Shown: positions 1 to 64,000 of the stretch, piece after piece
Position numbering within the stretch: position 1 is the first letter of the stretch
How the letters are laid out: each line of letters begins with the position of its first letter
Origin: Thermus sp. CCB_US3_UF1
Lineage (GTDB): Bacteria > Deinococcota > Deinococci > Deinococcales > Thermaceae
Direction of reading: 5' to 3'
Assembly: GCF_000236585.1 (NCBI RefSeq)
Contig: NC_017278.1
Coordinates: 1-64,000, forward strand
DNA length: 64,000 nucleotides
Notes under the pieces: generated by a model
What the model saw: the letters and a program-made list of their open reading frames with translations, nothing else
The model's database searches: none
What the model was told of the DNA's origin: nothing
Program-made: the position numbers and the translations under genes

Positions 1-74
1 GTCGTACCTCATCCCGCCCTCCACTTTACCCAACCCCTTGCCGTAGAATGTTCCCCTGGAACTCGGGGGTGGCC

Positions 75-1388
75 TTGACCCACGAAGCCATCTGGCACCA
101 CGTCCTAGAGCACATCCGCCGCAACATCACCGAGGTGGAGTTTCACACTTGGTTTGAGCGCATCCGTCCCCTGGGAGTAAGGGAGGGCGTTCTGGAGCTG
201 GCGGTACCCACCTCCTTCGCCCTGGACTGGATCCGCAAGCACTACGCCGAGCTCATCCAGGAGGCCTTGGGCCTGCTGGGGGCCCAGGCCCCGCGGTTTG
301 AGCTCAAGGTGGTCCCGGGAACCGCCATCCAGGAGGACATCTTCCAGGCAACCCCCTCCCCTGAGCCCGCCCAGCCCCGGCTCAACCCCAAGTACACCTT
401 TGAGAACTTCGTGGTGGGGCCCAACAACTCCATGGCCCATGCCGCGGCGGTAGCGGTGGCCGAGTCCCCGGGCCGGGCCTACAACCCCCTCTTCATCTAC
501 GGGGGGGTGGGGCTGGGGAAGACCCACCTGATGCACGCGGTGGGCCATTCGGTGGCCAAGCGCTTCCCCCACCTCAAGATCGAGTACGTGTCCACGGAAA
601 CCTTCACCAACGAGCTGATCAACGCCATCCGCGAGGACCGGATGGCGGAGTTCCGCGAGCGCTACCGCTCCGTGGACCTCCTCCTGGTGGACGATATCCA
701 GTTCATCGCCGGGAAGGAGCGCACGCAAGAGGAGTTCTTCCACACCTTCAACGCCCTCTACGAGGCCCACAAGCAGATCATCCTCTCCTCCGACCGCCCC
801 CCCAAGGACATCCTGACCCTCGAGGCCCGCCTCAGGAGCCGCTTTGAGTGGGGGCTCATCACCGACATCCAGCCCCCGGACCTGGAAACCCGCATCGCCA
901 TCCTGAAGATGAACGCCGAGCAGCGGGGCCTGCGGGTGAGCGAGGAGGTGCTGGAGTACATCGCCCGCCAGGTGACCTCCAACATCCGCGAGCTGGAAGG
1001 GGCCTTGGTGCGGGTCATCGCCTACGCCTCCTTGAACGGGGTGGAGCTGACCCGGGCCGTGGCCGCCCGGGCCCTTTCCGACATCTTTGCCCCCAAGGAG
1101 GTGGAGGTGGACCCCCAGGAGATCGTGGCCAAGGTGGCGGAGCACTTTGGCCTCAAGCCCGAGGAGCTCCTGGGCAGCGGCCGGCGCAAGGAAGTGGTCC
1201 TGCCCCGGCAGATCGCCATGTTCCTGGTACGGGAGTTCACCCGCGCCTCCTTTCCGGAAATCGGCCAGTTCTTTGGTGGCCGGGACCACACCACGGTGAT
1301 CTACGCCATCCAGAAGGTGCAGGAGCTTTCGGAAAGCGACCGGGAGGTGCAAAGGCTCCTCCGGCAGCTGCGGGAGGCCTTCCTGTGA
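75..1388 (+). CDS. dnaA: Chromosomal replication initiator DnaA
   Basis: DnaA is the AAA+ initiator that binds DnaA boxes and opens oriC. Seen: an N-terminal domain I, a Walker A motif GGVGLGKTH, a Walker B stretch LLVDDIQF, and the C-terminal box-binding signature [12 protein letters not shown]. The frame is open from an ATG at 48, but nothing resembling a ribosome site precedes it. The Thermus protein as I know it begins about ten residues in (xTHEAIW here), so the TTG at 75 is preferred (437 aa); a GTG at 69 is also possible. It lies directly upstream of oriC and dnaN, the usual dnaA-oriC-dnaN order. Binding sites at 1393-1610 are its targets. Confidence 0.96.
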
Positions 1389-1686
1389 ACCCTGTGGATA
1401 ACCTGTGGATAACCCTGTGGATAACCGGGGGGTGCCTGTGGATAACCCTGGGGATAACCTGTGGAAAACCGGGGGGGTTTCGGGGGTTGTGGATAACCCG
1501 GGAGTTATCCACAAGTTATCCACAGGCCAGGGCGGGTTATCCACAGGGGTTTTCCACAGGCACTTTTCCCTCCAGAAGGGCATTTTCCCCCACTTATCCA
1601 CATATCCACAGGCCCTACTACTACGACTACGATCTTTTAAGATCTTTAAAAACCTTTAGTAGTAGCAGTAAAAGGAGGCAGCCACA
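1389..1686. other. oriC: Chromosomal replication origin oriC
   Basis: This 298-bp gap between dnaA and dnaN holds 13 DnaA boxes. Seven read forward (TGTGGATAA at 1393, 1404, 1416, 1437 and 1488; variants TGGGGATAA at 1449 and TGTGGAAAA at 1460). Six read in reverse (TTATCCACA at 1505, 1516, 1537 and 1594; variants at 1550 and 1602). The orientation switches between 1496 and 1505. Then come a GC cluster (1611-1615), a run of CTA/CGA triplets (1615-1632), an A/T-rich stretch (1633-1656) and a mirrored TAG triplet run (1657-1668). The order matches a bacterial origin opening module. T. thermophilus oriC is also known to carry 13 boxes. Confidence 0.96.
1594..1668 (+). promoter_or_regulatory. oriC unwinding module: DnaA boxes, GC cluster, DnaA-trios, AT-rich stretch
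   Basis: Two reverse DnaA boxes (1594-1602, 1602-1610) are followed by GGCCC and then CTA CTA CTA CGA CTA CGA (1615-1632). This is the arrangement of the DnaA-trio element described in Bacillus subtilis, where DnaA is loaded onto one strand to open the origin. The A/T-rich segment 1633-1656 contains a near-palindrome centred on AGATCT. A second trio run, TAG TAG TAG CAG (1657-1668), lies on the far side in opposite orientation, just before the dnaN ribosome site AAAGGAGG (1671-1678). Confidence 0.8.
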
Positions 1687-2811
1687 ATGGACGTAACCCT
1701 TCCCAAAAACCTCTTGGCCGAGCAGATTGCCCTCTTGGAGAGGGTGATCCCCTCCAGAAGCTCCAACCCCATGTTCACCTACCTGGGCCTGGCCCCGCAG
1801 GCCGGCGGCCTGACCCTTTTCGGGAGCAACGGGGAGGTGGACCTCGAGGTCCACCTCCCCGCCCAGGTCCAGGGGGAGGGCCGGTACCTGGTTCCCGCCC
1901 AGCCCTTCTTCCAGCTGGTGCGGAGCCTGCCTGGGGATACCGCGATCCTTCGCTTGGGACTGGACCTGGAGCTCTCCTCGGGGAGTTTCCGCACCCGCTT
2001 GAGCCTGGCCCCCAGCGAGGGGTACCCGGAGCTCATCTTCCCCGAACCCGGGGTTGCCTCCCCCGACTACCCCCTCCAGACCCGCCTGCCGGCGGAGGGC
2101 TTCTTGCGGGCCCTGGTCCACGTGCGCTACGCCGCCAGCAACGAGGAGTACCGGGCCATTTTCCGGGGGGTGCAGCTGGAGTTCTCCCCCCAGGGGGTGC
2201 GGGCCGTGGCCTCCGACGGCTACCGCCTGGCCCTGTACGACCTTCCCCTGCCCCAGCCTTTCCAGCGCAAGGCGGTGGTCCCGGCCCGGAGCGTGGACGA
2301 GGTCATCCGGGTGCTGAAGGGCATGGGGGAGGGGGAGGCGGTGCTGGCCCTGGGGGCAGGTACCCTGGGCCTGACCCTGGGGCAGGAGGGAGGGGGCCGG
2401 CTCCGCCTGGCCGTCCGGCTCATGGAGGGGGAGTTTCCCGATTACGAGCGGGTCATCCCCAAGGAGTTCCCCTTGCGGGCGGGCCTCGAGGTGGAGCCTT
2501 TCCGCGAGGCCCTGCGCCGGGTGAGCGTCCTTTCCGATCGGCAAAACCACCGGGTGGACCTCCTTTTCGGCGAGGGCCACGTCCTCCTGTCCGCCGAAGG
2601 GGACTACGGCAAGGGGCAGGAGGAGCTTCCCGTGCGTCTGGAGGGGACCCCCTTGGCCGTGGCCTACAACGCCCGCTACCTCCTGGAGGCCTTGGGCCCC
2701 CTGAGCGGCCAGGCTGCCCTCCTCCTCTCCGGCCCCACCAGCCCCAGCCTGATCCGCCCCTTGGGGGAGGGGGAGGGGTACCAGGCGGTGGTGGTGCCCC
2801 TCAGGGTGTAA
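1687..2811 (+). CDS. dnaN: DNA polymerase III beta subunit (sliding clamp)
   Basis: The sliding clamp tethers Pol III to DNA. The 374-aa length and the three repeated clamp domains fit the family. The start, MDVTLPKNLL, sits nine bases after a strong ribosome site AAAGGAGG (1671-1678). The C-terminus ends QAVVVPLRV, the usual hydrophobic clamp tail. It follows oriC and precedes eno by 65 bp on the same strand. That gap contains a near-palindrome around 2829-2848, centred on GAAGCGCTTC, without a T-tract, so read-through into eno is possible. Together with dnaA, dnaX and dnaE this window holds most of the replisome core. Confidence 0.96.
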   Translation: MDVTLPKNLLAEQIALLERVIPSRSSNPMFTYLGLAPQAGGLTLFGSNGEVDLEVHLPAQVQGEGRYLVPAQPFFQLVRSLPGDTAILRLGLDLELSSGSFRTRLSLAPSEGYPELIFPEPGVASPDYPLQTRLPAEGFLRALVHVRYAASNEEYRAIFRGVQLEFSPQGVRAVASDGYRLALYDLPLPQPFQRKAVVPARSVDEVIRVLKGMGEGEAVLALGAGTLGLTLGQEGGGRLRLAVRLMEGEFPDYERVIPKEFPLRAGLEVEPFREALRRVSVLSDRQNHRVDLLFGEGHVLLSAEGDYGKGQEELPVRLEGTPLAVAYNARYLLEALGPLSGQAALLLSGPTSPSLIRPLGEGEGYQAVVVPLRV

Positions 2812-2867
2812 GCTGAAGGACAGGGGGGCGTGAAGCGCTTCCACGCAGGGGCCTTGGCGGCCCATAG

Positions 2868-5552
<2,685 letters not shown>

Positions 5553-5556
<4 letters not shown>

Positions 5557-6299
5557 GGGTAGAAGCGGGTCCCCGCCTCCCCCTTCAGGACCCCTTCCAG
5601 TACGCCCCCCCTCCCCTTGGCGATGGCCGCCCAAGGGGAGCCGGCCCGCAGGGCGGCCAAGGCGGCCTCCACCTTGGGGATCATGCCGCCCTGGAGCACC
5701 CCCTCGGCCTTGAGGGCCGCCACTGCCTCAGGGGTGAGCTGGGGGATGCGGCTGGCGGGATCCTTGGGGTGGCGGTAGACCCCTTCCACGTCGGTGAGGA
5801 AGACCGCGGGCCAGCCCAAGGCCCCGGCCACGGCGGCGGCGGCGGTGTCGGCGTTGACGTTCAAGGGGCCCTCCTCGTCCAGGGCGATGGGGGCGAGAAG
5901 GGGGGTGTACCCCGCCCCCAGGAGGTCCAGGAGGGGCCTGGGGTCTACCCCCACCACCTCCCCCACCCGGCCAAGCCCGGGCAGGAGCCGGCCCCCTAGG
6001 CAAAGGGCATCCCGCCCCGAAAGGCTTAGGGCCTTTCTGCCCCTTTGGGAAAGGCCTTGGGCCAGGCGCTTTCCCGTGAGGCAAAGGGCCATCTCCACCG
6101 CGTCCATCTGCTCAGGGGGCGTGACCCTAAGGCCCTCCACGAAGCGGCTCTCATATCCTAGGCGCTCCAGCAGGGCCCCGATCTCCGGACCCCCCCCGTG
6201 GACCAGGACCAAGGGGCCTGGGTACTGGGCCAGCTCCTCCAGGAGTTCCTCCGCTCCCCGGAGGCTTCCCCCCACCTTGACCAAAAGGGCTTCACGCAA
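5553..6299 (-). CDS. argB: Acetylglutamate kinase
   Basis: ArgB phosphorylates N-acetylglutamate in arginine synthesis. The 248-aa protein shows the amino-acid kinase fold: LLVKVGGS at the N-terminus, VHGGGPEIG (phosphate binding), LSGRDALCL, and NVNADTAAAAVAGAL with the GGMIPKVEAA segment near the C-terminus. Thermus also has LysZ for lysine synthesis. The GGGPEIG motif here, rather than the GGSAETN of LysZ, favours ArgB. It overlaps the end of the upstream 163-aa gene by 8 bp, so the two form one operon. Confidence 0.9.
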
Positions 6300-6783
6300 G
6301 GTAGACCACCTCCTCGGGCAGGCCTTCCTCCTCCTCCGCCTCCAGGAGGTCCAGAAAGCCCAAGGCCGCGTGGTCCGGGTGGAGGCCGAAGGCGATGGCC
6401 AGGGCCTGGACCGCGCTCAGGGGGGGCATGGCCTGGGCCCTTTCCAGGAGGGGGAGGAGGGCTTGGGGGGCGCGGAGGGCCCTCCCCAGCTCCGGCCCCT
6501 GGCGGAGCTCCGCCCGCACCTCCCCCCCTTCCGCCAGGAGGAAGAGGAGGTCCTCCTCCCCTAGGACCAGGAAGGCCAGGGCCCGCCCCAGGTGGGAGAG
6601 GTCTTCCAGGAAGCCTTGGATGGCCCCAGGGTCCTCATGGGCTTCGAGGGCCTCGTGGTAGAGGCTCACCCAGGGGGGGTCGGGCACCAGGTAGACCCCG
6701 GCCCCCCCGGTCCGCCCCTGGGCGAAGGCCAGGGCCGCCTCCAGGGGGGCTTGGACATGGAAGGAGAGAAAGCTCCGCACCAC
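6292..6783 (-). CDS. Conserved Thermus hypothetical protein, 163 aa
   Basis: I do not recognise a named family. The protein is acidic, rich in Leu, Ala and Glu, apparently soluble, and has no signal peptide or membrane segment. It starts at a GTG (6783) with no Shine-Dalgarno. A -10-like TAGTAT lies 5 nt before the start, so a leaderless transcript is likely. It is upstream of and overlaps argB, and is divergent from dnaX across only 17 bp. Its codon use matches its neighbours, so it appears to be a genuine native gene. Confidence 0.7.
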   Translation of the reverse strand: MVRSFLSFHVQAPLEAALAFAQGRTGGAGVYLVPDPPWVSLYHEALEAHEDPGAIQGFLEDLSHLGRALAFLVLGEEDLLFLLAEGGEVRAELRQGPELGRALRAPQALLPLLERAQAMPPLSAVQALAIAFGLHPDHAALGFLDLLEAEEEEGLPEEVVYLA

Positions 6784-6800
6784 GCCCTATACTAGCCCTT
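6784..6800. promoter_or_regulatory. Bidirectional leaderless promoter between argB operon and dnaX
   Basis: Only 17 bp separate two divergent GTG start codons. On the plus strand TATACT (6788-6793) ends 7 nt before the dnaX GTG. On the minus strand the overlapping TAGTAT (6789-6794) ends 5 nt before the other GTG. Both fit TANNNT. No ribosome site fits in the space, so both messages are probably leaderless. Confidence 0.6.
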
Positions 6801-8420
6801 GTGAGCGCCCTTTACCGCCGGGTGCGCCCCCTGACCTTTGCCGAGGTGGTGGGCCAGGAACACGTGAAAGAACCCCTCCTGCGGGCCATAGGGGAGGGGC
6901 GGCTGGCCCAGGCCTACCTCTTCTCCGGGCCTAGGGGGGTGGGGAAGACCACCACCGCCCGCCTCCTGGCCATGGCCGTGGGGTGCCAGGGGGAGGAGAA
7001 GCCCTGCGGGGCCTGCCCCCACTGCCAGGCGGTGCAGAAGGGGACCCACCCCGACGTGGTGGAGATCGACGCCGCCAGCAACAACTCGGTGGAGGACGTG
7101 CGGGAGCTAAGGGAGCGGATCCTCCTCGCCCCCCTTTCCGCCCCCAGGAAGGTCTTCATCCTGGACGAGGCCCACATGCTCTCCAAAAGCGCCTTCAACG
7201 CCCTCCTTAAAACCCTGGAGGAGCCCCCGGCCCACGTCCTCTTCATCTTCGCCACCACCGAGCCCGAGCGGATGCCCCCCACCATCCTCTCCCGCACCCA
7301 GCACTACCGCTTCCGCCGCCTCACCGAAAGCGAGATCGCCGCCAAGCTCCGCCGCATCCTCGAGGGCCTGGGGCGGGAGGCGGAGGAGGAGGCCCTGTTC
7401 CTCCTGGCCCGCCTGGCCGACGGGGCCATGCGGGATGCGGAAAGCCTCCTGGACCGCTTCCTCCTCCTTCCTGGGCCCCTGACCCGGGCCCAGGTGGAGG
7501 CGGCCCTGGGCCTCCCCCCCCAGGAGGCCCTGTTCCTCCTGGCCCGCCGGTTGGCCGAGGGGCAGGTGCGGGAGGCCCTGGAAGAGGCCCGCAGGCTCTA
7601 CGGCCAGGGCTTTGCCCCCAGGAGCCTGGTGGGGGGGCTCATGGAGGTCCTGCGGGAGGCCCTTTACGCCGCCCACGGCCTGCCGGGGCGGTCCTTGCCC
7701 CTTTCCCCAAAGGAGCTGCTTTTTGCCCTCTCCCGCCTGGACGAGGCCCTGGAGCGCCTGGCCAAGCGCTCGGACCCCCTGGCCCTGGAGGTGGCCTTGC
7801 TGCAGGCCTTTTCCCCCAGCCCAGCCCAAGCCCCCCCTGGGCTCCAGGCCCCGCCCCCCCAGGAGGCCCCCCTGCCCGAGTTCCATCCCCTGGCCCCCCT
7901 GCCCCCAAGGCCCAGGCAGGAGGCCTCCCCCCAGGCGGACCTCTCCGGTCTTTGGCGGGCCTTCCTCGAGGACCTCAAGCCCACCTTAAGGGCCTTCGTG
8001 CGCGAGGCCCGGCCCGAGGTCCAGGGCAAGACCCTCCTCCTGCGTTTCCCCGAGAGCAAGGCCTTCCACCACAAAAAGGCCGAGGAGCAGAAGGCCCACC
8101 TCCTCCCCCTGGCCCAAAGCCGCTTCGGGGTGGAGGAGGTGGCCTTCCTCCTGGAAAAAAAAAGCCCGGGGCCTAGCCTCCAGACGGCCCCGCCCCCCAG
8201 GGCCGAACCCCCTACCCCTAAGCCCGCCCCCCTTCCCGTGGAAGCCCCCCGGGCGGAGGAGGAACCCTTGCCCCCCGAGCCCGAGGGGGAGGACCCGGGC
8301 CAAAGCCTCACCCGCCTGGCCCGCCTCCTGGGGGGCAGGCTGCTCTGGGTGCGCCGGCCCAAGCCCTCCGAGCCCGAGGAACCCCTAAGCGAAGACAGCA
8401 TAGGGGGTAGTGGTATATAA
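6801..8420 (+). CDS. dnaX: DNA polymerase III tau/gamma subunit
   Basis: DnaX is the clamp-loader ATPase. The open frame runs back to 6198, but the conserved N-terminus SALYRRVRPLTFAEVVGQ begins at the GTG at 6801 (539 aa). Seen: Walker A GPRGVGKTT, a zinc-binding CGACPHCQAV cluster, Walker B ILDEAH, and the Pro-rich linker and C-terminal tau domain that binds the polymerase. A run of nine A at 8155-8163 matches the known Thermus slippage site that makes the shorter gamma form. The last codons overlap the promoter of the next gene, and the stop TAA lies inside its -10 box. Confidence 0.96.
   Translation: MSALYRRVRPLTFAEVVGQEHVKEPLLRAIGEGRLAQAYLFSGPRGVGKTTTARLLAMAVGCQGEEKPCGACPHCQAVQKGTHPDVVEIDAASNNSVEDVRELRERILLAPLSAPRKVFILDEAHMLSKSAFNALLKTLEEPPAHVLFIFATTEPERMPPTILSRTQHYRFRRLTESEIAAKLRRILEGLGREAEEEALFLLARLADGAMRDAESLLDRFLLLPGPLTRAQVEAALGLPPQEALFLLARRLAEGQVREALEEARRLYGQGFAPRSLVGGLMEVLREALYAAHGLPGRSLPLSPKELLFALSRLDEALERLAKRSDPLALEVALLQAFSPSPAQAPPGLQAPPPQEAPLPEFHPLAPLPPRPRQEASPQADLSGLWRAFLEDLKPTLRAFVREARPEVQGKTLLLRFPESKAFHHKKAEEQKAHLLPLAQSRFGVEEVAFLLEKKSPGPSLQTAPPPRAEPPTPKPAPLPVEAPRAEEEPLPPEPEGEDPGQSLTRLARLLGGRLLWVRRPKPSEPEEPLSEDSIGGSGI
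8155..8176 (+). promoter_or_regulatory. Transcriptional slippage site for DnaX gamma
   Basis: Nine consecutive A (8155-8163) encode part of Glu-Lys-Lys-Ser. If RNA polymerase adds one A, the frame shifts and reaches TAG at 8174-8176 after only a few codons, giving a protein of about 458 aa. In T. thermophilus dnaX such slippage on nine A is established as the source of gamma. Here the run and the prompt out-of-frame stop are both visible. Confidence 0.85.
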
Positions 8421-8427
8421 TGCCCCC
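8403..8427 (+). promoter_or_regulatory. Promoter and probable operator of the CsoR/CstR-type gene
   Basis: TATAAT (8416-8421) ends 6 nt before the ATG at 8428, the leaderless spacing. It is flanked by GGGGG (8403-8407) and CCCCC (8423-8427), an inverted G/C tract of the kind DUF156 repressors recognise. The whole site overlaps the final codons and stop of dnaX. No good -35 is seen. Autorepression is an inference. Confidence 0.55.
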
Positions 8428-8709
8428 ATGACCAGGACCACCGAACTGGGGCAGGACACCGTGGAAAACATCCTGAAGCGCCTGCGGCGCATCGAGGGCC
8501 AGGTGAGGGGCTTGCAGAAGATGGTGGCCGAGGGCCGCCCCTGCGACGAGGTCCTCACCCAGATGACCGCCACCAAAAAGGCCATGGAGGCGGCGGCCAC
8601 CCTGATCCTGCACGAGTTTTTGAATGTCTGCGCCACCGAGGTTTCCGAGGGCAAGGTGGACCCCAAGAAGCCGGAAGAGATCGCCACCATGCTGAAGAAG
8701 TTCATCTAG
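8428..8709 (+). CDS. CsoR/CstR-family (DUF156) transcriptional repressor
   Basis: This is a small all-helical metal- or sulfur-sensing repressor, 93 aa from the ATG at 8428. The N-terminal part, ILKRLRRIEGQVRGLQKMV, is the DUF156 signature. Cys39 and Cys68 are 29 residues apart. In copper-sensing CsoR a His sits 25 residues after the first Cys; that position is Phe64 here, although a His occurs at 62. The Cys-Cys pair without the ligand His is the pattern of persulfide sensors such as CstR, so copper sensing should not be assumed. An HD-domain gene follows 5 bp downstream; no transporter gene is adjacent. Confidence 0.88.
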   Translation: MTRTTELGQDTVENILKRLRRIEGQVRGLQKMVAEGRPCDEVLTQMTATKKAMEAAATLILHEFLNVCATEVSEGKVDPKKPEEIATMLKKFI

Positions 8710-8714
8710 GGGAG

Positions 8715-9194
8715 TTGCGGAAGGGCTTCGCCTCCAGGCTTGGGAAACGCCTGGCCCGGCTTTTCCGGGCCTTCCGGGGGGAGGTGCCCGAGGACGCCTT
8801 CGCCCTGGCCTTCCTGAAGGGGGAGGAGCGCGCCCTTTACCTGGCCATGGACCCTCGGGACCGGGCCCACGCGGTGCGGGTGGCCAAGCGCCTCCTCCGG
8901 GCCCATCCCCAGGCCCCCTCCTTCGCGGTGCGGGCGGCCTTGCTCCACGATGCCGGGAAGGCCCTGAGGCCCTACCGCCCCTGGGAGCGGATCCTCACCG
9001 GCCTTTACGCCCCTCCCGTTCCCCCTTACCCCTTGCGCCGGGGCCTCTGGGGGGCCATCCAGATCCGCCGCCACCACCCCCTCTACGCTGCCGAGCGCAT
9101 CCAAGACCCCGAGGTGCGGGCCTTGGTCCTGGAGCACCACCGCCCGCAAAGCCTTTGGGGAAAGCGGCTTCACCGGGCGGACCAGGAGGAGTAG
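8715..9194 (+). CDS. HD-domain protein
   Basis: A 159-aa protein with an HD-type metal-binding motif ALLHDAGK in the middle and later histidines (RRHHPLYAAE, LEHHRPQSL) that could complete a divalent-metal site. HD proteins are usually phosphohydrolases; the substrate cannot be told. The TTG start at 8715 directly follows GGGGAG (8709-8714), an unusually tight ribosome site, so the true start is uncertain. It lies 5 bp after the CsoR/CstR-like gene and is probably cotranscribed with it. Confidence 0.7.
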   Translation: MRKGFASRLGKRLARLFRAFRGEVPEDAFALAFLKGEERALYLAMDPRDRAHAVRVAKRLLRAHPQAPSFAVRAALLHDAGKALRPYRPWERILTGLYAPPVPPYPLRRGLWGAIQIRRHHPLYAAERIQDPEVRALVLEHHRPQSLWGKRLHRADQEE

Positions 9195-9267
9195 GGCCTT
9201 CTGGGCAAATGCCCCTAGCCAAGCCCTGCCCTTTGGGAGTAGGGTATCGGAGAACGGAGGAGGGCGT

Positions 9268-11121
9268 ATGGATGAGTTGACCTGGCGCGTGGGCGGCCCG
9301 CAAGGGGGCGGCATTGAGACCGCGGCCACCCTTTTCGCCCGGGCTGTGGCCAAGGGCGGCTGGTGCGTGGCCACCAAACGGGAGTACCACTCCAACATCA
9401 TGGGGCGGCACTCCTACCTGGACGTGCGGCTATCGCGAAAACCCGTGGGGGCTTTCCGGGAAAAGGTGGACTTCCTGGTGGCCCTGGACGGGGAGACCCT
9501 GGCCCGCCACCTGGGCGAGGTCCGCCCCGGGGGGGTGCTCCTCTATGACCCCCGGGTCTTGGACCTCACGGTCCACAAGCTTCCCATGCTGGACCACCGG
9601 GTGCAGGAGGCGCTATCCCAGCGGTTTGGCAAGCCGGACCCCAGCCTGAAGGAGGTCCTCCAGGCCTACGCCGAGGGGGGGGTGCAGCCCTTGCCCTACC
9701 CCTTTGAGGAGGTGGCGGACCGGATTGGGGCCGAGCTGGGCGTGGCCTCCCTGCAGGCCCGGCGCACCCTGAACACCATCGCCGTGGCGGCCAGCCTCCA
9801 CCTCCTGGGCTTTCCCCTGGAGCCCTTGCTGGAGGCCTTGGCCCTGCAGTTCCGCGGCAAGGTGCTGGAGCTGAACCAGGCGGTGGCCCAAGCGGTGTAC
9901 CGGGAGGAGGTGCCCAGGCTTCCTTTCGCCCTACACCTGAACGGACCCACCCCGGGCCGGGTCTACCTCACCGGGGCCCAGGCCGCGGCCTTGGGGAAGC
10001 TGGCCGGGGGCCTCCGCTTCCAGACCTACTACCCCATCAGCCCGGCCACGGACGAGAGCGTCTACCTCGAGGCCCACACCGCCTTCCAGGGGGCGGAGGT
10101 GGCCGTGGTCCAGACCGAGGACGAGATCGCCGCGGTGACCATGGCCATCGGGGCGGCCCTCACCGGGGCCAAGGCGGCCACGGCCACCAGCGGTCCTGGC
10201 TTCAGCCTCATGGCCGAGGGGCTGGGCTTCGCCGGGATGATCGAGGCCCCCCTGGTGGTGACCCTCTACCAGCGGGGCGGCCCCTCCACGGGCCTGCCCA
10301 CCCGCACGGAGCAGGGGGACCTGTTCTTCGCCCTCCGCGGCGGGCACGGGGAGTACCCCCGGCTGGTCTTGGCCTCGGGGGACGTTCTGGATGCCTTCCT
10401 GGACGCCCAGAAGGCCTTGGCCTGGGCCTGGCGCTACCAGACGGTGGTGGTGCACCTCCTGGACAAGTTCCTGGCCTCCACCGCCCAGAGCCTGCCCAAG
10501 GAGGCCCTCAGGGTCCTTGCCCTAGACGGGGAGAAGCGCCTGGAGCCGAGGCGGGAAGGCTTTGGCCCTTACGAGCGCTATGCCCCCAGCGAGGACGGCA
10601 TCTCCCCCTTCGTCCCCTTGGGTACCCCGGGGGGGTTCTACTGGATGACCTCCGACGAGCACGACCTCGAGGGGCACATCACGGAAGACCCCGTCCTAAG
10701 GGAGTACCAGATGGAAAAGCGCATGCAAAAACTCCACACCGCCCGGCGGGAGATCCCCCCGGAGGACCAGTACACCCTCTTCCGCGACGGGGAGGTCCTG
10801 GTCCTGGGCTGGGGGACGGTGAAGGGCACCCTCCTGGAGGCCCTGGACCACCTGCCCGGGGTGGGGTACCTGCACCTCAGGCTCCTCTGGCCCTTCCCCG
10901 AGGTCGGCCCCCTCCTGGAAGGGAAGCGGCTGGTCACGGTGGAGCACAACTACACGGGCCAACTGGCGGATCTGGTGCAACAGGAAACCCTGAAGCGGGT
11001 CCACCACCGGGTGGTGAAGTACAACGGCCGCCCCATCACCTTGGACGAGGCGGTGGCGGCCCTGAAGGCGGTGATGGCTGGCCAGGCGGCCGAGCGCCTG
11101 GTCCTGAGGGGAGGAGTCTAG
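9268..11121 (+). CDS. 2-oxoacid:ferredoxin oxidoreductase, fused gamma-alpha subunit
   Basis: With the next gene this forms a two-subunit enzyme that oxidatively decarboxylates a 2-oxoacid (2-oxoglutarate or pyruvate type) using ferredoxin. The 617 aa contain an N-terminal gamma domain ([19 protein letters not shown]) and, from about residue 220, the alpha domain with [11 protein letters not shown] and [16 protein letters not shown] good ribosome site (GGAGGAGGG) precedes the ATG. The partner gene begins 1 bp after the stop. The substrate cannot be read from the sequence. Confidence 0.9.
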
Positions 11122-11122
11122 G

Positions 11123-12037
11123 ATGGTGGAGCTGAAGCTTGCCGACTACAAGGCGGAGAAGAACCCCGACTGGTGCCCGGGCTGCGGGGACTACGGCATC
11201 CTCTCCGCCCTGCAGATGGCCCTCTTTGAGCTGAAAAGGGACCCCAGCCAGACCGTGGTCTTTTCCGGCATCGGCTGCTCGGCCAAGACCCCCCATTACC
11301 TGAACGTCTACGGGGTCCATACCCTGCACGGCCGGGTCCTGCCCGTGGCCCAGGGGGCCAAGCTGGCCAACCCCCACCTCACGGTGGTGGCCGTGGGGGG
11401 GGACGGGGACGGCCTGGGGATTGGGGCCGGGCACTTCGTGGCCGCGGGCCGGCGGAACGTGGACATGCTCTATATCCTTTACGACAACGAGGTCTACGGC
11501 CTCACCAAGGGCCAGGCCGGGCCCACCCTGGGCCTAGGGGAGAAGACCAAGAGCCTGCCCAAGCCCAACCCCCAGGGGCGGATCAACCCCCTCCTCCTGG
11601 CCTTCGCCGCCGGGTACACCTGGATCGCCCGGGGGTACGCCTACGACGTGAAGGGCCTGAAGGAGCTCATCAAGGAGGGGATCCTCCACCGGGGCCTAGC
11701 CTTCTTGCACGTGCTCCAGCCCTGCCCCACCTACAACGACCTCCACACCAAGGAGTGGTTTGCCCCCAGGCTCTACAAGCTCCAGGAAGAGGGCTACGAC
11801 CCCCAGGTTCCCGAGGGGCTTTCCCCCGAGGAGCTGGATGAGAAAATGGCGCGCTTCCAGGAAAAGGCGGCGGAGTGGGGGGAGCGGATCCCCATCGGCA
11901 TCTTCTGGAAGGCGGAGGTGCCCACCTTTGAGGAGCGGCTTAGGGCCTACCTTCCCCGCTACCCCGAGGTCTACCCCGCCTTGGGGCAGCGGGAGGCCTT
12001 GGACCTCGAGGGCCTCCTCCAGGAGTTCGCCCTTTAG
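11123..12037 (+). CDS. 2-oxoacid:ferredoxin oxidoreductase beta subunit
   Basis: This is the thiamine-diphosphate-binding subunit, 304 aa. Seen: [14 protein letters not shown] near the N-terminus, [20 protein letters not shown], and the TPP/Mg motif [13 protein letters not shown] with [11 protein letters not shown]. The ATG follows the alpha stop within GGAGTCTAGGATG, so translation is coupled. The stop abuts the convergent FAD oxidoreductase (12038). Confidence 0.92.
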
Positions 12038-13318
12038 TCAGAGCTCCGCCCGGGCCGCCGCCCCGTGGGGCCGGTAGCCGGGGTCCTGGTAGCGCTTGGG
12101 GGATAGCGCTTCGGCCCAAGGAGGCGGGGTTTCCCCCACCACCCAGCGGGCCAAGGCCTCTCCCGCCCCCAGGGCGGCCATGACCCCGTAGCCGGAAAAG
12201 GCCCCAAGGAGGTAGACCCCCTCGGCCACCGGGCCCAGGAGGGGGCGGTTCTCCGGGGTCTTCACGTAATACCCCCCATCCACCCGGGGGCGGCTTCCCA
12301 GGTAGGCCCGAAGGCCGGGAAGGAGGGGAAAAAGCCCCCTCAGGGCCACCTCCCCCGCCCAGGAGGGTGGGGTGGGGGCGCAACCCCCGGGCGCCTCCGC
12401 CTTGGGCCAGGGGTTGTAGAGGGCCAAAAACCCCTCCCCTTCGGGCCGCCCGTGGGCCCCCGGGGGCAGGGGGCTCAGGAGGGGGGCCAGGGAGGGTTCC
12501 TCGGCCAGAAGGGCCTTTTCCTCGGGGGAGAAGATCTCTTGGGGCTCGTTCCAGATGAGGAGGGGAGCCTCCCGGGGAAAGCGGCGGAGGGGGTCGGGGA
12601 ACCAGGCCTTGAAGTGGGGTTCGGCCCCAAGGGGGAGCTCCAGGCCCAGAAGGGAAAGGAGGGAGGGGAGGCCGGGTCCGGGAGCCAGGACGCAGGCGGC
12701 AAAGGGGAGGAGTTCCTCCACCCCGCCAAGGCGCACCCGGGCGAAGGCGGGCCGCCCCCCTTGGCCCTCCAGGCCGCAAAACTCCCCCCGGAGAAGCCTT
12801 CCCCTCCGCTTCCGCAGGGCCTCGAGGAGGCCCATCCCCAGGCCATGGGCGGAGAGCCAGCCCGCCCGGCGCACGTGCAGGCCAGCCACCCCCCTGAGGT
12901 GGGCCAGATAGGGGAAGGCCTGACCCAGGGCCTGGGGCCGGAGGAGGTCCATCCCCGTCTCCGCCCCTTTGGGGTAGCCCGTGGCCTCCTGGTGGACCCG
13001 GAGGGGCCCGGCCAGGGGGGCCTCCTGGGCCATCCTGAGGAGGGTTTCCTCCTCCCCCAGGTAGAGGTAGCCCCGCCCCTGGGGCCGGGCCACCTCCCCA
13101 AAGGGGCCAAGGAGTTCCAGGCTCCGCGCCACCAGGGCGCTTAGGGCCTCGTCCCCCGGCCAGAAGACCCGGTAGCACTCCGTGGACTTGTCGCTGGTGC
13201 AGGCCAAGGGGGCTTCCCGCTCCAGGACCAGGACTCGAAGCCCCTTCTCGGCCAGGAAATGGGCGGCGGAAAGCCCCAAAATCCCCGCCCCCACCACCAA
13301 GACCCCTTCCCCCGGCAT
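12038..13318 (-). CDS. FAD-dependent oxidoreductase (DAO family)
   Basis: A 426-aa flavoprotein of the D-amino-acid oxidase/DadA superfamily. The N-terminal dinucleotide-binding motif [12 protein letters not shown] is followed by VLVLEREAP. The C-terminus has [16 protein letters not shown] and [19 protein letters not shown], typical of amine or amino-acid oxidases in this group. The substrate is unknown. It is divergent from moaC across 26 bp and converges on the oxidoreductase genes. Glycine, sarcosine or another imino acid would be reasonable guesses only. Confidence 0.8.
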
Positions 13319-13332
13319 TGGCCTCAGGGTAC

Positions 13333-13338
13333 TACACT
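13333..13338 (+). promoter_or_regulatory. Leaderless -10 box of moaC
   Basis: TACACT ends 6 nt before the moaC ATG at 13345, with GGGGCC between. Confidence 0.5.
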
Positions 13339-13344
13339 GGGGCC

Positions 13345-13818
13345 ATGGACCTTACCCACTTCAAGGACGGGCGGCCCCACATGGTGGACGTGACGGAAAA
13401 ACCCGCCACCTTCCGCACCGCCACCGCCGAGGCCTTCGTGGAGCTCACCGAGGAAGCCCTGGCCGCCTTGGAACGGGGCGGGGTGGGCAAGGGGGACCCC
13501 CTGGTCGTGGCCCAGCTCGCCGGCATCCTGGGGGCCAAGCGCACCGCGGACCTCATCCCCCTCTGCCACCCCTTGCCCCTCACCGGGGTGGAGGTGGACC
13601 TGGCCTTGGAAAAGGAGGCCCGGCGGGTGCGCATCCAGGCCACCGTGCGCACCAAGGCGGAGACCGGGGTAGAGATGGAGGCCCTAACCGCCTGCGCCGT
13701 GGCCGCCCTCACCGTCTACGACATGCTCAAGGCGGCCTCCAAGGGCCTGGTGATCTCCCAGGTGCGCCTCCTCCACAAGGCGGGGGGGAAGAGCGGGGAG
13801 TGGCGGCGGGAGGGGTAG
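13345..13818 (+). CDS. moaC: Cyclic pyranopterin monophosphate synthase MoaC
   Basis: MoaC makes cyclic pyranopterin monophosphate, an early step of molybdenum cofactor synthesis. The open frame reaches back to 13318, but [20 protein letters not shown] at 13345 is the conserved N-terminus (157 aa, the usual size). Seen: the active-site segment [15 protein letters not shown] and [17 protein letters not shown]. The upstream -10 at 13333 supports this start. A NifX-like gene follows 9 bp downstream, suggesting a link with molybdenum handling. Confidence 0.95.
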
Positions 13819-13821
13819 GCT
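13816..13821 (+). promoter_or_regulatory. Possible leaderless -10 of the NifX-like gene
   Basis: TAGGCT ends 6 nt before the ATG at 13828 and includes the moaC stop codon. It could act as a second promoter inside the moaC operon. Confidence 0.35.
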
Positions 13822-13827
13822 TGGGGT

Positions 13828-14160
13828 ATGCGGCTCGCCATCGCCTTAGCCAAACACGACGAGGGGAAGGTTTACCCCGGCCCCTTTGGCCACGCTCCCC
13901 GCTTCGCCATCTACGAGCTGGCCGAGGACGGCACCTTTCTCTTGGTGGAGGTACGGGAAAACCCCCACGCCGCCCTGGAGGGGGGGGACAAGCACCAGAG
14001 GATGCGGGAACTCCTTAAGGACGTGGACCTCCGGGTGGGGGCCCGCTTCGGCCACGGGGGCTCCATGGGGGCTTTCCCCATGGCCGATCGCCTCGAGGTG
14101 GGGCCGGTCAGCCTGGCCGAGGCCCTGGAGCGGGTCAAGGCCCGCCGAAATACCGCCTGA
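13828..14160 (+). CDS. NifX/NifB-type dinitrogenase cofactor-domain protein
   Basis: A 110-aa protein resembling the dinitrogenase iron-molybdenum cofactor domain: an N-terminal strand MRLAIALAKHDEGK, the segment FGHAPRFAIYEL and a glycine-rich FGHGGSMGAFPMAD. Such stand-alone domains bind metal clusters; here the role is probably metal or cofactor handling, since no nitrogenase genes are present. It follows moaC by 9 bp. Its end overlaps the convergent collagen-like gene by 26 bp. Confidence 0.72.
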   Translation: MRLAIALAKHDEGKVYPGPFGHAPRFAIYELAEDGTFLLVEVRENPHAALEGGDKHQRMRELLKDVDLRVGARFGHGGSMGAFPMADRLEVGPVSLAEALERVKARRNTA

Positions 14161-15061
14161 GGAGCTCCCGCACCTCCGGGGGCAAGGGGGTGCGCTCCAG
14201 GTAGACCTCCACCCCTCGGCGCACTTCCTCGGGGGGGCGGCCCGCCGGCCAGGGGGAAGGGAGGTCGGGCGCCCCTCCTTCCCCCCCGGGTCCTAAAAGC
14301 CCCTGGCCAGGTCCCAAAGGGGTGGGGGCGGGCAGGGCCTCCCGGTCTACCTGGGGGAGGGGTCCCCCCGTGCCAGGCCTATCCCCTTGGCCCTGACCTT
14401 GGGCTCCTTCCCCTCCCGAGGCCCCTTGAGGGCCCTGGACCCCCTCCTGCCCCGCGCCGGCGCTGCCCTGGGCCCCTTCGCTCCCCCCAGGGCCTTGGGG
14501 CCTCTCCCGACCCGGGGCCTGTTCTGCGCTTCCGGGGTTGCCTTCATCCCCTTGGGCGCCTGGGGTTCCTGGCCCCCCTTCCCCCCCTTGGCCCGAAGGG
14601 GCTTCCAAGGCTCTGGGGGCTTCCCCTGGGGGAGGCTCCTGGCTTCCCGGCGGACCCTCAGCCCCCCGGGTGGGGGCGGTAGGGGAGGTGGGGGCGATAG
14701 GGGGAGTGGGTACTCCCTCGGAAGCCCGCCAGGGGGTCCCGGCCAGGGCCAGGAGGAGGGCGAGGAGGTAGGCAAGGAGGAAGCCCCAAGGGAAGGAGGG
14801 GGGCTCTAGGCGTACCCGCGCCGCCTCGGCCCAAAGCCGGGCCTCCCCATAGGCCAGGGCCGTGGGGTAGGCCAGGCTCACCCGGGCGATCTCCCTTAGG
14901 GCCCGCCCTTCCCACCACCGGGCGGGGAGGAGGAGGGCCAGGGGGGAGAGGAGGGCCCAAAGGGGATGGAGGAGGCCCAAAAGGGCCATGGCCAAGGCAA
15001 GCCCCAGGCGGTAGCGCCAGGCCAGCCGCCCCGCGTAAAGCCGGTGAAACCCAGGGCCCAC
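14135..15061 (-). CDS. Membrane protein with collagen-like Gly-rich region
   Basis: A 308-aa protein of unknown role. Residues about 18-50 and 95-110 are hydrophobic membrane segments (LALAMALLGLLHPLWALLS; LLAYLLALLLALAG). From roughly residue 115 to 265 it is very rich in Gly, Pro, Gln, Glu and Ser with many G-x-y steps (for example GAQGDEGNPGSAEQ), like a collagen or a disordered linker. The last 30 residues form a charged helix-like tail. The GTG start at 15061 has only a weak ribosome site, so the N-terminus is uncertain. The region is too low in complexity for confident homology. Confidence 0.6.
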   Translation of the reverse strand: MGPGFHRLYAGRLAWRYRLGLALAMALLGLLHPLWALLSPLALLLPARWWEGRALREIARVSLAYPTALAYGEARLWAEAARVRLEPPSFPWGFLLAYLLALLLALAGTPWRASEGVPTPPIAPTSPTAPTRGAEGPPGSQEPPPGEAPRALEAPSGQGGEGGPGTPGAQGDEGNPGSAEQAPGRERPQGPGGSEGAQGSAGAGQEGVQGPQGASGGEGAQGQGQGDRPGTGGPLPQVDREALPAPTPLGPGQGLLGPGGEGGAPDLPSPWPAGRPPEEVRRGVEVYLERTPLPPEVRELLRRYFGGP

Positions 15062-15083
15062 CTCGAGGCCATTATCCCGCGAA

Positions 15084-15110
15084 AAGGCCCGGGGCCCAAG
15101 GGCCCCGGGG
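15084..15110 (-). terminator. Terminator after cytochrome c gene
   Basis: A long G/C hairpin formed by CCCGGGGCCC and GGGCCCCGGG, followed on the minus strand by CCTTTT. It lies 17 bp after the cytochrome stop and ends the radical SAM-cytochrome transcript. Confidence 0.75.
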
Positions 15111-15127
15111 GGAGGGAGTACGCCGGT

Positions 15128-15556
15128 CTACTTGACCGGGGGACGGGACTTGAGGACGTCCTGCGGGGAGAGGGGTTTGGCCCGCAGGGCCTTCACCTCC
15201 TCGGCGGTGAAGGCCTTGGCCTTGGACTTGGCGAAGGCGGTGAGGACGTGGTTCAGCAGGTCGGCCACCTCCTGGTCCTTGAGCTGGCGGAAGGGGGGCA
15301 TGACCCCGTTGTAGGCCTTGCCCTCCACGGTGAGGGGTCCCTGGAGGCCGTAGAGGACCACGTGGACCAGGTACTCCCGGCCCCCCTTGGCCTGGACCAC
15401 CTTGTCCAGGTGGGTGAGGGGCGGGAAGGCCCCGGGTAGGCCCTGCCCGGTGGCCTGGTGGCAGCTTTGGCAGTTGGCCGAGTACAGCTTGGCCCCGGGG
15501 CTTTGGGCCAGGGCCAGAAGGCCCAGGAGGAGGGCAAGGGGCAGGAAGCGCTTCAT
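15128..15556 (-). CDS. Secreted c-type cytochrome
   Basis: A 142-aa monohaem cytochrome c with a signal peptide (MKRFLPLALLLGLLALAQ). The haem motif CQSCH occupies residues 29-33, and Met86 in NGVMPPF is the likely axial ligand. The C-terminal 40 residues are Lys/Ala-rich. It would act as a periplasmic electron carrier. It lies 28 bp downstream of a radical SAM/SPASM gene and is followed by a terminator, so the two form an operon. Confidence 0.85.
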   Translation of the reverse strand: MKRFLPLALLLGLLALAQSPGAKLYSANCQSCHQATGQGLPGAFPPLTHLDKVVQAKGGREYLVHVVLYGLQGPLTVEGKAYNGVMPPFRQLKDQEVADLLNHVLTAFAKSKAKAFTAEEVKALRAKPLSPQDVLKSRPPVK

Positions 15557-15584
15557 GGTTTTTAGGATAAAAACCCTCCCCGGC

Positions 15585-16655
15585 CTAGGCCAGGGGCATT
15601 TGTCCTGGACCCCGGGGGGTATAGGCGCACCGGGGGTCGGCGGCCAGGTAGTCCCCGGTTTCCGCCCAGGCCCGGGCCCGGCTGCCCCCGCAGAGCTCCC
15701 GGTACTCGCAGACCCCGCACTTGCCCTTGAGGAGGGTGCGGTCGCGGAGTTCCAGGAAGAGGGGGCTTCGCTGGTATATCTCCAAAAGCGGTTTTTCCCG
15801 GATGTTTCCGGCGGCCAGGGGCAGGAAGCCGGAGGGATAGACCTCCCCGTTGGCGGCCACGAAGACGAAGCCGAAGCCGTCGGAGAGGTGCACCCCCCGG
15901 CCCTCCCCCACCAGGGCTCCGTCCTCCCCGCCCTCCCGCCGCCGCCTTTCCAAGGCCACCCGGCGGAACATGGGGCCTTCCGTGGTGCGTACCTTGAAGG
16001 GGTAGCGGCGGGAGAGGTCGTAGAGGAGGTGCATCACCTCCTCGTAGGCCTCGGGGGAGAGCTGTTCCAGCATGGCCCCCCGGCCCACGGGCACCAGGAA
16101 GAAGACCTCCCAGGTGGCCACCCCTTTCTCCGCCAGGATCTGGGCCAGGCCCGGCAGCTCCCCCACGGTGCGCCGGGTGACCGTGGTGTTCACCTGGGTC
16201 ATGAGGCCCACCTCCTGGGCCCAGGAAAGGGCCTCCAGGGCTAGGGCGAAGGTGCCCGGCACCCCGCGGAAGCCGTCGTGGGCTTCGGGGCTGGCCCCGT
16301 CCAGGGAAAGGGCCATCTGGTGCACGCCCAGCTCCTTGAAGCGGGCCACCACCTCCCGGGTGAGGCGGGGGGTGACCGCGGGGGTGATGCCCACCTTGAG
16401 GCCTAGCCGCCGGGCCTCTTCCAGGAGGAGGAAGAGGTCGGGCCGGGCCAGGGGGTCCCCTCCGGTGGGGAGGAGGATGGGCTTGGGGGTGTAGGTGGCC
16501 AGTTCCCGGAGAAGCCGCAAGCCCTCTTCCGTGGAGAGCTCATCGGGAAGGGGGTCGGGCACCGCGGAGGCCCGGCAGTGCAGGCAGGCCAGGAGGCAAG
16601 CCCGGGTCATCTCCCAGGCCACCAGGAGGGGGAAGCGGTGGAGGTCGGGCTTCAT
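15585..16655 (-). CDS. Radical SAM/SPASM-domain protein
   Basis: A 356-aa protein with the radical SAM cluster motif CLLACLHC (Cys20, Cys24, Cys27), the PTGGDPLARPD segment and a C-terminal SPASM region with several cysteines (CGVCEYRELCGGSRARA, then DPRCAY). This layout is seen in NirJ/AhbC-like haem-modifying enzymes and in peptide-modifying enzymes. I cannot choose between them. It heads an operon with a cytochrome c gene, which may hint at a haem-related role. TAGCCT (16662-16667) ends 6 nt before its ATG. Confidence 0.82.
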   Translation of the reverse strand: MKPDLHRFPLLVAWEMTRACLLACLHCRASAVPDPLPDELSTEEGLRLLRELATYTPKPILLPTGGDPLARPDLFLLLEEARRLGLKVGITPAVTPRLTREVVARFKELGVHQMALSLDGASPEAHDGFRGVPGTFALALEALSWAQEVGLMTQVNTTVTRRTVGELPGLAQILAEKGVATWEVFFLVPVGRGAMLEQLSPEAYEEVMHLLYDLSRRYPFKVRTTEGPMFRRVALERRRREGGEDGALVGEGRGVHLSDGFGFVFVAANGEVYPSGFLPLAAGNIREKPLLEIYQRSPLFLELRDRTLLKGKCGVCEYRELCGGSRARAWAETGDYLAADPRCAYTPRGPGQMPLA

Positions 16656-16661
16656 GCCCTC

Positions 16662-16667
16662 AGGCTA
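16662..16667 (-). promoter_or_regulatory. Leaderless -10 box of the radical SAM gene
   Basis: On the minus strand TAGCCT is followed by GAGGGC and then the ATG at 16655. It lies in the 38-bp gap after the upstream 329-aa gene. Confidence 0.45.
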
Positions 16668-16693
16668 GGGGAGGGGGAGGGGGGCGGATGTCC

Positions 16694-17683
16694 CTAGCGG
16701 GGCAGGGTGAGGCGGTAGGTGAGGGTGCGGGCCTCCTTGGCCTTCAGGCCCAGCTCCAGCCGGTAGCCCTGGGGCAGGAGGGTAGCCCCGGGGAGGTCCA
16801 GGCGGAAGGGCTGGGGGAAGGTTTCCGAAAGGAGGAGGGTGACCGGGTAAGGGTAGGGGTTTTCCAGACGGGTTTCCACCTGGTAGGTGGCCTCCTTGTC
16901 CGTTTGGGAAAGGAGGCGGACGGAGCGGAGGAGGCGGGCCTCGAGGTCCTGCCCCAACCAGACCTCGGCCACCTCCCCCCGGGGGGTGGGGGGCAGGGAG
17001 GCCTGGCCCAGGAAGAGGCCCCCTTCCACCGCCTCCAGGGGCCCCGGGGCCAGGGGGAAGGGGGCCTGGAAGCGGTAGCCCCGTTCCAGGGGCAGGAAGC
17101 GGTCGGTGCGGAAGGGGCCTGCCAGGCGCAGGAGGCGCTCGGGGCGGACCTCGGCTTTCTGAAAGGGGAGCTCGGTGGTTCCCGGCAGGAGGCGCCTGGG
17201 GGGAAGCTCGTAGCGGAAGAGGCCGAAGGGGCTCCCCTGGGGGGCCTCGGCCAGGGCCCTAAGGGCCACCCCGGGGGCGGGCTGGGCCTCGAGGGACACG
17301 GCCCCGGAAACCAGGGTGAGCCTTTGGGCCTCCAGGGCCTCCCCCTCCAGCCTCAGCCGGGCCCAGGCGGTGAGCCGGCCCTCCTCCAGGGTGTAGAACA
17401 CCTCCCCCGAAAGCCCGGTGTAGAGGTAGCGCAGGGTGGCCTTCCCCTCCCCTCGGTAGCGGAAAAGGACCGCCGTCCCCTGGTAAACCCGTTCCTCCTC
17501 CTCCACCCCGAGGAGCCTTAGGGAGCCTGGGGGGATGCGGGCAAGCTTTTCCCCGGCCAGGTATACCCAGGCCGAAGGGGGGAGGACCACGGCCTCCTTC
17601 ACCTCGGCGAAGCCGGGGTAGACCGTGACCTCTTGCGCCAGGGCGGGAAGGGCTAGGGCCAGGAGAGCCAGGGCTTTCCTCAT
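16694..17683 (-). CDS. Secreted beta-rich protein, possibly DUF4139-like
   Basis: A 329-aa protein with a signal peptide ([17 protein letters not shown]). The rest is strand-rich without further membrane segments. The C-terminal part (YQVETRLENPYPYPVTLLLSE) resembles the DUF4139 region of secreted proteins, but I am not certain. It starts within the last codon of the MBL-fold gene (4-bp overlap) and so belongs to the dxs operon. The function is unknown. Confidence 0.65.
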   Translation of the reverse strand: MRKALALLALALPALAQEVTVYPGFAEVKEAVVLPPSAWVYLAGEKLARIPPGSLRLLGVEEEERVYQGTAVLFRYRGEGKATLRYLYTGLSGEVFYTLEEGRLTAWARLRLEGEALEAQRLTLVSGAVSLEAQPAPGVALRALAEAPQGSPFGLFRYELPPRRLLPGTTELPFQKAEVRPERLLRLAGPFRTDRFLPLERGYRFQAPFPLAPGPLEAVEGGLFLGQASLPPTPRGEVAEVWLGQDLEARLLRSVRLLSQTDKEATYQVETRLENPYPYPVTLLLSETFPQPFRLDLPGATLLPQGYRLELGLKAKEARTLTYRLTLPR

Positions 17684-18294
17684 ACCCCCAGTCTACGGGC
17701 CAGGGCCGCCACCTCCTCCCGGGAAAGGGGCCCCCCGTGGCCCAGGAGGATCCTCTCCGCCCCCAGGTCCAGGATCTTGCGCACCGTCTTCCGGGCCAGG
17801 CCGTGGTCCTCGTTGATGAACCGGGGGGGGAGCCCCTTTCCCCTCAGGGCGTCCCCGGCCAGGAGCACCCCCTCCTTTAGGAGGCCCACCTGCCCCAGGG
17901 TGTGGCCAGGGAGGGCCACCACCCGCCACCCCAGGACTTCCATCCCCTCCTCCGCTGGCCTCAGGGCCTCCCGGGGCAGGGGCGGGGCCAGGTTGGCCAG
18001 GCGCCGCCCCAGGAAGGGGATGGGGAGGGGCGGGCGGGGCCTTTCCCCCGTGAGGTAGGGCCATTCCTGGGGGTGGGCCAGGATGGGGAGGCGGAACCGC
18101 CGCCAAAGGGTGAGGGCCCCGCCGCTATGGTCCAGGTGGTGGTGGGTGAGGAAGAGGAGCCGGGGGGGCTGGGGGAGGAGGCGCAAAAGCCTCCCGGCCT
18201 CCCAGGGGAGGCCGGCGTCCACCAGGAAATACCCCCCCTCCACGGGCACGCGGTAGAGGGTGGCGGCGAAGCGCAGGGGCTCAGGCCCGCTCAT
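17680..18294 (-). CDS. MBL-fold metallohydrolase
   Basis: A 204-aa metallo-beta-lactamase-fold protein. The metal motif HHHLDH occupies residues 51-56 (His51, His53, Asp55, His56), with a later histidine in [11 protein letters not shown], an aspartate in LLAGDALRG and a histidine in LLGHGGPLS. This is a glyoxalase II-like set of ligands. The substrate is unknown. It overlaps the end of dxs by 14 bp and the next gene by 4 bp, so it is coupled in the dxs operon. Confidence 0.85.
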
Positions 18295-20128
18295 AGGCGG
18301 GGTGGAGCCCCATCTCGGCCAGGGCCCTGCGGATCCCCTCGGCGTCGATCCCCGCTTGCCGGTGGAGGCTCGGGATGGTCCCGTGGTCCAAGAAGCGGTC
18401 GGGGAGGCCCAGGACCCGGATCTCAGGCCTTAGGCCCATCTCGTTCAGGGCCTCGAGGACCGCGCTGCCGAACCCCCCCATGCGCTGGTGGTCCTCCACG
18501 GTGAGGAGCTTGTAGGCGGCCAGCTCCCGCAGCATCTCCCGGTCCAGGGGCTTGAGGAAGCGGGCGTTCACCACCCCCACCCGGGGGTCGTCCCCGGCGG
18601 CCTCGAGGGCGTACCTCAGGGTCTTGCCGAAGGCCAGGATGTAGGCCTCGCGGCCCTCCTTGACCACCTCCCACTTCCCCCAGGGGATTTCCGGCCAGAC
18701 CCCCTCGGGGACCCGCTCCACGTTGTCCCGGGGGTAGCGGATGGCCACCGGCCCCCCCACCTCCAGGGCCTTCCTCAGCATGGCCCTCAGCTCCAGGGCG
18801 TCCTTGGGGGCGGCGATCTGGAAGTTGGGGATGGTGCGCAAGTAGGCGATGTCAAAGACCCCGTGGTGGGTGGCCCCATCCGCCCCCACGATCCCCGCCC
18901 GGTCAATGGCGAAGACCACGGGGAGGTTCTCAATGGCCACGTCGTGGATGGCCTGGTCGTAGGCCCGCTGCAAGAAGGTGGAGTAGATGGCCACCACGGG
19001 CTTCATCCCCTTAAGGGCCAGGCCGGCGGCCGTGGTCACGGCCACGTCCTCGCAGATGCCCACGTCCAGGTAGCGCTCGGGGTGCTCCAGGGAGTAGCGC
19101 ACCAGGCCCGAGCCCTCCCGCATGGCCGGGGTGATGACGAAGAGGCGGGGCTCTAGGTGGGCCAGCTCGGTCACGGCATCCCCGAAGGCCTGGCTCCAGG
19201 AGTAGCCCTTGGACACCTTTTCCGGCTTCTCGGGGTTGAAGCCCGGGGGGCCGTGCCAGTAGATGGGGTCGGCCTCGGCCACCTTGTAGCCCTTGCCCTT
19301 TTGCGTGACCACGTGGAGCAGGGTGGGGCCTTCCAGCTCCTTGAGGTGCTCCAGGATGTGGATGAGCCCCTTGAGGTCGTGGCCGTCCACCGGGCCCACG
19401 TAACGGATTCCCCAGGCGTAGAAGGGGTTTTCCTGGTGCAGAAGGAGCTTGGCCGCCTCCTTGGCCCGGTCCACCAGGCCGAAGAGCCTGGGGGAGATGT
19501 GCTGCAGGATCTCCTTACCCAGCTTTTCCGCGTCCTGGACCCACTTGCGGATCTGCAGCTCCTTGAAGTACTTGTTGAGGGCCCCTACGTTTTCGGAGAT
19601 GCTCATCTCGTTGTCGTTGAGGACGATGAGCATCCGCTTCCCCAGCTCCCCGATCTTGTTGAGGGCCGCCAGGGCCATCCCCCCGGTGAGGGCCCCGTCC
19701 CCGATCACGGCCACCACGTGGTGGTCCTCCCCCCGGAGGTCCCGGGCCAGGGCCATGCCCAAGGCGTTGGCCAAGGAGGTGCTGGCGTGGCCCACGGTGA
19801 TGGCGTCGTGTTCCGACTCGGAAACCTTGGTGAAGCCGGAGATCCCTCCCTCTTGCCTTAGGGTGTGGAAGCGGTCCTTCCGCCCGGTGACCAGCTTGTG
19901 GGCGTAGGCCTGGTGGCCCACGTCAAAGAGGATCCGGTCCTTGGGGGAGTGGAAGACCCGGTGCAGGGCCAGGATGAGCTCCACCGCCCCCAGGGAGCTC
20001 GCCAGGTGGCCGCCGTTTTGCGCCGTGACCCGGATGATCTCGCTGCGGATCTCCTCGGCCAGGGTGAGAAGCTCCTCCAGGCTCAAGCGCTTCAGGTCCT
20101 CGGGGCTGTTGACCTTGTCCAGTACCAT
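18281..20128 (-). CDS. dxs: 1-deoxy-D-xylulose-5-phosphate synthase
   Basis: DXS condenses pyruvate with glyceraldehyde 3-phosphate, the first step of the MEP isoprenoid pathway; ispF is also in this window. It is a TPP enzyme of about 615 aa. Seen: [33 protein letters not shown], the TPP motif [15 protein letters not shown], and the transketolase-like [14 protein letters not shown]. The ATG at 20128 ([15 protein letters not shown]) is chosen; a GTG two codons upstream is possible. It follows the lipoprotein gene within about 10 bp. Confidence 0.96.
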
Positions 20129-20136
20129 AGCCACCT

Positions 20137-20781
20137 CTAGTTGAAGTTCCGTTCCACCAGGATCCGCCCCTCCCGGGTGCGCACCTCCCCCACCCGGGGG
20201 GCCAACCAGACCTCGCGGGCATCCTGGCCCTGGCGGTCCCGGAAGGTCTGGCGGATGCGGTATACCCGGAAGACCCCGGCGGGCAGCCGCACCTCCCGCT
20301 CCTCCAAGACCTCCATGGTGTAGTCTAGGGCCCCTTGGGCCAGGGGCTCCCGCCCCCCGGGGGTGAGGAGCTCCACCCGCACCTGGACCGTCCCGCTCCA
20401 GCGGTAGCCGGGGCTGAGGAGGGCCTCGGGGGGGTACTCCAGGAGGGCGGGGGTGAAGACCACCCGCGCCGAAGGGTCCTGGAAGCCCAGGAGGCGTACC
20501 CCAAAAGGGCCCACCTGCCGGTAGTAGACCCGTTCCTCCCCCCGGCCAAAGCTGCGGAAGCGCAGGGCTTCCTGCCCCTCAAAGACCGCCGGGCCCTCGG
20601 CCCGCACCCGGTAGGGGGGGGCGGAGAGGGCCTCCCCCTCCGGCACGTACACCCACTCCAGCCCCGTGGTGCTGGGGTAGAAGCCCACCTCCTTGAGCTG
20701 GGGTCGGGCCTCCGGGGACTGGGTCACCTGGGGGGCGCAGGCGGCAAGGGCCAGGGCAAGGGCCATAAGGTACCGCCTCAT
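20137..20781 (-). CDS. Putative lipoprotein
   Basis: A 214-aa protein with a lipoprotein signal ending at Cys15 ([15 protein letters not shown]). The mature part is strand-rich ([18 protein letters not shown]) and ends just before dxs. The frame is open upstream to 20922, but the ATG at 20781 gives the signal sequence and has TAAACT 7 nt upstream. The function is unknown. Its position makes it the first gene of the dxs operon. Confidence 0.78.
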
Positions 20782-20788
20782 GGTAGGG

Positions 20789-20794
20789 AGTTTA
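20789..20794 (-). promoter_or_regulatory. Leaderless -10 box of the lipoprotein-dxs operon
   Basis: TAAACT on the minus strand ends 7 nt before the ATG at 20781 and overlaps the stop of the upstream 132-aa gene. Confidence 0.5.
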
Positions 20795-21190
20795 CCCCTT
20801 CCCCGGTCGTAAGCTGACCAACACTTCCCTGAGGGCGCGGAGGCGTTCTTCCAGGCGGCGGGCCTCCTCGGCCCCCCCACGGGCCAAGGCCCGCTCCGCG
20901 GCCAGGCTTTGCACAAGGGCAAGAAGGCGCCGCCGCGTTTCCCTGGCCTCTTCCAGGGCCCTTTCCAGCTCTCCCCGGGTTTCCGGGAGGAGGTGAGGGG
21001 CCTGAAGGGCCTCCTGGAGCTCCTTTTCCCGGGCCTCCAGGGCCTTCAGGGCCGCCTCCACCTCGCCCCAGTCCACCAGGCCCTGGAGCCGGGCCCGGGC
21101 CCAGGCCAGGCCCTTGGGCTCGGGCCTTAGGAGAAGGGCCAGGAGGGCTAGGGCCAGGGCCAACAGGAGGAGCTCCAGGAAAAGGGGCAT
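20792..21190 (-). CDS. Membrane-anchored coiled-coil protein, 132 aa
   Basis: One N-terminal membrane segment (residues about 3-21, Leu/Ala only) is followed by a long helical, Glu/Arg/Leu-rich coiled coil. I recognise no family. It starts 7 bp after the pspA stop, so it is likely made together with PspA and may work with it at the inner membrane; that is inference from context. Confidence 0.65.
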   Translation of the reverse strand: MPLFLELLLLALALALLALLLRPEPKGLAWARARLQGLVDWGEVEAALKALEAREKELQEALQAPHLLPETRGELERALEEARETRRRLLALVQSLAAERALARGGAEEARRLEERLRALREVLVSLRPGKG

Positions 21191-21197
21191 GGGGGCA

Positions 21198-21860
21198 TCA
21201 GGCCTGGCCCAGTTCCCGCTTCAGCCGCGTGAGTTCCTCCTCTACCTCCTTGTCGGCGGAGAGGGCGGCTAGCTCCTTTTCCAGGTCCTTGCCGTCCAGT
21301 TCCTTCAGGGCCTCGTGCCGGTCCTCCAGGGCCAGGATGCGGGCCTCCATCTCCTCAAAGGCCTCCAGGGCAGGGTGCTGGTCCAGGCGGGACTCCAGGC
21401 GCCGTACCGCCTCGGCGGCCTCTACCCCTTTTTTGCGGGCCAAGAGGAGCTTTTTCCGCGACTCGGCCTCGTCGATCTTGGCCTCGAGGGCCTTGAGCTG
21501 GGTCAGGAGGCGCTCGCTGAGGGCCCTTTGCTCCGCGAGCTGCTGTTTGAACCCCTCGGCCAGGTCCAGGGCCCGCTTCCGCCGCCTGAGGGCCTCCTTG
21601 GCCAGGTCTTCCCGGCCCGCCCCCAGGGCTTCCTTGGCCTTCTCCTCCCAAAGGGCGGCCTCCTGGAGGTGGCTTTCCACCTCCCGTTCCAGGCGCTTGC
21701 CCTCGGCCAGGGCGGCCGCCACCTGCTCCCGGGCCTCCTTGAGGGCCTCCTTCATGTCCCCAAGGGCCTGCTCCAGGATCTTCTCCGGGTCCTCGGCCCG
21801 GCGCAGGAGGTCGTTCAGGTTGGCCCGGATAAGCCGGCCGATGCGGTCCAGTAGGTTCAT
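21198..21860 (-). CDS. PspA/IM30 family protein
   Basis: A 220-aa ESCRT-III-like membrane-remodelling protein. The start MNLLDRIGRLIRANLNDLL carries the amphipathic helix typical of the family, followed by AEDPEKILEQALGDMKEAL and a long coiled coil. The frame is open upstream to 22187, but the ATG at 21860 has a ribosome site (AGGGGGAAAG) and the conserved N-terminus. It is divergent from the TetR gene and is followed by the 132-aa membrane protein. Confidence 0.9.
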   Translation of the reverse strand: MNLLDRIGRLIRANLNDLLRRAEDPEKILEQALGDMKEALKEAREQVAAALAEGKRLEREVESHLQEAALWEEKAKEALGAGREDLAKEALRRRKRALDLAEGFKQQLAEQRALSERLLTQLKALEAKIDEAESRKKLLLARKKGVEAAEAVRRLESRLDQHPALEAFEEMEARILALEDRHEALKELDGKDLEKELAALSADKEVEEELTRLKRELGQA

Positions 21861-21897
21861 GGCTTTCCCCCTAGCCCGAGTATGCCACACCCCGGGC

Positions 21898-21926
21898 TTG
21901 ACCGGGCCAGGGGGAAGGGGTAGGAT
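21898..21926 (+). promoter_or_regulatory. Promoter of the TetR-ABC operon
   Basis: TTGACC (21898-21903), a 17-bp spacer and TAGGAT (21921-21926). Transcription would start near 21933, only a few bases before the ATG at 21940. Confidence 0.7.
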
Positions 21927-21933
21927 GCCCCCT

Positions 21934-21949
21934 GTAAGTATGCACTTAC
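21934..21949. promoter_or_regulatory. Inverted repeat, probable TetR operator
   Basis: GTAAGT, four bases, then ACTTAC form a perfect 6+6 inverted repeat at the expected transcription start and across the ATG of the regulator's own gene. This is the usual position for TetR-family autorepression. Confidence 0.65.
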
Positions 21950-22533
21950 TAAAAGACCCTGTGGAGGCCCGCCTGCTCCAGGCGGCCCTGGAACTCCTGG
22001 CCGAAAGGGGGTACCGGGGGGCCACCACCAAGGAGGTGGCCCGGCGGGCGGGGGTGAGCGAGGTCACCCTCTTCCGCCGCTTTGGGCGCAAGGAGGCCCT
22101 CTTCCGCCGGGCCCTCTCCAGCTTCGTCCCCCCGGGGTTCCTGGAGCGCCTGCCCGGGGAGGGGGTTTCCCTGGAGGAGGGGCTCATGCGCCTTCTGCAG
22201 GCTTACCTGGGGCTTTTGGAGGCCCACCGGGCCCTTTTCCTCAAGCTCCTTCCCGAGCTTCTGCGCCACCCGGAGCTCAAGGAGGAAGGCCCCCCCGAGG
22301 GGCTGCGGGCGGCCATGGAGCGGGTGGTGGGCTTCTTCCGGGCCCACCAGGGGCAAGGGGGTCTAAGGGAGGACGAGCCGGCGGAGGAGCTGGCCCTGGC
22401 CTTCCTGGGGCCGCTTCTTGCCCGCTTTCTCCTGGGGGAGGTCCTGGGGGTGGGGATGCCCCTGGACCCCGCCGCTTACGTGCGGGGGTACTTGGAGGGT
22501 CGGTATGGTCCACGCAGAGGAAGTCACGCGTAG
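21940..22533 (+). CDS. TetR-family transcriptional regulator
   Basis: A 197-aa repressor with an N-terminal helix-turn-helix (ATTKEVARRAGVSEVTLFRR) and a helical ligand-binding domain. The ATG at 21940 is chosen because a clear promoter (21898-21926) would start transcription at about 21933; an in-frame ATG at 21925 lies inside the -10 box. Its end overlaps the ABC ATPase start by 29 bp, so it is the first gene of the exporter operon and probably responds to the exported compound. Confidence 0.9.
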   Translation: MHLLKDPVEARLLQAALELLAERGYRGATTKEVARRAGVSEVTLFRRFGRKEALFRRALSSFVPPGFLERLPGEGVSLEEGLMRLLQAYLGLLEAHRALFLKLLPELLRHPELKEEGPPEGLRAAMERVVGFFRAHQGQGGLREDEPAEELALAFLGPLLARFLLGEVLGVGMPLDPAAYVRGYLEGRYGPRRGSHA

Positions 22534-23365
22534 CTTCGGCGGGACAAGGGCCCTGGACCGGGTGAGCCTCTCGGTGCGCCCGGGGGAGGTCTTTGGCCTC
22601 TTGGGCCCCAACGGTGCGGGAAAGACCACCCTGGTGCGCATCCTGAGCGGGGTCCTGCGGCCCGATGGGGGCAAGGCCTGGGTGGCGGGGCTGGAGGTGG
22701 CCAGGGAGCCCCACCGGGTCAAGGCCCGCATCGGCTACGCCACCCAAGAGGCCTCCGTCTACCGTGACCTCATGGTGGAGGAAAACCTCCTCTTCCGTGC
22801 CCGGCTTTACCGGCCCAAGGAGGCTCGGGCCCTGGCGGCGGAGGCCCTGGTGCGCTTCGGCCTTACCCCCTACGCCAAGGCCCTGGCCGGCCACCTTTCC
22901 GGGGGATGGCGGCAGCGCCTGGCCCTGGCCCAGGCCGTGGTGCACCGCCCGGAGGTCCTCTTCCTGGACGAGCCCACCACCGGCCTGGACCCCCTTTCCC
23001 GCCGGAGCATCTGGGAGCTCATCCACCAGGAGGCGGCCCGGGGGGCGGCGGTCTTGGTCACCACCCACTACATGGACGAGGCGGAGCGGTGCCACCGCCT
23101 GGGCCTCCTCTTCGGGGGCCGGGTCTTGGCGGAGGGGACCCCCCAGGAGCTGAAGGCCCAGGCCAAGGCCCGGGCCCAATTCCTCTTCGCCCCGGGGGCT
23201 TCCCTGGAGGAGGTCCGGGGGTGGCCGGGGGTCTTGGAGGCCTGGCCCAGCGGGGAAGGGGTGCGGCTTTTGCTTCGGCGGCAGGCCCCTCGGGCCGCGG
23301 GGTGGGTGGAGGTGGAGCCCAGCTTGGAGGACGTCTTCGTCCTCCTGACCAAGGAGGCGGCATGA
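22505..23365 (+). CDS. ABC-2 transporter ATP-binding protein
   Basis: A 286-aa ATPase of an exporter. Seen: Walker A GPNGAGKTT, the Q-loop region IGYATQEASVYRDL, the signature LSGGWRQRL, Walker B VLFLDEPTTGLDP and the switch VLVTTHYMDEAE. The frame begins far upstream, but the ATG at 22505 gives the normal N-terminus. It overlaps tetR and is followed by its permease with a 4-bp overlap. It resembles drug or lipid exporter ATPases. Confidence 0.93.
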   Translation: MVHAEEVTRSFGGTRALDRVSLSVRPGEVFGLLGPNGAGKTTLVRILSGVLRPDGGKAWVAGLEVAREPHRVKARIGYATQEASVYRDLMVEENLLFRARLYRPKEARALAAEALVRFGLTPYAKALAGHLSGGWRQRLALAQAVVHRPEVLFLDEPTTGLDPLSRRSIWELIHQEAARGAAVLVTTHYMDEAERCHRLGLLFGGRVLAEGTPQELKAQAKARAQFLFAPGASLEEVRGWPGVLEAWPSGEGVRLLLRRQAPRAAGWVEVEPSLEDVFVLLTKEAA

Positions 23366-24483
23366 ACCGGGTCCTGGCCTTGGCGGAAAAGGAGCTCCTG
23401 CAGATCCGGCGGGACCGGGTCCTGCCCCGGCTCATCGTCCTGCTCCCTACCCTGATGCTCCTCCTCTTCGGCTACGCCATCAACTTCACTCTGGAGGGGA
23501 TCCCCTTGGCGGTGGCGGACGCCTCGAGGGACCGGGTCAGCCAGACCCTGGTGGAGGAGCTGCAAAGGGATGGCCGCTTCCGCCTGGTCTTCCAGGCCGC
23601 AAGCCCGCAGGAGGTGTTGGAGGCCGTGGACCGGGGCCAGGCCCGGGTGGGCCTGGTGGTGCCGGCAGGGGCCCTGGAGAAGGTGCGGCGGGGGGAAAGC
23701 CTCTCCCTGGAGGTCTACGTGGACGGCACCGACCCCAACTTCGCCTTCCAGGCCCAGGCCGCCTTGCGCAAGGCCATCCAGGAGGTGAACGCCCGCATCC
23801 TCCTGGGCCGGGCCCTGGCGGGGGAAGCGGTGCTTCCCCCCTTGAGCCCCGTCCTGCACACCCTGTACAACCCGGAGAACCGGACGGCCTGGTTCATGAT
23901 CCCGGGCATCATCGGCCTGGTCCTCACCATGTTCACCGTCCTCCTCACCGCCTTGGCCATCGTGCGGGAGGCAGAAAGCCGCATGATGGAAAGCCTCCTG
24001 GCCTCCCCCCTACGCCCCCATGAGATGGTCTTGGGCAAGGTCCTGCCCTACCTCCTCATCGCCTTTTTGGTGGCCCTTTTGGTCCTGGCCCTGGGGCACT
24101 GGGTCTTCGGGGTGCCGGTGCGGGGGAGCCTGGCCCTGCTCCTTCTGGCCATGTTCCTCTTCGTCCTGGGCTCCTTGGCCGCCGGGGTCCTTATCTCCAC
24201 CCTGGCCCGGACCCAGGTGCAGGCGGTCTTCGGCACCTACGCCTACGCCTTCCCCACCATCTTCCTCTCGGGCTTTGTCTTCCCCATTGACGGCATGCCC
24301 CGCTTCTTCCAGGCCCTTTCCTACCTGGTGCCGGCCCGCTACCTCATCGAGGTGCTCCGGGGGGTGATGCTCAAGGGGGTAGGGTTTTCCGTTCTCTGGC
24401 CCCACCTCCTGGCCTTGGCCCTCTTCTCGGTCCTGGTCCTCTTCCTGGCCTCGGCCCGGTTCCAAAGGCAGGTGGCGGTATGA
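23362..24483 (+). CDS. ABC-2 transporter permease
   Basis: A 373-aa integral membrane protein. One N-terminal membrane helix (LIVLLPTLMLLLFGYAINF) is followed by a large extracytoplasmic domain and five more helices from about residue 180. The pattern and the MIPGIIGLVLTMFTVLLTALA segment match YhhJ-type permeases. The ATG at 23362 overlaps the ATPase stop (ATGA), and the stop overlaps the next gene the same way. Confidence 0.9.
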   Translation: MNRVLALAEKELLQIRRDRVLPRLIVLLPTLMLLLFGYAINFTLEGIPLAVADASRDRVSQTLVEELQRDGRFRLVFQAASPQEVLEAVDRGQARVGLVVPAGALEKVRRGESLSLEVYVDGTDPNFAFQAQAALRKAIQEVNARILLGRALAGEAVLPPLSPVLHTLYNPENRTAWFMIPGIIGLVLTMFTVLLTALAIVREAESRMMESLLASPLRPHEMVLGKVLPYLLIAFLVALLVLALGHWVFGVPVRGSLALLLLAMFLFVLGSLAAGVLISTLARTQVQAVFGTYAYAFPTIFLSGFVFPIDGMPRFFQALSYLVPARYLIEVLRGVMLKGVGFSVLWPHLLALALFSVLVLFLASARFQRQVAV

Positions 24484-25229
24484 GGCGGTTCTTGGCCTTG
24501 GGCTTCCTCCTGGGCCTGGCCCTGGCCCAGGGGCGGTTGGAAGGAGGGGTGTACGCCTCCCTGGCCTCCATGGGGCCCACCCTCGAGGCCGCCCTTTCCC
24601 TGGGGGAGGGGGAGGTCTACCTGCGGGCCCAGGGGGGGCGGGCGGGCCTGGGCTACCTGGGGGGTCTGGCCCTGGGGCCTTTGGGCTACCTGGCCTACGG
24701 CGTCCAGGGGGAGCTGGGGGAAGGGGGCCTGGGGGGGGTCCTCTTCGCCGAGGGGGGGGCGGGGCTCCTGGCCTTCCAGGGCCGTTTGGGCTACCGCCCG
24801 CAAGGGGCCTTCCCCCTCTTCCCCGAGGCGGGGCCCTTTGGCCGGCTTTCCCTCCGCTACCGCCTTGTGCCGCGGGAGGTGGTGGGCTTCCTGGTGGAGG
24901 GGGGGGAGGCCTTCCGCCTCGAGGCCACCTACGCCCTAAGGCAGGAGGCCACCCACACCCTGGGGTTAGGGGTGGCGGGCTGGCCCTACCTGGTCCTGGG
25001 GCACAAGGGGGAGGTGGGGGAGGAAGGGGAGGTGCTGGACCTCCTTCTCCGCCTCGGGGGGATCAACCGCCTGGAGGCGGGGCTTTACTTAGGGGAGGCT
25101 AGCCTTTTCCTCACCCTTTCCCATCCCTGGGCGGGTAGCGTGGGGGCGTGGCTGGGGGACCTGGGCCTCGAGGCCGGCTACCGAGGGGCCCCCTACGCCT
25201 GGATCCGGTATGTCTGGAGGTGGCCTTGA
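24480..25229 (+). CDS. Secreted Gly-rich protein, possible outer-membrane barrel
   Basis: A 249-aa protein with a signal peptide (MRRFLALGFLLGLALAQ). The mature part alternates Gly, Leu, Tyr and Val in short strands (GGVYASLASMGPTLEAALSL) and ends in an aromatic residue-rich YAWIRYVWRWP, as outer-membrane beta-barrels do. I recognise no named family. It is translationally coupled to the permease (ATGA) and to the next gene, so it probably serves the same export or envelope process. Confidence 0.6.
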   Translation: MRRFLALGFLLGLALAQGRLEGGVYASLASMGPTLEAALSLGEGEVYLRAQGGRAGLGYLGGLALGPLGYLAYGVQGELGEGGLGGVLFAEGGAGLLAFQGRLGYRPQGAFPLFPEAGPFGRLSLRYRLVPREVVGFLVEGGEAFRLEATYALRQEATHTLGLGVAGWPYLVLGHKGEVGEEGEVLDLLLRLGGINRLEAGLYLGEASLFLTLSHPWAGSVGAWLGDLGLEAGYRGAPYAWIRYVWRWP

Positions 25230-25867
25230 TGGGGAAACGCATCCTGGTGCTGGTTCTGTGTTTGGGCTTGGCCTTGGCCCAGAGCGTGGCGGAGATCCTG
25301 GAGCGGGTGGAGAAAAACCTGCAGGACCCCTGGCAGGCCCTGGTCCAGGGACAGGTCCAGGGGCCCTCGGGCCTGGAGGAGCTCCGGGCCCGCCTCCTGG
25401 CCATCCCCAAGGAGAACCTCTTCCGCCTGGAGTTCCTGAAGCCAGGCTCCTTGGAGGGCAACTTCACCGTGATCACGGAGAAGGAGGTCTGGAACTACCT
25501 CTACCTCACCAACCAGCTGGTGGTGAGCCCCAAGGAGAAGGCCCAGGTCCAGGGCCTCGGCTTCAGCCCCCAGGGCCTGGGGGACCTCAAGGCCCTCTCC
25601 GAGCGGGTGAGCCTGCGCCTAGGGGGGGAGGAGCGCCTGGCGGAAGGGGTGGCCTGGCGGCTTTTGGGCCAGGCCAAGGAGGGCCAGGGCTTCGCCCAGC
25701 TGGAGCTCTACATCCTCAAGGCCGACCCCCGTCCGGTGCGCTTCCTCTTCCGCGACGAGGCGGGCAAGGTCCTGGCCGAGCTCAGGGTGGTGGAGTTCAA
25801 GAAAACCCCCTTGCGGGCCCAGGACCTCAAGCGCTACCCCAAGGACGCCCAGGTGGTGCGGCGCTGA
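25229..25867 (+). CDS. LolA-like periplasmic outer-membrane maintenance protein
   Basis: A 212-aa protein with a signal peptide (MGKRILVLVLCLGLALAQ) and a LolA/LolB-type sequence: early helix SVAEILERVEKNLQDP, strands FRLEFLKPGSLEGNFTVITE, and WNYLYLTNQLVVSP. Such proteins shuttle lipids or lipoproteins. The ATG overlaps the stop of the preceding gene by 1 bp. With the ABC-2 exporter it suggests an operon that moves a hydrophobic compound through the envelope. Confidence 0.72.
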   Translation: MGKRILVLVLCLGLALAQSVAEILERVEKNLQDPWQALVQGQVQGPSGLEELRARLLAIPKENLFRLEFLKPGSLEGNFTVITEKEVWNYLYLTNQLVVSPKEKAQVQGLGFSPQGLGDLKALSERVSLRLGGEERLAEGVAWRLLGQAKEGQGFAQLELYILKADPRPVRFLFRDEAGKVLAELRVVEFKKTPLRAQDLKRYPKDAQVVRR

Positions 25868-25868
25868 C

Positions 25869-26807
25869 CTAGAAGTCGTCGGCCAGCCGCTCCATTTCCG
25901 GACGGCCCTGGGCCACCTCAATCAGCCCCTCGCGGAAGAGGTCCACCAGGTAGAGGGCCGTCTCCTGGGGCTTGAGCCCCAGGATCTCCCCGATCTGGGC
26001 CGCGGTCCGCTCCCCGTTCACCCACTTGAGGAAGAGGTTGGCCATGAGGCTGGAAGGGGGGTGGTAGTTGGCCCGCCGCGGGGCGCGGGCGGGCACGATG
26101 AGGCGGAGGCCAAAGAGGGCGGAGGGGCGGAGGAGGCCCCGGTGCAAGAGCTCCTCGGCCTTCTCCCAAGCCCGCTTGGGGTGGAGGCCGGAAAAGCGCA
26201 GGACATTGGCCAGGCTCCGCCGCCCGTTCACCAGCCGCACCAGCCGCCAGGCCTCCTCGTCCAGGTGGACCGGTCCAGGCTGGGGGGCAAGCTCCACCGG
26301 GGCGCTCAGGGGAAGGGGCTTGTGGAGCCGCAGCCATTCCAGCAGAAGGGGGGTGATCTCCAGGTCGGCCTCCGGGGGCGGCAGGGGGGGCGTAGGGCGG
26401 AAATGGAAGGCCTGGCCCGGCAGGTAGTGCAGGAGAAAGGCGATGCCCAGGTGGACCTGGAGGGACAGGGCCTCCCTCAGGGCTTCCGCCCCCAGGCCCT
26501 GTTGAAGGAGGGCCTGCCCCAAGGGGCGGACCCTCCGCTTGAGGGCCTCCGCCAGGTCCTCCTCCTCCAGCTGCCCCCGGGCCAGCAGGATATCCCCCAG
26601 GGGCAACAGGCCCGACACCGCCTGCAGGCGCCCTTCCCGGAGGTGCAGCCCTGCGGCCACCGGCTGGATCCATAGGGTGCCCGTGGAGCGGGTCTTGGCC
26701 AGGGTTTGCAGGACGGCGCTTAGGGGGAACTCCTCCAGCGAGCCCGTCCAGGAGAGGGTGTCCTCAAGGGCGGTTTCCCTTGGGGGCATGGGATCGGCCT
26801 GCGCCAT
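25869..26807 (-). CDS. DUF4388-domain protein
   Basis: A 312-aa cytoplasmic protein. The N-terminal part, LSWTGSLEEFPLSAVLQTL with GTLWIQPV, is the DUF4388 pattern found in PatA-like and gliding- or pilus-related proteins. The middle and C-terminal parts look like two winged-helix-like repeats (RLVNGRRSLANVLRFSGL; KWVNGERTAAQIGEILGL). It may be a signalling scaffold. It converges on the LolA-like gene with a 1-bp gap. Confidence 0.72.
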   Translation of the reverse strand: MAQADPMPPRETALEDTLSWTGSLEEFPLSAVLQTLAKTRSTGTLWIQPVAAGLHLREGRLQAVSGLLPLGDILLARGQLEEEDLAEALKRRVRPLGQALLQQGLGAEALREALSLQVHLGIAFLLHYLPGQAFHFRPTPPLPPPEADLEITPLLLEWLRLHKPLPLSAPVELAPQPGPVHLDEEAWRLVRLVNGRRSLANVLRFSGLHPKRAWEKAEELLHRGLLRPSALFGLRLIVPARAPRRANYHPPSSLMANLFLKWVNGERTAAQIGEILGLKPQETALYLVDLFREGLIEVAQGRPEMERLADDF

Positions 26808-26841
26808 GCCCCCATCTCACGGGGCCTCGGTCAGAGGAGGT

Positions 26842-27762
26842 TCAGGGCTCGAGGGTGGCGTAGAGGGGGGTGGAGAGGTACTTCCAGCCCCCGTCGGGGC
26901 TGATGCAGGCCACCCGCTTGCCGGGGCCCAGCTCCCGGGCCACCTGCAGGGCGGCCCAGACGATCCCCCCTGAGCTCATCCCCAGGAAAAGCCCTTCCTC
27001 CCGGGCCAGGCGCCGGGCCAGGGGAAAGGCGTCCTCCTCCCAGACCTGGATCACCCCATCCAGGAGGGAGAGGTCCAGGTTTTCCGGGATGAAGCCGGGG
27101 CCCATGCCCTGGAAGCCGTGCTGGCCCATCTTCCCCCCGGAGAGGACGTTGGAGCGGGCGGGCTCCACGGCGAAGACCTTGACCCCGGGGATCCGTTCCT
27201 TGAGGTAGCGGCCCACCCCGCTCAGGGTCCCCCCGGTGCCCGAGCCGTAAACAAAGGCGTCGATCCGCCCCTCCAGGGCCTGGTACAGCTCGGGCCCCGT
27301 GGTCTCGTAGTGGGCGCGGACGTTGGCGGGGTTGGCGAACTGGTCGGGCATGAAAGCCCCCAGCGCCTCCTTGAGGCGCAGGGCCTCCTCCCGGGCCGCC
27401 AGCATCCGCCTTTCCGGGTCGGTGAGGACCAGCTCGGCCCCGAAGGCCCGGAGGACCCGCTTCCTCTCCTCGGACATCTGGGCGGGCATGGTGAGGATCA
27501 GGCGGTAGCCGCGGCTGGCGGCGATCATGGCCAGGCCGATGCCGGTGTTGCCGCTGGTGGGCTCCACGATCACCTGGCCCGAGCCCGGCCTTAGGAGGCC
27601 CCGCTCCTCGGCGTCCCGGATCATGTACCAGGCGGGACGGTCCTTGATGGAGCCCCCGGGGTTTTGCCCCTCCAGCTTCACCCACACCTCGGCCATCCCC
27701 GGCTCCACCACCCGGGCGAGGCGCACCAGCGGGGTCCTGCCGATCACCCCTTCCACCCGCAT
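26842..27762 (-). CDS. Cysteine synthase family protein (PLP-dependent)
   Basis: A 306-aa enzyme of the O-acetylserine sulfhydrylase/CysM group. Seen: IGRTPLVRL, the PLP lysine in GGSIKDRPA, the TSGNTGIGLAMIAASRG loop and the GSGTGGTLSGVGRYLKE phosphate loop. The frame extends upstream to 27900, but the ATG at 27762 gives the family's N-terminus and has TATAGT 6 nt before it. CysK, CysM and cystathionine beta-synthase-like roles cannot be separated from the sequence alone. Confidence 0.9.
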   Translation of the reverse strand: MRVEGVIGRTPLVRLARVVEPGMAEVWVKLEGQNPGGSIKDRPAWYMIRDAEERGLLRPGSGQVIVEPTSGNTGIGLAMIAASRGYRLILTMPAQMSEERKRVLRAFGAELVLTDPERRMLAAREEALRLKEALGAFMPDQFANPANVRAHYETTGPELYQALEGRIDAFVYGSGTGGTLSGVGRYLKERIPGVKVFAVEPARSNVLSGGKMGQHGFQGMGPGFIPENLDLSLLDGVIQVWEEDAFPLARRLAREEGLFLGMSSGGIVWAALQVARELGPGKRVACISPDGGWKYLSTPLYATLEP

Positions 27763-27768
27763 ACCCCC

Positions 27769-27774
27769 ACTATA
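27769..27774 (-). promoter_or_regulatory. Leaderless -10 box of cysteine synthase gene
   Basis: TATAGT on the minus strand, then GGGGGT, then ATG. No convincing -35 is seen. Confidence 0.5.
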
Positions 27775-27868
27775 GGCCCTGGGGAGGGCGAAAACAGGGG
27801 ATGCCTTTTCCCCAACCCAGGGGTTTGCTAGGCTAAGGGGAGCAAGCCTGGCTTGCGAAAGGGTGAAC

Positions 27869-28336
27869 ATGAAGGTTGAACAGGACAAGGTGGTGACCAT
27901 CCGCTACACCCTCCAGGTGGAGGGGGAGGTTCTGGACCAGGGGGAGCTTTCCTATCTGCACGGGCACGGCAACCTGATCCGGGGCCTCGAGGAGGAGCTG
28001 GAAGGCCGCGAGGAAGGGGAGAGCTTCCAGGCCCACGTGCCCGCGGAGAAGGCCTACGGCCCCCACGATCCCGACGGGGTCCAGGTGGTCCCCCTCTCCG
28101 CCTTCCCCGAGGACGCGGAGGTGGTTCCGGGGGCCCAGTTCTACGCCCAGGACATGGAGGGCAACCCCATGCCCCTCACCGTGGTGGAGGTCCAGGGGGA
28201 AGAGGTGACCATTGACTTCAACCACCCCCTGGCGGGCAAGGACCTGGACTTCGCGGTGGAGGTGGTGCGGGTGCGGGAGGCCACCCCCGAGGAGCTCCTC
28301 CACGGCCACGCCCACGAGGGAGGCCACGCCCACTAG
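27869..28336 (+). CDS. slyD: FKBP-type peptidyl-prolyl isomerase SlyD
   Basis: A 155-aa prolyl isomerase and chaperone. The FKBP domain is split by the insert-in-flap chaperone domain (about residues 65-120). Seen: LDQGELSYLHGHGNLIRGLE and the histidine-rich tail HGHAHEGGHAH, which binds nickel and other metals in this family. The ATG at 27869 follows AAAGGGTG (27858-27865); a GTG two codons upstream is possible. A strong terminator follows. Confidence 0.95.
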   Translation: MKVEQDKVVTIRYTLQVEGEVLDQGELSYLHGHGNLIRGLEEELEGREEGESFQAHVPAEKAYGPHDPDGVQVVPLSAFPEDAEVVPGAQFYAQDMEGNPMPLTVVEVQGEEVTIDFNHPLAGKDLDFAVEVVRVREATPEELLHGHAHEGGHAH

Positions 28337-28348
28337 CCCCCTCCCGGA

Positions 28349-28386
28349 AGCCCCAAGGGGAGGCCCCCCTTGGGGCTTGACTTTTT
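28349..28386 (+). terminator. Terminator of slyD
   Basis: AGCCCCAAGGGG (28349-28360) pairs perfectly with CCCCTTGGGGCT (28366-28377), followed by TGACTTTTT. The tail doubles as the -35 region of the next promoter. Confidence 0.88.
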
Positions 28387-28405
28387 CCCCCTCCCGTGGG
28401 ATAGT
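28377..28405 (+). promoter_or_regulatory. Promoter of the cold-shock gene
   Basis: TTGACT (28377-28382), 17 bp, GATAGT (28400-28405). The -35 begins with the last base of the slyD terminator stem. The predicted leader is about 40 nt and ends in AAGGAGAA before the ATG at 28453. Confidence 0.75.
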
Positions 28406-28452
28406 AAGGAGTCCCAGGAAAACCAGGTGGGTTTTCGGGATGAAGGAGAAGC

Positions 28453-28659
28453 ATGAAGAAGGGTACCGTCAAGTGGTTCAACGCGGAAAAAGGCTACGGG
28501 TTCATCCAGCAGGAAGAGGGTCCGGACGTGTTCGTGCACTTCTCGGCCATCGAGGCCGAAGGTTTCCGCACCCTGAACGAGGGGGAGCGGGTGGAGTTTG
28601 AGGTGGAGCCTGGCCGGGGCGGCAAGGGCCCCCAGGCCAAGAAGGTCCGCCGCCTCTAA
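28453..28659 (+). CDS. Cold-shock domain protein
   Basis: A 68-aa single-domain RNA chaperone. The RNA-binding motifs KGYGFI (residues 13-18) and VFVHF (26-30) are intact, and the length is standard. It has its own promoter, a leader of about 40 nt with a ribosome site (AAGGAGAA), and its own terminator. The long leader differs from the leaderless genes around it and may allow temperature control. Confidence 0.95.
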
Positions 28660-28670
28660 GGCCCCCAGGG

Positions 28671-28700
28671 AAAGGGCCCCCCTTGGGGGGCCCTTTTTCC
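28671..28700 (+). terminator. Terminator of the cold-shock gene
   Basis: AAAGGGCCCCCC, TT loop, GGGGGGCCCTTT, then TT: a 12-bp perfect stem with a T-tract. Confidence 0.88.
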
Positions 28701-28702
28701 TT

Positions 28703-28708
28703 TAGGCT
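28703..28708 (+). promoter_or_regulatory. Leaderless -10 box of surE
   Basis: TAGGCT ends 7 nt before the surE ATG at 28716, directly behind the cold-shock terminator. Confidence 0.45.
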
Positions 28709-28715
28709 AAAGGCC

Positions 28716-29465
28716 ATGCGCATCCTGGTTTCCAACGACGACGGCATCTTCTCCCCCGGCATCAAGGCCCTGGGCCTGGCCATGCGGGCCCTGGGCGAGG
28801 TTTACGTGGTGGCCCCCGACGTGGAGCAGTCCGCGGTGGGGCACGGCATCACCGTCCGCCGCCCCTTGCGCTTCAAGCACACGCAAAGCGCCGGCTTCGG
28901 TGAGATCCCCGCCTACCGGGTGGACGGGACCCCCGCGGACTGCGTGGTCCTGGGGGTCCACCTCCTGGGCCGGCCCGACCTCCTGGTTTCCGGCATCAAC
29001 ATCGGGGTCAACCTGGGCCTGGACCTCACCCATTCCGGCACCGTGGCCGCGGCCCTGGAGGGGGCTTCCCTGGGCATCCCCTCCATCGCCTTCAGCCTGG
29101 ACACCTCGGGGGAGGAGATGAACTTTGCCCTGGCGGCGGAGTGGGCGGTGCGCATCGCCCGCCGGGTGGCCGAGCGGGGGTTGCCCAAGGGGGTCCTCCT
29201 CAACGTCAACTTTCCCGCCGGCACCCCCAAGGGGATCCAGGTGACCCGGCTTTCCACCCACCGCTTTGAGGACACGGTGGTGGAGCGCATCGACCCCGAG
29301 GGGAAGCCCTACTACTGGATCGCCGGCACCCCCGTGGGGGAGGAGGAGGAGGGGACGGACCTCTGGGCGGTGCGCCGGGGGTACATCTCCCTCACCCCGG
29401 TGAGCCTGGACTTCACCGCCGCCCATTTCCTGGGGGAGCTGGCCGAATGGGCCCAGGGGCTTTAG
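28716..29465 (+). CDS. surE: 5'/3'-nucleotidase SurE
   Basis: SurE is a metal-dependent nucleoside monophosphate phosphatase linked to stationary-phase survival. The 249-aa protein starts MRILVSNDDGIFSPGIKAL with the metal-binding Asp8-Asp9 pair and has VSGINIGVNLGLDLTHSGTV. The ATG at 28716 has no Shine-Dalgarno but TAGGCT at leaderless spacing. Its stop overlaps the convergent DUF62 gene by 4 bp. Confidence 0.95.
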   Translation: MRILVSNDDGIFSPGIKALGLAMRALGEVYVVAPDVEQSAVGHGITVRRPLRFKHTQSAGFGEIPAYRVDGTPADCVVLGVHLLGRPDLLVSGINIGVNLGLDLTHSGTVAAALEGASLGIPSIAFSLDTSGEEMNFALAAEWAVRIARRVAERGLPKGVLLNVNFPAGTPKGIQVTRLSTHRFEDTVVERIDPEGKPYYWIAGTPVGEEEEGTDLWAVRRGYISLTPVSLDFTAAHFLGELAEWAQGL

Positions 29466-30232
29466 AGGAGGCGGACGGGCATCCCCTCCCGTAGGCCCAA
29501 GGCCTCGCGGGCACGGCCCCGGTTCACCGCCACCTCCAAGAGCCCCCCGCTTCCCCGGTAGGCCACGGCCTCCCCTTCCCCCACCTCGCCGAAGGTGCGG
29601 CGGACGGGTATCCGCCAGCCCCCCACCTCCACCCAGCCCCCGAGGGGGGCCTGGAGCAGGGTGGTGATGGCGTTGCCAAAGCGGTCAAAGGTGAGGACCT
29701 CCCCTTCCGGCCCCGGGGTGAGGGCCAGGGGGAGGCGCACCAGGTCCGCCACCGGGACCTCGAGGCCCAAGGCTTCCGGAGGCAGGCCCAGGGCCAGGTG
29801 GGCGGCGGCGGGGGCGAAGCGGTCGCGGCCATGGAAGGTGTACCCCCCGGGGCTCCAGCCGGGGAAGCCCCCGTGAGGGGTGGGAGGCCGGACCCTTTCC
29901 AAGGTAAAGGCCCTTCGCGGGGGATCCAGGAGCCAGGCCAGGGTGAAGAGGCCGTTGTCGGGACCCACGTACCACCACCGCCCCTCGGCGGCGATGGCCC
30001 TCCGCTCTGTGCCCACCCCGGGGTCCACCACGGCCAGGACCACCGCCCCCTCGGGCAGGTAGGGCAGGGCCTCAAAGAGGGCGTAGGCGCCCCGGCGCAG
30101 GTCCTGGGGGGGGAGGCCGTGGCCCAGGTCCACCACCCCTACCCCGGGGGCCCTTTGGGCCAGGACGGCCTTCACCACCCCCACGTAGGGGTCCTCGAGG
30201 CCAAAGTCCGAGAGGAAGAAGACCGGGCGCAT
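29462..30232 (-). CDS. SAM hydroxide adenosyltransferase (DUF62)
   Basis: A 256-aa protein of the DUF62/SAM hydrolase family, which splits S-adenosylmethionine to adenosine and methionine. Seen: VFFLSDFGLEDPYVGVVK at the N-terminus with the conserved Asp, VVDPGVGTERR, GPDNGLFTL and the C-terminal FDRFGNAITTL. The ATG at 30232 lies 1 bp after the stop of the upstream TPR protein, so the two are coupled. Confidence 0.88.
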   Translation of the reverse strand: MRPVFFLSDFGLEDPYVGVVKAVLAQRAPGVGVVDLGHGLPPQDLRRGAYALFEALPYLPEGAVVLAVVDPGVGTERRAIAAEGRWWYVGPDNGLFTLAWLLDPPRRAFTLERVRPPTPHGGFPGWSPGGYTFHGRDRFAPAAAHLALGLPPEALGLEVPVADLVRLPLALTPGPEGEVLTFDRFGNAITTLLQAPLGGWVEVGGWRIPVRRTFGEVGEGEAVAYRGSGGLLEVAVNRGRAREALGLREGMPVRLL

Positions 30233-30233
30233 G

Positions 30234-31682
30234 CTAGAAGCGGCGGAGCCAGCCGGGGGGCAGGAGGGCCAGGAGCACCCCGGCCACCACCCAGCCCAGG
30301 GCCACCCCCAAGACGCTTCCCGCCCGCTCTTTGGCCCAAAGGAGGCCGGCCCCCAGGAGGAGGAGGAGGAGGCTGGGGCCGGGGACGGCCACGGCGAAGA
30401 AGAGGGCGGTGAGGGAGCGGCCCATCTCCCCATAGCGCTCGCGAAAGGCCAGGGGGGCCAGGCCGCGGAAGAGGGGTTCCATGAAGGCGAACCCCAGGAA
30501 GGTCAGGAGGTCCAGGGGCAAGGTGGAAAGCCCGAGGAGGGAGCGGAGGGCCCCGTAGGCCAGGAGGGCCAGGGCCAGGGTCGGCCCTACCCAGAACCCT
30601 TCCACCCAGCTTCCCCAGGGGCCCAGAAGCCCTGGCAGGCGGCGCCGCTCTCCGAGGAAAACCCCCAGGAAGAGGAAGAGGCCGTAGGCCAGGTAAAAGG
30701 TGGGAAGGACTTGGCCTTGCTGGTAGGGGGTAAAAAGGGCCAGGAGGTTGCCGAAAAGGGCCTTGCCCAAGAGGAGGGCCACCAGAAAGGCCCCCAGGAG
30801 GGCGGCAAGGACCAGGAGGTACAGCCGGCCCGGGCCGGGTTTGGGCTCCTCCACCACCTCCAGGGTGCGCAGGGGCTCAATCCGGCTCTCCCCCAAGAGG
30901 ACCAGGACCAAGAAGGCCAAAAGGGCCAAAAACCAGGGCCAGGTCCGCTCCAGGAAGCGCCCAGGGAGGTTTTCCAGCTGGGCCAGCTGGGCCAGGGCCG
31001 CCCGCCCTCGGGCCAGGTCCCCTTGGCCCAGGTAGGCCAGGACCAGGGTGGCGAGGGCCTTGCGCTGCAAGGAAGGCTGGCCGGCAAGCTCGGGCAGGAG
31101 GGCCTCCAGCAGCCTGGCCGCCTCCTCAGGGTTGCCCAGGAGGAGGAGGAGGTGCCCCTGTTCCACCCGTTCCTCCCGGCTGGAGCCCAAGGCGGCCAGG
31201 GCCCGCTCTGGATGCCCCAGGGCCAGGTGGAGCCGGGCCAGGAGGAGCCGGGCCTCCGGGGTGGGGGGGAGGCCCGTGGCCTCGGCCAGGGCTTCCTCCA
31301 GGCGGCCTAGGCCTTCCAGGGCCGAGGCGCGCAGGAACCGCCCCTCGGGGTCCTGGGGCAGGGGGAGGCCGAGGACTTCCCCTGGCTTTCCTTCCCCCAG
31401 GAGGAGCCGGGCCCGCAAGCCTAGGGCCTCCGGGTCCTCCCCCAGGCGCTCCAGGTACCCCCTGGCCTGGGCCAGATCCCCCCGTTCCAGGGCGATGCGG
31501 GCCAGGAGGCGGAGGCTTGGGCGGTGCTCCGGGTTGCTCACCAGGGCCAGCTCGCAGGTGGCCTGGGCGCTTTCCAAGGCCCCTTGAACGTAAAGGCGTT
31601 GGCAGCGGGCGTAATACTCCTCGGCCCCCTGGGCGAAGGCGCTCAGGCCCCAGAGGACCAGCAACCCCCATATAAGCCTCAT
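30234..31682 (-). CDS. TPR-repeat protein with C-terminal CPBP-like membrane domain
   Basis: A 482-aa protein. A signal peptide (MRLIWGLLVLWGLSAFAQG) and tetratricopeptide-type helical repeats fill residues about 20-235. About eight membrane segments follow. The segment FMEPLFRGLAPLAF recalls the EExxxR motif of CPBP intramembrane proteases, but the first Glu is Met and the usual later histidine motif is not seen, so proteolytic activity is doubtful. The function is unknown. TAAACT at 31690 sits 7 nt before the ATG. Confidence 0.65.
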   Translation of the reverse strand: MRLIWGLLVLWGLSAFAQGAEEYYARCQRLYVQGALESAQATCELALVSNPEHRPSLRLLARIALERGDLAQARGYLERLGEDPEALGLRARLLLGEGKPGEVLGLPLPQDPEGRFLRASALEGLGRLEEALAEATGLPPTPEARLLLARLHLALGHPERALAALGSSREERVEQGHLLLLLGNPEEAARLLEALLPELAGQPSLQRKALATLVLAYLGQGDLARGRAALAQLAQLENLPGRFLERTWPWFLALLAFLVLVLLGESRIEPLRTLEVVEEPKPGPGRLYLLVLAALLGAFLVALLLGKALFGNLLALFTPYQQGQVLPTFYLAYGLFLFLGVFLGERRRLPGLLGPWGSWVEGFWVGPTLALALLAYGALRSLLGLSTLPLDLLTFLGFAFMEPLFRGLAPLAFRERYGEMGRSLTALFFAVAVPGPSLLLLLLGAGLLWAKERAGSVLGVALGWVVAGVLLALLPPGWLRRF

Positions 31683-31689
31683 GCCTTCC

Positions 31690-31722
31690 AGTTTACGCCC
31701 CTAGCCTTGGACCGGGTATAAT
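31690..31722. promoter_or_regulatory. Divergent promoters of two TPR genes
   Basis: Minus strand: TAAACT (31690-31695) ends 7 nt before the ATG at 31682. Plus strand: TATAAT (31717-31722) ends 8 nt before the GTG at 31731. Both have leaderless spacing. Confidence 0.6.
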
Positions 31723-31730
31723 CCCCGCGG

Positions 31731-32441
31731 GTGAAACCCATGAAGCGATGGACGACCCTTTTCGTGGCTACGGCGATGGCCCTTTCCCTGGCCCAGGCCC
31801 CCCAGGTGGCGGCCTTGGTGGACGCGGGACGGTTCCAGGAGGCCTACGAGGCGGGCCTCAGGCTGGCCACCCCGGAGGCTTTGGCCTTGGCGGCCAAGGG
31901 GGCCAGTTTCCACGCCATGTACCTGGCCAAGCCCGAGGAGAAGCGGGCCTGGTTTGAACGGGCGGAGAAGGCGGCTTCCCAGGCCATCGCCAAGGCCCCG
32001 GACTACGCCGAGGGGTACTTTGAACGGGCCCGGGCCCTGGGGCGGCTGGCCCAGTACAAGGGGATCCTCGAGGCCCTGGCCGAGGGCCTGGCCCCCAGGA
32101 TCCGCAGCGACCTGGAGAAGACCCTGAAGCTGGACCCCAACCACGCGGGGGCCATGGTGGCCCTGGCCCTGTGGCACTTTGAGCTGGTGCAAAAGGGCTG
32201 GCTGGTGGCCGCCACCCAGGGGGCGGACGGGGCCAAGGTGGAGCCCCTGATGAAAAAGGCCATAGAGCTGGAGCCCGACGGCATCATCCACCGGGTGGAG
32301 TACGCCAAGGTCCTGGCCGCCTGGAACAAGAAGGAAGAGGCCAGGAAGCAGCTGGAAACCGCCCTCTCCCTCCCCGCCAAGACCGCCGCCGACCGGTACG
32401 ACCAGGAGAGGGCCCGGCAGGAACTGGCCCGGCTCAAGTAG
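31731..32441 (+). CDS. Secreted TPR-repeat protein
   Basis: A 236-aa protein with a signal peptide (MKRWTTLFVATAMALSLAQA) followed by helical TPR-like repeats (AEKAASQAIAKAPDYAEGY; LEKTLKLDPNHAGAMVALAL; MKKAIELEPDGIIHRVEYAK). It probably acts as a periplasmic scaffold. The start is GTG at 31731 if the message is leaderless from the TATAAT at 31717; an ATG at 31740 gives a more usual signal peptide. It ends 2 bp before the convergent TRIC gene. Confidence 0.75.
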   Translation: MKPMKRWTTLFVATAMALSLAQAPQVAALVDAGRFQEAYEAGLRLATPEALALAAKGASFHAMYLAKPEEKRAWFERAEKAASQAIAKAPDYAEGYFERARALGRLAQYKGILEALAEGLAPRIRSDLEKTLKLDPNHAGAMVALALWHFELVQKGWLVAATQGADGAKVEPLMKKAIELEPDGIIHRVEYAKVLAAWNKKEEARKQLETALSLPAKTAADRYDQERARQELARLK

Positions 32442-32443
32442 GG

Positions 32444-33040
32444 TCACCGGGGGGTGGGGAGCCTGAGGCCAAGCCGCCGGCCGAAGACCCGGAGGAGGAC
32501 CGTGGCCAAGGCCCCGGCGAAGAGGGCCCACTCCGGGTGGGCCCCGTGCAGGGCGTAGGCCACCAGGGCCCCCACCAAGGCGGCGGAGGCGTAGAGGTCC
32601 CCTGCCCGGTAGAGGATGCCCGGCACCTCCCCGGAGAGGACGTCCCGCAGGACCCCGCCCCCCACCCCGGAAAGGGTGCCGGCCAGGGCCACGCCAAAGG
32701 GCCCCAGGCCCGCCTCGAGGCCCCGTTCCGCCCCTAGGGCGGCGAAAAGGCCCAGCCCCAGGGTGTCCAGGTAGTAGATGGGCCGCTCCAGGGCCTGCAC
32801 CCGGGGGTGGAAGCGGAAGACCAGAAGGCCCGTGAGGACCACGCTCCACAAAAGGGCCTCGTTCCGCAGGGCCGTGGGGGGAAGGGTGCCCACCAGGACA
32901 TCCCGGATGGACCCGCCCCCCACCGCGGTCACCGTGGCCAGGACCAAGACCCCGAGGAGGTCAAACCCCTTCTCCACCCCCTTGAGGGCCCCGGTGGCGG
33001 CGAAGACCAGGGTGCCCAGCCAGACCAGAAGCTCAACCAT
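32444..33040 (-). CDS. TRIC-family (UPF0126) cation channel protein
   Basis: A 198-aa, seven-helix membrane protein made of two similar halves, each with a glycine-rich GGG-x2-RDVL motif (VGGGSIRDVLVG and VGGGVLRDVLSG). This is the trimeric intracellular cation channel pattern seen in bacteria. It overlaps ispF by 8 bp, but no functional link is obvious. Confidence 0.85.
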   Translation of the reverse strand: MVELLVWLGTLVFAATGALKGVEKGFDLLGVLVLATVTAVGGGSIRDVLVGTLPPTALRNEALLWSVVLTGLLVFRFHPRVQALERPIYYLDTLGLGLFAALGAERGLEAGLGPFGVALAGTLSGVGGGVLRDVLSGEVPGILYRAGDLYASAALVGALVAYALHGAHPEWALFAGALATVLLRVFGRRLGLRLPTPR

Positions 33041-33491
33041 CCAAAAGCACCACCGCCCGGGCCTGCACGTGCCCTTCCGCCAGCCCCTCCGAGGTCTTGA
33101 AGGAGAGGCCCACCCGGTCCTGGGGCAGGCCCAGGAGGCGGGCCAGGTTGTCCACCAGGGCCTGCCGGTGGGGAGAGAGCTTGGGCCGGTCCAGGACCAG
33201 GACCAGGCTGGCCTGGACCAGCCTGCCCCCCCGCTCCTCCACCCGGCGCAGGGCCTCCTTCAGAAAGACCTCGCTCCGCACCCCCTGCCAGCGGGGATCG
33301 GTGTCGGGGAAGAGGAGGCCGATATCCCCCAGGCCGTAGGCGGAAAGCAGGGCGTCGGTGAGGGCGTGCAGGGCGGCATCCCCGTCGGAGTGGGCCAGGG
33401 CCCCCACGGGGCTTGGCAGCCAGAGGCCGCAGAGGTAAAGGGGCCTTCCTTCCAAGAGCCGGTGGCTATCCTCCCCGTAGCCCAGGCGCAT
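33033..33491 (-). CDS. ispF: 2-C-methyl-D-erythritol 2,4-cyclodiphosphate synthase
   Basis: IspF forms MEcPP in the MEP isoprenoid pathway, downstream of Dxs (also in this window). The 152-aa protein begins MRLGYGEDSHRL and has HSDGDAALHALTDALL with the metal ligands, DIGLLFPDTDPRWQG and the C-terminal KTSEGL segment. No Shine-Dalgarno is present, but TAAAGT (33499-33504, minus strand) lies at leaderless distance. It is divergent from the HD gene across 16 bp. Confidence 0.95.
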   Translation of the reverse strand: MRLGYGEDSHRLLEGRPLYLCGLWLPSPVGALAHSDGDAALHALTDALLSAYGLGDIGLLFPDTDPRWQGVRSEVFLKEALRRVEERGGRLVQASLVLVLDRPKLSPHRQALVDNLARLLGLPQDRVGLSFKTSEGLAEGHVQARAVVLLDG

Positions 33492-33507
33492 GGCTATACT
33501 TTAGGGC
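33492..33507. promoter_or_regulatory. Bidirectional leaderless promoter between ispF and HD gene
   Basis: A 16-bp gap between two ATG codons. Plus strand: TATACT (33495-33500) ends 7 nt before the HD start at 33508. Minus strand: TAAAGT (33499-33504) ends 7 nt before the ispF ATG at 33491. The core AGTATA/TATACT is symmetric. Confidence 0.6.
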
Positions 33508-34059
33508 ATGCCGAGCTTCGCCGAGGCCCTGGCCCTCATGGAGGCCTGGACGGAAAGCGAGTCCCTGAGGCGGCACATGCGGGCGGTGGAGGTGGCCATG
33601 CGGGCCTACGCCCGCCGCTATGGGGAGGACGAGGAGCTTTGGGCCATGGCCGGGGTCCTGCACGATATGGACTACGAGAAGTACCCCGGGGAGCACCCCT
33701 ACCGCGGGGTGGAGGCCCTGCGCCAGCTGGGCTACCCCGAGGAGGTCTTGGAGGCCATCCTGGCCCACGCCTCCTACACTGGGGTGCCCCGCCGCACCCG
33801 GATGGCCAAGGCCCTCTTCGCCGTGGACGAGCTCACGGGCCTCATCACCGCCGCGGTTTACGTGCGCCCCGACCGCTCCATCCTGGGCCTGGAGCTCCCG
33901 AGCCTCAAGAAGAAGTTCAAGGACAAGGCCTTCGCCAAGGGGGTGAACCGGGAGGAGATCCTGAAGGGGGCCGAGGACCTGGGGGTCCCCTTGGACGAGC
34001 ACCTGGCCTTCGTGTTGGAGGCCATGCGGGCGGAGGCCGGGCTTCTGGGCCTAGGCTAG
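33508..34059 (+). CDS. HD-domain hydrolase
   Basis: A 183-aa HD-superfamily protein. Likely metal ligands are His23, His52-Asp53 (GVLHDMDYEKYP), HP in GEHPYRG, and HASYTG. AVDELTGLITA with Asp completes the typical HDIG-like pattern. These are usually phosphohydrolases; the substrate is unknown. The start is set by the leaderless promoter at 33495. Confidence 0.85.
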   Translation: MPSFAEALALMEAWTESESLRRHMRAVEVAMRAYARRYGEDEELWAMAGVLHDMDYEKYPGEHPYRGVEALRQLGYPEEVLEAILAHASYTGVPRRTRMAKALFAVDELTGLITAAVYVRPDRSILGLELPSLKKKFKDKAFAKGVNREEILKGAEDLGVPLDEHLAFVLEAMRAEAGLLGLG

Positions 34060-34082
34060 TTGCCCTGCCCCTTGGGGGCGGC

Positions 34083-34088
34083 TAGGGT
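34083..34088 (+). promoter_or_regulatory. Leaderless -10 box of FUN14 gene
   Basis: TAGGGT ends 7 nt before the GTG at 34096; the intervening AGGAGGC could also serve as a ribosome site. Confidence 0.4.
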
Positions 34089-34095
34089 AGGAGGC

Positions 34096-34416
34096 GTGGA
34101 GCTACCCGACCTCACCCCCTACCTGGGGCAGATGACCTTTGGCGGCCTGGCGGGCTACGCCGTGGGTTTTGCCCTGAAGAAGGTGGGCCGCCTGCTGGCC
34201 TTTTCCTTGGGCCTCCTCTTCGTGGCCCTGCAGCTTTTGGCCCAGGCCGGCTACGTGCAGGTGGACTGGACCCGCATCCAAAAGGAGGTGGAGCCCCTGC
34301 TCCAGGGCCCCGGCCTCAAGAACCTCTGGGAAGGCCTCCTAAGGACCCTCACCTACAACCTCCCCTTTGGGGCCAGCTTCATGGGGGGGTTCCTCCTGGG
34401 CCTCAGGGCCGGATGA
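34096..34416 (+). CDS. FUN14-family membrane protein
   Basis: A 106-aa protein with the FUN14 pattern: FGGLAGYAVGFALKKVGRL, a hydrophobic helix LAFSLGLLFVALQLLAQAGY, then VDWTRIQKE and a C-terminal glycine-rich helix (GASFMGGFLLGLRAG). The bacterial role is unknown. The frame is open from a TTG at 34060, but the GTG at 34096 (VELPDLTPYLG) fits the family better. It overlaps the convergent cyclo-ligase gene by 14 bp. Confidence 0.8.
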   Translation: MELPDLTPYLGQMTFGGLAGYAVGFALKKVGRLLAFSLGLLFVALQLLAQAGYVQVDWTRIQKEVEPLLQGPGLKNLWEGLLRTLTYNLPFGASFMGGFLLGLRAG

Positions 34417-34963
34417 GCCGCTCTGGGGTGGCGATCAGGTCCACCCGCCGCTCGGGCGTCACGGGCAGCCTGGGGTAGACCATCAGGGGGTGGGCCAGGG
34501 TGGCGAAGGGGGCCGCCACCCGCAGCCAGGCCTGGGGGAAGCCGTACCCCTTGCCCACCCACCCCCCCTCTTCGTCCACGGCCACCGCCCCGATCAGGAC
34601 CAGGTCTATGGGCTGGCCCTCCAGGGGGGCCTTCACCCCGAAGCGGTAGGCCTCCCGCACCCGCTTGAGCCGCCTGGGGTCCAGGTCCTTAAGGAGGAGA
34701 AACTCCCCTGGGCGGTCGGGGTGGGGGAGGAGGAGGGCCTTGCCCCGCCTCAAGGCCTCCTCCCGCAAGGGCTTGAGCACGGCGTCCATCCCCACCAGGA
34801 GGAGCCTTGCCCCCAGGAACTCTGGGGTGGCCAAAAGCCTTTCCGCCGCCCGCCTTCCCCCCAGGAAGTTGGGGTGGTGGCCGTGGGGCGGGGTGGGGTG
34901 GAGGGCCAGGCCGTGGCGGGCTAGGGCGTTCCAGACCTCTTCGCGCAGCTCGCCCAGGGTCAT
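34403..34963 (-). CDS. 5-formyltetrahydrofolate cyclo-ligase family protein
   Basis: A 186-aa protein of the MTHFS/YgfA fold: LRPxK-like N-terminal helix, NFLGGRRAAERL, LLPHPDRPGEFLLLKDL and the terminal LVLIGAVAVDEEGGWVGKGYGFPQAWL with the nucleotide-binding glycine loop. The frame runs upstream to 35152, but the ATG at 34963 is supported by a promoter at 34973-35001. It is divergent from dnaE. Confidence 0.82.
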   Translation of the reverse strand: MTLGELREEVWNALARHGLALHPTPPHGHHPNFLGGRRAAERLLATPEFLGARLLLVGMDAVLKPLREEALRRGKALLLPHPDRPGEFLLLKDLDPRRLKRVREAYRFGVKAPLEGQPIDLVLIGAVAVDEEGGWVGKGYGFPQAWLRVAAPFATLAHPLMVYPRLPVTPERRVDLIATPERLIRP

Positions 34964-34972
34964 CCCGCCCCC

Positions 34973-35001
34973 ACTTTGCCCCGGCCGGGGGGCCCCGTCA
35001 A
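34973..35001 (-). promoter_or_regulatory. Promoter of the cyclo-ligase gene
   Basis: On the minus strand TTGACG (34996-35001), 17 bp, CAAAGT (34973-34978), then 9 nt to the ATG. Transcription would start within a few bases of the ATG. Confidence 0.6.
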
Positions 35002-35004
35002 CCG

Positions 35005-35010
35005 TAGACT
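35005..35010 (+). promoter_or_regulatory. -10 box of dnaE
   Basis: TAGACT ends 8 nt before the dnaE ATG at 35019; GGAGGGG lies between. No -35 is convincing. Confidence 0.45.
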
Positions 35011-35018
35011 GGAGGGGT

Positions 35019-38000
35019 ATGGCCTCGAGGCTCAAGTTCGCCCACCTGCACCAGCACACCCAGTACTCCCTTCTGGACGGGGCGGCCAAGCTCACCGATC
35101 TCCTCAAGTGGGTGAAGGAGGTCTCCCCCGAGGAGCCGGCCCTGGCCATCACCGATCACGGCAACCTCTTCGGGGCCATAGAGTTCTACAAAAAGGCCAC
35201 GGCCATGGGGGTGAAGCCCATCCTGGGCTACGAGGCCTACGTGGCGGCGGAAAGCCGCTTTGACCGTAAGCGGGGCAAGGGCCTGGACGGGGGCTACTTC
35301 CACCTTACCCTCCTGGCCAAGGACTTCCGGGGCTACCAGAACCTGGTGCGCCTGGCCAGCCGGGCCTACCTGGAGGGCTTTTACGAGAAGCCCCGCATTG
35401 ATCGGGAGATCCTGAGGGAGCACGCCGAGGGGCTCATCGCCCTCTCCGGGTGCCTGGGGGCGGAGATCCCCCAGTTCATCCTGCAAGACCGCCTGGACCT
35501 GGCCGAGGCCCGGCTTCAGGAGTACCTGTCCATCTTCGGCGACCGCTTCTTCCTTGAGCTCCAGAACCACGGCCTCCCCGAGCAGCAGAAGGTGAACGCC
35601 GTCCTCAAGGAGTTTGCCCGCAAGTACGGCCTGGGGATGGTGGCCACCAACGACGGCCACTATGTGCGCAAGGAGGACGCCCGGGCCCACGAGGTCCTCC
35701 TGGCCGTCCAGTCCAAGACCACCCTGGACGACCCCGAGCGCTGGCGCTTCCCCTGCGACGAGTTCTACGTCAAGACCCCGGAGGAGATGCGGGCCGCATT
35801 TCCTGAGGCCGAGTGGGGGGATGAGCCCTTTGACAACACTGTGGTCATCGCCCGCATGTGCCAGGTGGACCTCCCCATCGGGGACAGGATGGTCTACCGC
35901 ATCCCCCGTTTCCCCCTCCCCGAGGGGCGGACCGAGGCCCAGTACCTGCGGGAGCTCACCTTTTTGGGCCTTTTGCGCCGCTACCCCGACCGGATCACCG
36001 AGGGGTTTTACCGGGAGGTCTTCCGCCGCCTGGGCAAGCTCCCTCCCCATGGGGACGGGGTGGCCTTGGCCCAAGCCCTGGCCCAGGTGGAGGAGGGGGC
36101 CTGGGAGGCCTTCCTTTCGGGCCTTCCGCCCTTGGAGGGGGTGGGGGAGTGGACGGCGGAGGCCATCCTCCACCGGGCCCTTTACGAGCTTTCCGTCATT
36201 GAGCGCATGGGCTTTCCCGGCTACTTTCTCATCGTTCAGGACTACATCAACTGGGCCAGGCAGAACGGCATCTCCGTGGGCCCAGGCCGGGGTTCGGCGG
36301 CGGGGAGCCTGGTGGCCTACGCCGTGGGGATCACCAACATTGACCCCTTGCGTTTCGGCCTCCTCTTTGAGCGCTTCCTCAACCCCGAGCGGGTCTCCAT
36401 GCCCGACATCGACACCGACTTCTCCGACCGGGAGCGGGACCGGGTGATCGAGTACGTGCGCAGGCGCTACGGGGCCGACCGGGTGGCCCAGATCGGTACC
36501 TTCGGCAGCCTGGCCTCCAAGGCGGCCCTGAAGGACGTGGCCCGGGTCTACGGCATCCCCCATAAGAAGGCGGAGGAGCTGGCCAAGCTGATCCCCGTGC
36601 AGTTCGGCAAGCCCAAGCCCTTGGCCGAGGCCATCCAGGTGGTGCCCGAGCTCCGGGCGGAGATGGAAAAAGACCCCAAGGTGCGGGAGGTCCTCGAGGT
36701 GGCCATGCGCCTGGAGGGCCTGAACCGCCACGCTTCGGTCCACGCCGCCGGGGTGGTGATCGCCCAGGAACCCCTCACGGACCTGGTCCCCCTCATGCGG
36801 GACCAGGAGGGCCGCCCCGTGACCCAGTACGACATGGGGGCGGTGGAGGCCCTGGGCCTTTTGAAGATGGACTTCCTGGGCCTGCGCACCCTTACCTTCC
36901 TGGACGAGGCCAAGCGCATCCTGAAGGAGTCCCGGGGGGTGGAGCTGGACTACGACCGCATCCCCCTGGACGACCCCAAGACCTTTGACCTCCTTTCCCG
37001 GGGGGAGACCAAGGGGGTCTTCCAGCTGGAGTCCGGGGGGATGACCTCCACGGTGCGGGGCCTGAAGCCCCGGCGCCTGGAGGACATCATCGCCCTGGTC
37101 TCCCTCTACCGCCCGGGGCCCATGGAGCACATCCCCACCTACATCCGCCGCCACCACGGCCAAGAACCCGTGGCCTACCCGGAGTTTCCCCACGCGGAAC
37201 GCTACCTGAGGCCCATCCTGGAGGAGACCTACGGCATCCCCGTGTACCAGGAGCAGATCATGCAGATCGCCTCGGCGGTGGCGGGGTACTCCCTGGGGGA
37301 GGCCGACCTCCTGCGCCGGGCCATGGGGAAGAAGAAGCTGGAGGAGATGCAGCGCCACCGGGAGCGCTTCGTGCGCGGGGCCAAGGAGCGGGGCATCCCC
37401 GAGGAGGAGGCCCACCGCCTCTTTGACATGCTGGAGGCCTTTGCCAACTACGGCTTCAACAAGAGCCACGCCGCCGCCTACAGCCTCCTCGCCTACCAGA
37501 CCGCCTACGTGAAGGCCCACTACCCCGTGGAGTACATGGCCGCCCTCCTCAGCGTGGAGCGCCACGATTCGGACAAGGTGGCGGAGTACATCCGGGATGC
37601 CCGCTCCTTGGGCATCCCCGTCCTTCCCCCCGACATCAACCGCTCGGGCTTTGACTTCAAGGTGGTGGGCGGGGAGATCCTCTTCGGCCTCTCGGCGGTG
37701 AAGAACGTGGGCGAGGGGGCGGCCTCGGCCATCCTCCAGGAGCGGGAGCGGGGGGGGCCCTATAGGAGCCTGGGGGACTTCCTCAAGCGCCTGGACGAGA
37801 AGGTGGTGAACAAGCGCACCCTGGAGTCCCTGGTCAAGGCGGGGGCCTTTGACGCCTTTGGGGACCGGGCCCGGCTTCTGGCCTCCTTGGAACCCCTCCT
37901 CCGCTGGGCGGCGGAGAGCCGGGAGCGGGCCCGCTCGGGGATGATGGGCCTCTTCGCTGAGGTGGAAGAGCCTCCCTTGGCGGAGGCTTCGCCCCTGGAC

Positions 38001-38687
38001 GAGATCACCCGGCTGCGCTACGAGAAGGAGGCCCTCGGCATCTACGTTTCCGGCCACCCTGTCCTCCGCTACCCCGGCCTGCGGGAGGTGGCCAGCTGCG
38101 CCCTCGAGGACCTCCCCCACTTCGCCCACGACCTCCCTCCCCGGGCCCGGGTCCTCCTGGCAGGCATGGTGGAGGAGGTGGTGCGCAAGCCCACCAAGAG
38201 CGGGGGGATGATGGCCCGCTTCGTCCTCTCCGACGAGACGGGGGCCCTGGAGGCGGTGGCCTTTGGCCGGGCCTACGAGGGGGTTTCCCCCAAGCTCAAG
38301 GAGGACACCCCCCTCTTGGTCCTGGCCGAGGTGGAGCGGGAGGAAGGGGGGGTGCGGGTGATGGCCCAGGCGGTCTGGACCTACGAGGAGGTGGCCGAAG
38401 CCCCCAAGGCCCTGGAGGTGGAGGCGGACCACGCCCTTTTGGACGAGAAGGGGGTAACCCTTCTCAAAAGCCTCCTGGACGAGCATCCAGGCCCCTATCC
38501 CTTCTACGTGCGGGTGCAGGGGCCCTTCGGCGAGGCCCTTTTCGCCCTGAAGGAGGTCCGGGCCTCGGAAGAGGCCCTTAGGGCCTTGGAGGCCGAGGGC
38601 TTCCGCGCCTACCTGGTGCCCGACCGGGAGGTCTTCCTCCAGGGGAACGGGGGAAACGGCAGCAAGGAGGAGGCGGTCCCCTTCTAG
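35019..38687 (+). CDS. dnaE: DNA polymerase III alpha subunit
   Basis: The replicative polymerase, 1222 aa. The N-terminal PHP domain begins FAHLHQHTQYSLLDGAAKL, a metal-binding proofreading-type site in Thermus. The catalytic aspartates are in MPDIDTDFSDRERD (about residues 460-470), with a third in LLKMDFLGLRTL. An OB fold and clamp-binding region lie near the C-terminus. No intein interrupts it. The frame is open well upstream, but MASRLKFAHLHQH at 35019 is the conserved start. The terminator at 38692 is shared with groEL. Confidence 0.97.
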   Translation: MASRLKFAHLHQHTQYSLLDGAAKLTDLLKWVKEVSPEEPALAITDHGNLFGAIEFYKKATAMGVKPILGYEAYVAAESRFDRKRGKGLDGGYFHLTLLAKDFRGYQNLVRLASRAYLEGFYEKPRIDREILREHAEGLIALSGCLGAEIPQFILQDRLDLAEARLQEYLSIFGDRFFLELQNHGLPEQQKVNAVLKEFARKYGLGMVATNDGHYVRKEDARAHEVLLAVQSKTTLDDPERWRFPCDEFYVKTPEEMRAAFPEAEWGDEPFDNTVVIARMCQVDLPIGDRMVYRIPRFPLPEGRTEAQYLRELTFLGLLRRYPDRITEGFYREVFRRLGKLPPHGDGVALAQALAQVEEGAWEAFLSGLPPLEGVGEWTAEAILHRALYELSVIERMGFPGYFLIVQDYINWARQNGISVGPGRGSAAGSLVAYAVGITNIDPLRFGLLFERFLNPERVSMPDIDTDFSDRERDRVIEYVRRRYGADRVAQIGTFGSLASKAALKDVARVYGIPHKKAEELAKLIPVQFGKPKPLAEAIQVVPELRAEMEKDPKVREVLEVAMRLEGLNRHASVHAAGVVIAQEPLTDLVPLMRDQEGRPVTQYDMGAVEALGLLKMDFLGLRTLTFLDEAKRILKESRGVELDYDRIPLDDPKTFDLLSRGETKGVFQLESGGMTSTVRGLKPRRLEDIIALVSLYRPGPMEHIPTYIRRHHGQEPVAYPEFPHAERYLRPILEETYGIPVYQEQIMQIASAVAGYSLGEADLLRRAMGKKKLEEMQRHRERFVRGAKERGIPEEEAHRLFDMLEAFANYGFNKSHAAAYSLLAYQTAYVKAHYPVEYMAALLSVERHDSDKVAEYIRDARSLGIPVLPPDINRSGFDFKVVGGEILFGLSAVKNVGEGAASAILQERERGGPYRSLGDFLKRLDEKVVNKRTLESLVKAGAFDAFGDRARLLASLEPLLRWAAESRERARSGMMGLFAEVEEPPLAEASPLDEITRLRYEKEALGIYVSGHPVLRYPGLREVASCALEDLPHFAHDLPPRARVLLAGMVEEVVRKPTKSGGMMARFVLSDETGALEAVAFGRAYEGVSPKLKEDTPLLVLAEVEREEGGVRVMAQAVWTYEEVAEAPKALEVEADHALLDEKGVTLLKSLLDEHPGPYPFYVRVQGPFGEALFALKEVRASEEALRALEAEGFRAYLVPDREVFLQGNGGNGSKEEAVPF

Positions 38688-38691
38688 GCCA

Positions 38692-38719
38692 AAAGGCCGG
38701 GCCAGAAGGCCCGGCCTTG
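38692..38719. terminator. Shared terminator between dnaE and groEL
   Basis: AAGGCCGGGCC and GGCCCGGCCTT form an 11-bp stem around AGAA. The minus strand ends in CCTTTTGG, so it best serves groEL but can stop both convergent transcripts. Confidence 0.75.
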
Positions 38720-38733
38720 CTAGCCCTTAGCCT

Positions 38734-40380
<1,647 letters not shown>

Positions 40381-40388
40381 TCAGACTC

Positions 40389-40694
40389 TTAGCTCAGAAC
40401 CGCCAGCAGGTCGCGCTCGGAGAGGATCACGTACTCCTCGCCGTCGATCTCAATCTCGGTGCCGCCGTACTTGGCGAAGACCACGATGTCCCCCTCCTTG
40501 ACCTCGAGGGGCACCTTCTGCCCGTTCTCCAGGATGCGGCCCGAGCCCACCGCGATCACCTTGCCCTTCTGGGGCTTCTCCTTGGCGGTGTCGGGGAGCA
40601 CGATGCCGCCCTTGGTCTTGGGTTCCTCCTCAATCCGCTTCACCACCACGCGGTCGCCTAGGGGCTTGATCACGGTCTTCACCTCCGCAGCCAT
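40389..40694 (-). CDS. groES: Co-chaperonin GroES (10 kDa)
   Basis: A 101-aa lid protein of the chaperonin. Seen: [32 protein letters not shown] (mobile loop) and [20 protein letters not shown]. The frame starts upstream at 40718, but the ATG at 40694 follows AAAGGAGG and gives the known length. It heads the groESL operon. Confidence 0.97.
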
Positions 40695-40706
40695 AGCACT
40701 CCCTCC

Positions 40707-40735
40707 TTTGACGCTCAAAGGGCGAGAGTGTCAAA
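40707..40735. promoter_or_regulatory. CIRCE-like inverted repeat in the groESL leader
   Basis: TTTGACGCTC (40707-40716), nine bases, GAGTGTCAAA (40726-40735): 10-bp arms with one mismatch and a 9-bp spacer. CIRCE, the HrcA operator, is TTAGCACTC-N9-GAGTGCTAA. The spacing and the CTC/GAG core agree, the outer bases differ. It sits at the predicted transcription start. Confidence 0.65.
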
Positions 40736-40742
40736 CCGAGGC

Positions 40743-40773
40743 TTATTATTTTCCCCCCCGGGCTCTTTGTCAA
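40743..40773 (-). promoter_or_regulatory. groESL promoter
   Basis: On the minus strand a consensus TTGACA (40768-40773), 17 bp, AATAAT (40745-40750); TAATAA (40743-40748) with 19 bp is the alternative. The -35 contains the TGA stop of the upstream DUF58 gene. Confidence 0.8.
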
Positions 40774-41858
40774 GGGGGTTGAGGGGGGATATGTAAGGCC
40801 GGGATCTCGTACCCCCGCACCACCCTGAGGGCTAGGCCACGGGCCGCCAGAAGGGCCCGGGCCCTTAGGGCCCGCTCCAGCCCCGGGGTCTTGCCAAAAG
40901 CGGGGCGGCCCCGTTCCCCAGGGTAGAGGAAGTACCCCTCGGGCAGGAGGAGCAAAACCCCCTGCCGGGCCCGGGCGCTTCCGCGGAGGGCCGCTTCCAG
41001 GAAGGCCTCCTCCGCCACTTGGCTAACCAGGAGGTAGGTGCTTCCCGGGGGAGCAGGGGGAGGCAGGGCCGGTCCCGGGGTGGGCTTTAGCCGGGCGAGG
41101 AGGGTGAGGGCCCTTTCCAGATGGCCTCTTCCCCTGCCCAGGGGTAGGACCTCCCCTGCCGAGAGCCCGTAGCGCTCCCCCCGCCGCTCTGCCTCCAGCA
41201 GGAGCCAGGCGGCCAGGCTGGCGGCGTGGTCGGGGTAGCTGGGGTGGAGGCTTTGGGTGTCCAAGTGGAGGAAGAGGCCCCCCTGGAGGCGTTTTTCCGC
41301 CTCCCGTACCCAAGGCTCCCCATGGCGGAGACTGGCCTTGCGGGCTAGGAGGCGCAGGGGGTCTCCGGGGCGATAGGGGCGGAGGCTATGGGCCTCGAGG
41401 GGGTCTGGGAGGCCGAAGGGGGCAGGCCCCCCTTCCAGGAAGAAGCTGGGGGCAAGGCGGAAAGGCGGCAGGGGCCTCAAGGAGGGGTAGACCACGGCCT
41501 GCCCCGCCTCCAGGGAGAGGGTGTGCTCCCCAATCCCCAGGGCGCTCCACACCCGGAGGGTGAGGCGCACGGGGTGCTCTCCCCGCCGCCGGTAGCGGTA
41601 GGGGAGGGGGAGGTGAAGCCGGGTCCGGCCCCAGGCTACCCCGACCAGGGCCTGGGCCGGTAGGCCCAAGGGACCCGAAGGCAGGCTTTCCAGGCGGAAG
41701 AGAACCGGCAGGGGCGCGAAGAGCTCCGCCACAACCTCCCCCATCCCCCCTTGGCCGGGAAAGCCCGGGGGGAGGCCCTGGAGGCAGGCCCGGACCCTTA
41801 GCCAGCGGGGGGCCCATCCCAGGGCGAGGAGGAGGAGAAGGGCCAGGAACCCTTCCAC
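40770..41858 (-). CDS. DUF58-domain protein
   Basis: A 362-aa protein with an N-terminal membrane segment and the DUF58 signature YRPGDPLRLLARKASLRHGE followed by WVREAE. It then has a von Willebrand A-like fold region beginning LFLHLDTQS. DUF58 proteins regularly accompany MoxR ATPases, as here (2-bp gap), and are thought to act in envelope or complex maturation. The stop codon lies within the groES -35 box. Confidence 0.85.
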   Translation of the reverse strand: MEGFLALLLLLALGWAPRWLRVRACLQGLPPGFPGQGGMGEVVAELFAPLPVLFRLESLPSGPLGLPAQALVGVAWGRTRLHLPLPYRYRRRGEHPVRLTLRVWSALGIGEHTLSLEAGQAVVYPSLRPLPPFRLAPSFFLEGGPAPFGLPDPLEAHSLRPYRPGDPLRLLARKASLRHGEPWVREAEKRLQGGLFLHLDTQSLHPSYPDHAASLAAWLLLEAERRGERYGLSAGEVLPLGRGRGHLERALTLLARLKPTPGPALPPPAPPGSTYLLVSQVAEEAFLEAALRGSARARQGVLLLLPEGYFLYPGERGRPAFGKTPGLERALRARALLAARGLALRVVRGYEIPALHIPPQPP

Positions 41859-41860
41859 GC

Positions 41861-42775
41861 CTAGACCCTTTCCACCGGGGCGGGAATGGTCGCCAGGGCC
41901 TCCTGCACCAGACCCTCAGGGCGGGCCCCGGAAAGCTCGGCCTCCAGCCTGAGGAGGAGGCGGTGGGGGATAGCGGCCAGAAAGGCCCGTTTCACGTCCT
42001 CGGGGATGGCGAAGGGCCTTTCCTCCAGAAGAGCCAGGGCCTGGGCCAGGCGCTCCACCTGCAAAAGCGCCCGTGGGGAGGGTCCAAGCCGCACCTCTTC
42101 CCGGCCCCGCAGCCAGGCGGAGAGGGAGAGGAGGTAGTCTAGTAGCTCTTCCTCCATCCGTACCCGGCGCACTTGTTGCCGCAGGGCCAGGACCTCCTCC
42201 GCCCCGGTGACGGCCTTTAGGCCCTCTAGGGGGTCCCGTTCCCGCAGGGCCTGGAGCAGGGCCCTTTCGTCGGGGTAGCCCAGGGAAAGCCGGGCGGCGA
42301 AGCGATCCCGCTGGGCCACGGGCAGAGGGTAGGTGCCCTCCTCCTCCACCGGGTTCTGGGTAGCCAGAACAAAAAAAGGCTCGGGCAGGGGGTGGGTCTT
42401 CCCCTCGAGGGTAACCTGCCCTTCCCCCATGGCCTCGAGGAGGGCGGACTGGGTGCGGGGGGTGGCCCGGTTCAGCTCGTCCACCAGGAGGACCTGGGCA
42501 AAAAGGGGCCCGGGCTGCCAGAGAAACTCCCCTTCCCGGTAGAAGTACACCCCTGTGAGGTCCTGGGGCAGGAGGTCGGGGGTCATCTGGATGCGCCCAA
42601 AGCGGAGCCCTAGCGCCCGGGCTAGGGCCTTGGCGAAAGTGGTCTTCCCTGTCCCCGGTACGTCCTCCAGGAGGAGGTGCCCCCCGGAGAGTAGGGTGGC
42701 CAGGGCCAACTTTAGGGTCTCCTCTGGCAGGAAAACCCGCCCCTCTAGGGCCTGCTGGATGCGCGGATAGAACAT
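41861..42775 (-). CDS. MoxR-type AAA+ ATPase
   Basis: A 304-aa AAA+ chaperone-like ATPase. Seen: Walker A EDVPGTGKTT, IQMTPDLLPQDLTGV, Walker B VLLVDELNRATP and sensor VLATQNPVEEEGTYPLPVAQRDRF. It overlaps the DUF4129 gene by 31 bp and precedes DUF58 by 2 bp. The MoxR-DUF58-DUF4129 set is a known association with a role in assembling or activating partner complexes. Confidence 0.93.
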   Translation of the reverse strand: MFYPRIQQALEGRVFLPEETLKLALATLLSGGHLLLEDVPGTGKTTFAKALARALGLRFGRIQMTPDLLPQDLTGVYFYREGEFLWQPGPLFAQVLLVDELNRATPRTQSALLEAMGEGQVTLEGKTHPLPEPFFVLATQNPVEEEGTYPLPVAQRDRFAARLSLGYPDERALLQALRERDPLEGLKAVTGAEEVLALRQQVRRVRMEEELLDYLLSLSAWLRGREEVRLGPSPRALLQVERLAQALALLEERPFAIPEDVKRAFLAAIPHRLLLRLEAELSGARPEGLVQEALATIPAPVERV

Positions 42776-44073
42776 AACTTGAGGATACTTTCCAAGATCC
42801 CTTCCGCCTGCTCGGCTGCCCCTTCCCCTGCCCCTCCCCCATAGCGCACGGGAAGGTAAAGCCGGGTGAGGGCGAAAAGGGATGCCCTCACCTCGGGGAA
42901 GGAGCGGGCGACCCGCTCCCCGTACTCCAAGGGGCCCTCCCAGGCCTGGCGGGGCCAGCCCTGGGCTCCAAGGGCCCGCAAAGCCTTCAGGTAGGCCCTC
43001 CGCACCCGGTCCTCGGGAAGGGTTTCCCCCAGGGCTTGGCCTCGAGGGGCTGTCCTTGCCCCTGCCCGGACTTCCCCTTCCCCCCGAGAGCGGCGCCAGA
43101 CGGCAAGCAGGAGGAGGGAGAAGAAGGCCAGGGTGAGGAGGGCGGAAAACCCCGCCAAGGCCACCCCCACCTCCCCCAGCCGCCTAGGCCCGGGTATGGC
43201 CTCCGGTCTTGGGCCTTCCCCAGGGGCCCAAAGGCTTGCGGGAGGGGTTCCCGCCTCCCTGCCTTCCCCACCCCCCAGGGTACCCAGGTAGAGAAGGAAG
43301 AGGGCAAAGGCCAAAAGGGCCATCAGGAGTGGAAGAAGGTGGCCTCCCCGGTAGGGAAGCCTTTCTCCCCGACCCGCAAGGGGCCAAAGGGAAAAGAGGA
43401 GAAGGGCCAAGGCCAAGGGCAGGGCATACCCCAGGGCCCGGTTGAGGAAGCCCACCCAAGCCGGGAAACCCCCCTCAGGGGTTTGGTAGACCGCGCTTTC
43501 CCCTGGCTCCATTCCTCCCCCCAGGGCCTCCGCTGGGCCGAAAGGGCTCAGGTGGGGGAGGGGGAGGCTCGAGGCTGGAAAGGGCAGGTAGGCCAGGCCG
43601 GCCATCCCCAGGCCTAAGAGGAGGGGGAGCAAAAGGGCCCTCGGAGGCAAGGCCAGGGCTACCCTCCCTTCCCGGCCCTGCGAGAGGGCTCCTTCCAGCA
43701 GGTTTACCCCATGCAGGAGGCCGAGGAGAAAAAGCCCCCACGGCCCCAAGTCCAGCGCAGGAGGCAGGAGGAAGAGGCTAGCCAGAGGCCGGCCTTGGGC
43801 CGCCAAGAAAAGGCCCAGGAGAAGGAGGGAGGCCGAGGTGGCGGCCCAGTCCGCAAGCCATAGGGGGAAGGGGGCATAGAGGGCATGGAGAAGGCCGGGA
43901 AGGGGGGCGAACCACAAGAACCCCTGGGGGTAAAGGATCCGGGTGAGGGGGATCAGGCCCACCCCCAAGGCCAGGGCCAGCCCACCCCTGGGTAGGGCAG
44001 CCCAAAGCAGAACAGCTGCCAAAAAGAAGCTCAACCAGGGAAAGGGCCACCTGGGCAGACCTAGCCTCCCCAC
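42745..44073 (-). CDS. Membrane protein with C-terminal DUF4129 domain
   Basis: A 442-aa protein with about nine membrane segments in the first 260 residues, then a Pro/Gly-rich loop, another membrane helix (VALAGFSALLTLAFFSLLL) and a C-terminal domain (RAYLKALRALGAQGWPRQAW, LEYGERVARSFPEV) of DUF4129 type. The GTG at 44073 has a weak CCAGGG upstream. It lies 7 bp after a small peptide gene and overlaps moxR, so all four genes form one operon. Confidence 0.72.
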   Translation of the reverse strand: MGRLGLPRWPFPWLSFFLAAVLLWAALPRGGLALALGVGLIPLTRILYPQGFLWFAPLPGLLHALYAPFPLWLADWAATSASLLLLGLFLAAQGRPLASLFLLPPALDLGPWGLFLLGLLHGVNLLEGALSQGREGRVALALPPRALLLPLLLGLGMAGLAYLPFPASSLPLPHLSPFGPAEALGGGMEPGESAVYQTPEGGFPAWVGFLNRALGYALPLALALLLFSLWPLAGRGERLPYRGGHLLPLLMALLAFALFLLYLGTLGGGEGREAGTPPASLWAPGEGPRPEAIPGPRRLGEVGVALAGFSALLTLAFFSLLLLAVWRRSRGEGEVRAGARTAPRGQALGETLPEDRVRRAYLKALRALGAQGWPRQAWEGPLEYGERVARSFPEVRASLFALTRLYLPVRYGGGAGEGAAEQAEGILESILKLCSIRASSRP

Positions 44074-44080
44074 CCCTGGC

Positions 44081-44215
44081 CTAAAGGGGCATGTAGGGGC
44101 AATCCTTGACGTCCATGCCGCAACCCTGGGGCCAGGGTCCAGGGCCGTGGACCCCTAGGGGGATTGCCGCACGCCAAACCGCCAAGACGAGCGCCAGCAT
44201 CAAGAGTTTTCCCAT
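44081..44215 (-). CDS. Small secreted or membrane peptide, 44 aa
   Basis: A short gene. The ATG at 44215 follows AGGCAGGAGGTAACC, one of the best ribosome sites in the window, and the TAG is at 44081-44083. The product begins MGKLLMLALVLAVWRAA, a signal- or membrane-type stretch, and continues to a short tail with two cysteines (CGMDVKDC). It lies 7 bp before the DUF4129 gene. I know no homologue. The ribosome site and spacing make it credible. Confidence 0.65.
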   Translation of the reverse strand: MGKLLMLALVLAVWRAAIPLGVHGPGPWPQGCGMDVKDCPYMPL

Positions 44216-44269
44216 GGTTACCTCCTGCCTCAAGCTATCCCTGCCTCCTGGGGAGGAGCGTGGGGGGTT

Positions 44270-45043
44270 TTACCCTACCCCAAGCCGTTGCCGCAGGGCC
44301 TCGTAGAGGAGGAGGGCGGCGCTCACGGAAACGTTGAGGCTGTCCGCCCGGCCCCGCATGGGGATCCTCACCCGGGCCTGGGCCCGCTCCAGCCAGGCTG
44401 GGGGCAGCCCCTGGTCCTCGGCCCCCAGGAGAAAGGCCACCCCCTGGCGGTAGTCCTCCTCCCAGAGGGTCTTCTCCCCTCTGGGGGTGGCCGCCACCCG
44501 GAAAAGCCCCCGCTCCTCCAGGAAGCGGTCGGCCTCCCCCTCGGACAGGGGGAGGACGGGCAGGGAGAAGACCGCCCCCGTGGAGTTGCGGATCACCTGG
44601 GGGCTGTACAGGTCCACCCCCTCCGCCACCAGGACCAGGTCCGCCCCGGCGGCCTCGGCGCTCCGCAGGATGGCCCCCAGGTTTCCGGGCTTCTCCACCC
44701 CCAGGAGGACCAGGACCAGGGGGGCTTCCGGCAGAGGGGGGAGGGGGCGCCCTTGGGGTAGGCGGAAGACCCCGATGAGGGGCGGGGGGTTTTCCCGCAG
44801 GGAGACCCGTTCCATGGCCTCCTGGGAAAGCTCCAGGACGGGGGCAGGGCCTGCCAGGAGGCGGTCTTCCGGCAGGGCCTTGGGGCCGAGGAGGAGGGTA
44901 TATAGCTCCAGGCCAGCCCCCAGGGCCCGGGCCACCTCCCGCCTTCCCTCCACCAGGAAGAGGCCCGCCCGCTCCCGCTCCCGCCTTTCCTTGAGGGCGG
45001 CCAGGGCCTTCACCTTGGGGTTAGCGGGGCTTTGGATCCGCAT
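44270..45043 (-). CDS. SpoU/TrmH-family RNA 2'-O-methyltransferase
   Basis: A 257-aa RNA methyltransferase with a trefoil-knot fold. It has an N-terminal substrate-binding region (MRIQSPANPKVKALAALKE, FLVEGRREVARAL) and the knot motifs EKPGNLGAILRSAEAAGAD, LLGAEDQGLP and ADSLNVSVSAALLLYEALR. The target nucleotide is unknown; 23S rRNA is the usual one for this subgroup. It overlaps the end of the large acyl-CoA synthetase-like gene by 23 bp. Confidence 0.9.
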   Translation of the reverse strand: MRIQSPANPKVKALAALKERRERERAGLFLVEGRREVARALGAGLELYTLLLGPKALPEDRLLAGPAPVLELSQEAMERVSLRENPPPLIGVFRLPQGRPLPPLPEAPLVLVLLGVEKPGNLGAILRSAEAAGADLVLVAEGVDLYSPQVIRNSTGAVFSLPVLPLSEGEADRFLEERGLFRVAATPRGEKTLWEEDYRQGVAFLLGAEDQGLPPAWLERAQARVRIPMRGRADSLNVSVSAALLLYEALRQRLGVG

Positions 45044-47270
45044 GGAGGCGCACCTCGAGGCCGGCTACCTTGGGGCCTTGCAGCTCCAAGGCAAGGCCCT
45101 CCACCTGGGGAAGCTCCTCCAGGAGGCGGGAGAGGCGGAGGAGGATCTCCTGGTAGGGTCCGGGCTCCACCTTTCCCGCCAGGGGGGCCAGGAGCTCCTT
45201 GGCATCCCCCTCCGTGAGGGGGGAGAGCCGTTGCCCCAGCACCTGGTCCCCTAAGGGGGTGGGGAGGAGGAGGGTGAGGACGGGGCCGAAAAGGGGGTGG
45301 GGTTCCGCCTTGAGCCGGAGGGTAAGCCCCCCTTCCTCCCCGTCCAAGGGAAGGCCAAAGGCCTGGAGAAGGGCCTTGGCCTCCTCGAGGCCCAGGTGTT
45401 TCTTCCCCTCTAGGAGTTTCCGGGCCTCTTCCAAGCGGAGGTCGGGGAAGTCAGGGAAGCGCAAGGGCTCTTCCCGCCACACCCGGTAGGCCCAGGCCCG
45501 GGCCAGGGCGATGGCCGCGGACTCGGGGAAGCGGTAGAGGGCGGCCTTGCCCAAAACCCGGGCCCGCACCCCGGGGGAGCCCATGGCGCAGGCCAGGAGG
45601 AGCTTCTCCCCTTCTGCCCGCTCCACCAACCCCAGGAACTCCTCCTCGCTGGCGAAGCCCATGGGCACGAAGAGGAGGAAAACGCTTCCCGCCTCGCTTG
45701 CCATGGCCTCTTTTAGGGCGTGGGCGAAATCCTCGGCCCGGGCGGTGGAGCCCAGGTCCACGTGCTCCACCGCAAGCCCCCCTTCCTGCAGGGCCTCCAG
45801 GGCCAGGTTGGAGGGACCGGAGGCGTTGGAGATGAGGCGCACCCGGGGGTTCTCCGGCAAGCGGCCCAGGGAGAGGAGGGCGGCCACGTCAAAGGCCTCC
45901 TCCAGGTCGTTGGCCCGGATCACCCCGGCCTGGGCGAAGAGGGCCCGCACCAGGGGGTCGCGGGAGGGGTGGACGGCCAGGATGGGCTTCCGCTTGCCGA
46001 TGCGCCGCGCCAGGCGGGAGAAGCGGCGGGGGTTGCCGAAGCCCTCCAGGTAGAGGAGGATCACCCCGGTGCGCTCGTCCTCCTCCCAAAACTGCAGGAG
46101 GTCGTTGGAGGAGAGGTCGGCCTTGGCCCCCAAGGAGACGAAGGAGGCGATGCCCAGGCCCATCCCTTCGGCGTAGGCCATCACCGCCCGCCCCAGGGTG
46201 CCGGACTGGCTGGAGATGGCCAAGGGGCCGGGCTTGGGCAGGGGGGCCAGGCCGGCGGCCAGGCGGGCCTCGGGATGGGTGTGGACCAGACCCAAGGAGC
46301 CCGGGCCCAGAAGGCGCATGCCGAAGCGGCGGGCCCTGTCCGCCAGGGCCTTGGCCTCCTGGGGGCTGAAGCCGGTGGTGAGGACGATGGCCCCCCGCAC
46401 CCCCCGCCGGCCACAGGCCTCGAGGGCCCCCAGGACCCTTTCCTTGGGCACGGCGATCACCGCCAGGTCCACGGGCCCGGGGATGCTCTCCACGCTGGGG
46501 TAGGCCAGGAGGGGGCCCACCGTACCCCCCTCCTGGCCGATGGCCTCGTTCACCGGGTAGACCGGCCCTTGGAAGCGGCCAAAGATGAGGTTCTCCAGCA
46601 CCCGGTACCCAATGCTCTCCGGATCGCGGCTTGCCCCCACCACCGCTACCCCCCGGGGGAAGAAGAAGGGGTGGAGGCTGGCGATGGTGGAAACCTTCTC
46701 CCGCCACTCAAAGCGCTCGGCGGCCTTTTCCTCCAGAAGGATCTCAAACTCCACCTCCACCTCCCCCCCTTCCCGGTGGGCCCTCACCTCAAAGCCGCTT
46801 TCCATGAAGACGCCCAGCATCTGCCGGTTTTCCGCCAGGGTGAAGGCCTGGAAGCGGCGCACCCCCCTTTTGGCGGCGATGAGGGCCAGGCGCTCCAGGA
46901 GCAAGGTGCCCAGGCCCTTGCCCTGGTAGGCGTCGTCCACCAGGAAGGCCACCTCCGCCGTGTCCTCCCCCTTGACCCGCACGTACTCCCCCGTGGCCAC
47001 GATCCTCGGGGGATCCCCGGCCAGGACGATCAGGGTCACCTTCTCCTCCTCGGGCTTGGCGGAAAGGAGGAGTTCCGCCGCCTTCTCCGGGGAGATGGGG
47101 GAAAAGAAGCGCATGCGCAAGGACTCGGGGGAAAGCCGCTTCAGAAAGGCCACAAAGAGGGCCAGATCCTTGGGGCCTGCCCGCCTCAGGAGGGCGGTGC
47201 GCCCGTCCTTGAGGAGGACCGGGCCCTCCTCGAGGCCATACTGGGGCGTGGGCGCGGGCACGTAGCCCAT
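45021..47270 (-). CDS. GNAT fused to ADP-forming acyl-CoA synthetase-like protein
   Basis: A 749-aa Pat-type fusion. The N-terminal GNAT acetyltransferase domain (about 1-190; VDDAYQGKGLGTLLLERL) is followed by a CoA-binding Rossmann domain (VAVVGASRDPESIGYRVLEN) and succinyl-CoA ligase-like domains (SSQSGTLGRAVMAYAEGMG). The ATP-grasp part at the end (about 610-749) looks much shorter than in PatZ-type proteins of near 890 aa. Likely role: lysine acetylation of metabolic enzymes; full synthetase activity is doubtful. Divergent from pgi. Confidence 0.8.
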   Translation of the reverse strand: MGYVPAPTPQYGLEEGPVLLKDGRTALLRRAGPKDLALFVAFLKRLSPESLRMRFFSPISPEKAAELLLSAKPEEEKVTLIVLAGDPPRIVATGEYVRVKGEDTAEVAFLVDDAYQGKGLGTLLLERLALIAAKRGVRRFQAFTLAENRQMLGVFMESGFEVRAHREGGEVEVEFEILLEEKAAERFEWREKVSTIASLHPFFFPRGVAVVGASRDPESIGYRVLENLIFGRFQGPVYPVNEAIGQEGGTVGPLLAYPSVESIPGPVDLAVIAVPKERVLGALEACGRRGVRGAIVLTTGFSPQEAKALADRARRFGMRLLGPGSLGLVHTHPEARLAAGLAPLPKPGPLAISSQSGTLGRAVMAYAEGMGLGIASFVSLGAKADLSSNDLLQFWEEDERTGVILLYLEGFGNPRRFSRLARRIGKRKPILAVHPSRDPLVRALFAQAGVIRANDLEEAFDVAALLSLGRLPENPRVRLISNASGPSNLALEALQEGGLAVEHVDLGSTARAEDFAHALKEAMASEAGSVFLLFVPMGFASEEEFLGLVERAEGEKLLLACAMGSPGVRARVLGKAALYRFPESAAIALARAWAYRVWREEPLRFPDFPDLRLEEARKLLEGKKHLGLEEAKALLQAFGLPLDGEEGGLTLRLKAEPHPLFGPVLTLLLPTPLGDQVLGQRLSPLTEGDAKELLAPLAGKVEPGPYQEILLRLSRLLEELPQVEGLALELQGPKVAGLEVRLHADPKPR

Positions 47271-47295
47271 ACCCCTAGCCTACCCTGGCCGGGGG

Positions 47296-47301
47296 TAACA
47301 T
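47296..47301 (+). promoter_or_regulatory. Leaderless -10 box of pgi
   Basis: TAACAT ends 6 nt before the pgi ATG at 47308. Confidence 0.45.
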
Positions 47302-47307
47302 GGGGGC

Positions 47308-48576
47308 ATGCTCCGGCTGGATACCCGCTTCCTCCCGGACTTTCCCCAGGCCCTAAAGGCCCACGAGGGGATCCTCCTCGCCGCCCGGGAGGCCCTCCTC
47401 TCCCGCCGAAAGGACCCCGGCGCCATGCTGGGTTGGCTGGACCTTCCCGAGGACACGGAAACCCTGAGGCGGATCCGCCGCTTCCGTGAGGAAAACCCCT
47501 GGGTGGAGGACTACGTCCTCCTGGGCATCGGGGGGAGTGCCCTGGGGCCCAAGGCCCTGGAGGCCGCCTTCAACGGGGGAAGGGTGCGCTTCCACTACGT
47601 GGACCACGTGGAGCCCGAGCCCGTCCTCAGGCTCCTCCGCACCCTAGACCCCAGGAAGACCCTGGTGAACGCAATTTCCAAATCGGGGGCTACCGCGGAA
47701 ACCCTGGCCGCCCTCCTGGTCTTCTTGAACTGGCTGAAGGGGCACCTGGGGGAGGGCTGGCGGCGGCACCTGGTCCTCACCACCGACCCCAAGCGGGGCG
47801 CGTTGCGGGCCCTGGCCGAGCGGGAGGGCCTGGCCGCCTTCCCCATCCCCGAGGGCGTGGGGGGAAGGTTCTCCGTCCTCTCCCCGGTGGGCCTCCTGCC
47901 CCTGGCCTTCGCGGACGCCGACCTGGACGCCCTCCTCATGGGGGCCCGGCAGGCCAACGCCAACGCCCTGGCTCCCCTAGGGGAAAGCCTCCCCCTCCAG
48001 ACCGCCCTCCTCCACCACCTCCACCGCCACCTGCCCATTGCCGTCTTCATGGTCTACTCCGAAAGGCTAAAGCACCTCCCTGCCTGGTTTGTCCAGCTCC
48101 ACGACGAGTCCCTGGGCAAGCGCGACCGGGAAGGGCGGCCCGTGGGGACCACCGCCGTACCCGCCCTGGGACCCCAGGACCAGCACGCCCAGGTGCAGCT
48201 TTTCCGCGAAGGCCCCCTGGACAAGCTCCTCACCCTGGTGGTGCCCGAAAGGCCCACGGAAGACCTCCCCCTTCCCCCAGCGGAGGGCCTGGAGGGGGAA
48301 GCGGGCTACCTCTTTGGCAAGGGGCTTTTCACCCTCCTTTCCGCCGAGGCCGAGGCCACCTACCGTGCCCTGGCCGAGGCCGGGCAGAAGGTGTACACCC
48401 TTTACCTCCCCGAGGTTTCCCCCTACGCCGTGGGCTGGCTCCTGCAGCACCTCATGTGGCAGACCGCCCTTCTGGGGGAGCTTTGGGGGGTGAACGCCTT
48501 TGACCAGCCCGGGGTGGAGCTGGGCAAGCGCCTCACCTTTGCCCTCCTGGGCCGGCCAGGATACGGGGAAGGGTAG
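47308..48576 (+). CDS. pgi: Glucose-6-phosphate isomerase
   Basis: PGI interconverts glucose 6-phosphate and fructose 6-phosphate. The 422-aa protein is of the shorter bacterial type. Seen: LLGIGGSALGPKALEAAF, VNAISKSGATAETLA (sugar-phosphate binding) and the C-terminal NAFDQPGVELGKRL with the catalytic lysine. The start has no Shine-Dalgarno; TAACAT at 47296 suggests a leaderless message. pckA follows 53 bp downstream. Confidence 0.95.
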   Translation: MLRLDTRFLPDFPQALKAHEGILLAAREALLSRRKDPGAMLGWLDLPEDTETLRRIRRFREENPWVEDYVLLGIGGSALGPKALEAAFNGGRVRFHYVDHVEPEPVLRLLRTLDPRKTLVNAISKSGATAETLAALLVFLNWLKGHLGEGWRRHLVLTTDPKRGALRALAEREGLAAFPIPEGVGGRFSVLSPVGLLPLAFADADLDALLMGARQANANALAPLGESLPLQTALLHHLHRHLPIAVFMVYSERLKHLPAWFVQLHDESLGKRDREGRPVGTTAVPALGPQDQHAQVQLFREGPLDKLLTLVVPERPTEDLPLPPAEGLEGEAGYLFGKGLFTLLSAEAEATYRALAEAGQKVYTLYLPEVSPYAVGWLLQHLMWQTALLGELWGVNAFDQPGVELGKRLTFALLGRPGYGEG

Positions 48577-48629
48577 GGGGTGGAAGCGTGGAAATCCCCT
48601 TGTGATACCCTGGACGAGAGGAGGCCCGT

Positions 48630-50219
48630 ATGGACCGCCTGAGCTATCTCGGCCTACACCCCCAGAAGCAGGTGTTTTGGAACACCGTCTCCCCCGTCTT
48701 GGTGGAGCATACCCTGGCCCGGGGCGAGGGTTTTCTGGCCCATAAGGGGCCCTTGGTGGTGGACACCACCCCCTACACGGGCAGAAGCCCCAAGGACAAG
48801 TTCGTGGTGCGGGAGCCCGAGGTGGAGGGGGAGATCTGGTGGGGGGAGGTGAACCAGCCCTTTGCCCCCGAGGCCTTCCAGGCCCTCTACGGGCGGGTGG
48901 TGGCCTACCTGGCGGAGCGCGACCTCTACGTGCAAGACCTCTACGCCGGGGCAGACAAGCGCTACCGCCTGGGGGTGCGGGTGGTGACGGAAAGCCCCTG
49001 GCACGCCCTCTTTGCCCGCAACATGTTCATCCTGCCCCGCCGCTTTCCTGAGGACGACGAGGCGGAGCGCTTCACCCCGGGCTTCACCGTGGTCCACGCC
49101 CCCTACTTCCTGGCCGACCCGGAGCGGGACGGCACCCGCAGCGAGGCCTTTGTGGGCATCAGCTTTGCCCGTAGGCTGGTCCTCATCGTGGGCACCAAGT
49201 ACGCGGGGGAGATCAAGAAGAGCATCTTCACCGTGATGAACTACCTGATGCCCAAGCGGGGGGTCTTCCCCATGCACGCCTCGGCCAACGTGGGGCAGGA
49301 CGGGGATGTGGCCCTTTTCTTCGGCCTCTCGGGCACGGGGAAGACCACCCTCTCCACCGACCCCTTGCGCCCCCTGATCGGCGACGACGAGCACGGCTGG
49401 AGCGAGGAGGGGGTGTTCAACTTTGAGGGCGGGTGCTACGCCAAGGTCATCCGCCTCTCCGAGGAGCACGAGCCCCTCATCTACCGGGCCTCCAACCAGT
49501 TTGAGGCCATCCTGGAGAACGTGGTGGTCAACCCGGAAAGCCGCCGGGTGGAGTGGGACGACGACAGCAAGACCGAGAACACCCGGGCCTCCTACCCCAT
49601 CGCCCACCTGGACAACGTGGTGGAGTCGGGGATGGCTGGCCATCCCAGGGCCATCTTCTTCCTTTCCGCCGATGCCTACGGGGTTCTGCCCCCCATCGCC
49701 CGCCTCTCCCCCGAGCAGGCCATGTACTACTTCCTCTCCGGCTACACCGCCCGGGTGGCGGGGACGGAGCGGGGGGTTACCGAGCCCAAGGCCACCTTCT
49801 CCGCCTGCTTTGGGGCGCCCTTCTTGCCCATGCACCCCGGGGTGTATGCCCGCATGCTGGGGGAGAAGATCGCCCGCCATGCCCCCCGGGTTTACCTGGT
49901 GAACACGGGCTGGACCGGGGGACCCTATGGGGTGGGCCGGCGCTTCCCCTTGCCCCTGACCCGGACCCTCCTCCAGGCAGCCCTTTCCGGGGCCCTCGAG
50001 GGCGTTCCCTACCGCCAGGACCCCGTCTTCGGCTTTGAGGTGCCCCTGGAGGTTCCAGGCGTGCCCAAGGAGCTCCTGGACCCCCGGGGAACCTGGGCCG
50101 ACCCCGAGGCCTACGACCGCCAGGCCCGCAAGCTTGCCCACCTCTTCCAGGAAAACTTCCAGAAGTATGCCGACGGGGTAGGGGAGGCGGTGCGCCTGGC
50201 CGGGCCCCGGGCGGATTAG
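48630..50219 (+). CDS. pckA: Phosphoenolpyruvate carboxykinase (ATP)
   Basis: PEPCK makes phosphoenolpyruvate from oxaloacetate for gluconeogenesis. The 529-aa protein has the P-loop [12 protein letters not shown], the metal-binding [20 protein letters not shown], and the substrate segment [17 protein letters not shown] precedes the ATG by a normal distance. A hairpin at 50227 follows. pgi upstream and eno and pyk elsewhere in the window complete a sugar-carbon theme. Confidence 0.97.
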
Positions 50220-50226
50220 GCCCTTC

Positions 50227-50253
50227 GGGGGCTGGGCCTGTAGCCCAGCCCCC
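50227..50253 (+). terminator. Hairpin terminator after pckA
   Basis: GGGGGCTGGGC and GCCCAGCCCCC form an 11-bp stem around CTGTA. The following TTGCC is a poor T-tract, so termination may be partial. Confidence 0.6.
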
Positions 50254-50380
50254 TTGCCAAGTAGGGTGTGGGGGTATTAGGCTCCTACCTGGCGAAGATG
50301 GCAGGGACAAATGTACTTCACCTCCGGACGAAGCCTTCTGGCAGAATGGTAAGCGCTACCGTCTGGGGGACGGGTTTCCT
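50254..50380. other. Leader region upstream of the oxidase operon
   Basis: About 125 bp without a convincing gene. It contains a near-palindrome around AGCGCT (50348-50360; GGTA and TACC arms) and a G-rich ribosome site (GGGGGACGGG) before the ATG at 50381. A 28-codon frame from 50298 ends on that ATG; its coding status is doubtful. I recognise no riboswitch. Confidence 0.4.
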
Positions 50381-52207
50381 ATGAGCCAAGCCTGGTTTAG
50401 CCGCTACGCCTGGGGAGTCTTGGGGTGGAACGTCCTGGTGGCCCTCTGGGGCGCGTACGTGCGGGCCACGGGTTCGGGGGCGGGGTGTGGTTCCCACTGG
50501 CCCACCTGCAACGGGGAGATCATCCCCCGGAGTCCCCAGGTGGAAACCCTCATTGAGTTCACCCACCGGGCCACCTCCGGCCTGGCCTTCCTCTCCGTCC
50601 TCGGGCTTTTCCTCCTGGCCCTGCGCCTTTACCCCAAGGGGCACCCCGTGCGCCTGGGAGCGGGGCTCGCCTTCCTCTTCATGGTCACGGAGAGCCTGGT
50701 GGGGGCCTCCTTGGTCCTCTTCGGTTGGGTGGCCGACAACGTGACCCCGGAGCGGGCCGTGGTGCAGATGGTGCACCTGGCCAACACCTACTTCCTCCTG
50801 GCGGCCCTGGCCCTGGCCGCCTGGTGGGCTTCCGGGGGAGCCCCCTTGCGCCTACGGGGCCAGGGGGCGGTGGCCTGGGCCCTCCTTCTGGGCTTCCTGG
50901 CCCTCCTTTTCCTGGGCATGAGCGGGGCGGTCACCGCCCTGGGGGACCTCCTCTTCCCCGTTCGGAATACCCTCGAGGCCCTGGAGCGCTCCCTGACCCC
51001 GGGGGAGCACTTCCTGGTGCGCCTCCGGGTCCTCCACCCCCTCATCGCGGTGAGCGTGGGGCTTTACGTGGTCTTCGCCGGCTTTTTGGTGGCCCACCTG
51101 CGTCCTTCTCCCCATACCCGTAGCCTGGCCCAAGGCCTGGCCTACCTGTATGGGATCCAGCTTCTTGCCGGCCTGGTGAACGTGTGGCTCAAGGCCCCGG
51201 TCTGGATGCAGCTTCTGCACCTCCTCTTGGCCTACGCCGTCTGGCTCCTTTTCCTCCTGCTGGCGGCGGCGGCCCTGGCCCGGGGGGCCAGGCGGGTAGA
51301 GCTGGGGGAGGGGAGCGCCGAGGCAGGCCGGCTCCACCAGGGCACGGGCGGGGCCACCTGGAAGGACTACCTGGCCCTTACCAAGCCTCGGGTCATCAGC
51401 CTTCTCCTCCTCACCACCCTCTTGGCCATGTTCATCGCCGCCCAGGGCTGGCCGGGCACGGGGTTGTTCTTGGCCGTGGCCCTGGGAGGGTACATGATGG
51501 CGGGCGCGGCCAACGCCATCAACATGGTGGTGGATCGGGACATAGACGCCCGCATGCGCCGCACGGCCCAGCGCCCCACGGTCACCCAGAGGATATCCAG
51601 CCGGGACGCCTTGCGCTTTGCCTTCGCCCTGGCCTTTGGGGCCTTCCTCCTCCTCTGGTGGGGCGCCAACCTCCTCGCCGCCACCCTGGCCCTCATGGGC
51701 CTCATCTGGTACGTCCTGGTCTACACCCTTTACCTGAAACGGCGCACCTGGCAGAACATCGTCATCGGCGGGGCCGCGGGGGCCTTCCCCCCCTTGGTGG
51801 GCTGGGCGGCGGTGACCGGGGAGCTCAGCCTCTTCGCCTGGTACCTCTTTGCCCTCATCTTCTTCTGGACCCCGGTGCACTTCTGGGCCCTGGCCCTGAT
51901 GATCCAGGACGATTACAAGGCCGTGGGGGTGCCCATGCTGCCCGTGGTCCTGGGGGAGCGGGTGACGGTGGTGCAGATCGCCCTCTACGCGGTGCTCACC
52001 GCCATGATCTCCCTCATGCCCTTGCTGCTGGGTGAGCTAGGCCTCCTTTACCTCTTCTTCAGCCTGGCCCTCAATGCCCTGCTTCTGGTCAAGAGCCTTG
52101 CCCTCTACCGCCAGCCCGAACGGAGAACGGCGGTTTCGCTGTACAAGTACTCCATGCTCTACCTGGCCCTCTTGTTCGTGGCCATGGCGGTGGACCGGGT
52201 GCTTTAG
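50381..52207 (+). CDS. Heme A synthase-heme O synthase fusion (CtaA-CtaB)
   Basis: A 608-aa membrane protein joining two steps of heme A synthesis. Residues about 1-300 are CtaA/COX15-like with eight helices, a loop Cys pair (CGSHWPTC) and histidines in EFTHRATSG and VQMVHLAN. From about 325 it is CtaB/COX10, a UbiA prenyltransferase that farnesylates haem b, with [12 protein letters not shown] as the polyprenyl-diphosphate motif. It is 11 bp upstream of the oxidase subunit II gene and supplies haem for that oxidase. Confidence 0.93.
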
Positions 52208-52218
52208 GGAGGGAGTGG

Positions 52219-53232
52219 ATGAAACGAGGCGTAGCGGCACTAAGTCTCATAGGTCTGGCCCTGGCCCAGGAGGCCCACCGGGTGGCCATCACCCACCCCT
52301 TTTCTCCCGTCAACCGGGAGACCAACTTCCTCCTGGTCTGGGTCTTGCTCTTTTCCGTGCTGATTTTCGGCGTGGTGGCGGGGGCCTTGGCCTACATCGC
52401 CTGGAAGTTCCGAGCCCGGCCCGGCCAAGAAGGCGAACCGCCCCAGATCCACGGCAACGACCGCCTCGAGGTGGTCTGGACCGTGATCCCCATCGTCATC
52501 ATCTTCATCCTCTTCGGCCTGACCGCCCGCAGCCTGATCCTGGTCAACAAGCCCACCCCCGGGGCCATGAAGGTGGAGGTTACCGGCTACCAGTTCTGGT
52601 GGGATTTCCACTACCCGGAAGCGGGTTTCCGCAACTCCAACGAGCTCATCCTCCCCGCGGGGGTTCCCGTGGAGCTGGAGGTTACCTCTAAGGACGTGAT
52701 CCACTCCTTCTGGGTGCCGGGCCTGGTGGGCAAGCAGGACGCCATTCCGGGACAAAAGACCCGGATACGTTTTGTAGCCGAGAAGCCCGGGAACTACTAC
52801 GGCTTCTGCGCCGAGCTTTGCGGCCCCAGCCATGCCCGCATGCTCTTCCGGGTTCTGGTGGTCCCCCAGGAGGCCTTTGACCGTTTCGTCCAGGCGGCCA
52901 AGGCCTACACCCCCCCGGTGGCCGACGCCCGGGGGCAGGAAGTTTTCCAGCAAAACTGCGCCGCCTGCCACGGGGTGCAGGGCAAGATGCCCCCGGCAGT
53001 CATCGGGCCCGAGCTGGCCTTCACCGGAAACCGGGTGAGCCTGGGGGCGGGGATCGTGGACCACACCCCGGAGAACCTCAAGGCCTGGATCAAGGACCCG
53101 GCCTCCATGAAGCCGGGGGTGAAGATGCCGGGCTTCCCCCAGCTTTCCGAGGGGGACCTGGAGGCGCTGGTGCGTTACCTGGAAGGGCTCAAGGTAGAGG
53201 GCGTGGACTTCAAGGCGCTGCCCAAGTTCTAA
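52219..53232 (+). CDS. caa3 cytochrome oxidase subunit II with fused cytochrome c
   Basis: A 337-aa membrane-anchored subunit. A signal-type N-terminus and two helices (residues about 38-62 and 87-108) precede the cupredoxin domain with the CuA ligands CAELCGPSHARM. The C-terminal cytochrome c domain has the haem motif CAACH and an axial Met in KPGVKMPGF. It receives electrons from cytochrome c552 and passes them to subunit I. GGAGGGAG before the ATG is its ribosome site. Confidence 0.96.
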   Translation: MKRGVAALSLIGLALAQEAHRVAITHPFSPVNRETNFLLVWVLLFSVLIFGVVAGALAYIAWKFRARPGQEGEPPQIHGNDRLEVVWTVIPIVIIFILFGLTARSLILVNKPTPGAMKVEVTGYQFWWDFHYPEAGFRNSNELILPAGVPVELEVTSKDVIHSFWVPGLVGKQDAIPGQKTRIRFVAEKPGNYYGFCAELCGPSHARMLFRVLVVPQEAFDRFVQAAKAYTPPVADARGQEVFQQNCAACHGVQGKMPPAVIGPELAFTGNRVSLGAGIVDHTPENLKAWIKDPASMKPGVKMPGFPQLSEGDLEALVRYLEGLKVEGVDFKALPKF

Positions 53233-53243
53233 GGAGGGAATAG

Positions 53244-55622
<2,379 letters not shown>

Positions 55623-55634
55623 GCCTTCCTTCCT

Positions 55635-55661
55635 GGCCCCCGCCTCGAGGCGGGGGCCTTT
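55635..55661 (+). terminator. Terminator of the caa3 operon
   Basis: GGCCCCCGCC, TCGA loop, GGCGGGGGCC, then TTTGCTATTT: a 10-bp perfect stem. The loop forms part of a CCTCGAGG-type palindrome. Confidence 0.85.
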
Positions 55662-55676
55662 GCTATTTCTAAGGGG

Positions 55677-56378
55677 ATGCGGCTTTTGGCGGTGGACTTT
55701 GACTATTTCTTCCCCCTGCCCCAGGATCCTGGGCACCCCGAGGCGTTCCTCTATGCCTGGGCCCACTTTGAAACCCCCTACTACCGGGAGGCGGCCTGGG
55801 AGGAACGGGCCCTGGCCTTTTTGCTGCGGGGGCTTCCCCTGCCGCAAGCCCAGGGGTGGGAGGGGTTCTGGGAGCGGTTCACCTTTGCCCCGGGGGCCCG
55901 GCTCTACTATGCGGATTCCAACGCCCTTGCCTTCCACCCCCAGGTGAGGGAGGGGGTGGAGGAGGTGGTCCTCTACGACGCCCACCACGATGCCGGCTAC
56001 CGGCCCCTGGGGGAGGAGCCGGCCTGCGATGACTGGATGGTCCACTACGCCCGTCAAGGGGCGCGGCTTCGGGTCTTCTATCCCCCGTGGCGCGACCCTG
56101 CCCTGGAGCCCGAGCCCCAGGTGCCCCTGGCCCGGGAGGTGGACCCGGGGGGAAGGGTGGAAGGCCCCTTCCACCGGGTTTTCCTCTGCCGCAGCGGGGC
56201 CTGGGTTCCCCCTTGGGCTGATGCGGCCTTCTTTGCCTTTTTGGCGGCTGCCTCCCTGCCCAAGGTGCCCCTGGAGCCCGTGGCGCCCCGGGCTTGGGAC
56301 CTCGAGGGCCTGAGGCGGCGGGTGGCGGAGGAGGCCCTAGGCCTTTGGATCATGGACGCCTTGCGCCGATCCCCCTAG
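55677..56378 (+). CDS. Conserved hypothetical protein with DAHHD motif, 233 aa
   Basis: I do not recognise a characterised family. The protein starts MRLLAVDFDYFFPLP, has an acidic and histidine motif VLYDAHHDAGY near residue 100 and DDWMVHYARQG soon after, reminiscent of arginase- or UPF0489-like metal-binding sites. It is soluble and has no signal peptide. A ribosome-like TAAGGGG is adjacent to the ATG. The tRNA promoter overlaps its end. Confidence 0.68.
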   Translation: MRLLAVDFDYFFPLPQDPGHPEAFLYAWAHFETPYYREAAWEERALAFLLRGLPLPQAQGWEGFWERFTFAPGARLYYADSNALAFHPQVREGVEEVVLYDAHHDAGYRPLGEEPACDDWMVHYARQGARLRVFYPPWRDPALEPEPQVPLAREVDPGGRVEGPFHRVFLCRSGAWVPPWADAAFFAFLAAASLPKVPLEPVAPRAWDLEGLRRRVAEEALGLWIMDALRRSP

Positions 56379-56389
56379 GCGGCTATAAT
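56361..56389 (+). promoter_or_regulatory. Promoter of the tRNA cluster
   Basis: TTGCGC (56361-56366), 17 bp, TATAAT (56384-56389). Transcription would begin about 7 nt before tRNA-Lys. Confidence 0.8.
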
Positions 56390-56402
56390 CACAAAGGCTT
56401 TG

Positions 56403-56478
56403 GGGCCGTTAGCTCAGCTGGCAGAGCAACCGACTTTTAATCGGTAGGTCGCAGGTTCGAATCCTGCACGGCCCACCA
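56403..56478 (+). tRNA. tRNA-Lys (TTT)
   Basis: Acceptor stem GGGCCGT/ACGGCCC with encoded CCA, anticodon loop CTTTTAA giving anticodon TTT, and T-loop GGTTCGAATCC. First of three tandem tRNA genes. Confidence 0.97.
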
Positions 56479-56484
56479 AAGCGG

Positions 56485-56559
56485 GGCCCCATCGTCTAGC
56501 GGTCAGGACGCGGCCCTCTCAAGGCCGAAACGGGGGTTCGATTCCCCCTGGGGTCACCA
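56485..56559 (+). tRNA. tRNA-Glu (CTC)
   Basis: Acceptor GGCCCCA/TGGGGTC with encoded CCA, anticodon loop CTCTCAA giving CTC, and T-loop GGTTCGATTCC. It lies 6 bp after tRNA-Lys. Confidence 0.97.
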
Positions 56560-56560
56560 C

Positions 56561-56637
56561 GGGCGGCTAGCTCAGCTGGTCAGAGCGCTCGCCTTACAAG
56601 CGAGAGGTCAGAGGTTCAAATCCTCTGCCGCCCACCA
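56561..56637 (+). tRNA. tRNA-Val (TAC)
   Basis: Acceptor GGGCGGC/GCCGCCC with encoded CCA, anticodon loop CTTACAA giving TAC, and T-loop GGTTCAAATCC. It is the last host-type gene before the low-G+C element and a plausible attachment target, since tyrosine integrases often use tRNA 3' ends. Confidence 0.97.
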
Positions 56638-56653
56638 CGATGCAAAGCCAAAA

Positions 56654-56688
56654 CTCCCCGCCTTGGAAGCAAGGCGGGGAGGGTTTTT
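56654..56688 (+). terminator. Terminator of the tRNA cluster
   Basis: CTCCCCGCCTTG, GAAG loop, CAAGGCGGGGAG, then GGTTTTT: a 12-bp perfect stem with a five-T tail. Confidence 0.92.
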
Positions 56689-56709
56689 ACGGCAGTTTCT
56701 ACGGCAGTT
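56688..56709 (+). repeat. Tandem direct repeat TACGGCAGTT
   Basis: The 10-mer TACGGCAGTT occurs at 56688-56697 and again at 56700-56709 (12-bp period), right at the change from host to element. It could be an integrase arm or attachment-site repeat; that is inference. Confidence 0.6.
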
Positions 56710-56973
56710 GAGGGTGTACGTCCCTGACCTCTCCCTCTCCTCTCCCAGTGGTGCTGAGGTCAGTTGGAGAATCCGCGAAGACAAGCATGAGGCACCTCCT
56801 TGATGGCTAGGGTTGGCCTATATCCGGAAACTAACGGAGACCGTTCAACGCAGTTCACAGACACGGGCAAGGTTTCCAAGGTGCTAAGAGGCGATCGCAT
56901 TCTGTAGCGGTCCAAATTCCACCCCCACCATCCGATTCGGTTCTTTATACCCCATCCTGAGATTGGTGTCGGA
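56710..56973. other. Gene-free stretch at the element's left end
   Basis: About 260 bp of moderate G+C with no convincing reading frame, RNA gene or terminator. A frame at 56963-57151 overlaps the PIN-like gene and is taken as a shadow. The segment may hold attachment-site sequence. Confidence 0.5.
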
Positions 56974-57414
56974 TCAGAGCTTCAAAGGGAAGAGTTGGTA
57001 CCTCCTGCTCCCTCGCTTTTTGGGGTCTACACTGAAGCGGACCACAAAGGGCGCAGAGTTTTGCTTTAGGAAACCAGTGACCTTTCCCTGGGCTTGGGCA
57101 AACTCCTCTGCTAGGAGCAGAAGCCAGCCACGTTCCGGTTGCTTGGGCTGAGTGAAGAGGATAACCCTGGCCCCGAATGAGCGAAGGATAGCCCTTTCCA
57201 CTGGACGGTAGCGGAGTTGGGCATCAAGAGTGAGGATCACCCATCCTTGAGCGCTGACCTGAGGAATCCACTCCTCATCGGGAGTGTCGGGAGAAAAAAG
57301 CTCATCATGGGCCTTGATTTCGAGCCCTAGCTCTCGTAAACGCTGGGGAAATCCCTTGCCTAGGTTGCGGTCGCAGAAGTAGACCGGTTGGCCAAGGGCT
57401 GCTTTGGGGGTCAT
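56974..57414 (-). CDS. PIN-like toxin (DUF5615/VapC45 type)
   Basis: A 146-aa predicted ribonuclease toxin. The pattern of acidic residues is that of PIN-like DUF5615 proteins: VYFCDRNLGKGF (Asp15), PDEEW (residues 45-49) and LTLDAQLRYRP (Asp64). The ATG at 57414 overlaps the antitoxin stop in ATGA, so the pair is coupled with the antitoxin first, the usual order. Codon use is less G+C-rich than in the host genes. Confidence 0.78.
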   Translation of the reverse strand: MTPKAALGQPVYFCDRNLGKGFPQRLRELGLEIKAHDELFSPDTPDEEWIPQVSAQGWVILTLDAQLRYRPVERAILRSFGARVILFTQPKQPERGWLLLLAEEFAQAQGKVTGFLKQNSAPFVVRFSVDPKKRGSRRYQLFPLKL

Positions 57415-58130
57415 GCTGCCCAAGCATCTACCCCCATCCCCTCAAACACCAGCGCTTCTGTCACCTCTTCCTCAGTCAGACCGTAGTCCTTTGCGATTTC
57501 CTCTAAACCCTCTCCGGTGTTGAAGCGCAGGGCGATGACCGAGGTCTTCACCCCACGTACGGTAGGGGCTCCAAAGGCTACCCTTGGGTCCAGGACCACC
57601 CTCTCGCTCCGTAGCTGGGTCCCGACGGCGGGGTGGAAGCGCAGGGGGATGCCCTGTTCGTCCCTGTCCACACGGGAAAGGTAGCTTTCCAACACCTCCT
57701 GCAAAGCCAACTGCCCAGCCCGGGTCAGGGCCAGAAGCTCTTTCCCTTGCCTCAAAAAAACGTCACCCAACCCTGCTTCCAGGTCCAGGAGGAGAGGCCT
57801 AGGTTTCCCCAAGGCTTCCTTAGCGTAGTCAATCATCCTGCGGATACGTTGCATGGGGATCCGGTGGATCTGGCGCAGGGCTGCCAAGACATTGGCCTCC
57901 ACAAGGTTGAAGAAGGAGAGCTGCGACCCGTTGCCGGGTGTCTCTATTAGGGGCAGGGACCTTTCCTGCCCTCCCGCCTTCGGATAGGTCCGGCCCATGA
58001 TCCAGGAGCGTAGGGTAGACTCCGATAGACCCAGGTACCGGGCTGCTTCTCGAAGAGAGTAGAGGGGGCGGTCCCTAGGGTCTGGGGCCAGGAGAGGGGA
58101 GTGGTTTTGGGCGGCCCTACTCGCCTTCAT
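57411..58130 (-). CDS. Antitoxin: HTH plus DUF433 domain
   Basis: A 239-aa protein. Residues about 24-45 (YSLREAARYLGLSESTLRSW) form a MerR-like helix-turn-helix. Residues about 170-232 (VVLDPRVAFGAPTVRG, EGLEEIAKDYGLTEEEV) are DUF433, the VapB45-type antitoxin domain. It precedes and overlaps the PIN-like toxin. It is larger than most DUF433 antitoxins because of the added N-terminal region. TAAACT (58138-58143) ends 7 nt before the ATG. Confidence 0.8.
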   Translation of the reverse strand: MKASRAAQNHSPLLAPDPRDRPLYSLREAARYLGLSESTLRSWIMGRTYPKAGGQERSLPLIETPGNGSQLSFFNLVEANVLAALRQIHRIPMQRIRRMIDYAKEALGKPRPLLLDLEAGLGDVFLRQGKELLALTRAGQLALQEVLESYLSRVDRDEQGIPLRFHPAVGTQLRSERVVLDPRVAFGAPTVRGVKTSVIALRFNTGEGLEEIAKDYGLTEEEVTEALVFEGMGVDAWAA

Positions 58131-58135
58131 GAGGC

Positions 58136-58342
58136 TTAGTTTAACTCAGGAATAGGGTTGCCAAGGTTAGCTTCGCCCAGCACCCTATCATGGAGGATGG
58201 GTTTCAAGCCTCTCTGTGGGACTAGGTGCGCGGGACGATCCAAGAGCTTGGATAGCTCACGTGCTATCCGGGCCAGGGTCAGGAAGCCCACGGTGACCTC
58301 GGGTTCGAACTCTGCCAGGAATAAACCTACAAGGTCAGCCTT
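58136..58342 (-). pseudogene. Remnant of a MNT-type nucleotidyltransferase antitoxin
   Basis: The last 68 codons of an open frame read LVGLFLAEFEPEVTVGFLTL, then ARELSKLLDRPAHLVPQRGL and LKPILHDRVLGEA, as in small MNT-domain nucleotidyltransferases (typically DLLVEFEPG...RPVDLVTPxAL...RVLREA). The N-terminal GSxxRG and catalytic aspartates are missing; further upstream the frame runs into the 254-aa gene. No HEPN partner is present. It appears to be a truncated fragment. Confidence 0.6.
58138..58143 (-). promoter_or_regulatory. Leaderless -10 box of the antitoxin
   Basis: TAAACT on the minus strand, 7 nt before the antitoxin ATG at 58130. It lies in the end of the nucleotidyltransferase remnant. 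Confidence 0.5.
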
Positions 58343-58371
58343 ACAAGGTGGACCTTGAGGGCTGGGAAGTC

Positions 58372-59136
58372 TCAGCTCTTGGTGATCCGAGCCAGGTCTC
58401 GTAGCATGCTGGACAAGAACCAGCGCCTCAGCGTAAGGGGCCATATGGAGGTGGATGAACCATCTGCCAAACTCACCTTCACATTCACGACCAAGGTCAC
58501 TTCCAAGAACCTCTTGTCGAAAGGCCAAGGTGCGCCTTTGGTTGTTAGGGGTCCTGTAACTCTTACCCCCTCACGCCCCAACAAGAGCAACCTGTCCCTA
58601 AGGTTGTCTGGGCACGTTTCTTCTAGCATATTTTTTTGACCAAAGTCAGAGAGCCTAATGGGCCTGCCCCCAATACAAATACCTATGCTCCAGAGATACG
58701 CTAGATGAAATCGCCTCAAGAGAGGGTCAGAAGGTTTAAGTTCGGTGTCGAGAACCTTGTCGGAGGTAGCCCACTTGATCCGGGGTGAGCCCCCCTGCCT
58801 GTACCAATTCCCTATGCGGAACCCCTCAAAGCTAGCCTCCCAGTAGGGTAGAGCATCCGTTTCCTTCACTTCAAGCTTCTCGCGACCTAGGGGTAGATGG
58901 ACAATCGAAATCTCCCCCCCAGGTGCCCCCTCTATCCGAATGGCGGGCACAGACTCAAGGGGCGCCCAAGGTGCCCAGAGATTAGCCTCCCTGACGCCCT
59001 GGCCTTGGGTCCAGATTCTCATAAGGGACCCAGGGGTACTTGCTGGAGGTGGCTTTATACACACCACTTCAGCTATAGTTGTCCACAACTGCTGGGCCAG
59101 TTCTGGGACTTCACTTTGGCCTAGCCTCTTCTCCAT
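58372..59136 (-). CDS. Unknown protein, 254 aa
   Basis: I do not recognise a family. The protein has no signal peptide or membrane segment. It contains aromatic-rich mixed segments (SFEGFRIGNWYRQGGSPRIK) and several Arg/Leu helices near the end (DNLRDRLLLLGREGVRV). It is divergent from the HExxH operon with 49 bp between starts, and its 3' end abuts the nucleotidyltransferase remnant. TAGGAT (59146-59151) lies 9 nt before its ATG. Its G+C is low compared with the host genes. Confidence 0.65.
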   Translation of the reverse strand: MEKRLGQSEVPELAQQLWTTIAEVVCIKPPPASTPGSLMRIWTQGQGVREANLWAPWAPLESVPAIRIEGAPGGEISIVHLPLGREKLEVKETDALPYWEASFEGFRIGNWYRQGGSPRIKWATSDKVLDTELKPSDPLLRRFHLAYLWSIGICIGGRPIRLSDFGQKNMLEETCPDNLRDRLLLLGREGVRVTGPLTTKGAPWPFDKRFLEVTLVVNVKVSLADGSSTSIWPLTLRRWFLSSMLRDLARITKS

Positions 59137-59145
59137 CTTGCATCC

Positions 59146-59151
59146 ATCCTA
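59146..59151 (-). promoter_or_regulatory. -10 box of the 254-aa gene
   Basis: TAGGAT on the minus strand, 9 nt before the ATG at 59136. Confidence 0.4.
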
Positions 59152-59185
59152 CTAGAGGGAGTAATCTCTTCCCAAGAGGTGGACC

Positions 59186-60001
59186 ATGCAACCTCCTTTG
59201 CAAGCTCCCAACTTGGGCTCTGCTGCGGAAGATGCCGTTTCGCTGGACAGGGGTGAGCTCTATAGGCGGATGGATGTGGAAACCCTATCCTTGGCCCTCA
59301 GGATTCCTCTTTTCTTAGCTAATCCCAAGCAAATGGACCTACTGGCGCCAGCTTGGAGGCGGGAATTAGAGCCCCCTCCTGTAGGCCTTTACGTCCGCCA
59401 AAAGCCAGAAGGTAATAACTTGGAAAACTTCCTTGCTTTAGGTGAAAACCACTTGGAGAAGAAAGCCCGTGAGTTTTTCTGCAACCTTCATCCTCATACC
59501 CCTTTCATCCTGATATGTCCGGAGCGAGCAATAGAATGGGCATGTAAAACCGGAGCTAGCTTTGAGCTGATTTTCGATAAGGTCTTCTACCACGAACTAG
59601 GGCATGGTCGAATGGACTCTGCCCCTGAGCCGAATGCTCTTTGGGCCCACACAATAGAGGAAAGTTTAGCGAATGGCTGGTCCCTCAGACTCTTTGAGGG
59701 TGCCGAAAAGGCCTGGGTTCTGAGGCTTATTCCAGGGCAACCCGAACCTTACCGGGGAGTCATGTACCTGGTGAAGCCCACTTTTTGGGAGGCGCTGGGG
59801 AGGGAAGGAAGGATTGAGGTCATAGAGGAATTCCTCCCCGGAAGTTGGTTCAATGGCTTCGACTATAAGGAACTCTTGCGCCGAATGGCTGAGGCTTGGT
59901 ATAGAAGCAAGCCACTCTTAGATGCCGACTCGAGAATAACCGAGTTCTGGCAAGCCTTGGGGGAACGTTTGCTGGAGGCGGTCAGGGCAAATCTACCATG
60001 A
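59186..60001 (+). CDS. Putative HExxH metalloprotein
   Basis: A 271-aa soluble protein with HELGH at residues 136-140 (VFYHELGHGRMD) and a Glu pair at 158-159 (HTIEESLANGW) placed as the third zinc ligand of gluzincin-type peptidases. The rest matches no family I know. A ribosome site AGAGGTGG precedes the ATG. The stop overlaps the next gene in ATGA, so the two are coupled. Protease activity is inferred from the motif only. Confidence 0.75.
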   Translation: MQPPLQAPNLGSAAEDAVSLDRGELYRRMDVETLSLALRIPLFLANPKQMDLLAPAWRRELEPPPVGLYVRQKPEGNNLENFLALGENHLEKKAREFFCNLHPHTPFILICPERAIEWACKTGASFELIFDKVFYHELGHGRMDSAPEPNALWAHTIEESLANGWSLRLFEGAEKAWVLRLIPGQPEPYRGVMYLVKPTFWEALGREGRIEVIEEFLPGSWFNGFDYKELLRRMAEAWYRSKPLLDADSRITEFWQALGERLLEAVRANLP

Positions 60002-61494
60002 CCCCTCTTGCCCAATACGCTGTTACGCTATACGCCTCGTCCCTGTTTGCCCAAAAGGACGACTTTAAGCGGCTCGTAGAGGAGATTTTCACCACAAACT
60101 ACAAGAACCCCGACGAGGCTTTCGAGCATTTGAAGGACTTCTGGTTTGGGAACAAATCCTTGGTAAATCTCTTCACCCTCTTCGTCTCCCGCTCCGATTA
60201 CAACCGGATAGAGTACGAAGGTGCTCCGGGGACGGAGGACCCTGAGGAGAAAGCCTTCCTCGATGAGGAGGACAAGTGTAAGTACGAGCTGGTCTACCCC
60301 TACTTTGGGGACCTCCAGAAGACCCTGGACCAGTTCTCCATGGCTCGTCCTTCCATCGTCCGTCAAGTGGCCCAGAAGGTTAGGACTTCGTTAAACCAGC
60401 AGCGGGGAGGCGCTTCCTTCTACATCAGCCTCATGCAGGAGAGCTTTGACCTCCTGCTTCCTGCCGCGGTCCGCAGGAAGTACCTGGCAAGGCTCCGTCC
60501 TGTGTTAAACGTCCTCTCTTCTAACCCTAGAAGGATAACTGCCATCCCTGCCGGGCTTCTTTCCGCCACCCAAGAAATCGATGAGCTTAGCAGGGAGCTG
60601 AGCCAAGAGCTTGGTCTCAAGGAGTCTTACGAGGACGAGCATGCGGAAGGGAGCGCGCCTCTCCTTCCCCTCTACGAAGGCAAAGACGACACTGGCCTTT
60701 TCTCTGAGCTAGCTACCGCCTTGCGCCGTCAAAACCTGACCATCCTCTCCACCACGGCCAAGATGATTTCCAGCCAAGTCATCAGCTTGGCGAGGCAAGC
60801 CCTGGACTTCATGGCTTCTAGCTACAAGGGGGACCCCGAAGCCTTTACCAGGGCCGTCCACAACGTTGTGGACCACGCCTTCTACTCCGCCCTCGGGCTC
60901 AATGGTCTTTTCCCCGTGTATGTCTACGACTACAGGGTCACCGCCATTGACGAGCACGAGAGGGTCGTTCCCATCTTCTTCGGCTTCCTTGAGAGAGAGT
61001 TATTGGTAGGTGAGTCCACCCTTGCAGGCGCGTACTTGGCCCTCGTCCACAGCGGCATCGCTCGGGCTAAAGATGGGAAGTCCCTGCCCCTTCCTCAGAT
61101 GATCCAAGGGCTTGCTAAGCAGTTTGCCAAATCCTTCACCGCAAAGAGAGTGGCTGAAAAGGTTTTCAAGGAGTCCGGGATGGGGGACTCCACAAGAGAC
61201 CTATTTGAGGTTGACGAACCAGAAGCGGTCCCTGTCAACCTCACACCCAGGCAGGTCTTTGCTCAAGGGCTTGCCAACATGCTCTCTGAGAAGCTCGCTC
61301 CTCCAGAGGTTCAGAGGAGCGGCTACCGAACCTTCTATTCGATCCAAAACTTTATCCTGTTTAGACCAAAGTTTGCGAATGCCGTGGTCAAGGTCGCTTC
61401 CGAAAATCCTGGTTTCATGTTGGACCAGGCTACCCAAGATGTTCAGAGAGGATTTAGGACTGGATTTAATACCTACAGGGGAAGGAGCGTTTAG
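59998..61494 (+). CDS. Unknown 498-aa protein of the HExxH operon
   Basis: Not recognised. It is largely helical and charged, without signal peptide, membrane helix or an obvious nucleotide-binding motif. Notable parts are an acidic stretch near residue 80 (EDPEEKAFLDEEDKCKYE) and a Tyr/Gly/Arg-rich end (RGFRTGFNTYRGRSV). It starts inside the stop of the HExxH gene and is followed after 41 bp by the 166-aa gene. The tight coupling suggests that it works with the HExxH protein. Confidence 0.75.
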   Translation: MTPLAQYAVTLYASSLFAQKDDFKRLVEEIFTTNYKNPDEAFEHLKDFWFGNKSLVNLFTLFVSRSDYNRIEYEGAPGTEDPEEKAFLDEEDKCKYELVYPYFGDLQKTLDQFSMARPSIVRQVAQKVRTSLNQQRGGASFYISLMQESFDLLLPAAVRRKYLARLRPVLNVLSSNPRRITAIPAGLLSATQEIDELSRELSQELGLKESYEDEHAEGSAPLLPLYEGKDDTGLFSELATALRRQNLTILSTTAKMISSQVISLARQALDFMASSYKGDPEAFTRAVHNVVDHAFYSALGLNGLFPVYVYDYRVTAIDEHERVVPIFFGFLERELLVGESTLAGAYLALVHSGIARAKDGKSLPLPQMIQGLAKQFAKSFTAKRVAEKVFKESGMGDSTRDLFEVDEPEAVPVNLTPRQVFAQGLANMLSEKLAPPEVQRSGYRTFYSIQNFILFRPKFANAVVKVASENPGFMLDQATQDVQRGFRTGFNTYRGRSV

Positions 61495-61535
61495 CCCACA
61501 GCAACCACACATGTTAGGTTTCCCCTACCCTCCCA

Positions 61536-62036
61536 ATGGCTCAGCGGAAGGTAAAAGAGTCGAAAAATCCTATCCTGCAGGCTTTGGAGATGTCCTCCAG
61601 GTTGCAGGACCTCTACGAGTACGTGGCTCATCGCGATCTGGTCTTTGTAGAGATTCCCTCTTCAAGCTTTTTGGTCCCAAGGATGGAAGAGGAGGAAGTA
61701 GAGGACTTTGCCAAGACGCCCATTGTACGCTTCTACCGGGGCGTGCATCCGCTCGTGCTCTATATCGACAATCGGATAGCCGTCCCCGTAAACTCCTCCC
61801 TGCTCCAGCCTTACTACTCCTACCTCCGCTATCTGGTTTCCACGCAACCTGCGGTTTGGGCTCATACCGGCAGCGTTTCCTCGTTTCTCACTCCTTGCGG
61901 AGCTAGGAGAGCCCACTCACCCGTTGGCAGCGGTGGAAGGGAAGAAGCCCGGTCCAGTCTAGGACAGGGGAAGAGTTTGTTTGCTCCCGGAATGGCTCCC
62001 CTCTTGCAAGCCTCAGGACTCAAGCCTGTGGCCTGA
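61536..62036 (+). CDS. Unknown protein of the HExxH operon, possibly frameshifted
   Basis: A 166-aa frame as it stands. The first 110 or so residues look like a real protein (DLYEYVAHRDLVFVEI; PLVLYIDNRIAVPV). After about 61855 the sequence becomes unlike a folded protein. In the +1 frame the same stretch reads RFGLIPAAFPRFSLLAELGE and ends at TAG 61960-61962, clear of the integrase. This suggests a one-base frameshift or another natural end. In the present frame it overlaps the integrase end by 17 bp. Confidence 0.55.
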   Translation: MAQRKVKESKNPILQALEMSSRLQDLYEYVAHRDLVFVEIPSSSFLVPRMEEEEVEDFAKTPIVRFYRGVHPLVLYIDNRIAVPVNSSLLQPYYSYLRYLVSTQPAVWAHTGSVSSFLTPCGARRAHSPVGSGGREEARSSLGQGKSLFAPGMAPLLQASGLKPVA

Positions 62037-63192
62037 CGGCGGGCAGGCCAAGGAGGGTCTCCAGGTCCACCACATATCCCCTGCGCTCCTCTTCCAGGAG
62101 GTGGCGGTAGATCCCTAAGGTCACATGGGGACTGGCATGCCCCAACCGTTCGCTGACCACCTCCAGGGGGATACCCCGGGAAAGGGCCAGGCTAGCCCAG
62201 GTGTGCCTGAGGTCGTGGACCCGGACTTTCCCCAGTCCTGCCCTCTGGGCTAGACGGCGGAGGTAGTGGTTGAAGGCATCGGGGTCAAAGGGCTTGTTGC
62301 CCCCAAAGAGAAAGGCTTCCTCCAGGACTTCCTGAGGCAGGCGCTGAGCTAGCTCCTCCTTCCAGGCCCTGAGGCGGAGGAGAAGGCTTTGGGGCAAGGG
62401 GACAACCCTTCGGGCTGTTCGGGTTTTAGGCTGGGTGAAGTCTCCCTTGCCGTTCACCTTGGTCCAACTCCGCCAGACCCGGAGTTCCCCCCTTTCCAGG
62501 TCCACGTCCCGCCACTGCAGGGCCAGAGCCTCGCCCCGCCTTAGACCCGTCTCCAGGAGAAGGCGAAGGAGAAGAGCCATCTCCCGGCTCCTTGCCCCAT
62601 CCGCAACTTCCAGGAGACGGAGCACCTCCTGGGGCTCCAAGGCCCGGGCTGCCCTTTCCCCTTGGGGCAACCGGAGCCGTATAGCCCCTGCGGGATTGCG
62701 GGGGAGGAGTTCCAGTTCGCAAGCCCTCTGGAAGAGGGCCCGGAGCCGGTTCAGGACCTTGCGCACCGTTCTAGGGGCATACCCCTGACGCAACTGGTCC
62801 ACGACCCTCTGAACATGTAGGGGCCGCACCTCCTGGAGGCGCATCCTTCCCAAGGGATCATGGGCTGAAGGGTCCTTCAGGGAAGGCAGGGCGTAGACCA
62901 ACTCCTGACGAGCCAGCCGGAGGGAGTTGGGTCTCAAGCCTTCCCCTTCCAGCCCCTGGAGGTACCTCTGGGCAAATTGGACCACGGTGACCTGGGAAGG
63001 CTCGGGAAGGAGACCCTGGGCCCTTTCCGCCACCATCTTGGCCAACAGCTCCTCCGCCTCCCGGCGCGTGCGGGCGTACCGGCAGAGCTTCTTCAGCTTC
63101 CCCGTAGCCTCGTCCACCCAACGGAGCTCGGCCACCCACTTTTGGGCTGCCTTGTGGTAGTACGTGGTTCCACCGCCTTTACCCCTGGCCAT
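62020..63192 (-). CDS. Tyrosine site-specific integrase
   Basis: A phage/ICE-type integrase, 390 aa from the ATG at 63192, which follows GGAGGTTGGAGG; the frame continues upstream to 63225. It has an N-terminal arm-binding region and a SAM-like core-binding domain at about 65-160. The catalytic domain has Arg218 (TGLRRGEA), Lys256 (TQPKT), His326 and Arg329 (VHDLRHTW), His352 (LGHAS) and Tyr362 (IYRHL). All catalytic residues are present, so the enzyme may be active. The replication gene ends 30 bp upstream. Confidence 0.93.
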   Translation of the reverse strand: MARGKGGGTTYYHKAAQKWVAELRWVDEATGKLKKLCRYARTRREAEELLAKMVAERAQGLLPEPSQVTVVQFAQRYLQGLEGEGLRPNSLRLARQELVYALPSLKDPSAHDPLGRMRLQEVRPLHVQRVVDQLRQGYAPRTVRKVLNRLRALFQRACELELLPRNPAGAIRLRLPQGERAARALEPQEVLRLLEVADGARSREMALLLRLLLETGLRRGEALALQWRDVDLERGELRVWRSWTKVNGKGDFTQPKTRTARRVVPLPQSLLLRLRAWKEELAQRLPQEVLEEAFLFGGNKPFDPDAFNHYLRRLAQRAGLGKVRVHDLRHTWASLALSRGIPLEVVSERLGHASPHVTLGIYRHLLEEERRGYVVDLETLLGLPAVRPQA

Positions 63193-63221
63193 CCTCCAAC
63201 CTCCTTCGGTCCCTAGCTTGC

Positions 63222-64000
63222 TCACAGCTTTGGAACCCCGCGATCGGATTCTAGCCCTGGCCCGTTTACAGACAGGGCTAAAGGCCTCAGCCTGTTTCCT
63301 CCGGCCAGACGTTCCCTTGCCACGACTGCCTTGGAGAGGGCACCCAACACCGCTTCAAGCAACCCTTGCTCCTTCCTGACCTGAAGGAGCTCCGGGAGAG
63401 GCAGATAAGCAGATCCCTTGGAGACCTTGTTGCCAGAGGCATCGGGGTGGAAAAAGCCTACCTCCACCCTCTGGATGACACCCGCCCGCTTGAGTAACCC
63501 TAGGGCCTCGGACACCGTTCGCTTGGATACCCTGTACCTCTTGGCCGTGGCATTGTACCCTATGCGGGCAACCCCAAAGAGGGAGGCTTTCTCCAGAACT
63601 TCCGCGCTGATCAAAAGGGCGAGCCGGACGGTGGAGGAGGAAAGGCCTAGGTCCCGAGCCCAAGCCCCTAGGCGGTCGGGGTTTGTCTCTAGAAAGCTCT
63701 GCACCTCTTGGAGCAGACCACCCCCTAAAACCCCCTCCAAAAAGTCGTGCCAACACACCTCTCTCCTGGTCCTGGCTCTCTGGTAGGTCCTGCGAATCCC
63801 ATAGAGCCGCTTGCTCTTTTCCTCGTCCCCTTGCAGCAGGTGCTGGACCTCTTGGATGAACACTTCCTCGGGGATCCCCTGCCGGGCAGCAAAACCAGCT
63901 AGACCTAGGATCAGATTCTGCCGACTTCCCTTGACGTAACCCAAGGAAGCAGAAGAGATTAGCCGCCTTAAACCCTCCAGGGTTCCCTGCTCCAGCCAGC
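63222..64000 (-). CDS. Replication protein, C-terminal part (runs off window)
   Basis: The frame stays open to the window end, so the gene begins beyond it; 259 codons are present. The first visible part (LEGLRRLISSASLGYVKGSR, then a helical region with IRRTYQRAR) resembles the end of primase-polymerase or helicase replication proteins of plasmids and ICEs. Residues after about 110 form a winged-helix region (AKRYRVSKRTVSEALGLLKR). Thermus ICEs are known to carry primase-polymerases; identity here is inferred. A TTG at 63944 is not taken as the start. Confidence 0.6.
   Translation of the reverse strand, partial: WLEQGTLEGLRRLISSASLGYVKGSRQNLILGLAGFAARQGIPEEVFIQEVQHLLQGDEEKSKRLYGIRRTYQRARTRREVCWHDFLEGVLGGGLLQEVQSFLETNPDRLGAWARDLGLSSSTVRLALLISAEVLEKASLFGVARIGYNATAKRYRVSKRTVSEALGLLKRAGVIQRVEVGFFHPDASGNKVSKGSAYLPLPELLQVRKEQGLLEAVLGALSKAVVARERLAGGNRLRPLALSVNGPGLESDRGVPKL

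Follow-up and report, generated by a model that had tools for sequence, protein, structure and literature searches.

Recent primary papers describe as open the question of how the second replicative helicase comes to sit on the strand across from the DnaA filament (PMC10201434, PMC10721633), and the origin region of Thermus sp. CCB_US3_UF1 raises it in a concrete form. On one side of its AT-rich stretch lies a run of triplets resembling the Bacillus DnaA-trios, and on the other side, facing dnaN, a shorter run appears to mirror it. The preliminary description of this locus proposed that such a two-sided arrangement could load DnaA on both strands. Here we ask whether the mirrored run is a second DnaA-trio element, what else it might be, and what it could contribute to origin opening.

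Organization of the origin region

The window analyzed is a 64,000-nucleotide stretch (NC_017278.1, positions 1 to 64,000). It starts with 47 bp, which are followed by dnaA (48–1388, forward strand; 446 aa with matches to Pfam Bac_DnaA at 1e-74, Bac_DnaA_C and DnaA_N), 298 non-coding bases, and dnaN (1687–2811, forward strand), encoding a 374 aa beta clamp with Pfam DNA_pol3_beta domains 1–3. The array of DnaA boxes, the gene context and conservation identify the stretch 1389–1686 as the dnaA-dnaN oriC. A consensus scan of this stretch found no promoter or terminator.

Thirteen DnaA boxes are present in the non-coding stretch at one mismatch or fewer, and their orientation changes once. Seven boxes on the reverse strand, reading TGTGGATAA on the forward strand, make up a left array at 1393–1496 (starts at 1393, 1404, 1416, 1437, 1449, 1460 and 1488), and these are followed by six forward-strand boxes of the TTATCCACA type between 1505 and 1610. 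Four of the six form a right array of TTATCCACA boxes at 1505–1558 (starts at 1505, 1516, 1537 and 1550), and the other two are a trio-proximal tandem pair at 1594–1610, with TTATCCACA at 1594–1602 and ATATCCACA at 1602–1610 overlapping by one base. The offsets between boxes hardly differ among all the Thermus oriCs compared, apart from a single locus (L015) that lacks one box. Measured from the trios, the 13 boxes keep almost the same places in every Thermus genome, with a similar layout across the Deinococcota, and the box spacing therefore seems to be under strong constraint.

The tandem boxes lead into a GC-rich spacer, GGCCC (1611–1615, forward strand), whose last C is also the first base of a run of six triplets, CTA CTA CTA CGA CTA CGA (1615–1632). 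Its trios lie on the lower strand, which reads 3'-GAT GAT GAT GCT GAT GCT-5'. An AT-rich stretch of 24 nt (1633–1656) separates this forward run from the mirrored run, TAG TAG TAG CAG (1657–1668), which is proposed as a trio run of the upper strand, 3'-GAC GAT GAT GAT-5', on the grounds of its conservation and its fit to the base rule of the DnaA pocket. Beyond it are the dnaN Shine-Dalgarno sequence AGGAGG (1673–1678, forward strand), 8 nt ahead of the ATG, and dnaN itself. The preliminary description had placed the order of boxes, spacer and six triplets, and the position of the mirrored run on the dnaN side, exactly to the base.

The forward side has the layout of a basal unwinding system

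A basal unwinding system (BUS) is defined by a DnaA box within 16 bp of at least three trios of the form 3'-NAN-5' (PMC8287927). On the forward side, the boxes at 1594–1610 are 4 bp from three consecutive 3'-GAT trios and the AT-rich stretch at 1633–1656 adjoins the run. The DnaA encoded in the window has a trio-binding pocket; in an alignment to B. subtilis DnaA (8btg) the equivalents of E183, N187, I190, I193, R202 and E228 are all identical. As judged from sequence, the forward side is thus a textbook unwinding element of the B. subtilis type, in agreement with the earlier comparison to the Bacillus DnaA-trio layout. It is already known in kind, since the corresponding system of Deinococcus radiodurans has been shown to be active (PMC8287927).

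The forward run is present in all 24 distinct Thermus-group oriCs that we aligned, 23 from Thermus itself and one from a sister genus within its family. When box, CCC and triplets are combined into one strict pattern, this matches once per genome in 43 of 50 Thermaceae, and its reversed control has no match in the same 50; within the window, the 18-base run is matched once at three mismatches or fewer, with none expected. The fourth trio (1624–1626) has a middle C, as 3'-GCT or 3'-GCC, in 23 of the 24 genomes, and such a nearly fixed non-A trio is unusual relative to the B. subtilis consensus. We also note that one genome (G054) carries the same box-trio module on two contigs (L092 on C334 and L097 on C437), reflecting either duplication or assembly redundancy, and that a survey of the phylum of a Desulfuromonadales genome (L054) yielded too few forward runs to be of use.

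The mirrored run is conserved at related origins

The preliminary description had made its proposal depend on conservation of the second run in related oriCs, and this is borne out: the mirrored run is recognizable in all 24 Thermus-group oriCs, typically 40–47 nt from the end of GGCCC. The match varies in quality, and T. parvatiensis and a near relative have TCG TAA TAG CCG. In the window the 12-base run occurs exactly once, its only near matches being to the forward run on the other strand, and the exact consensus TAGTARNARCAGTAR, where present in a Thermus genome, is found at oriC only. On single sequences the run is moderately unusual, with a borderline median shuffle p of about 0.06 for Thermus, and the case for it therefore comes from conservation. 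Counted by parsimony on the dnaN tree, the mirrored run required 3.0 steps per column and the four adjoining columns 7.25; the Shine-Dalgarno sequence required 3.0, the spacer from there to the ATG 7.0, the forward trios 1.6 and the boxes about 0.18. The mirrored run has fewer steps than the spacer and junction columns taken together (Mann-Whitney p = 3e-5).

Meiothermus and its relatives have a weaker form of the run, and dnaN there begins about 100 bp further on. When 20 non-Thermus Thermaceae were aligned, the columns alternated between a variable base (T8 A7 C2 G1), A (18/19) and G (18/19), such that NAG triplets still follow the AT-rich stretch in spite of the distant dnaN. In more distant Deinococcota (L050, L094, L117) the mirrored run is weak or absent. 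A side observation from this survey is that one Thermus genome has a second dnaN-like gene (L028; G014:C42:253-1296), 49% identical to the dnaN of the window.

Substitutions in both runs follow the base preferences of the DnaA pocket

Cryo-electron microscopy and base-substitution biochemistry on B. subtilis showed that in every trio the first two bases are captured by DnaA and the third is not (PMC10721633). At the first base G is preferred and A tolerated, and the middle base needs an amino group, A or C serving better than G or T. This rule comes from biochemistry outside our data, although the A-to-C pattern had been apparent in the alignment before the rule was brought in. Among the 96 mirrored triplets of the 24 genomes, the first base is G in 74, A in 19 and T in three; the middle base is A in 83 and C in 13, hence A or C in 96/96 with no G or T; and the third base is T in 58, C in 30, A in six and G in two. 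The rule (G or A, A or C, any base) is obeyed by 93/96 triplets in phase and by 28/95 (29%) and 5/96 (5%) in the two shifted phases, figures that owe part of their phase signal to self-alignment of the run, as the alignment was made on the sequences themselves. A trio element calls for at least three in-phase trios that obey the rule, and the mirrored run has them.

The direction of change points the same way. All eight inferred middle-base changes in the mirrored run are between A and C, whereas in neighboring A-majority columns 18 of 96 changes are between A and C, 62 between A and G, and 73 between A and either G or T; the excess over A-to-G/T changes is significant (Fisher p = 9e-6), with the caveat that the counts come from parsimony on a single gene tree (dnaN) and from a run of only three to four triplets. 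The forward run, used as a positive control in the same genomes, likewise shows 8/8 middle-base changes between A and C. The sequences thus support the statement that both runs exist, are conserved and obey one base rule. Conservation of the mirrored run, together with substitutions that keep to the pocket preferences, gives good support at the sequence level to its interpretation as a second trio element, on the opposite strand, and it reads best as a conserved upper-strand variant of the known element. The Thermus oriCs also provide an evolutionary test of the published base-capture rule, in that the middle base has changed only between A and C on both strands.

Alternative explanations for the mirrored run

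The mirrored run lies close to the dnaN start, and one could suppose that only the forward trios act in the origin and that the mirrored run owes its constraint to a place in the dnaN leader, through ribosome binding or mRNA stability, for example. Given its short length (three to four triplets) and its closeness to the dnaN Shine-Dalgarno sequence, it may have such a function in Thermus; in nearly every Thermus genome it lies 11–20 nt upstream of that sequence, and it is about as constrained. However, the NAG triplets persist in Meiothermus and relatives with dnaN some 100 bp away, which argues against a role tied to dnaN translation, and a leader function does not predict changes restricted to A and C at every third base. 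The RNA fold is no better than that of shuffled sequences (z = -0.6), and the exact motif is found nowhere else in Thermus genomes; the notion of a generic Thermus leader motif was rejected because exact matches occur at oriC only. We consider the leader explanation unlikely. Chance is a far poorer account: an AT-rich and purine-rich sequence will produce such triplets at times, as the per-sequence shuffle p of near 0.05–0.1 reflects, but it should not produce low step counts, position-specific types of substitution and occurrence at oriC only, and forward, reversed and complement controls gave no excess. That the run arose in this way is hard to credit.

Two further possibilities assign the constraint to the other strand or to the pairing of both runs. 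TnnT repeats occur in the complement of a trio run, and in Bacillus that strand is proposed to serve the second helicase (PMC10201434); the lower strand of the mirrored run could therefore be what matters, recognized by a helicase-loading protein in the manner of the DnaD element 5'-TnnT-3'. But DnaD is absent from Thermus and its relatives, and when A and C are exchanged on the upper strand, T and G are exchanged on the lower, so that the T of TnnT is lost while the amino-group rule of DnaA is kept; we regard this explanation as quite improbable. Selection for base pairing, with the two runs as arms of an inverted repeat forming a cruciform or hairpin, seems to us very improbable. The runs do form a perfect inverted repeat of 9 nt and a 25 nt arm at 72%, and complementarity within a genome slightly exceeds that of swapped pairs (p = 0.007 for Thermus, p = 0.017 for the other Thermaceae, relatedness being uncontrolled in this comparison). 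Nevertheless, the best registers fall at five different positions whose distances are multiples of three bases, and in no register do more than 2 of 24 species reach 90% pairing; a register that differs between species in three-base steps indicates that the triplet phase is conserved and not a stem. The fold of the DNA is weak (z = -1.8), the 9 nt arms being 33 nt apart, and with the register not conserved a hairpin or cruciform was rejected.

A model for opening and helicase loading

The interpretation that we prefer, a forward BUS together with an upper-strand trio track to which DnaA is looped, the two providing platforms for two helicases, has in our estimation a probability of about 0.6 as a whole. 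DnaA bound to the tandem boxes at 1594–1610 would extend onto the lower-strand trios at 1615–1632 and open the AT-rich stretch in the way known from the BUS of B. subtilis. This filament would grow from the boxes toward dnaN, and a helicase on the lower strand, moving 5' to 3', would travel toward dnaA; the upper strand must then take the other helicase, moving toward dnaN. The mirrored run (1657–1668), at the distal border of the bubble, would act as a second, shorter trio element of the upper strand. After this strand has become single, ATP-DnaA could hold the run with the same two-base pocket, giving a specified DnaA grip in mirror symmetry.

The earlier proposal of two-sided loading stands in part. 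The conserved run fits the base preferences of the pocket; the proposal is weakened by the missing box, as no DnaA box in the correct orientation adjoins the mirrored run at two mismatches or fewer in Thermus. With no box 3' of its trios within 16 bp, the mirrored side is not a second complete unwinding module, and a second BUS on the dnaN side was rejected accordingly. DnaA would instead most likely be handed over by looping from the left array, whose seven boxes have the orientation that suits upper-strand trios. We infer that DnaA could in this way be loaded on both strands, with two head-on filaments, one per strand, holding the bubble open and providing each helicase with a marked platform on which to load; that DnaA binds the mirrored run, that the DNA loops and that helicases are loaded there are all predictions of the model.

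The DnaD domain (PF07261) is absent in 31/31 genomes, in a search that detected the B. subtilis and L. lactis controls, and DciA is present in 31/31 relatives, so the DnaD route of Bacillus is not open to Thermus. With conserved trio tracks on both strands, the placement of the second helicase becomes open to test, since each track could be mutated on its own in a thermophile amenable to genetics. If the model is correct, opposed trio tracks would be a direct sequence solution to bidirectional loading, in the Thermaceae and possibly, independently, in an order of the Bacillota. The literature searched, which excludes Schaper et al. 2000 and the 2016 DnaA-trio paper, yielded no two-sided trio arrangement.

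Possible two-sided designs outside the Thermaceae

A pattern search found some 35 oriC-like modules in the Bacillota, the phylum of Negativicoccus. In the order that contains genome G414, a mirrored TAR/TAG run is present in 6 of 10 oriCs where 1.8 are expected, the motif having been chosen after the sequences were viewed. Outside that order the run is not enriched in 32 Bacillota oriCs (two found, 1.4 expected), and it was rejected as a general feature of the phylum. One two-sided oriC of G414 (L123; G414:C22:34000-34700) has a forward run CTATTACTACTACTA and a mirrored run TAGTAATAATAGTAATAG, with triplets TAG TAA TAA TAG TAA TAG, followed by an inverted box TGTTGATAA.

Inverted DnaA boxes (one mismatch or fewer) lie beyond the AT-rich stretch in 7 of 30 Bacillota oriCs (L123, L124, L126, L128, L129, L130 and L131) with 0.5 expected, and in five of the seven they are 60–62 nt from the first trio; no box in forward orientation was found there in any of the 30. 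In two other Bacillota loci (L133 in G486 and L134 in G327), GATGATGATGG occurs right before the Shine-Dalgarno sequence after the AT stretch, in the opposite reading sense to the trios. Since Bacillota oriCs carry mirrored runs or inverted boxes, two-sided designs may recur in different forms. We put forward only tentatively, as possible rather than probable, the broader proposition that some bacterial origins have two opposed trio tracks, one per strand, that specify head-on DnaA filaments, each marking the strand of one helicase.

Comparison with known origin systems

The Thermus origin is most like the BUS of B. subtilis, with which it has in common the tandem boxes, GC-rich spacer, lower-strand trios and AT-rich stretch, as well as the pocket residues and base preferences of DnaA (PMC6669920, PMC8287927, PMC10721633). 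It differs in having an additional mirrored run of upper-strand trios on the far side of the AT-rich stretch, and in the middle base of trio 4, which in Thermus is nearly always C. Published trios have an adjacent box, whereas the mirrored run does not. The T. thermophilus oriC is likewise described as having clustered and closely spaced boxes, according to Schaper et al. 2000 as cited in PMC6727663.

T. maritima offers a second parallel. There, DnaA bound to remote boxes engages TAG repeats within the opened DUE, and an eTrio of three TAG repeats is essential for opening and is bound via single-strand recruitment (PMC10316083). The resemblance lies in three TAG repeats away from a box-proximal position, and the system sets a precedent for supplying DnaA from non-adjacent boxes; as described in PMC10316083, the TAG repeats and trios of T. 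maritima are on one strand, whereas the second run in Thermus is on the opposite strand, beyond the AT-rich stretch. The Bacillus DnaD element is similar in being a sequence proposed to direct a second helicase to the strand opposite the trios (PMC10201434). That element is the complement of the trios and is bound by DnaD (PMC10201434), whereas Thermus lacks DnaD and has a separate run that fits the DnaA rule.

Follow-up and report, generated by a model that had tools for sequence, protein, structure and literature searches.

In jumbo phages, MoxR-vWA pairs with a metallopeptidase domain have been proposed for virion assembly, and the tail of the Acidianus two-tailed virus requires a MoxR-vWA system (PMC7824862). 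MoxR-vWA couples with peptidases have also been predicted to be conflict systems (PMC7159879), and cobS-cobT pairs, annotated as cobaltochelatase subunits, are widespread in tailed viruses (PMC8651126). The integration site of the element ICETh2 is a Val-tRNA gene (PMC7693054).

Analysis of the lytic Thermus myophage phiLo (MH673673) showed the gene order phiLo_03 (a HExxH protein carrying LMHEFLHIYLGH), phiLo_02, phiLo_01 and phiLo_165. The phiLo_01 protein is about 1850 aa with two MoxR-type AAA+ modules (profile matches AAA_16 and AAA_5, the latter with 22.6 bits at a cut-off of 22), and its frame runs 126 codons past the end of the record. The following phiLo_165 (625 aa) contained an acidic linker and a DVSGSM motif (vWA-type MIDAS) and is on that motif a putative vWA protein; a profile search with it returned no family match. 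The module was located directly downstream, on the same strand, of phiLo_04 and phiLo_05, which matched a tail-tube PHROG (E 3e-17 and 7e-13, respectively). The group 2.2 jumbo-phage module (Iyer et al. 2021, PMC7824862) and phiLo have in common a MoxR-type ATPase, a vWA protein (putative in phiLo) and a zincin peptidase in a large phage, while in phiLo the ATPase is of giant size and has two AAA+ modules, the peptidase is separate and a further protein, phiLo_02, is added.

The window, a stretch of 64,000 nucleotides of Thermus sp. CCB_US3_UF1 (NC_017278.1, positions 1 to 64,000), contained a cluster of four ORFs, the coordinates of which were exactly those of the initial annotation (Table 1), with the 166-aa ORF spanning 61536-62036 (+). 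The ATGA overlap that couples the 271-aa and 498-aa ORFs (59998-60001) and the 41-bp gap between the 498-aa and 166-aa ORFs (61495-61535) were likewise real. Two of the four genes match adjacent phiLo genes, and the last of the four corresponds to no more than the first 110 codons of a giant phage ATPase gene; most probably, therefore, the cluster represents a captured and broken part of a phage protein-assembly machine that was joined to a Thermus metallopeptidase. We give a probability of roughly 0.6 to the reading that it is a truncated piece of a phiLo-type myophage operon together with a Thermus-type HExxH metallopeptidase, carried as low-GC, recently acquired cargo by an ICETh2-like element, at its tRNA-Val end. 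This reading draws on homologies, gene order, a truncation and an insert, all of which were directly observed.

Table 1. Features of the four-ORF cluster and its carrier element in the window
Feature	Position	Strand	Details
tRNA-Val(tac), attachment-side landmark of ICETh2-type element	56561..56637	+	
Insert of about 5.3 kb, from the tRNA-proximal arm repeats to the integrase 3' end	56741..62013		Comparison with G070, roughly +/-15 bp
254-aa protein, fold without assignment	58372..59136	-	
271-aa putative HExxH (gluzincin-like) metallopeptidase	59186..60001	+	HELGH 59591-59605, EE 59657-59662
498-aa protein, phiLo_02 homologue	59998..61494	+	26% identity over 99%, E 1e-24
5' fragment (~111 codons) of a giant tandem-AAA+ (MoxR-type) gene	61536..61868	+	59% identity to phiLo_01 N-terminus
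Read-through tail of the 166-aa ORF	61869..62036	+	Without phiLo_01 similarity or coding pattern; enters the integrase gene
Tyrosine integrase of the carrier element	62020..63225	-	PF00589, E 1.6e-28

Searches of Pfam, NCBIfam, PHROGs and PADLOC families with the four ORFs gave no convincing match, and weak matches to AraC_N and PglX were treated as chance. The 498-aa protein had phiLo_02 as its sole match among 50,697 phage records, and the two were homologous end to end. The order HExxH, 498-like, AAA+ was common to phiLo and the window, with phiLo_02 and phiLo_01 adjacent as their window counterparts are. The initial statement that no phage motif is seen could not be upheld, given that both the 498-aa and the 166-aa product have homologues in neighbouring phiLo genes, which lie beside tail-tube genes. 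The window differed from phiLo in that its HExxH protein comes from a different family, its AAA+ gene is cut off after about 110 codons, the vWA gene was not found and tail genes are not nearby; the flanks of the cluster held only TA, integrase and replication-type genes, which is no virion-gene location. A model of the 498-aa protein from AlphaFold2 with a two-sequence alignment reached a pLDDT of 34.

The 166-aa ORF matched the phiLo_01 N-terminus over residues 10-110 (E 1e-37). The similarity ended at about 61,868, and the remaining ~56 codons were read-through to the integrase end, with the last 17 bases overlapping the integrase gene. At the same point the G+C at the three codon positions shifted from 0.59/0.34/0.68 (coding) to 0.61/0.66/0.54 (non-coding). 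A continuation of the AAA+ gene just downstream through a frameshift was rejected, because phiLo_01 compared with all frames of the next 535 bases gave no score above the shuffled controls. No match to phiLo_01 was obtained at any other site in 111 genomes of the phylum. The window thus held no MoxR-clade AAA+ domain, only a region of ~110 residues that lies N-terminal to the AAA+ modules, and a search for the vWA-like protein of phiLo, run without a positive control, found no match in 27 genomes of the genus, the window's own included. The 166-aa product could not be confirmed as a gene or partner, since it consists of the start of a giant AAA+ gene and then of read-through, and the proposed set of three intact partner genes was not borne out. 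Compared with the group 2.2 jumbo-phage module, the window keeps only the peptidase, the 498-aa protein and the stub.

The zincin-type component of the window is the HExxH gene, which precedes the AAA+ stub with one gene, the 498-aa ORF, in between. The HELGH motif with a downstream Glu, noticed in the initial annotation, was located at residues 136-140 and 158-159 (EE) and is conserved in Thermus homologues; in an alignment of six of these, H136, E137, H140 and E158/E159 were invariant, while the G of HELGH varied. The HExxH with a third Glu ligand about 18-20 residues downstream is the gluzincin-like arrangement. As HExxH arose in about 1.1% of shuffled 271-aa proteins, it is the conservation and not the motif alone that makes it real, and the sequence supports membership of the protein in a gluzincin-like peptidase family of Thermus islands. 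A two-sequence AlphaFold2 model had a mean pLDDT of 37.8, and a PDB search by sequence found no relative.

The HExxH family was present in 8 of the 111 phylum genomes as a recurrent Thermus island gene, with Argonaute, CRISPR, MBL, GmrSD or AddAB-like genes as neighbours. Homologues from Thermus megaplasmid loci (e.g., T. thermophilus JL-18, HC11 and T. brockianus) showed 34-44% identity to the window protein, with HExxH and EESLAN invariant in both. These loci have a high GC3 and carry two hypothetical genes, a BNR-like lipoprotein, MBL-fold or AddAB-like genes and DUF262, whereas the window has none of their companion features. No member of the window's HExxH family was found in any phage. 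Homology of the 271-aa protein to phiLo_03 was tested and none was detectable; a similarity to Klebsiella phage Miami (E 0.09, HELGH not covered) was set aside as chance after its context was read.

The initial view of the cluster as cargo of an integrase element was supported. The cluster lies in the insert between the tRNA-Val gene and the integrase. In G070, the same tRNA cluster had a related integrase ~78 bp away. Like ICETh2-type elements (PMC7693054), the window element has a related tyrosine integrase at a tRNA-Val gene, and it differs from them in carrying some 5.3 kb of additional cargo between the two, with a DruE-like helicase further inside. No repeat of the tRNA-Val 3' end of at least 13 bp was found within 60 kb downstream. 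A copy of that end near 61.87-62.02 kb, as a mark of tandem integration, was sought and not found. The G+C of the cluster block was 52-55%, against 69% in the first 56 kb of the window and 51% in the fetched phiLo DNA. A plasmid search with a presumed nucleotidyltransferase remnant (58136-58330) gave no match.

As for the proposed check by co-occurrence, the HExxH, 254-like and 498-like genes were found together again in T. arciformis. Among the 111 genomes, the counts were 8 for HExxH, 3 for 254-like and 2 for 498-like genes, and the latter two always adjoined HExxH, the 498-like genes just downstream. The 254-aa protein showed a weak similarity to the T. arciformis gene between HExxH and 498-like (35% over 48 aa, pairwise E 6e-4), and a 254-like profile match (E 2e-5) lay beside HExxH in a third genome. 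The T. arciformis phiLo_02 homologue (27% identity to the 498-aa protein) has Argonaute genes to one side and type I-G CRISPR genes to the other. It is intact, with a captured span from near the start codon to near the stop, 76% DNA identity to phiLo_02 over the whole gene and a GC of 52.5% in a ~70% GC island; this identity and composition indicate that Thermus captured the phage gene at least once more.

In the phage, the putative vWA protein would grip a substrate protein, the AAA+ ring would remodel it through ATP hydrolysis, the peptidase would trim the remodelled substrate, and the 498-like protein may be a helical adaptor joining peptidase and motor in tail or virion assembly; for the phage module, an assembly role is suggested by gene order and precedent. 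Of this machinery the window would retain the peptidase in intact form, the adaptor and, from the motor, a stub of the N-terminal region. As the motor ends at about 110 codons and the vWA gene was not found, the energy-driven cycle could not run there, and the remnant is probably mostly passive cargo. Three observations count against this reading: both the 498 and the HExxH ORF are intact, with coupled translation, although a passive remnant would not require this; the HExxH family, not found in any phage, is an island gene in Thermus; and the 498-aa protein (26%) has diverged much more from its phage counterpart than the AAA+ stub has (59%).

No evidence was found for a complete new three-gene defence system, the third ORF being a stub, and a PADLOC search of the cluster ORFs returned no defence-system match. 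Domestication of the cluster for defence is possible. It is unlikely, though worth weighing, that the 498-like protein and AAA+ stub work against an infecting phiLo-type phage in the role of a decoy, a sensor or a dominant-negative competitor, with the assembly chaperone blocked or HExxH released as an abortive effector. The ATGA coupling, the placement of both host 498-like genes just downstream of a gene that only 8 of 111 genomes carry, the 254-like gene at HExxH in all three genomes having one, and the intact T. arciformis copy between Argonaute and CRISPR genes favour it, but 498 and 254 are absent from most HExxH loci, a hot spot of insertion may account for the clustering, and intact ORFs could be recent arrivals with GC not ameliorated. 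A more specific version would be something of a long shot. In it, Thermus would on repeated occasions have acquired a single subunit of a phage AAA+/vWA assembly chaperone beside the HExxH peptidase and would use this subunit as a phage-specific decoy or trigger. The captured 498-like protein, alone or together with the motor N-terminal region, would enter the invader's chaperone, recruit the host peptidase and sabotage virion assembly.

There is a low likelihood that the cluster is what remains of a MoxR-vWA conflict system, cellular or mobile (Kaur et al. 2020), that phiLo also took up as a weapon, the complete ancestor being a defence system. Peptidase couples of this kind are predicted conflict systems (PMC7159879), restriction-type genes lie 5-15 kb from the phiLo module and the HExxH family resides in host defence islands; however, no complete host copy was found in the 111 phylum genomes, the module directly follows tail-tube genes on the same strand, and the composition is phage-like. 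Pattern scans of viral contigs (HExxH, 498, AAA+ N-terminus, phiLo_01) also found no relatives, and because they used few short peptides this absence is weak evidence. It is very improbable that the AAA+/vWA pair of the phage serves cofactor synthesis as an ATPase of the cobaltochelatase type, with a leftover of it in the window: cobS-cobT pairs are widespread in tailed viruses and the acidic linker and MIDAS motif of phiLo_165 are CobT-like, but phiLo_01, a giant protein with tandem AAA+ modules, differs from CobS, neither a CobS nor a CobT family model gave a match, and the tail-tube and HExxH neighbours do not suit such a function.

With the captured, truncated phage operon as the preferred reading, the supposed new defence system is replaced by a traceable history, in which a phage chaperone operon was captured and then cut. 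The locus illustrates a pitfall: what looks like an ORF of ordinary length may combine a truncated giant gene with read-through. The phage phiLo reveals an unannotated four-protein AAA+/vWA/HExxH module with a tandem-AAA+ motor of ~1850 aa, in which the vWA member is putative, and the 498-like proteins constitute a new family with only three members found in this analysis. Their repeated pairing with a host HExxH gene turns the idea that phage assembly parts were domesticated for immunity into a concrete proposition that can be tested.

The four ORFs proposed in the initial annotation as a candidate new system were recovered at their positions, together with the ATGA overlap (59998-60001) between the HExxH and 498-aa genes and the 41-bp gap before the 166-aa gene. 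The window covers the start of contig 2 (its first 64 kb) in a genome of 2.26 Mb; Thermus arciformis, T. thermophilus and T. brockianus are among the relatives of this genome. Pfam, NCBIfam, PHROGs and PADLOC gave no convincing match for any of the four products.

Coordinates of the cluster, its carrier and related loci
Feature	Sequence (fetched locus)	Position	Strand
tRNA-Val gene	window	56561-56637	+
Probable toxin-antitoxin pair	window	56974-58130	
Possible gene remnant	window	58136-58330	-
254-aa ORF	window	58372-59136	-
HExxH ORF (271 aa)	window	59186-60001	+
498-aa ORF	window	59998-61494	+
166-aa ORF	window	61536-62036	+
Tyrosine integrase gene	window	62020-63225	-
DruE-like helicase gene	same genome, G000:C2 (L005:12710-18256)	68710-74256	
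Captured phiLo_02-like gene	T. arciformis, G050:C76 (L004)	10787-12204	
MBL-fold gene	comparison genome G070 (L073)	9472-11073	
Phage module	phiLo, MH673673 (L003, L006)	1-8888 joined with 176243-178531	
Recurrent HExxH locus	Thermus megaplasmids (L004, L021-L026, L065-L069)		

In a tblastn search of 50,697 phage records, the 498-aa protein had a single match: phiLo_02 from the Thermus phage phiLo, 26% identical across 99% of the query (E 1e-24). T. arciformis was the only other genome with a 498-like gene among 111 genomes of the phylum. Over the whole gene, phiLo_02 and the T. arciformis gene shared 72% protein and 76% DNA identity, and the GC content of the latter was 52.5%, with neighbours near 70%. 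The T. arciformis copy comes from a phage and was captured whole, as a single gene, in a Thermus island of high GC. The 498-aa protein is likely a metallopeptidase partner because each of the three known 498-like genes follows an HExxH gene, two different HExxH families being involved.

The 166-aa ORF is a stub of a giant AAA+ gene. In the phage, phiLo_02 is directly followed by phiLo_01, whose N-terminus shares 59% identity with residues 10-110 of the ORF. Past about 61,868 the codon-position pattern disappeared, and similarity to phiLo_01 never rose above that of shuffled sequence in any frame on either strand; the 1724 annotated phiLo_01 residues found no further match in the genome or phylum. 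The last bases of the ORF overlap the integrase gene. The homologies are firm, as is the truncation; the 498-AAA+ part is likely of phage origin.

The lytic phage phiLo, a myovirus of 178.5 kb, comes from el Tatio (PMC6452258). Its phiLo_01 is interrupted by the record end and the frame goes on for 126 codons at the opposite end, giving about 1850 aa with both ends joined; the record is labelled linear, yet the reading frame crosses its ends. The protein contained two AAA+ modules, AAA_16 (residues 223-395, below the cut-off) and AAA_5 (residues 790-872, 22.6 bits against a cut-off of 22), and also matched a PHROG ATPase (E 1e-9). MoxR-like Walker B and sensor motifs were seen by eye in both modules (VMFVDELDRN, GVVILDEFTRAD and VIATGN). 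The gene after it, phiLo_165, encodes a long acidic low-complexity stretch followed by FVDVSGSMD and later GGRSLIT and WFSD, an order expected for a vWA MIDAS domain, so the protein may be vWA-like; none of the profile searches confirmed vWA. Upstream of phiLo_02, phiLo_03 (738 aa) carries LMHEFLHIYLGH, and HExxH arose in <1% of trials with shuffled phiLo_03. Two genes whose products match a tail-tube PHROG (E 3e-17 and 7e-13) immediately precede phiLo_03; they share its strand, and the gaps are short. The phage module, comprising the HExxH protein, the 498-like protein, the tandem-AAA+ ATPase and the acidic-linker/MIDAS-motif protein, is unannotated.

The window HExxH protein is a member of a family found in Thermus islands, and it showed no detectable homology to phiLo_03. 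The profile search found it in 8 of the 111 genomes, all within the genus, and the protein search on five Thermus megaplasmids; HExxH and an EE 18-19 residues downstream were invariant in six homologues. The GC content of the window gene was 52% (phage-like), against about 69% for the T. arciformis copy. Recurring neighbours were a divergent hypothetical pair (one TPR-like), a BNR-like lipoprotein, DUF262/GmrSD, and an MBL-fold hydrolase or AddAB-like nuclease-helicase pair. CRISPR-Cas genes lay near HExxH loci, with an Argonaute-like gene too in T. arciformis; there the captured gene is flanked by a 254-like gene and, on the other side, type I-G CRISPR-Cas genes, the Argonaute and type I-G names being read from the sequence. 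The recurrent megaplasmid locus, which also includes a 65-aa protein, is possibly an uncharacterised defence or DNA-processing locus. The 254-like gene was present in three genomes, beside HExxH every time, and the window 254-aa protein matched it over a short stretch (35% over 48 aa, pairwise E 6e-4).

In T. thermophilus, a Val-tRNA gene is the known integration site of elements of the ICETh2 kind (PMC7693054). The related integrase of G070 (72% DNA identity) lies ~78 bp from the same tRNA-Val and is directly followed by an MBL-fold gene resembling the HExxH-adjoining one. In the window, ~5.3 kb separates the tRNA-side repeats (TTTTTACGGCAGTTTCTACGGCAGTTG) from the integrase gene end and contains the PIN/DUF433 pair and the four ORFs. 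Neither side of this insert bears a repeat of the tRNA 3' end that would point to its route of arrival. On the tRNA side of the insert, overlapping genes encode a PIN_10-domain and an HTH_66/DUF433 protein; a short stretch beside them resembles the C-terminal part of a nucleotidyltransferase-type protein, lacks a start and had no match in the plasmid search. Beyond the window, a helicase of 1848 aa that resembles Druantia DruE (PADLOC E 2e-99) adjoins a 529-aa protein without assignment, in a low-GC region shared with the integrase.

Jumbo phages have been described as encoding a MoxR-vWA pair that includes a metallopeptidase domain, for which a role in virion assembly was proposed on the model of the system that assembles the tail of Acidianus two-tailed virus (PMC7824862); haloarchaeal tailed viruses also have AAA+/vWA pairs (PMC7911831). 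In the phage, where the module is complete, the two-module AAA+ motor and the vWA-like protein accompany the peptidase and the 498-like protein, a putative adaptor; this fits a machine that would remodel and process substrates for virion assembly. The motor is gone from the window, and the module is therefore unable to run as in the phage; the remnant is presumably passive. On a competing view, the captured parts may have been turned against phages, for which the second capture, found at a comparable locus of T. arciformis, leaves room. On the simplest view, the window cluster is recent phage-derived cargo adjoining, or operon-fused with, a Thermus-type peptidase.
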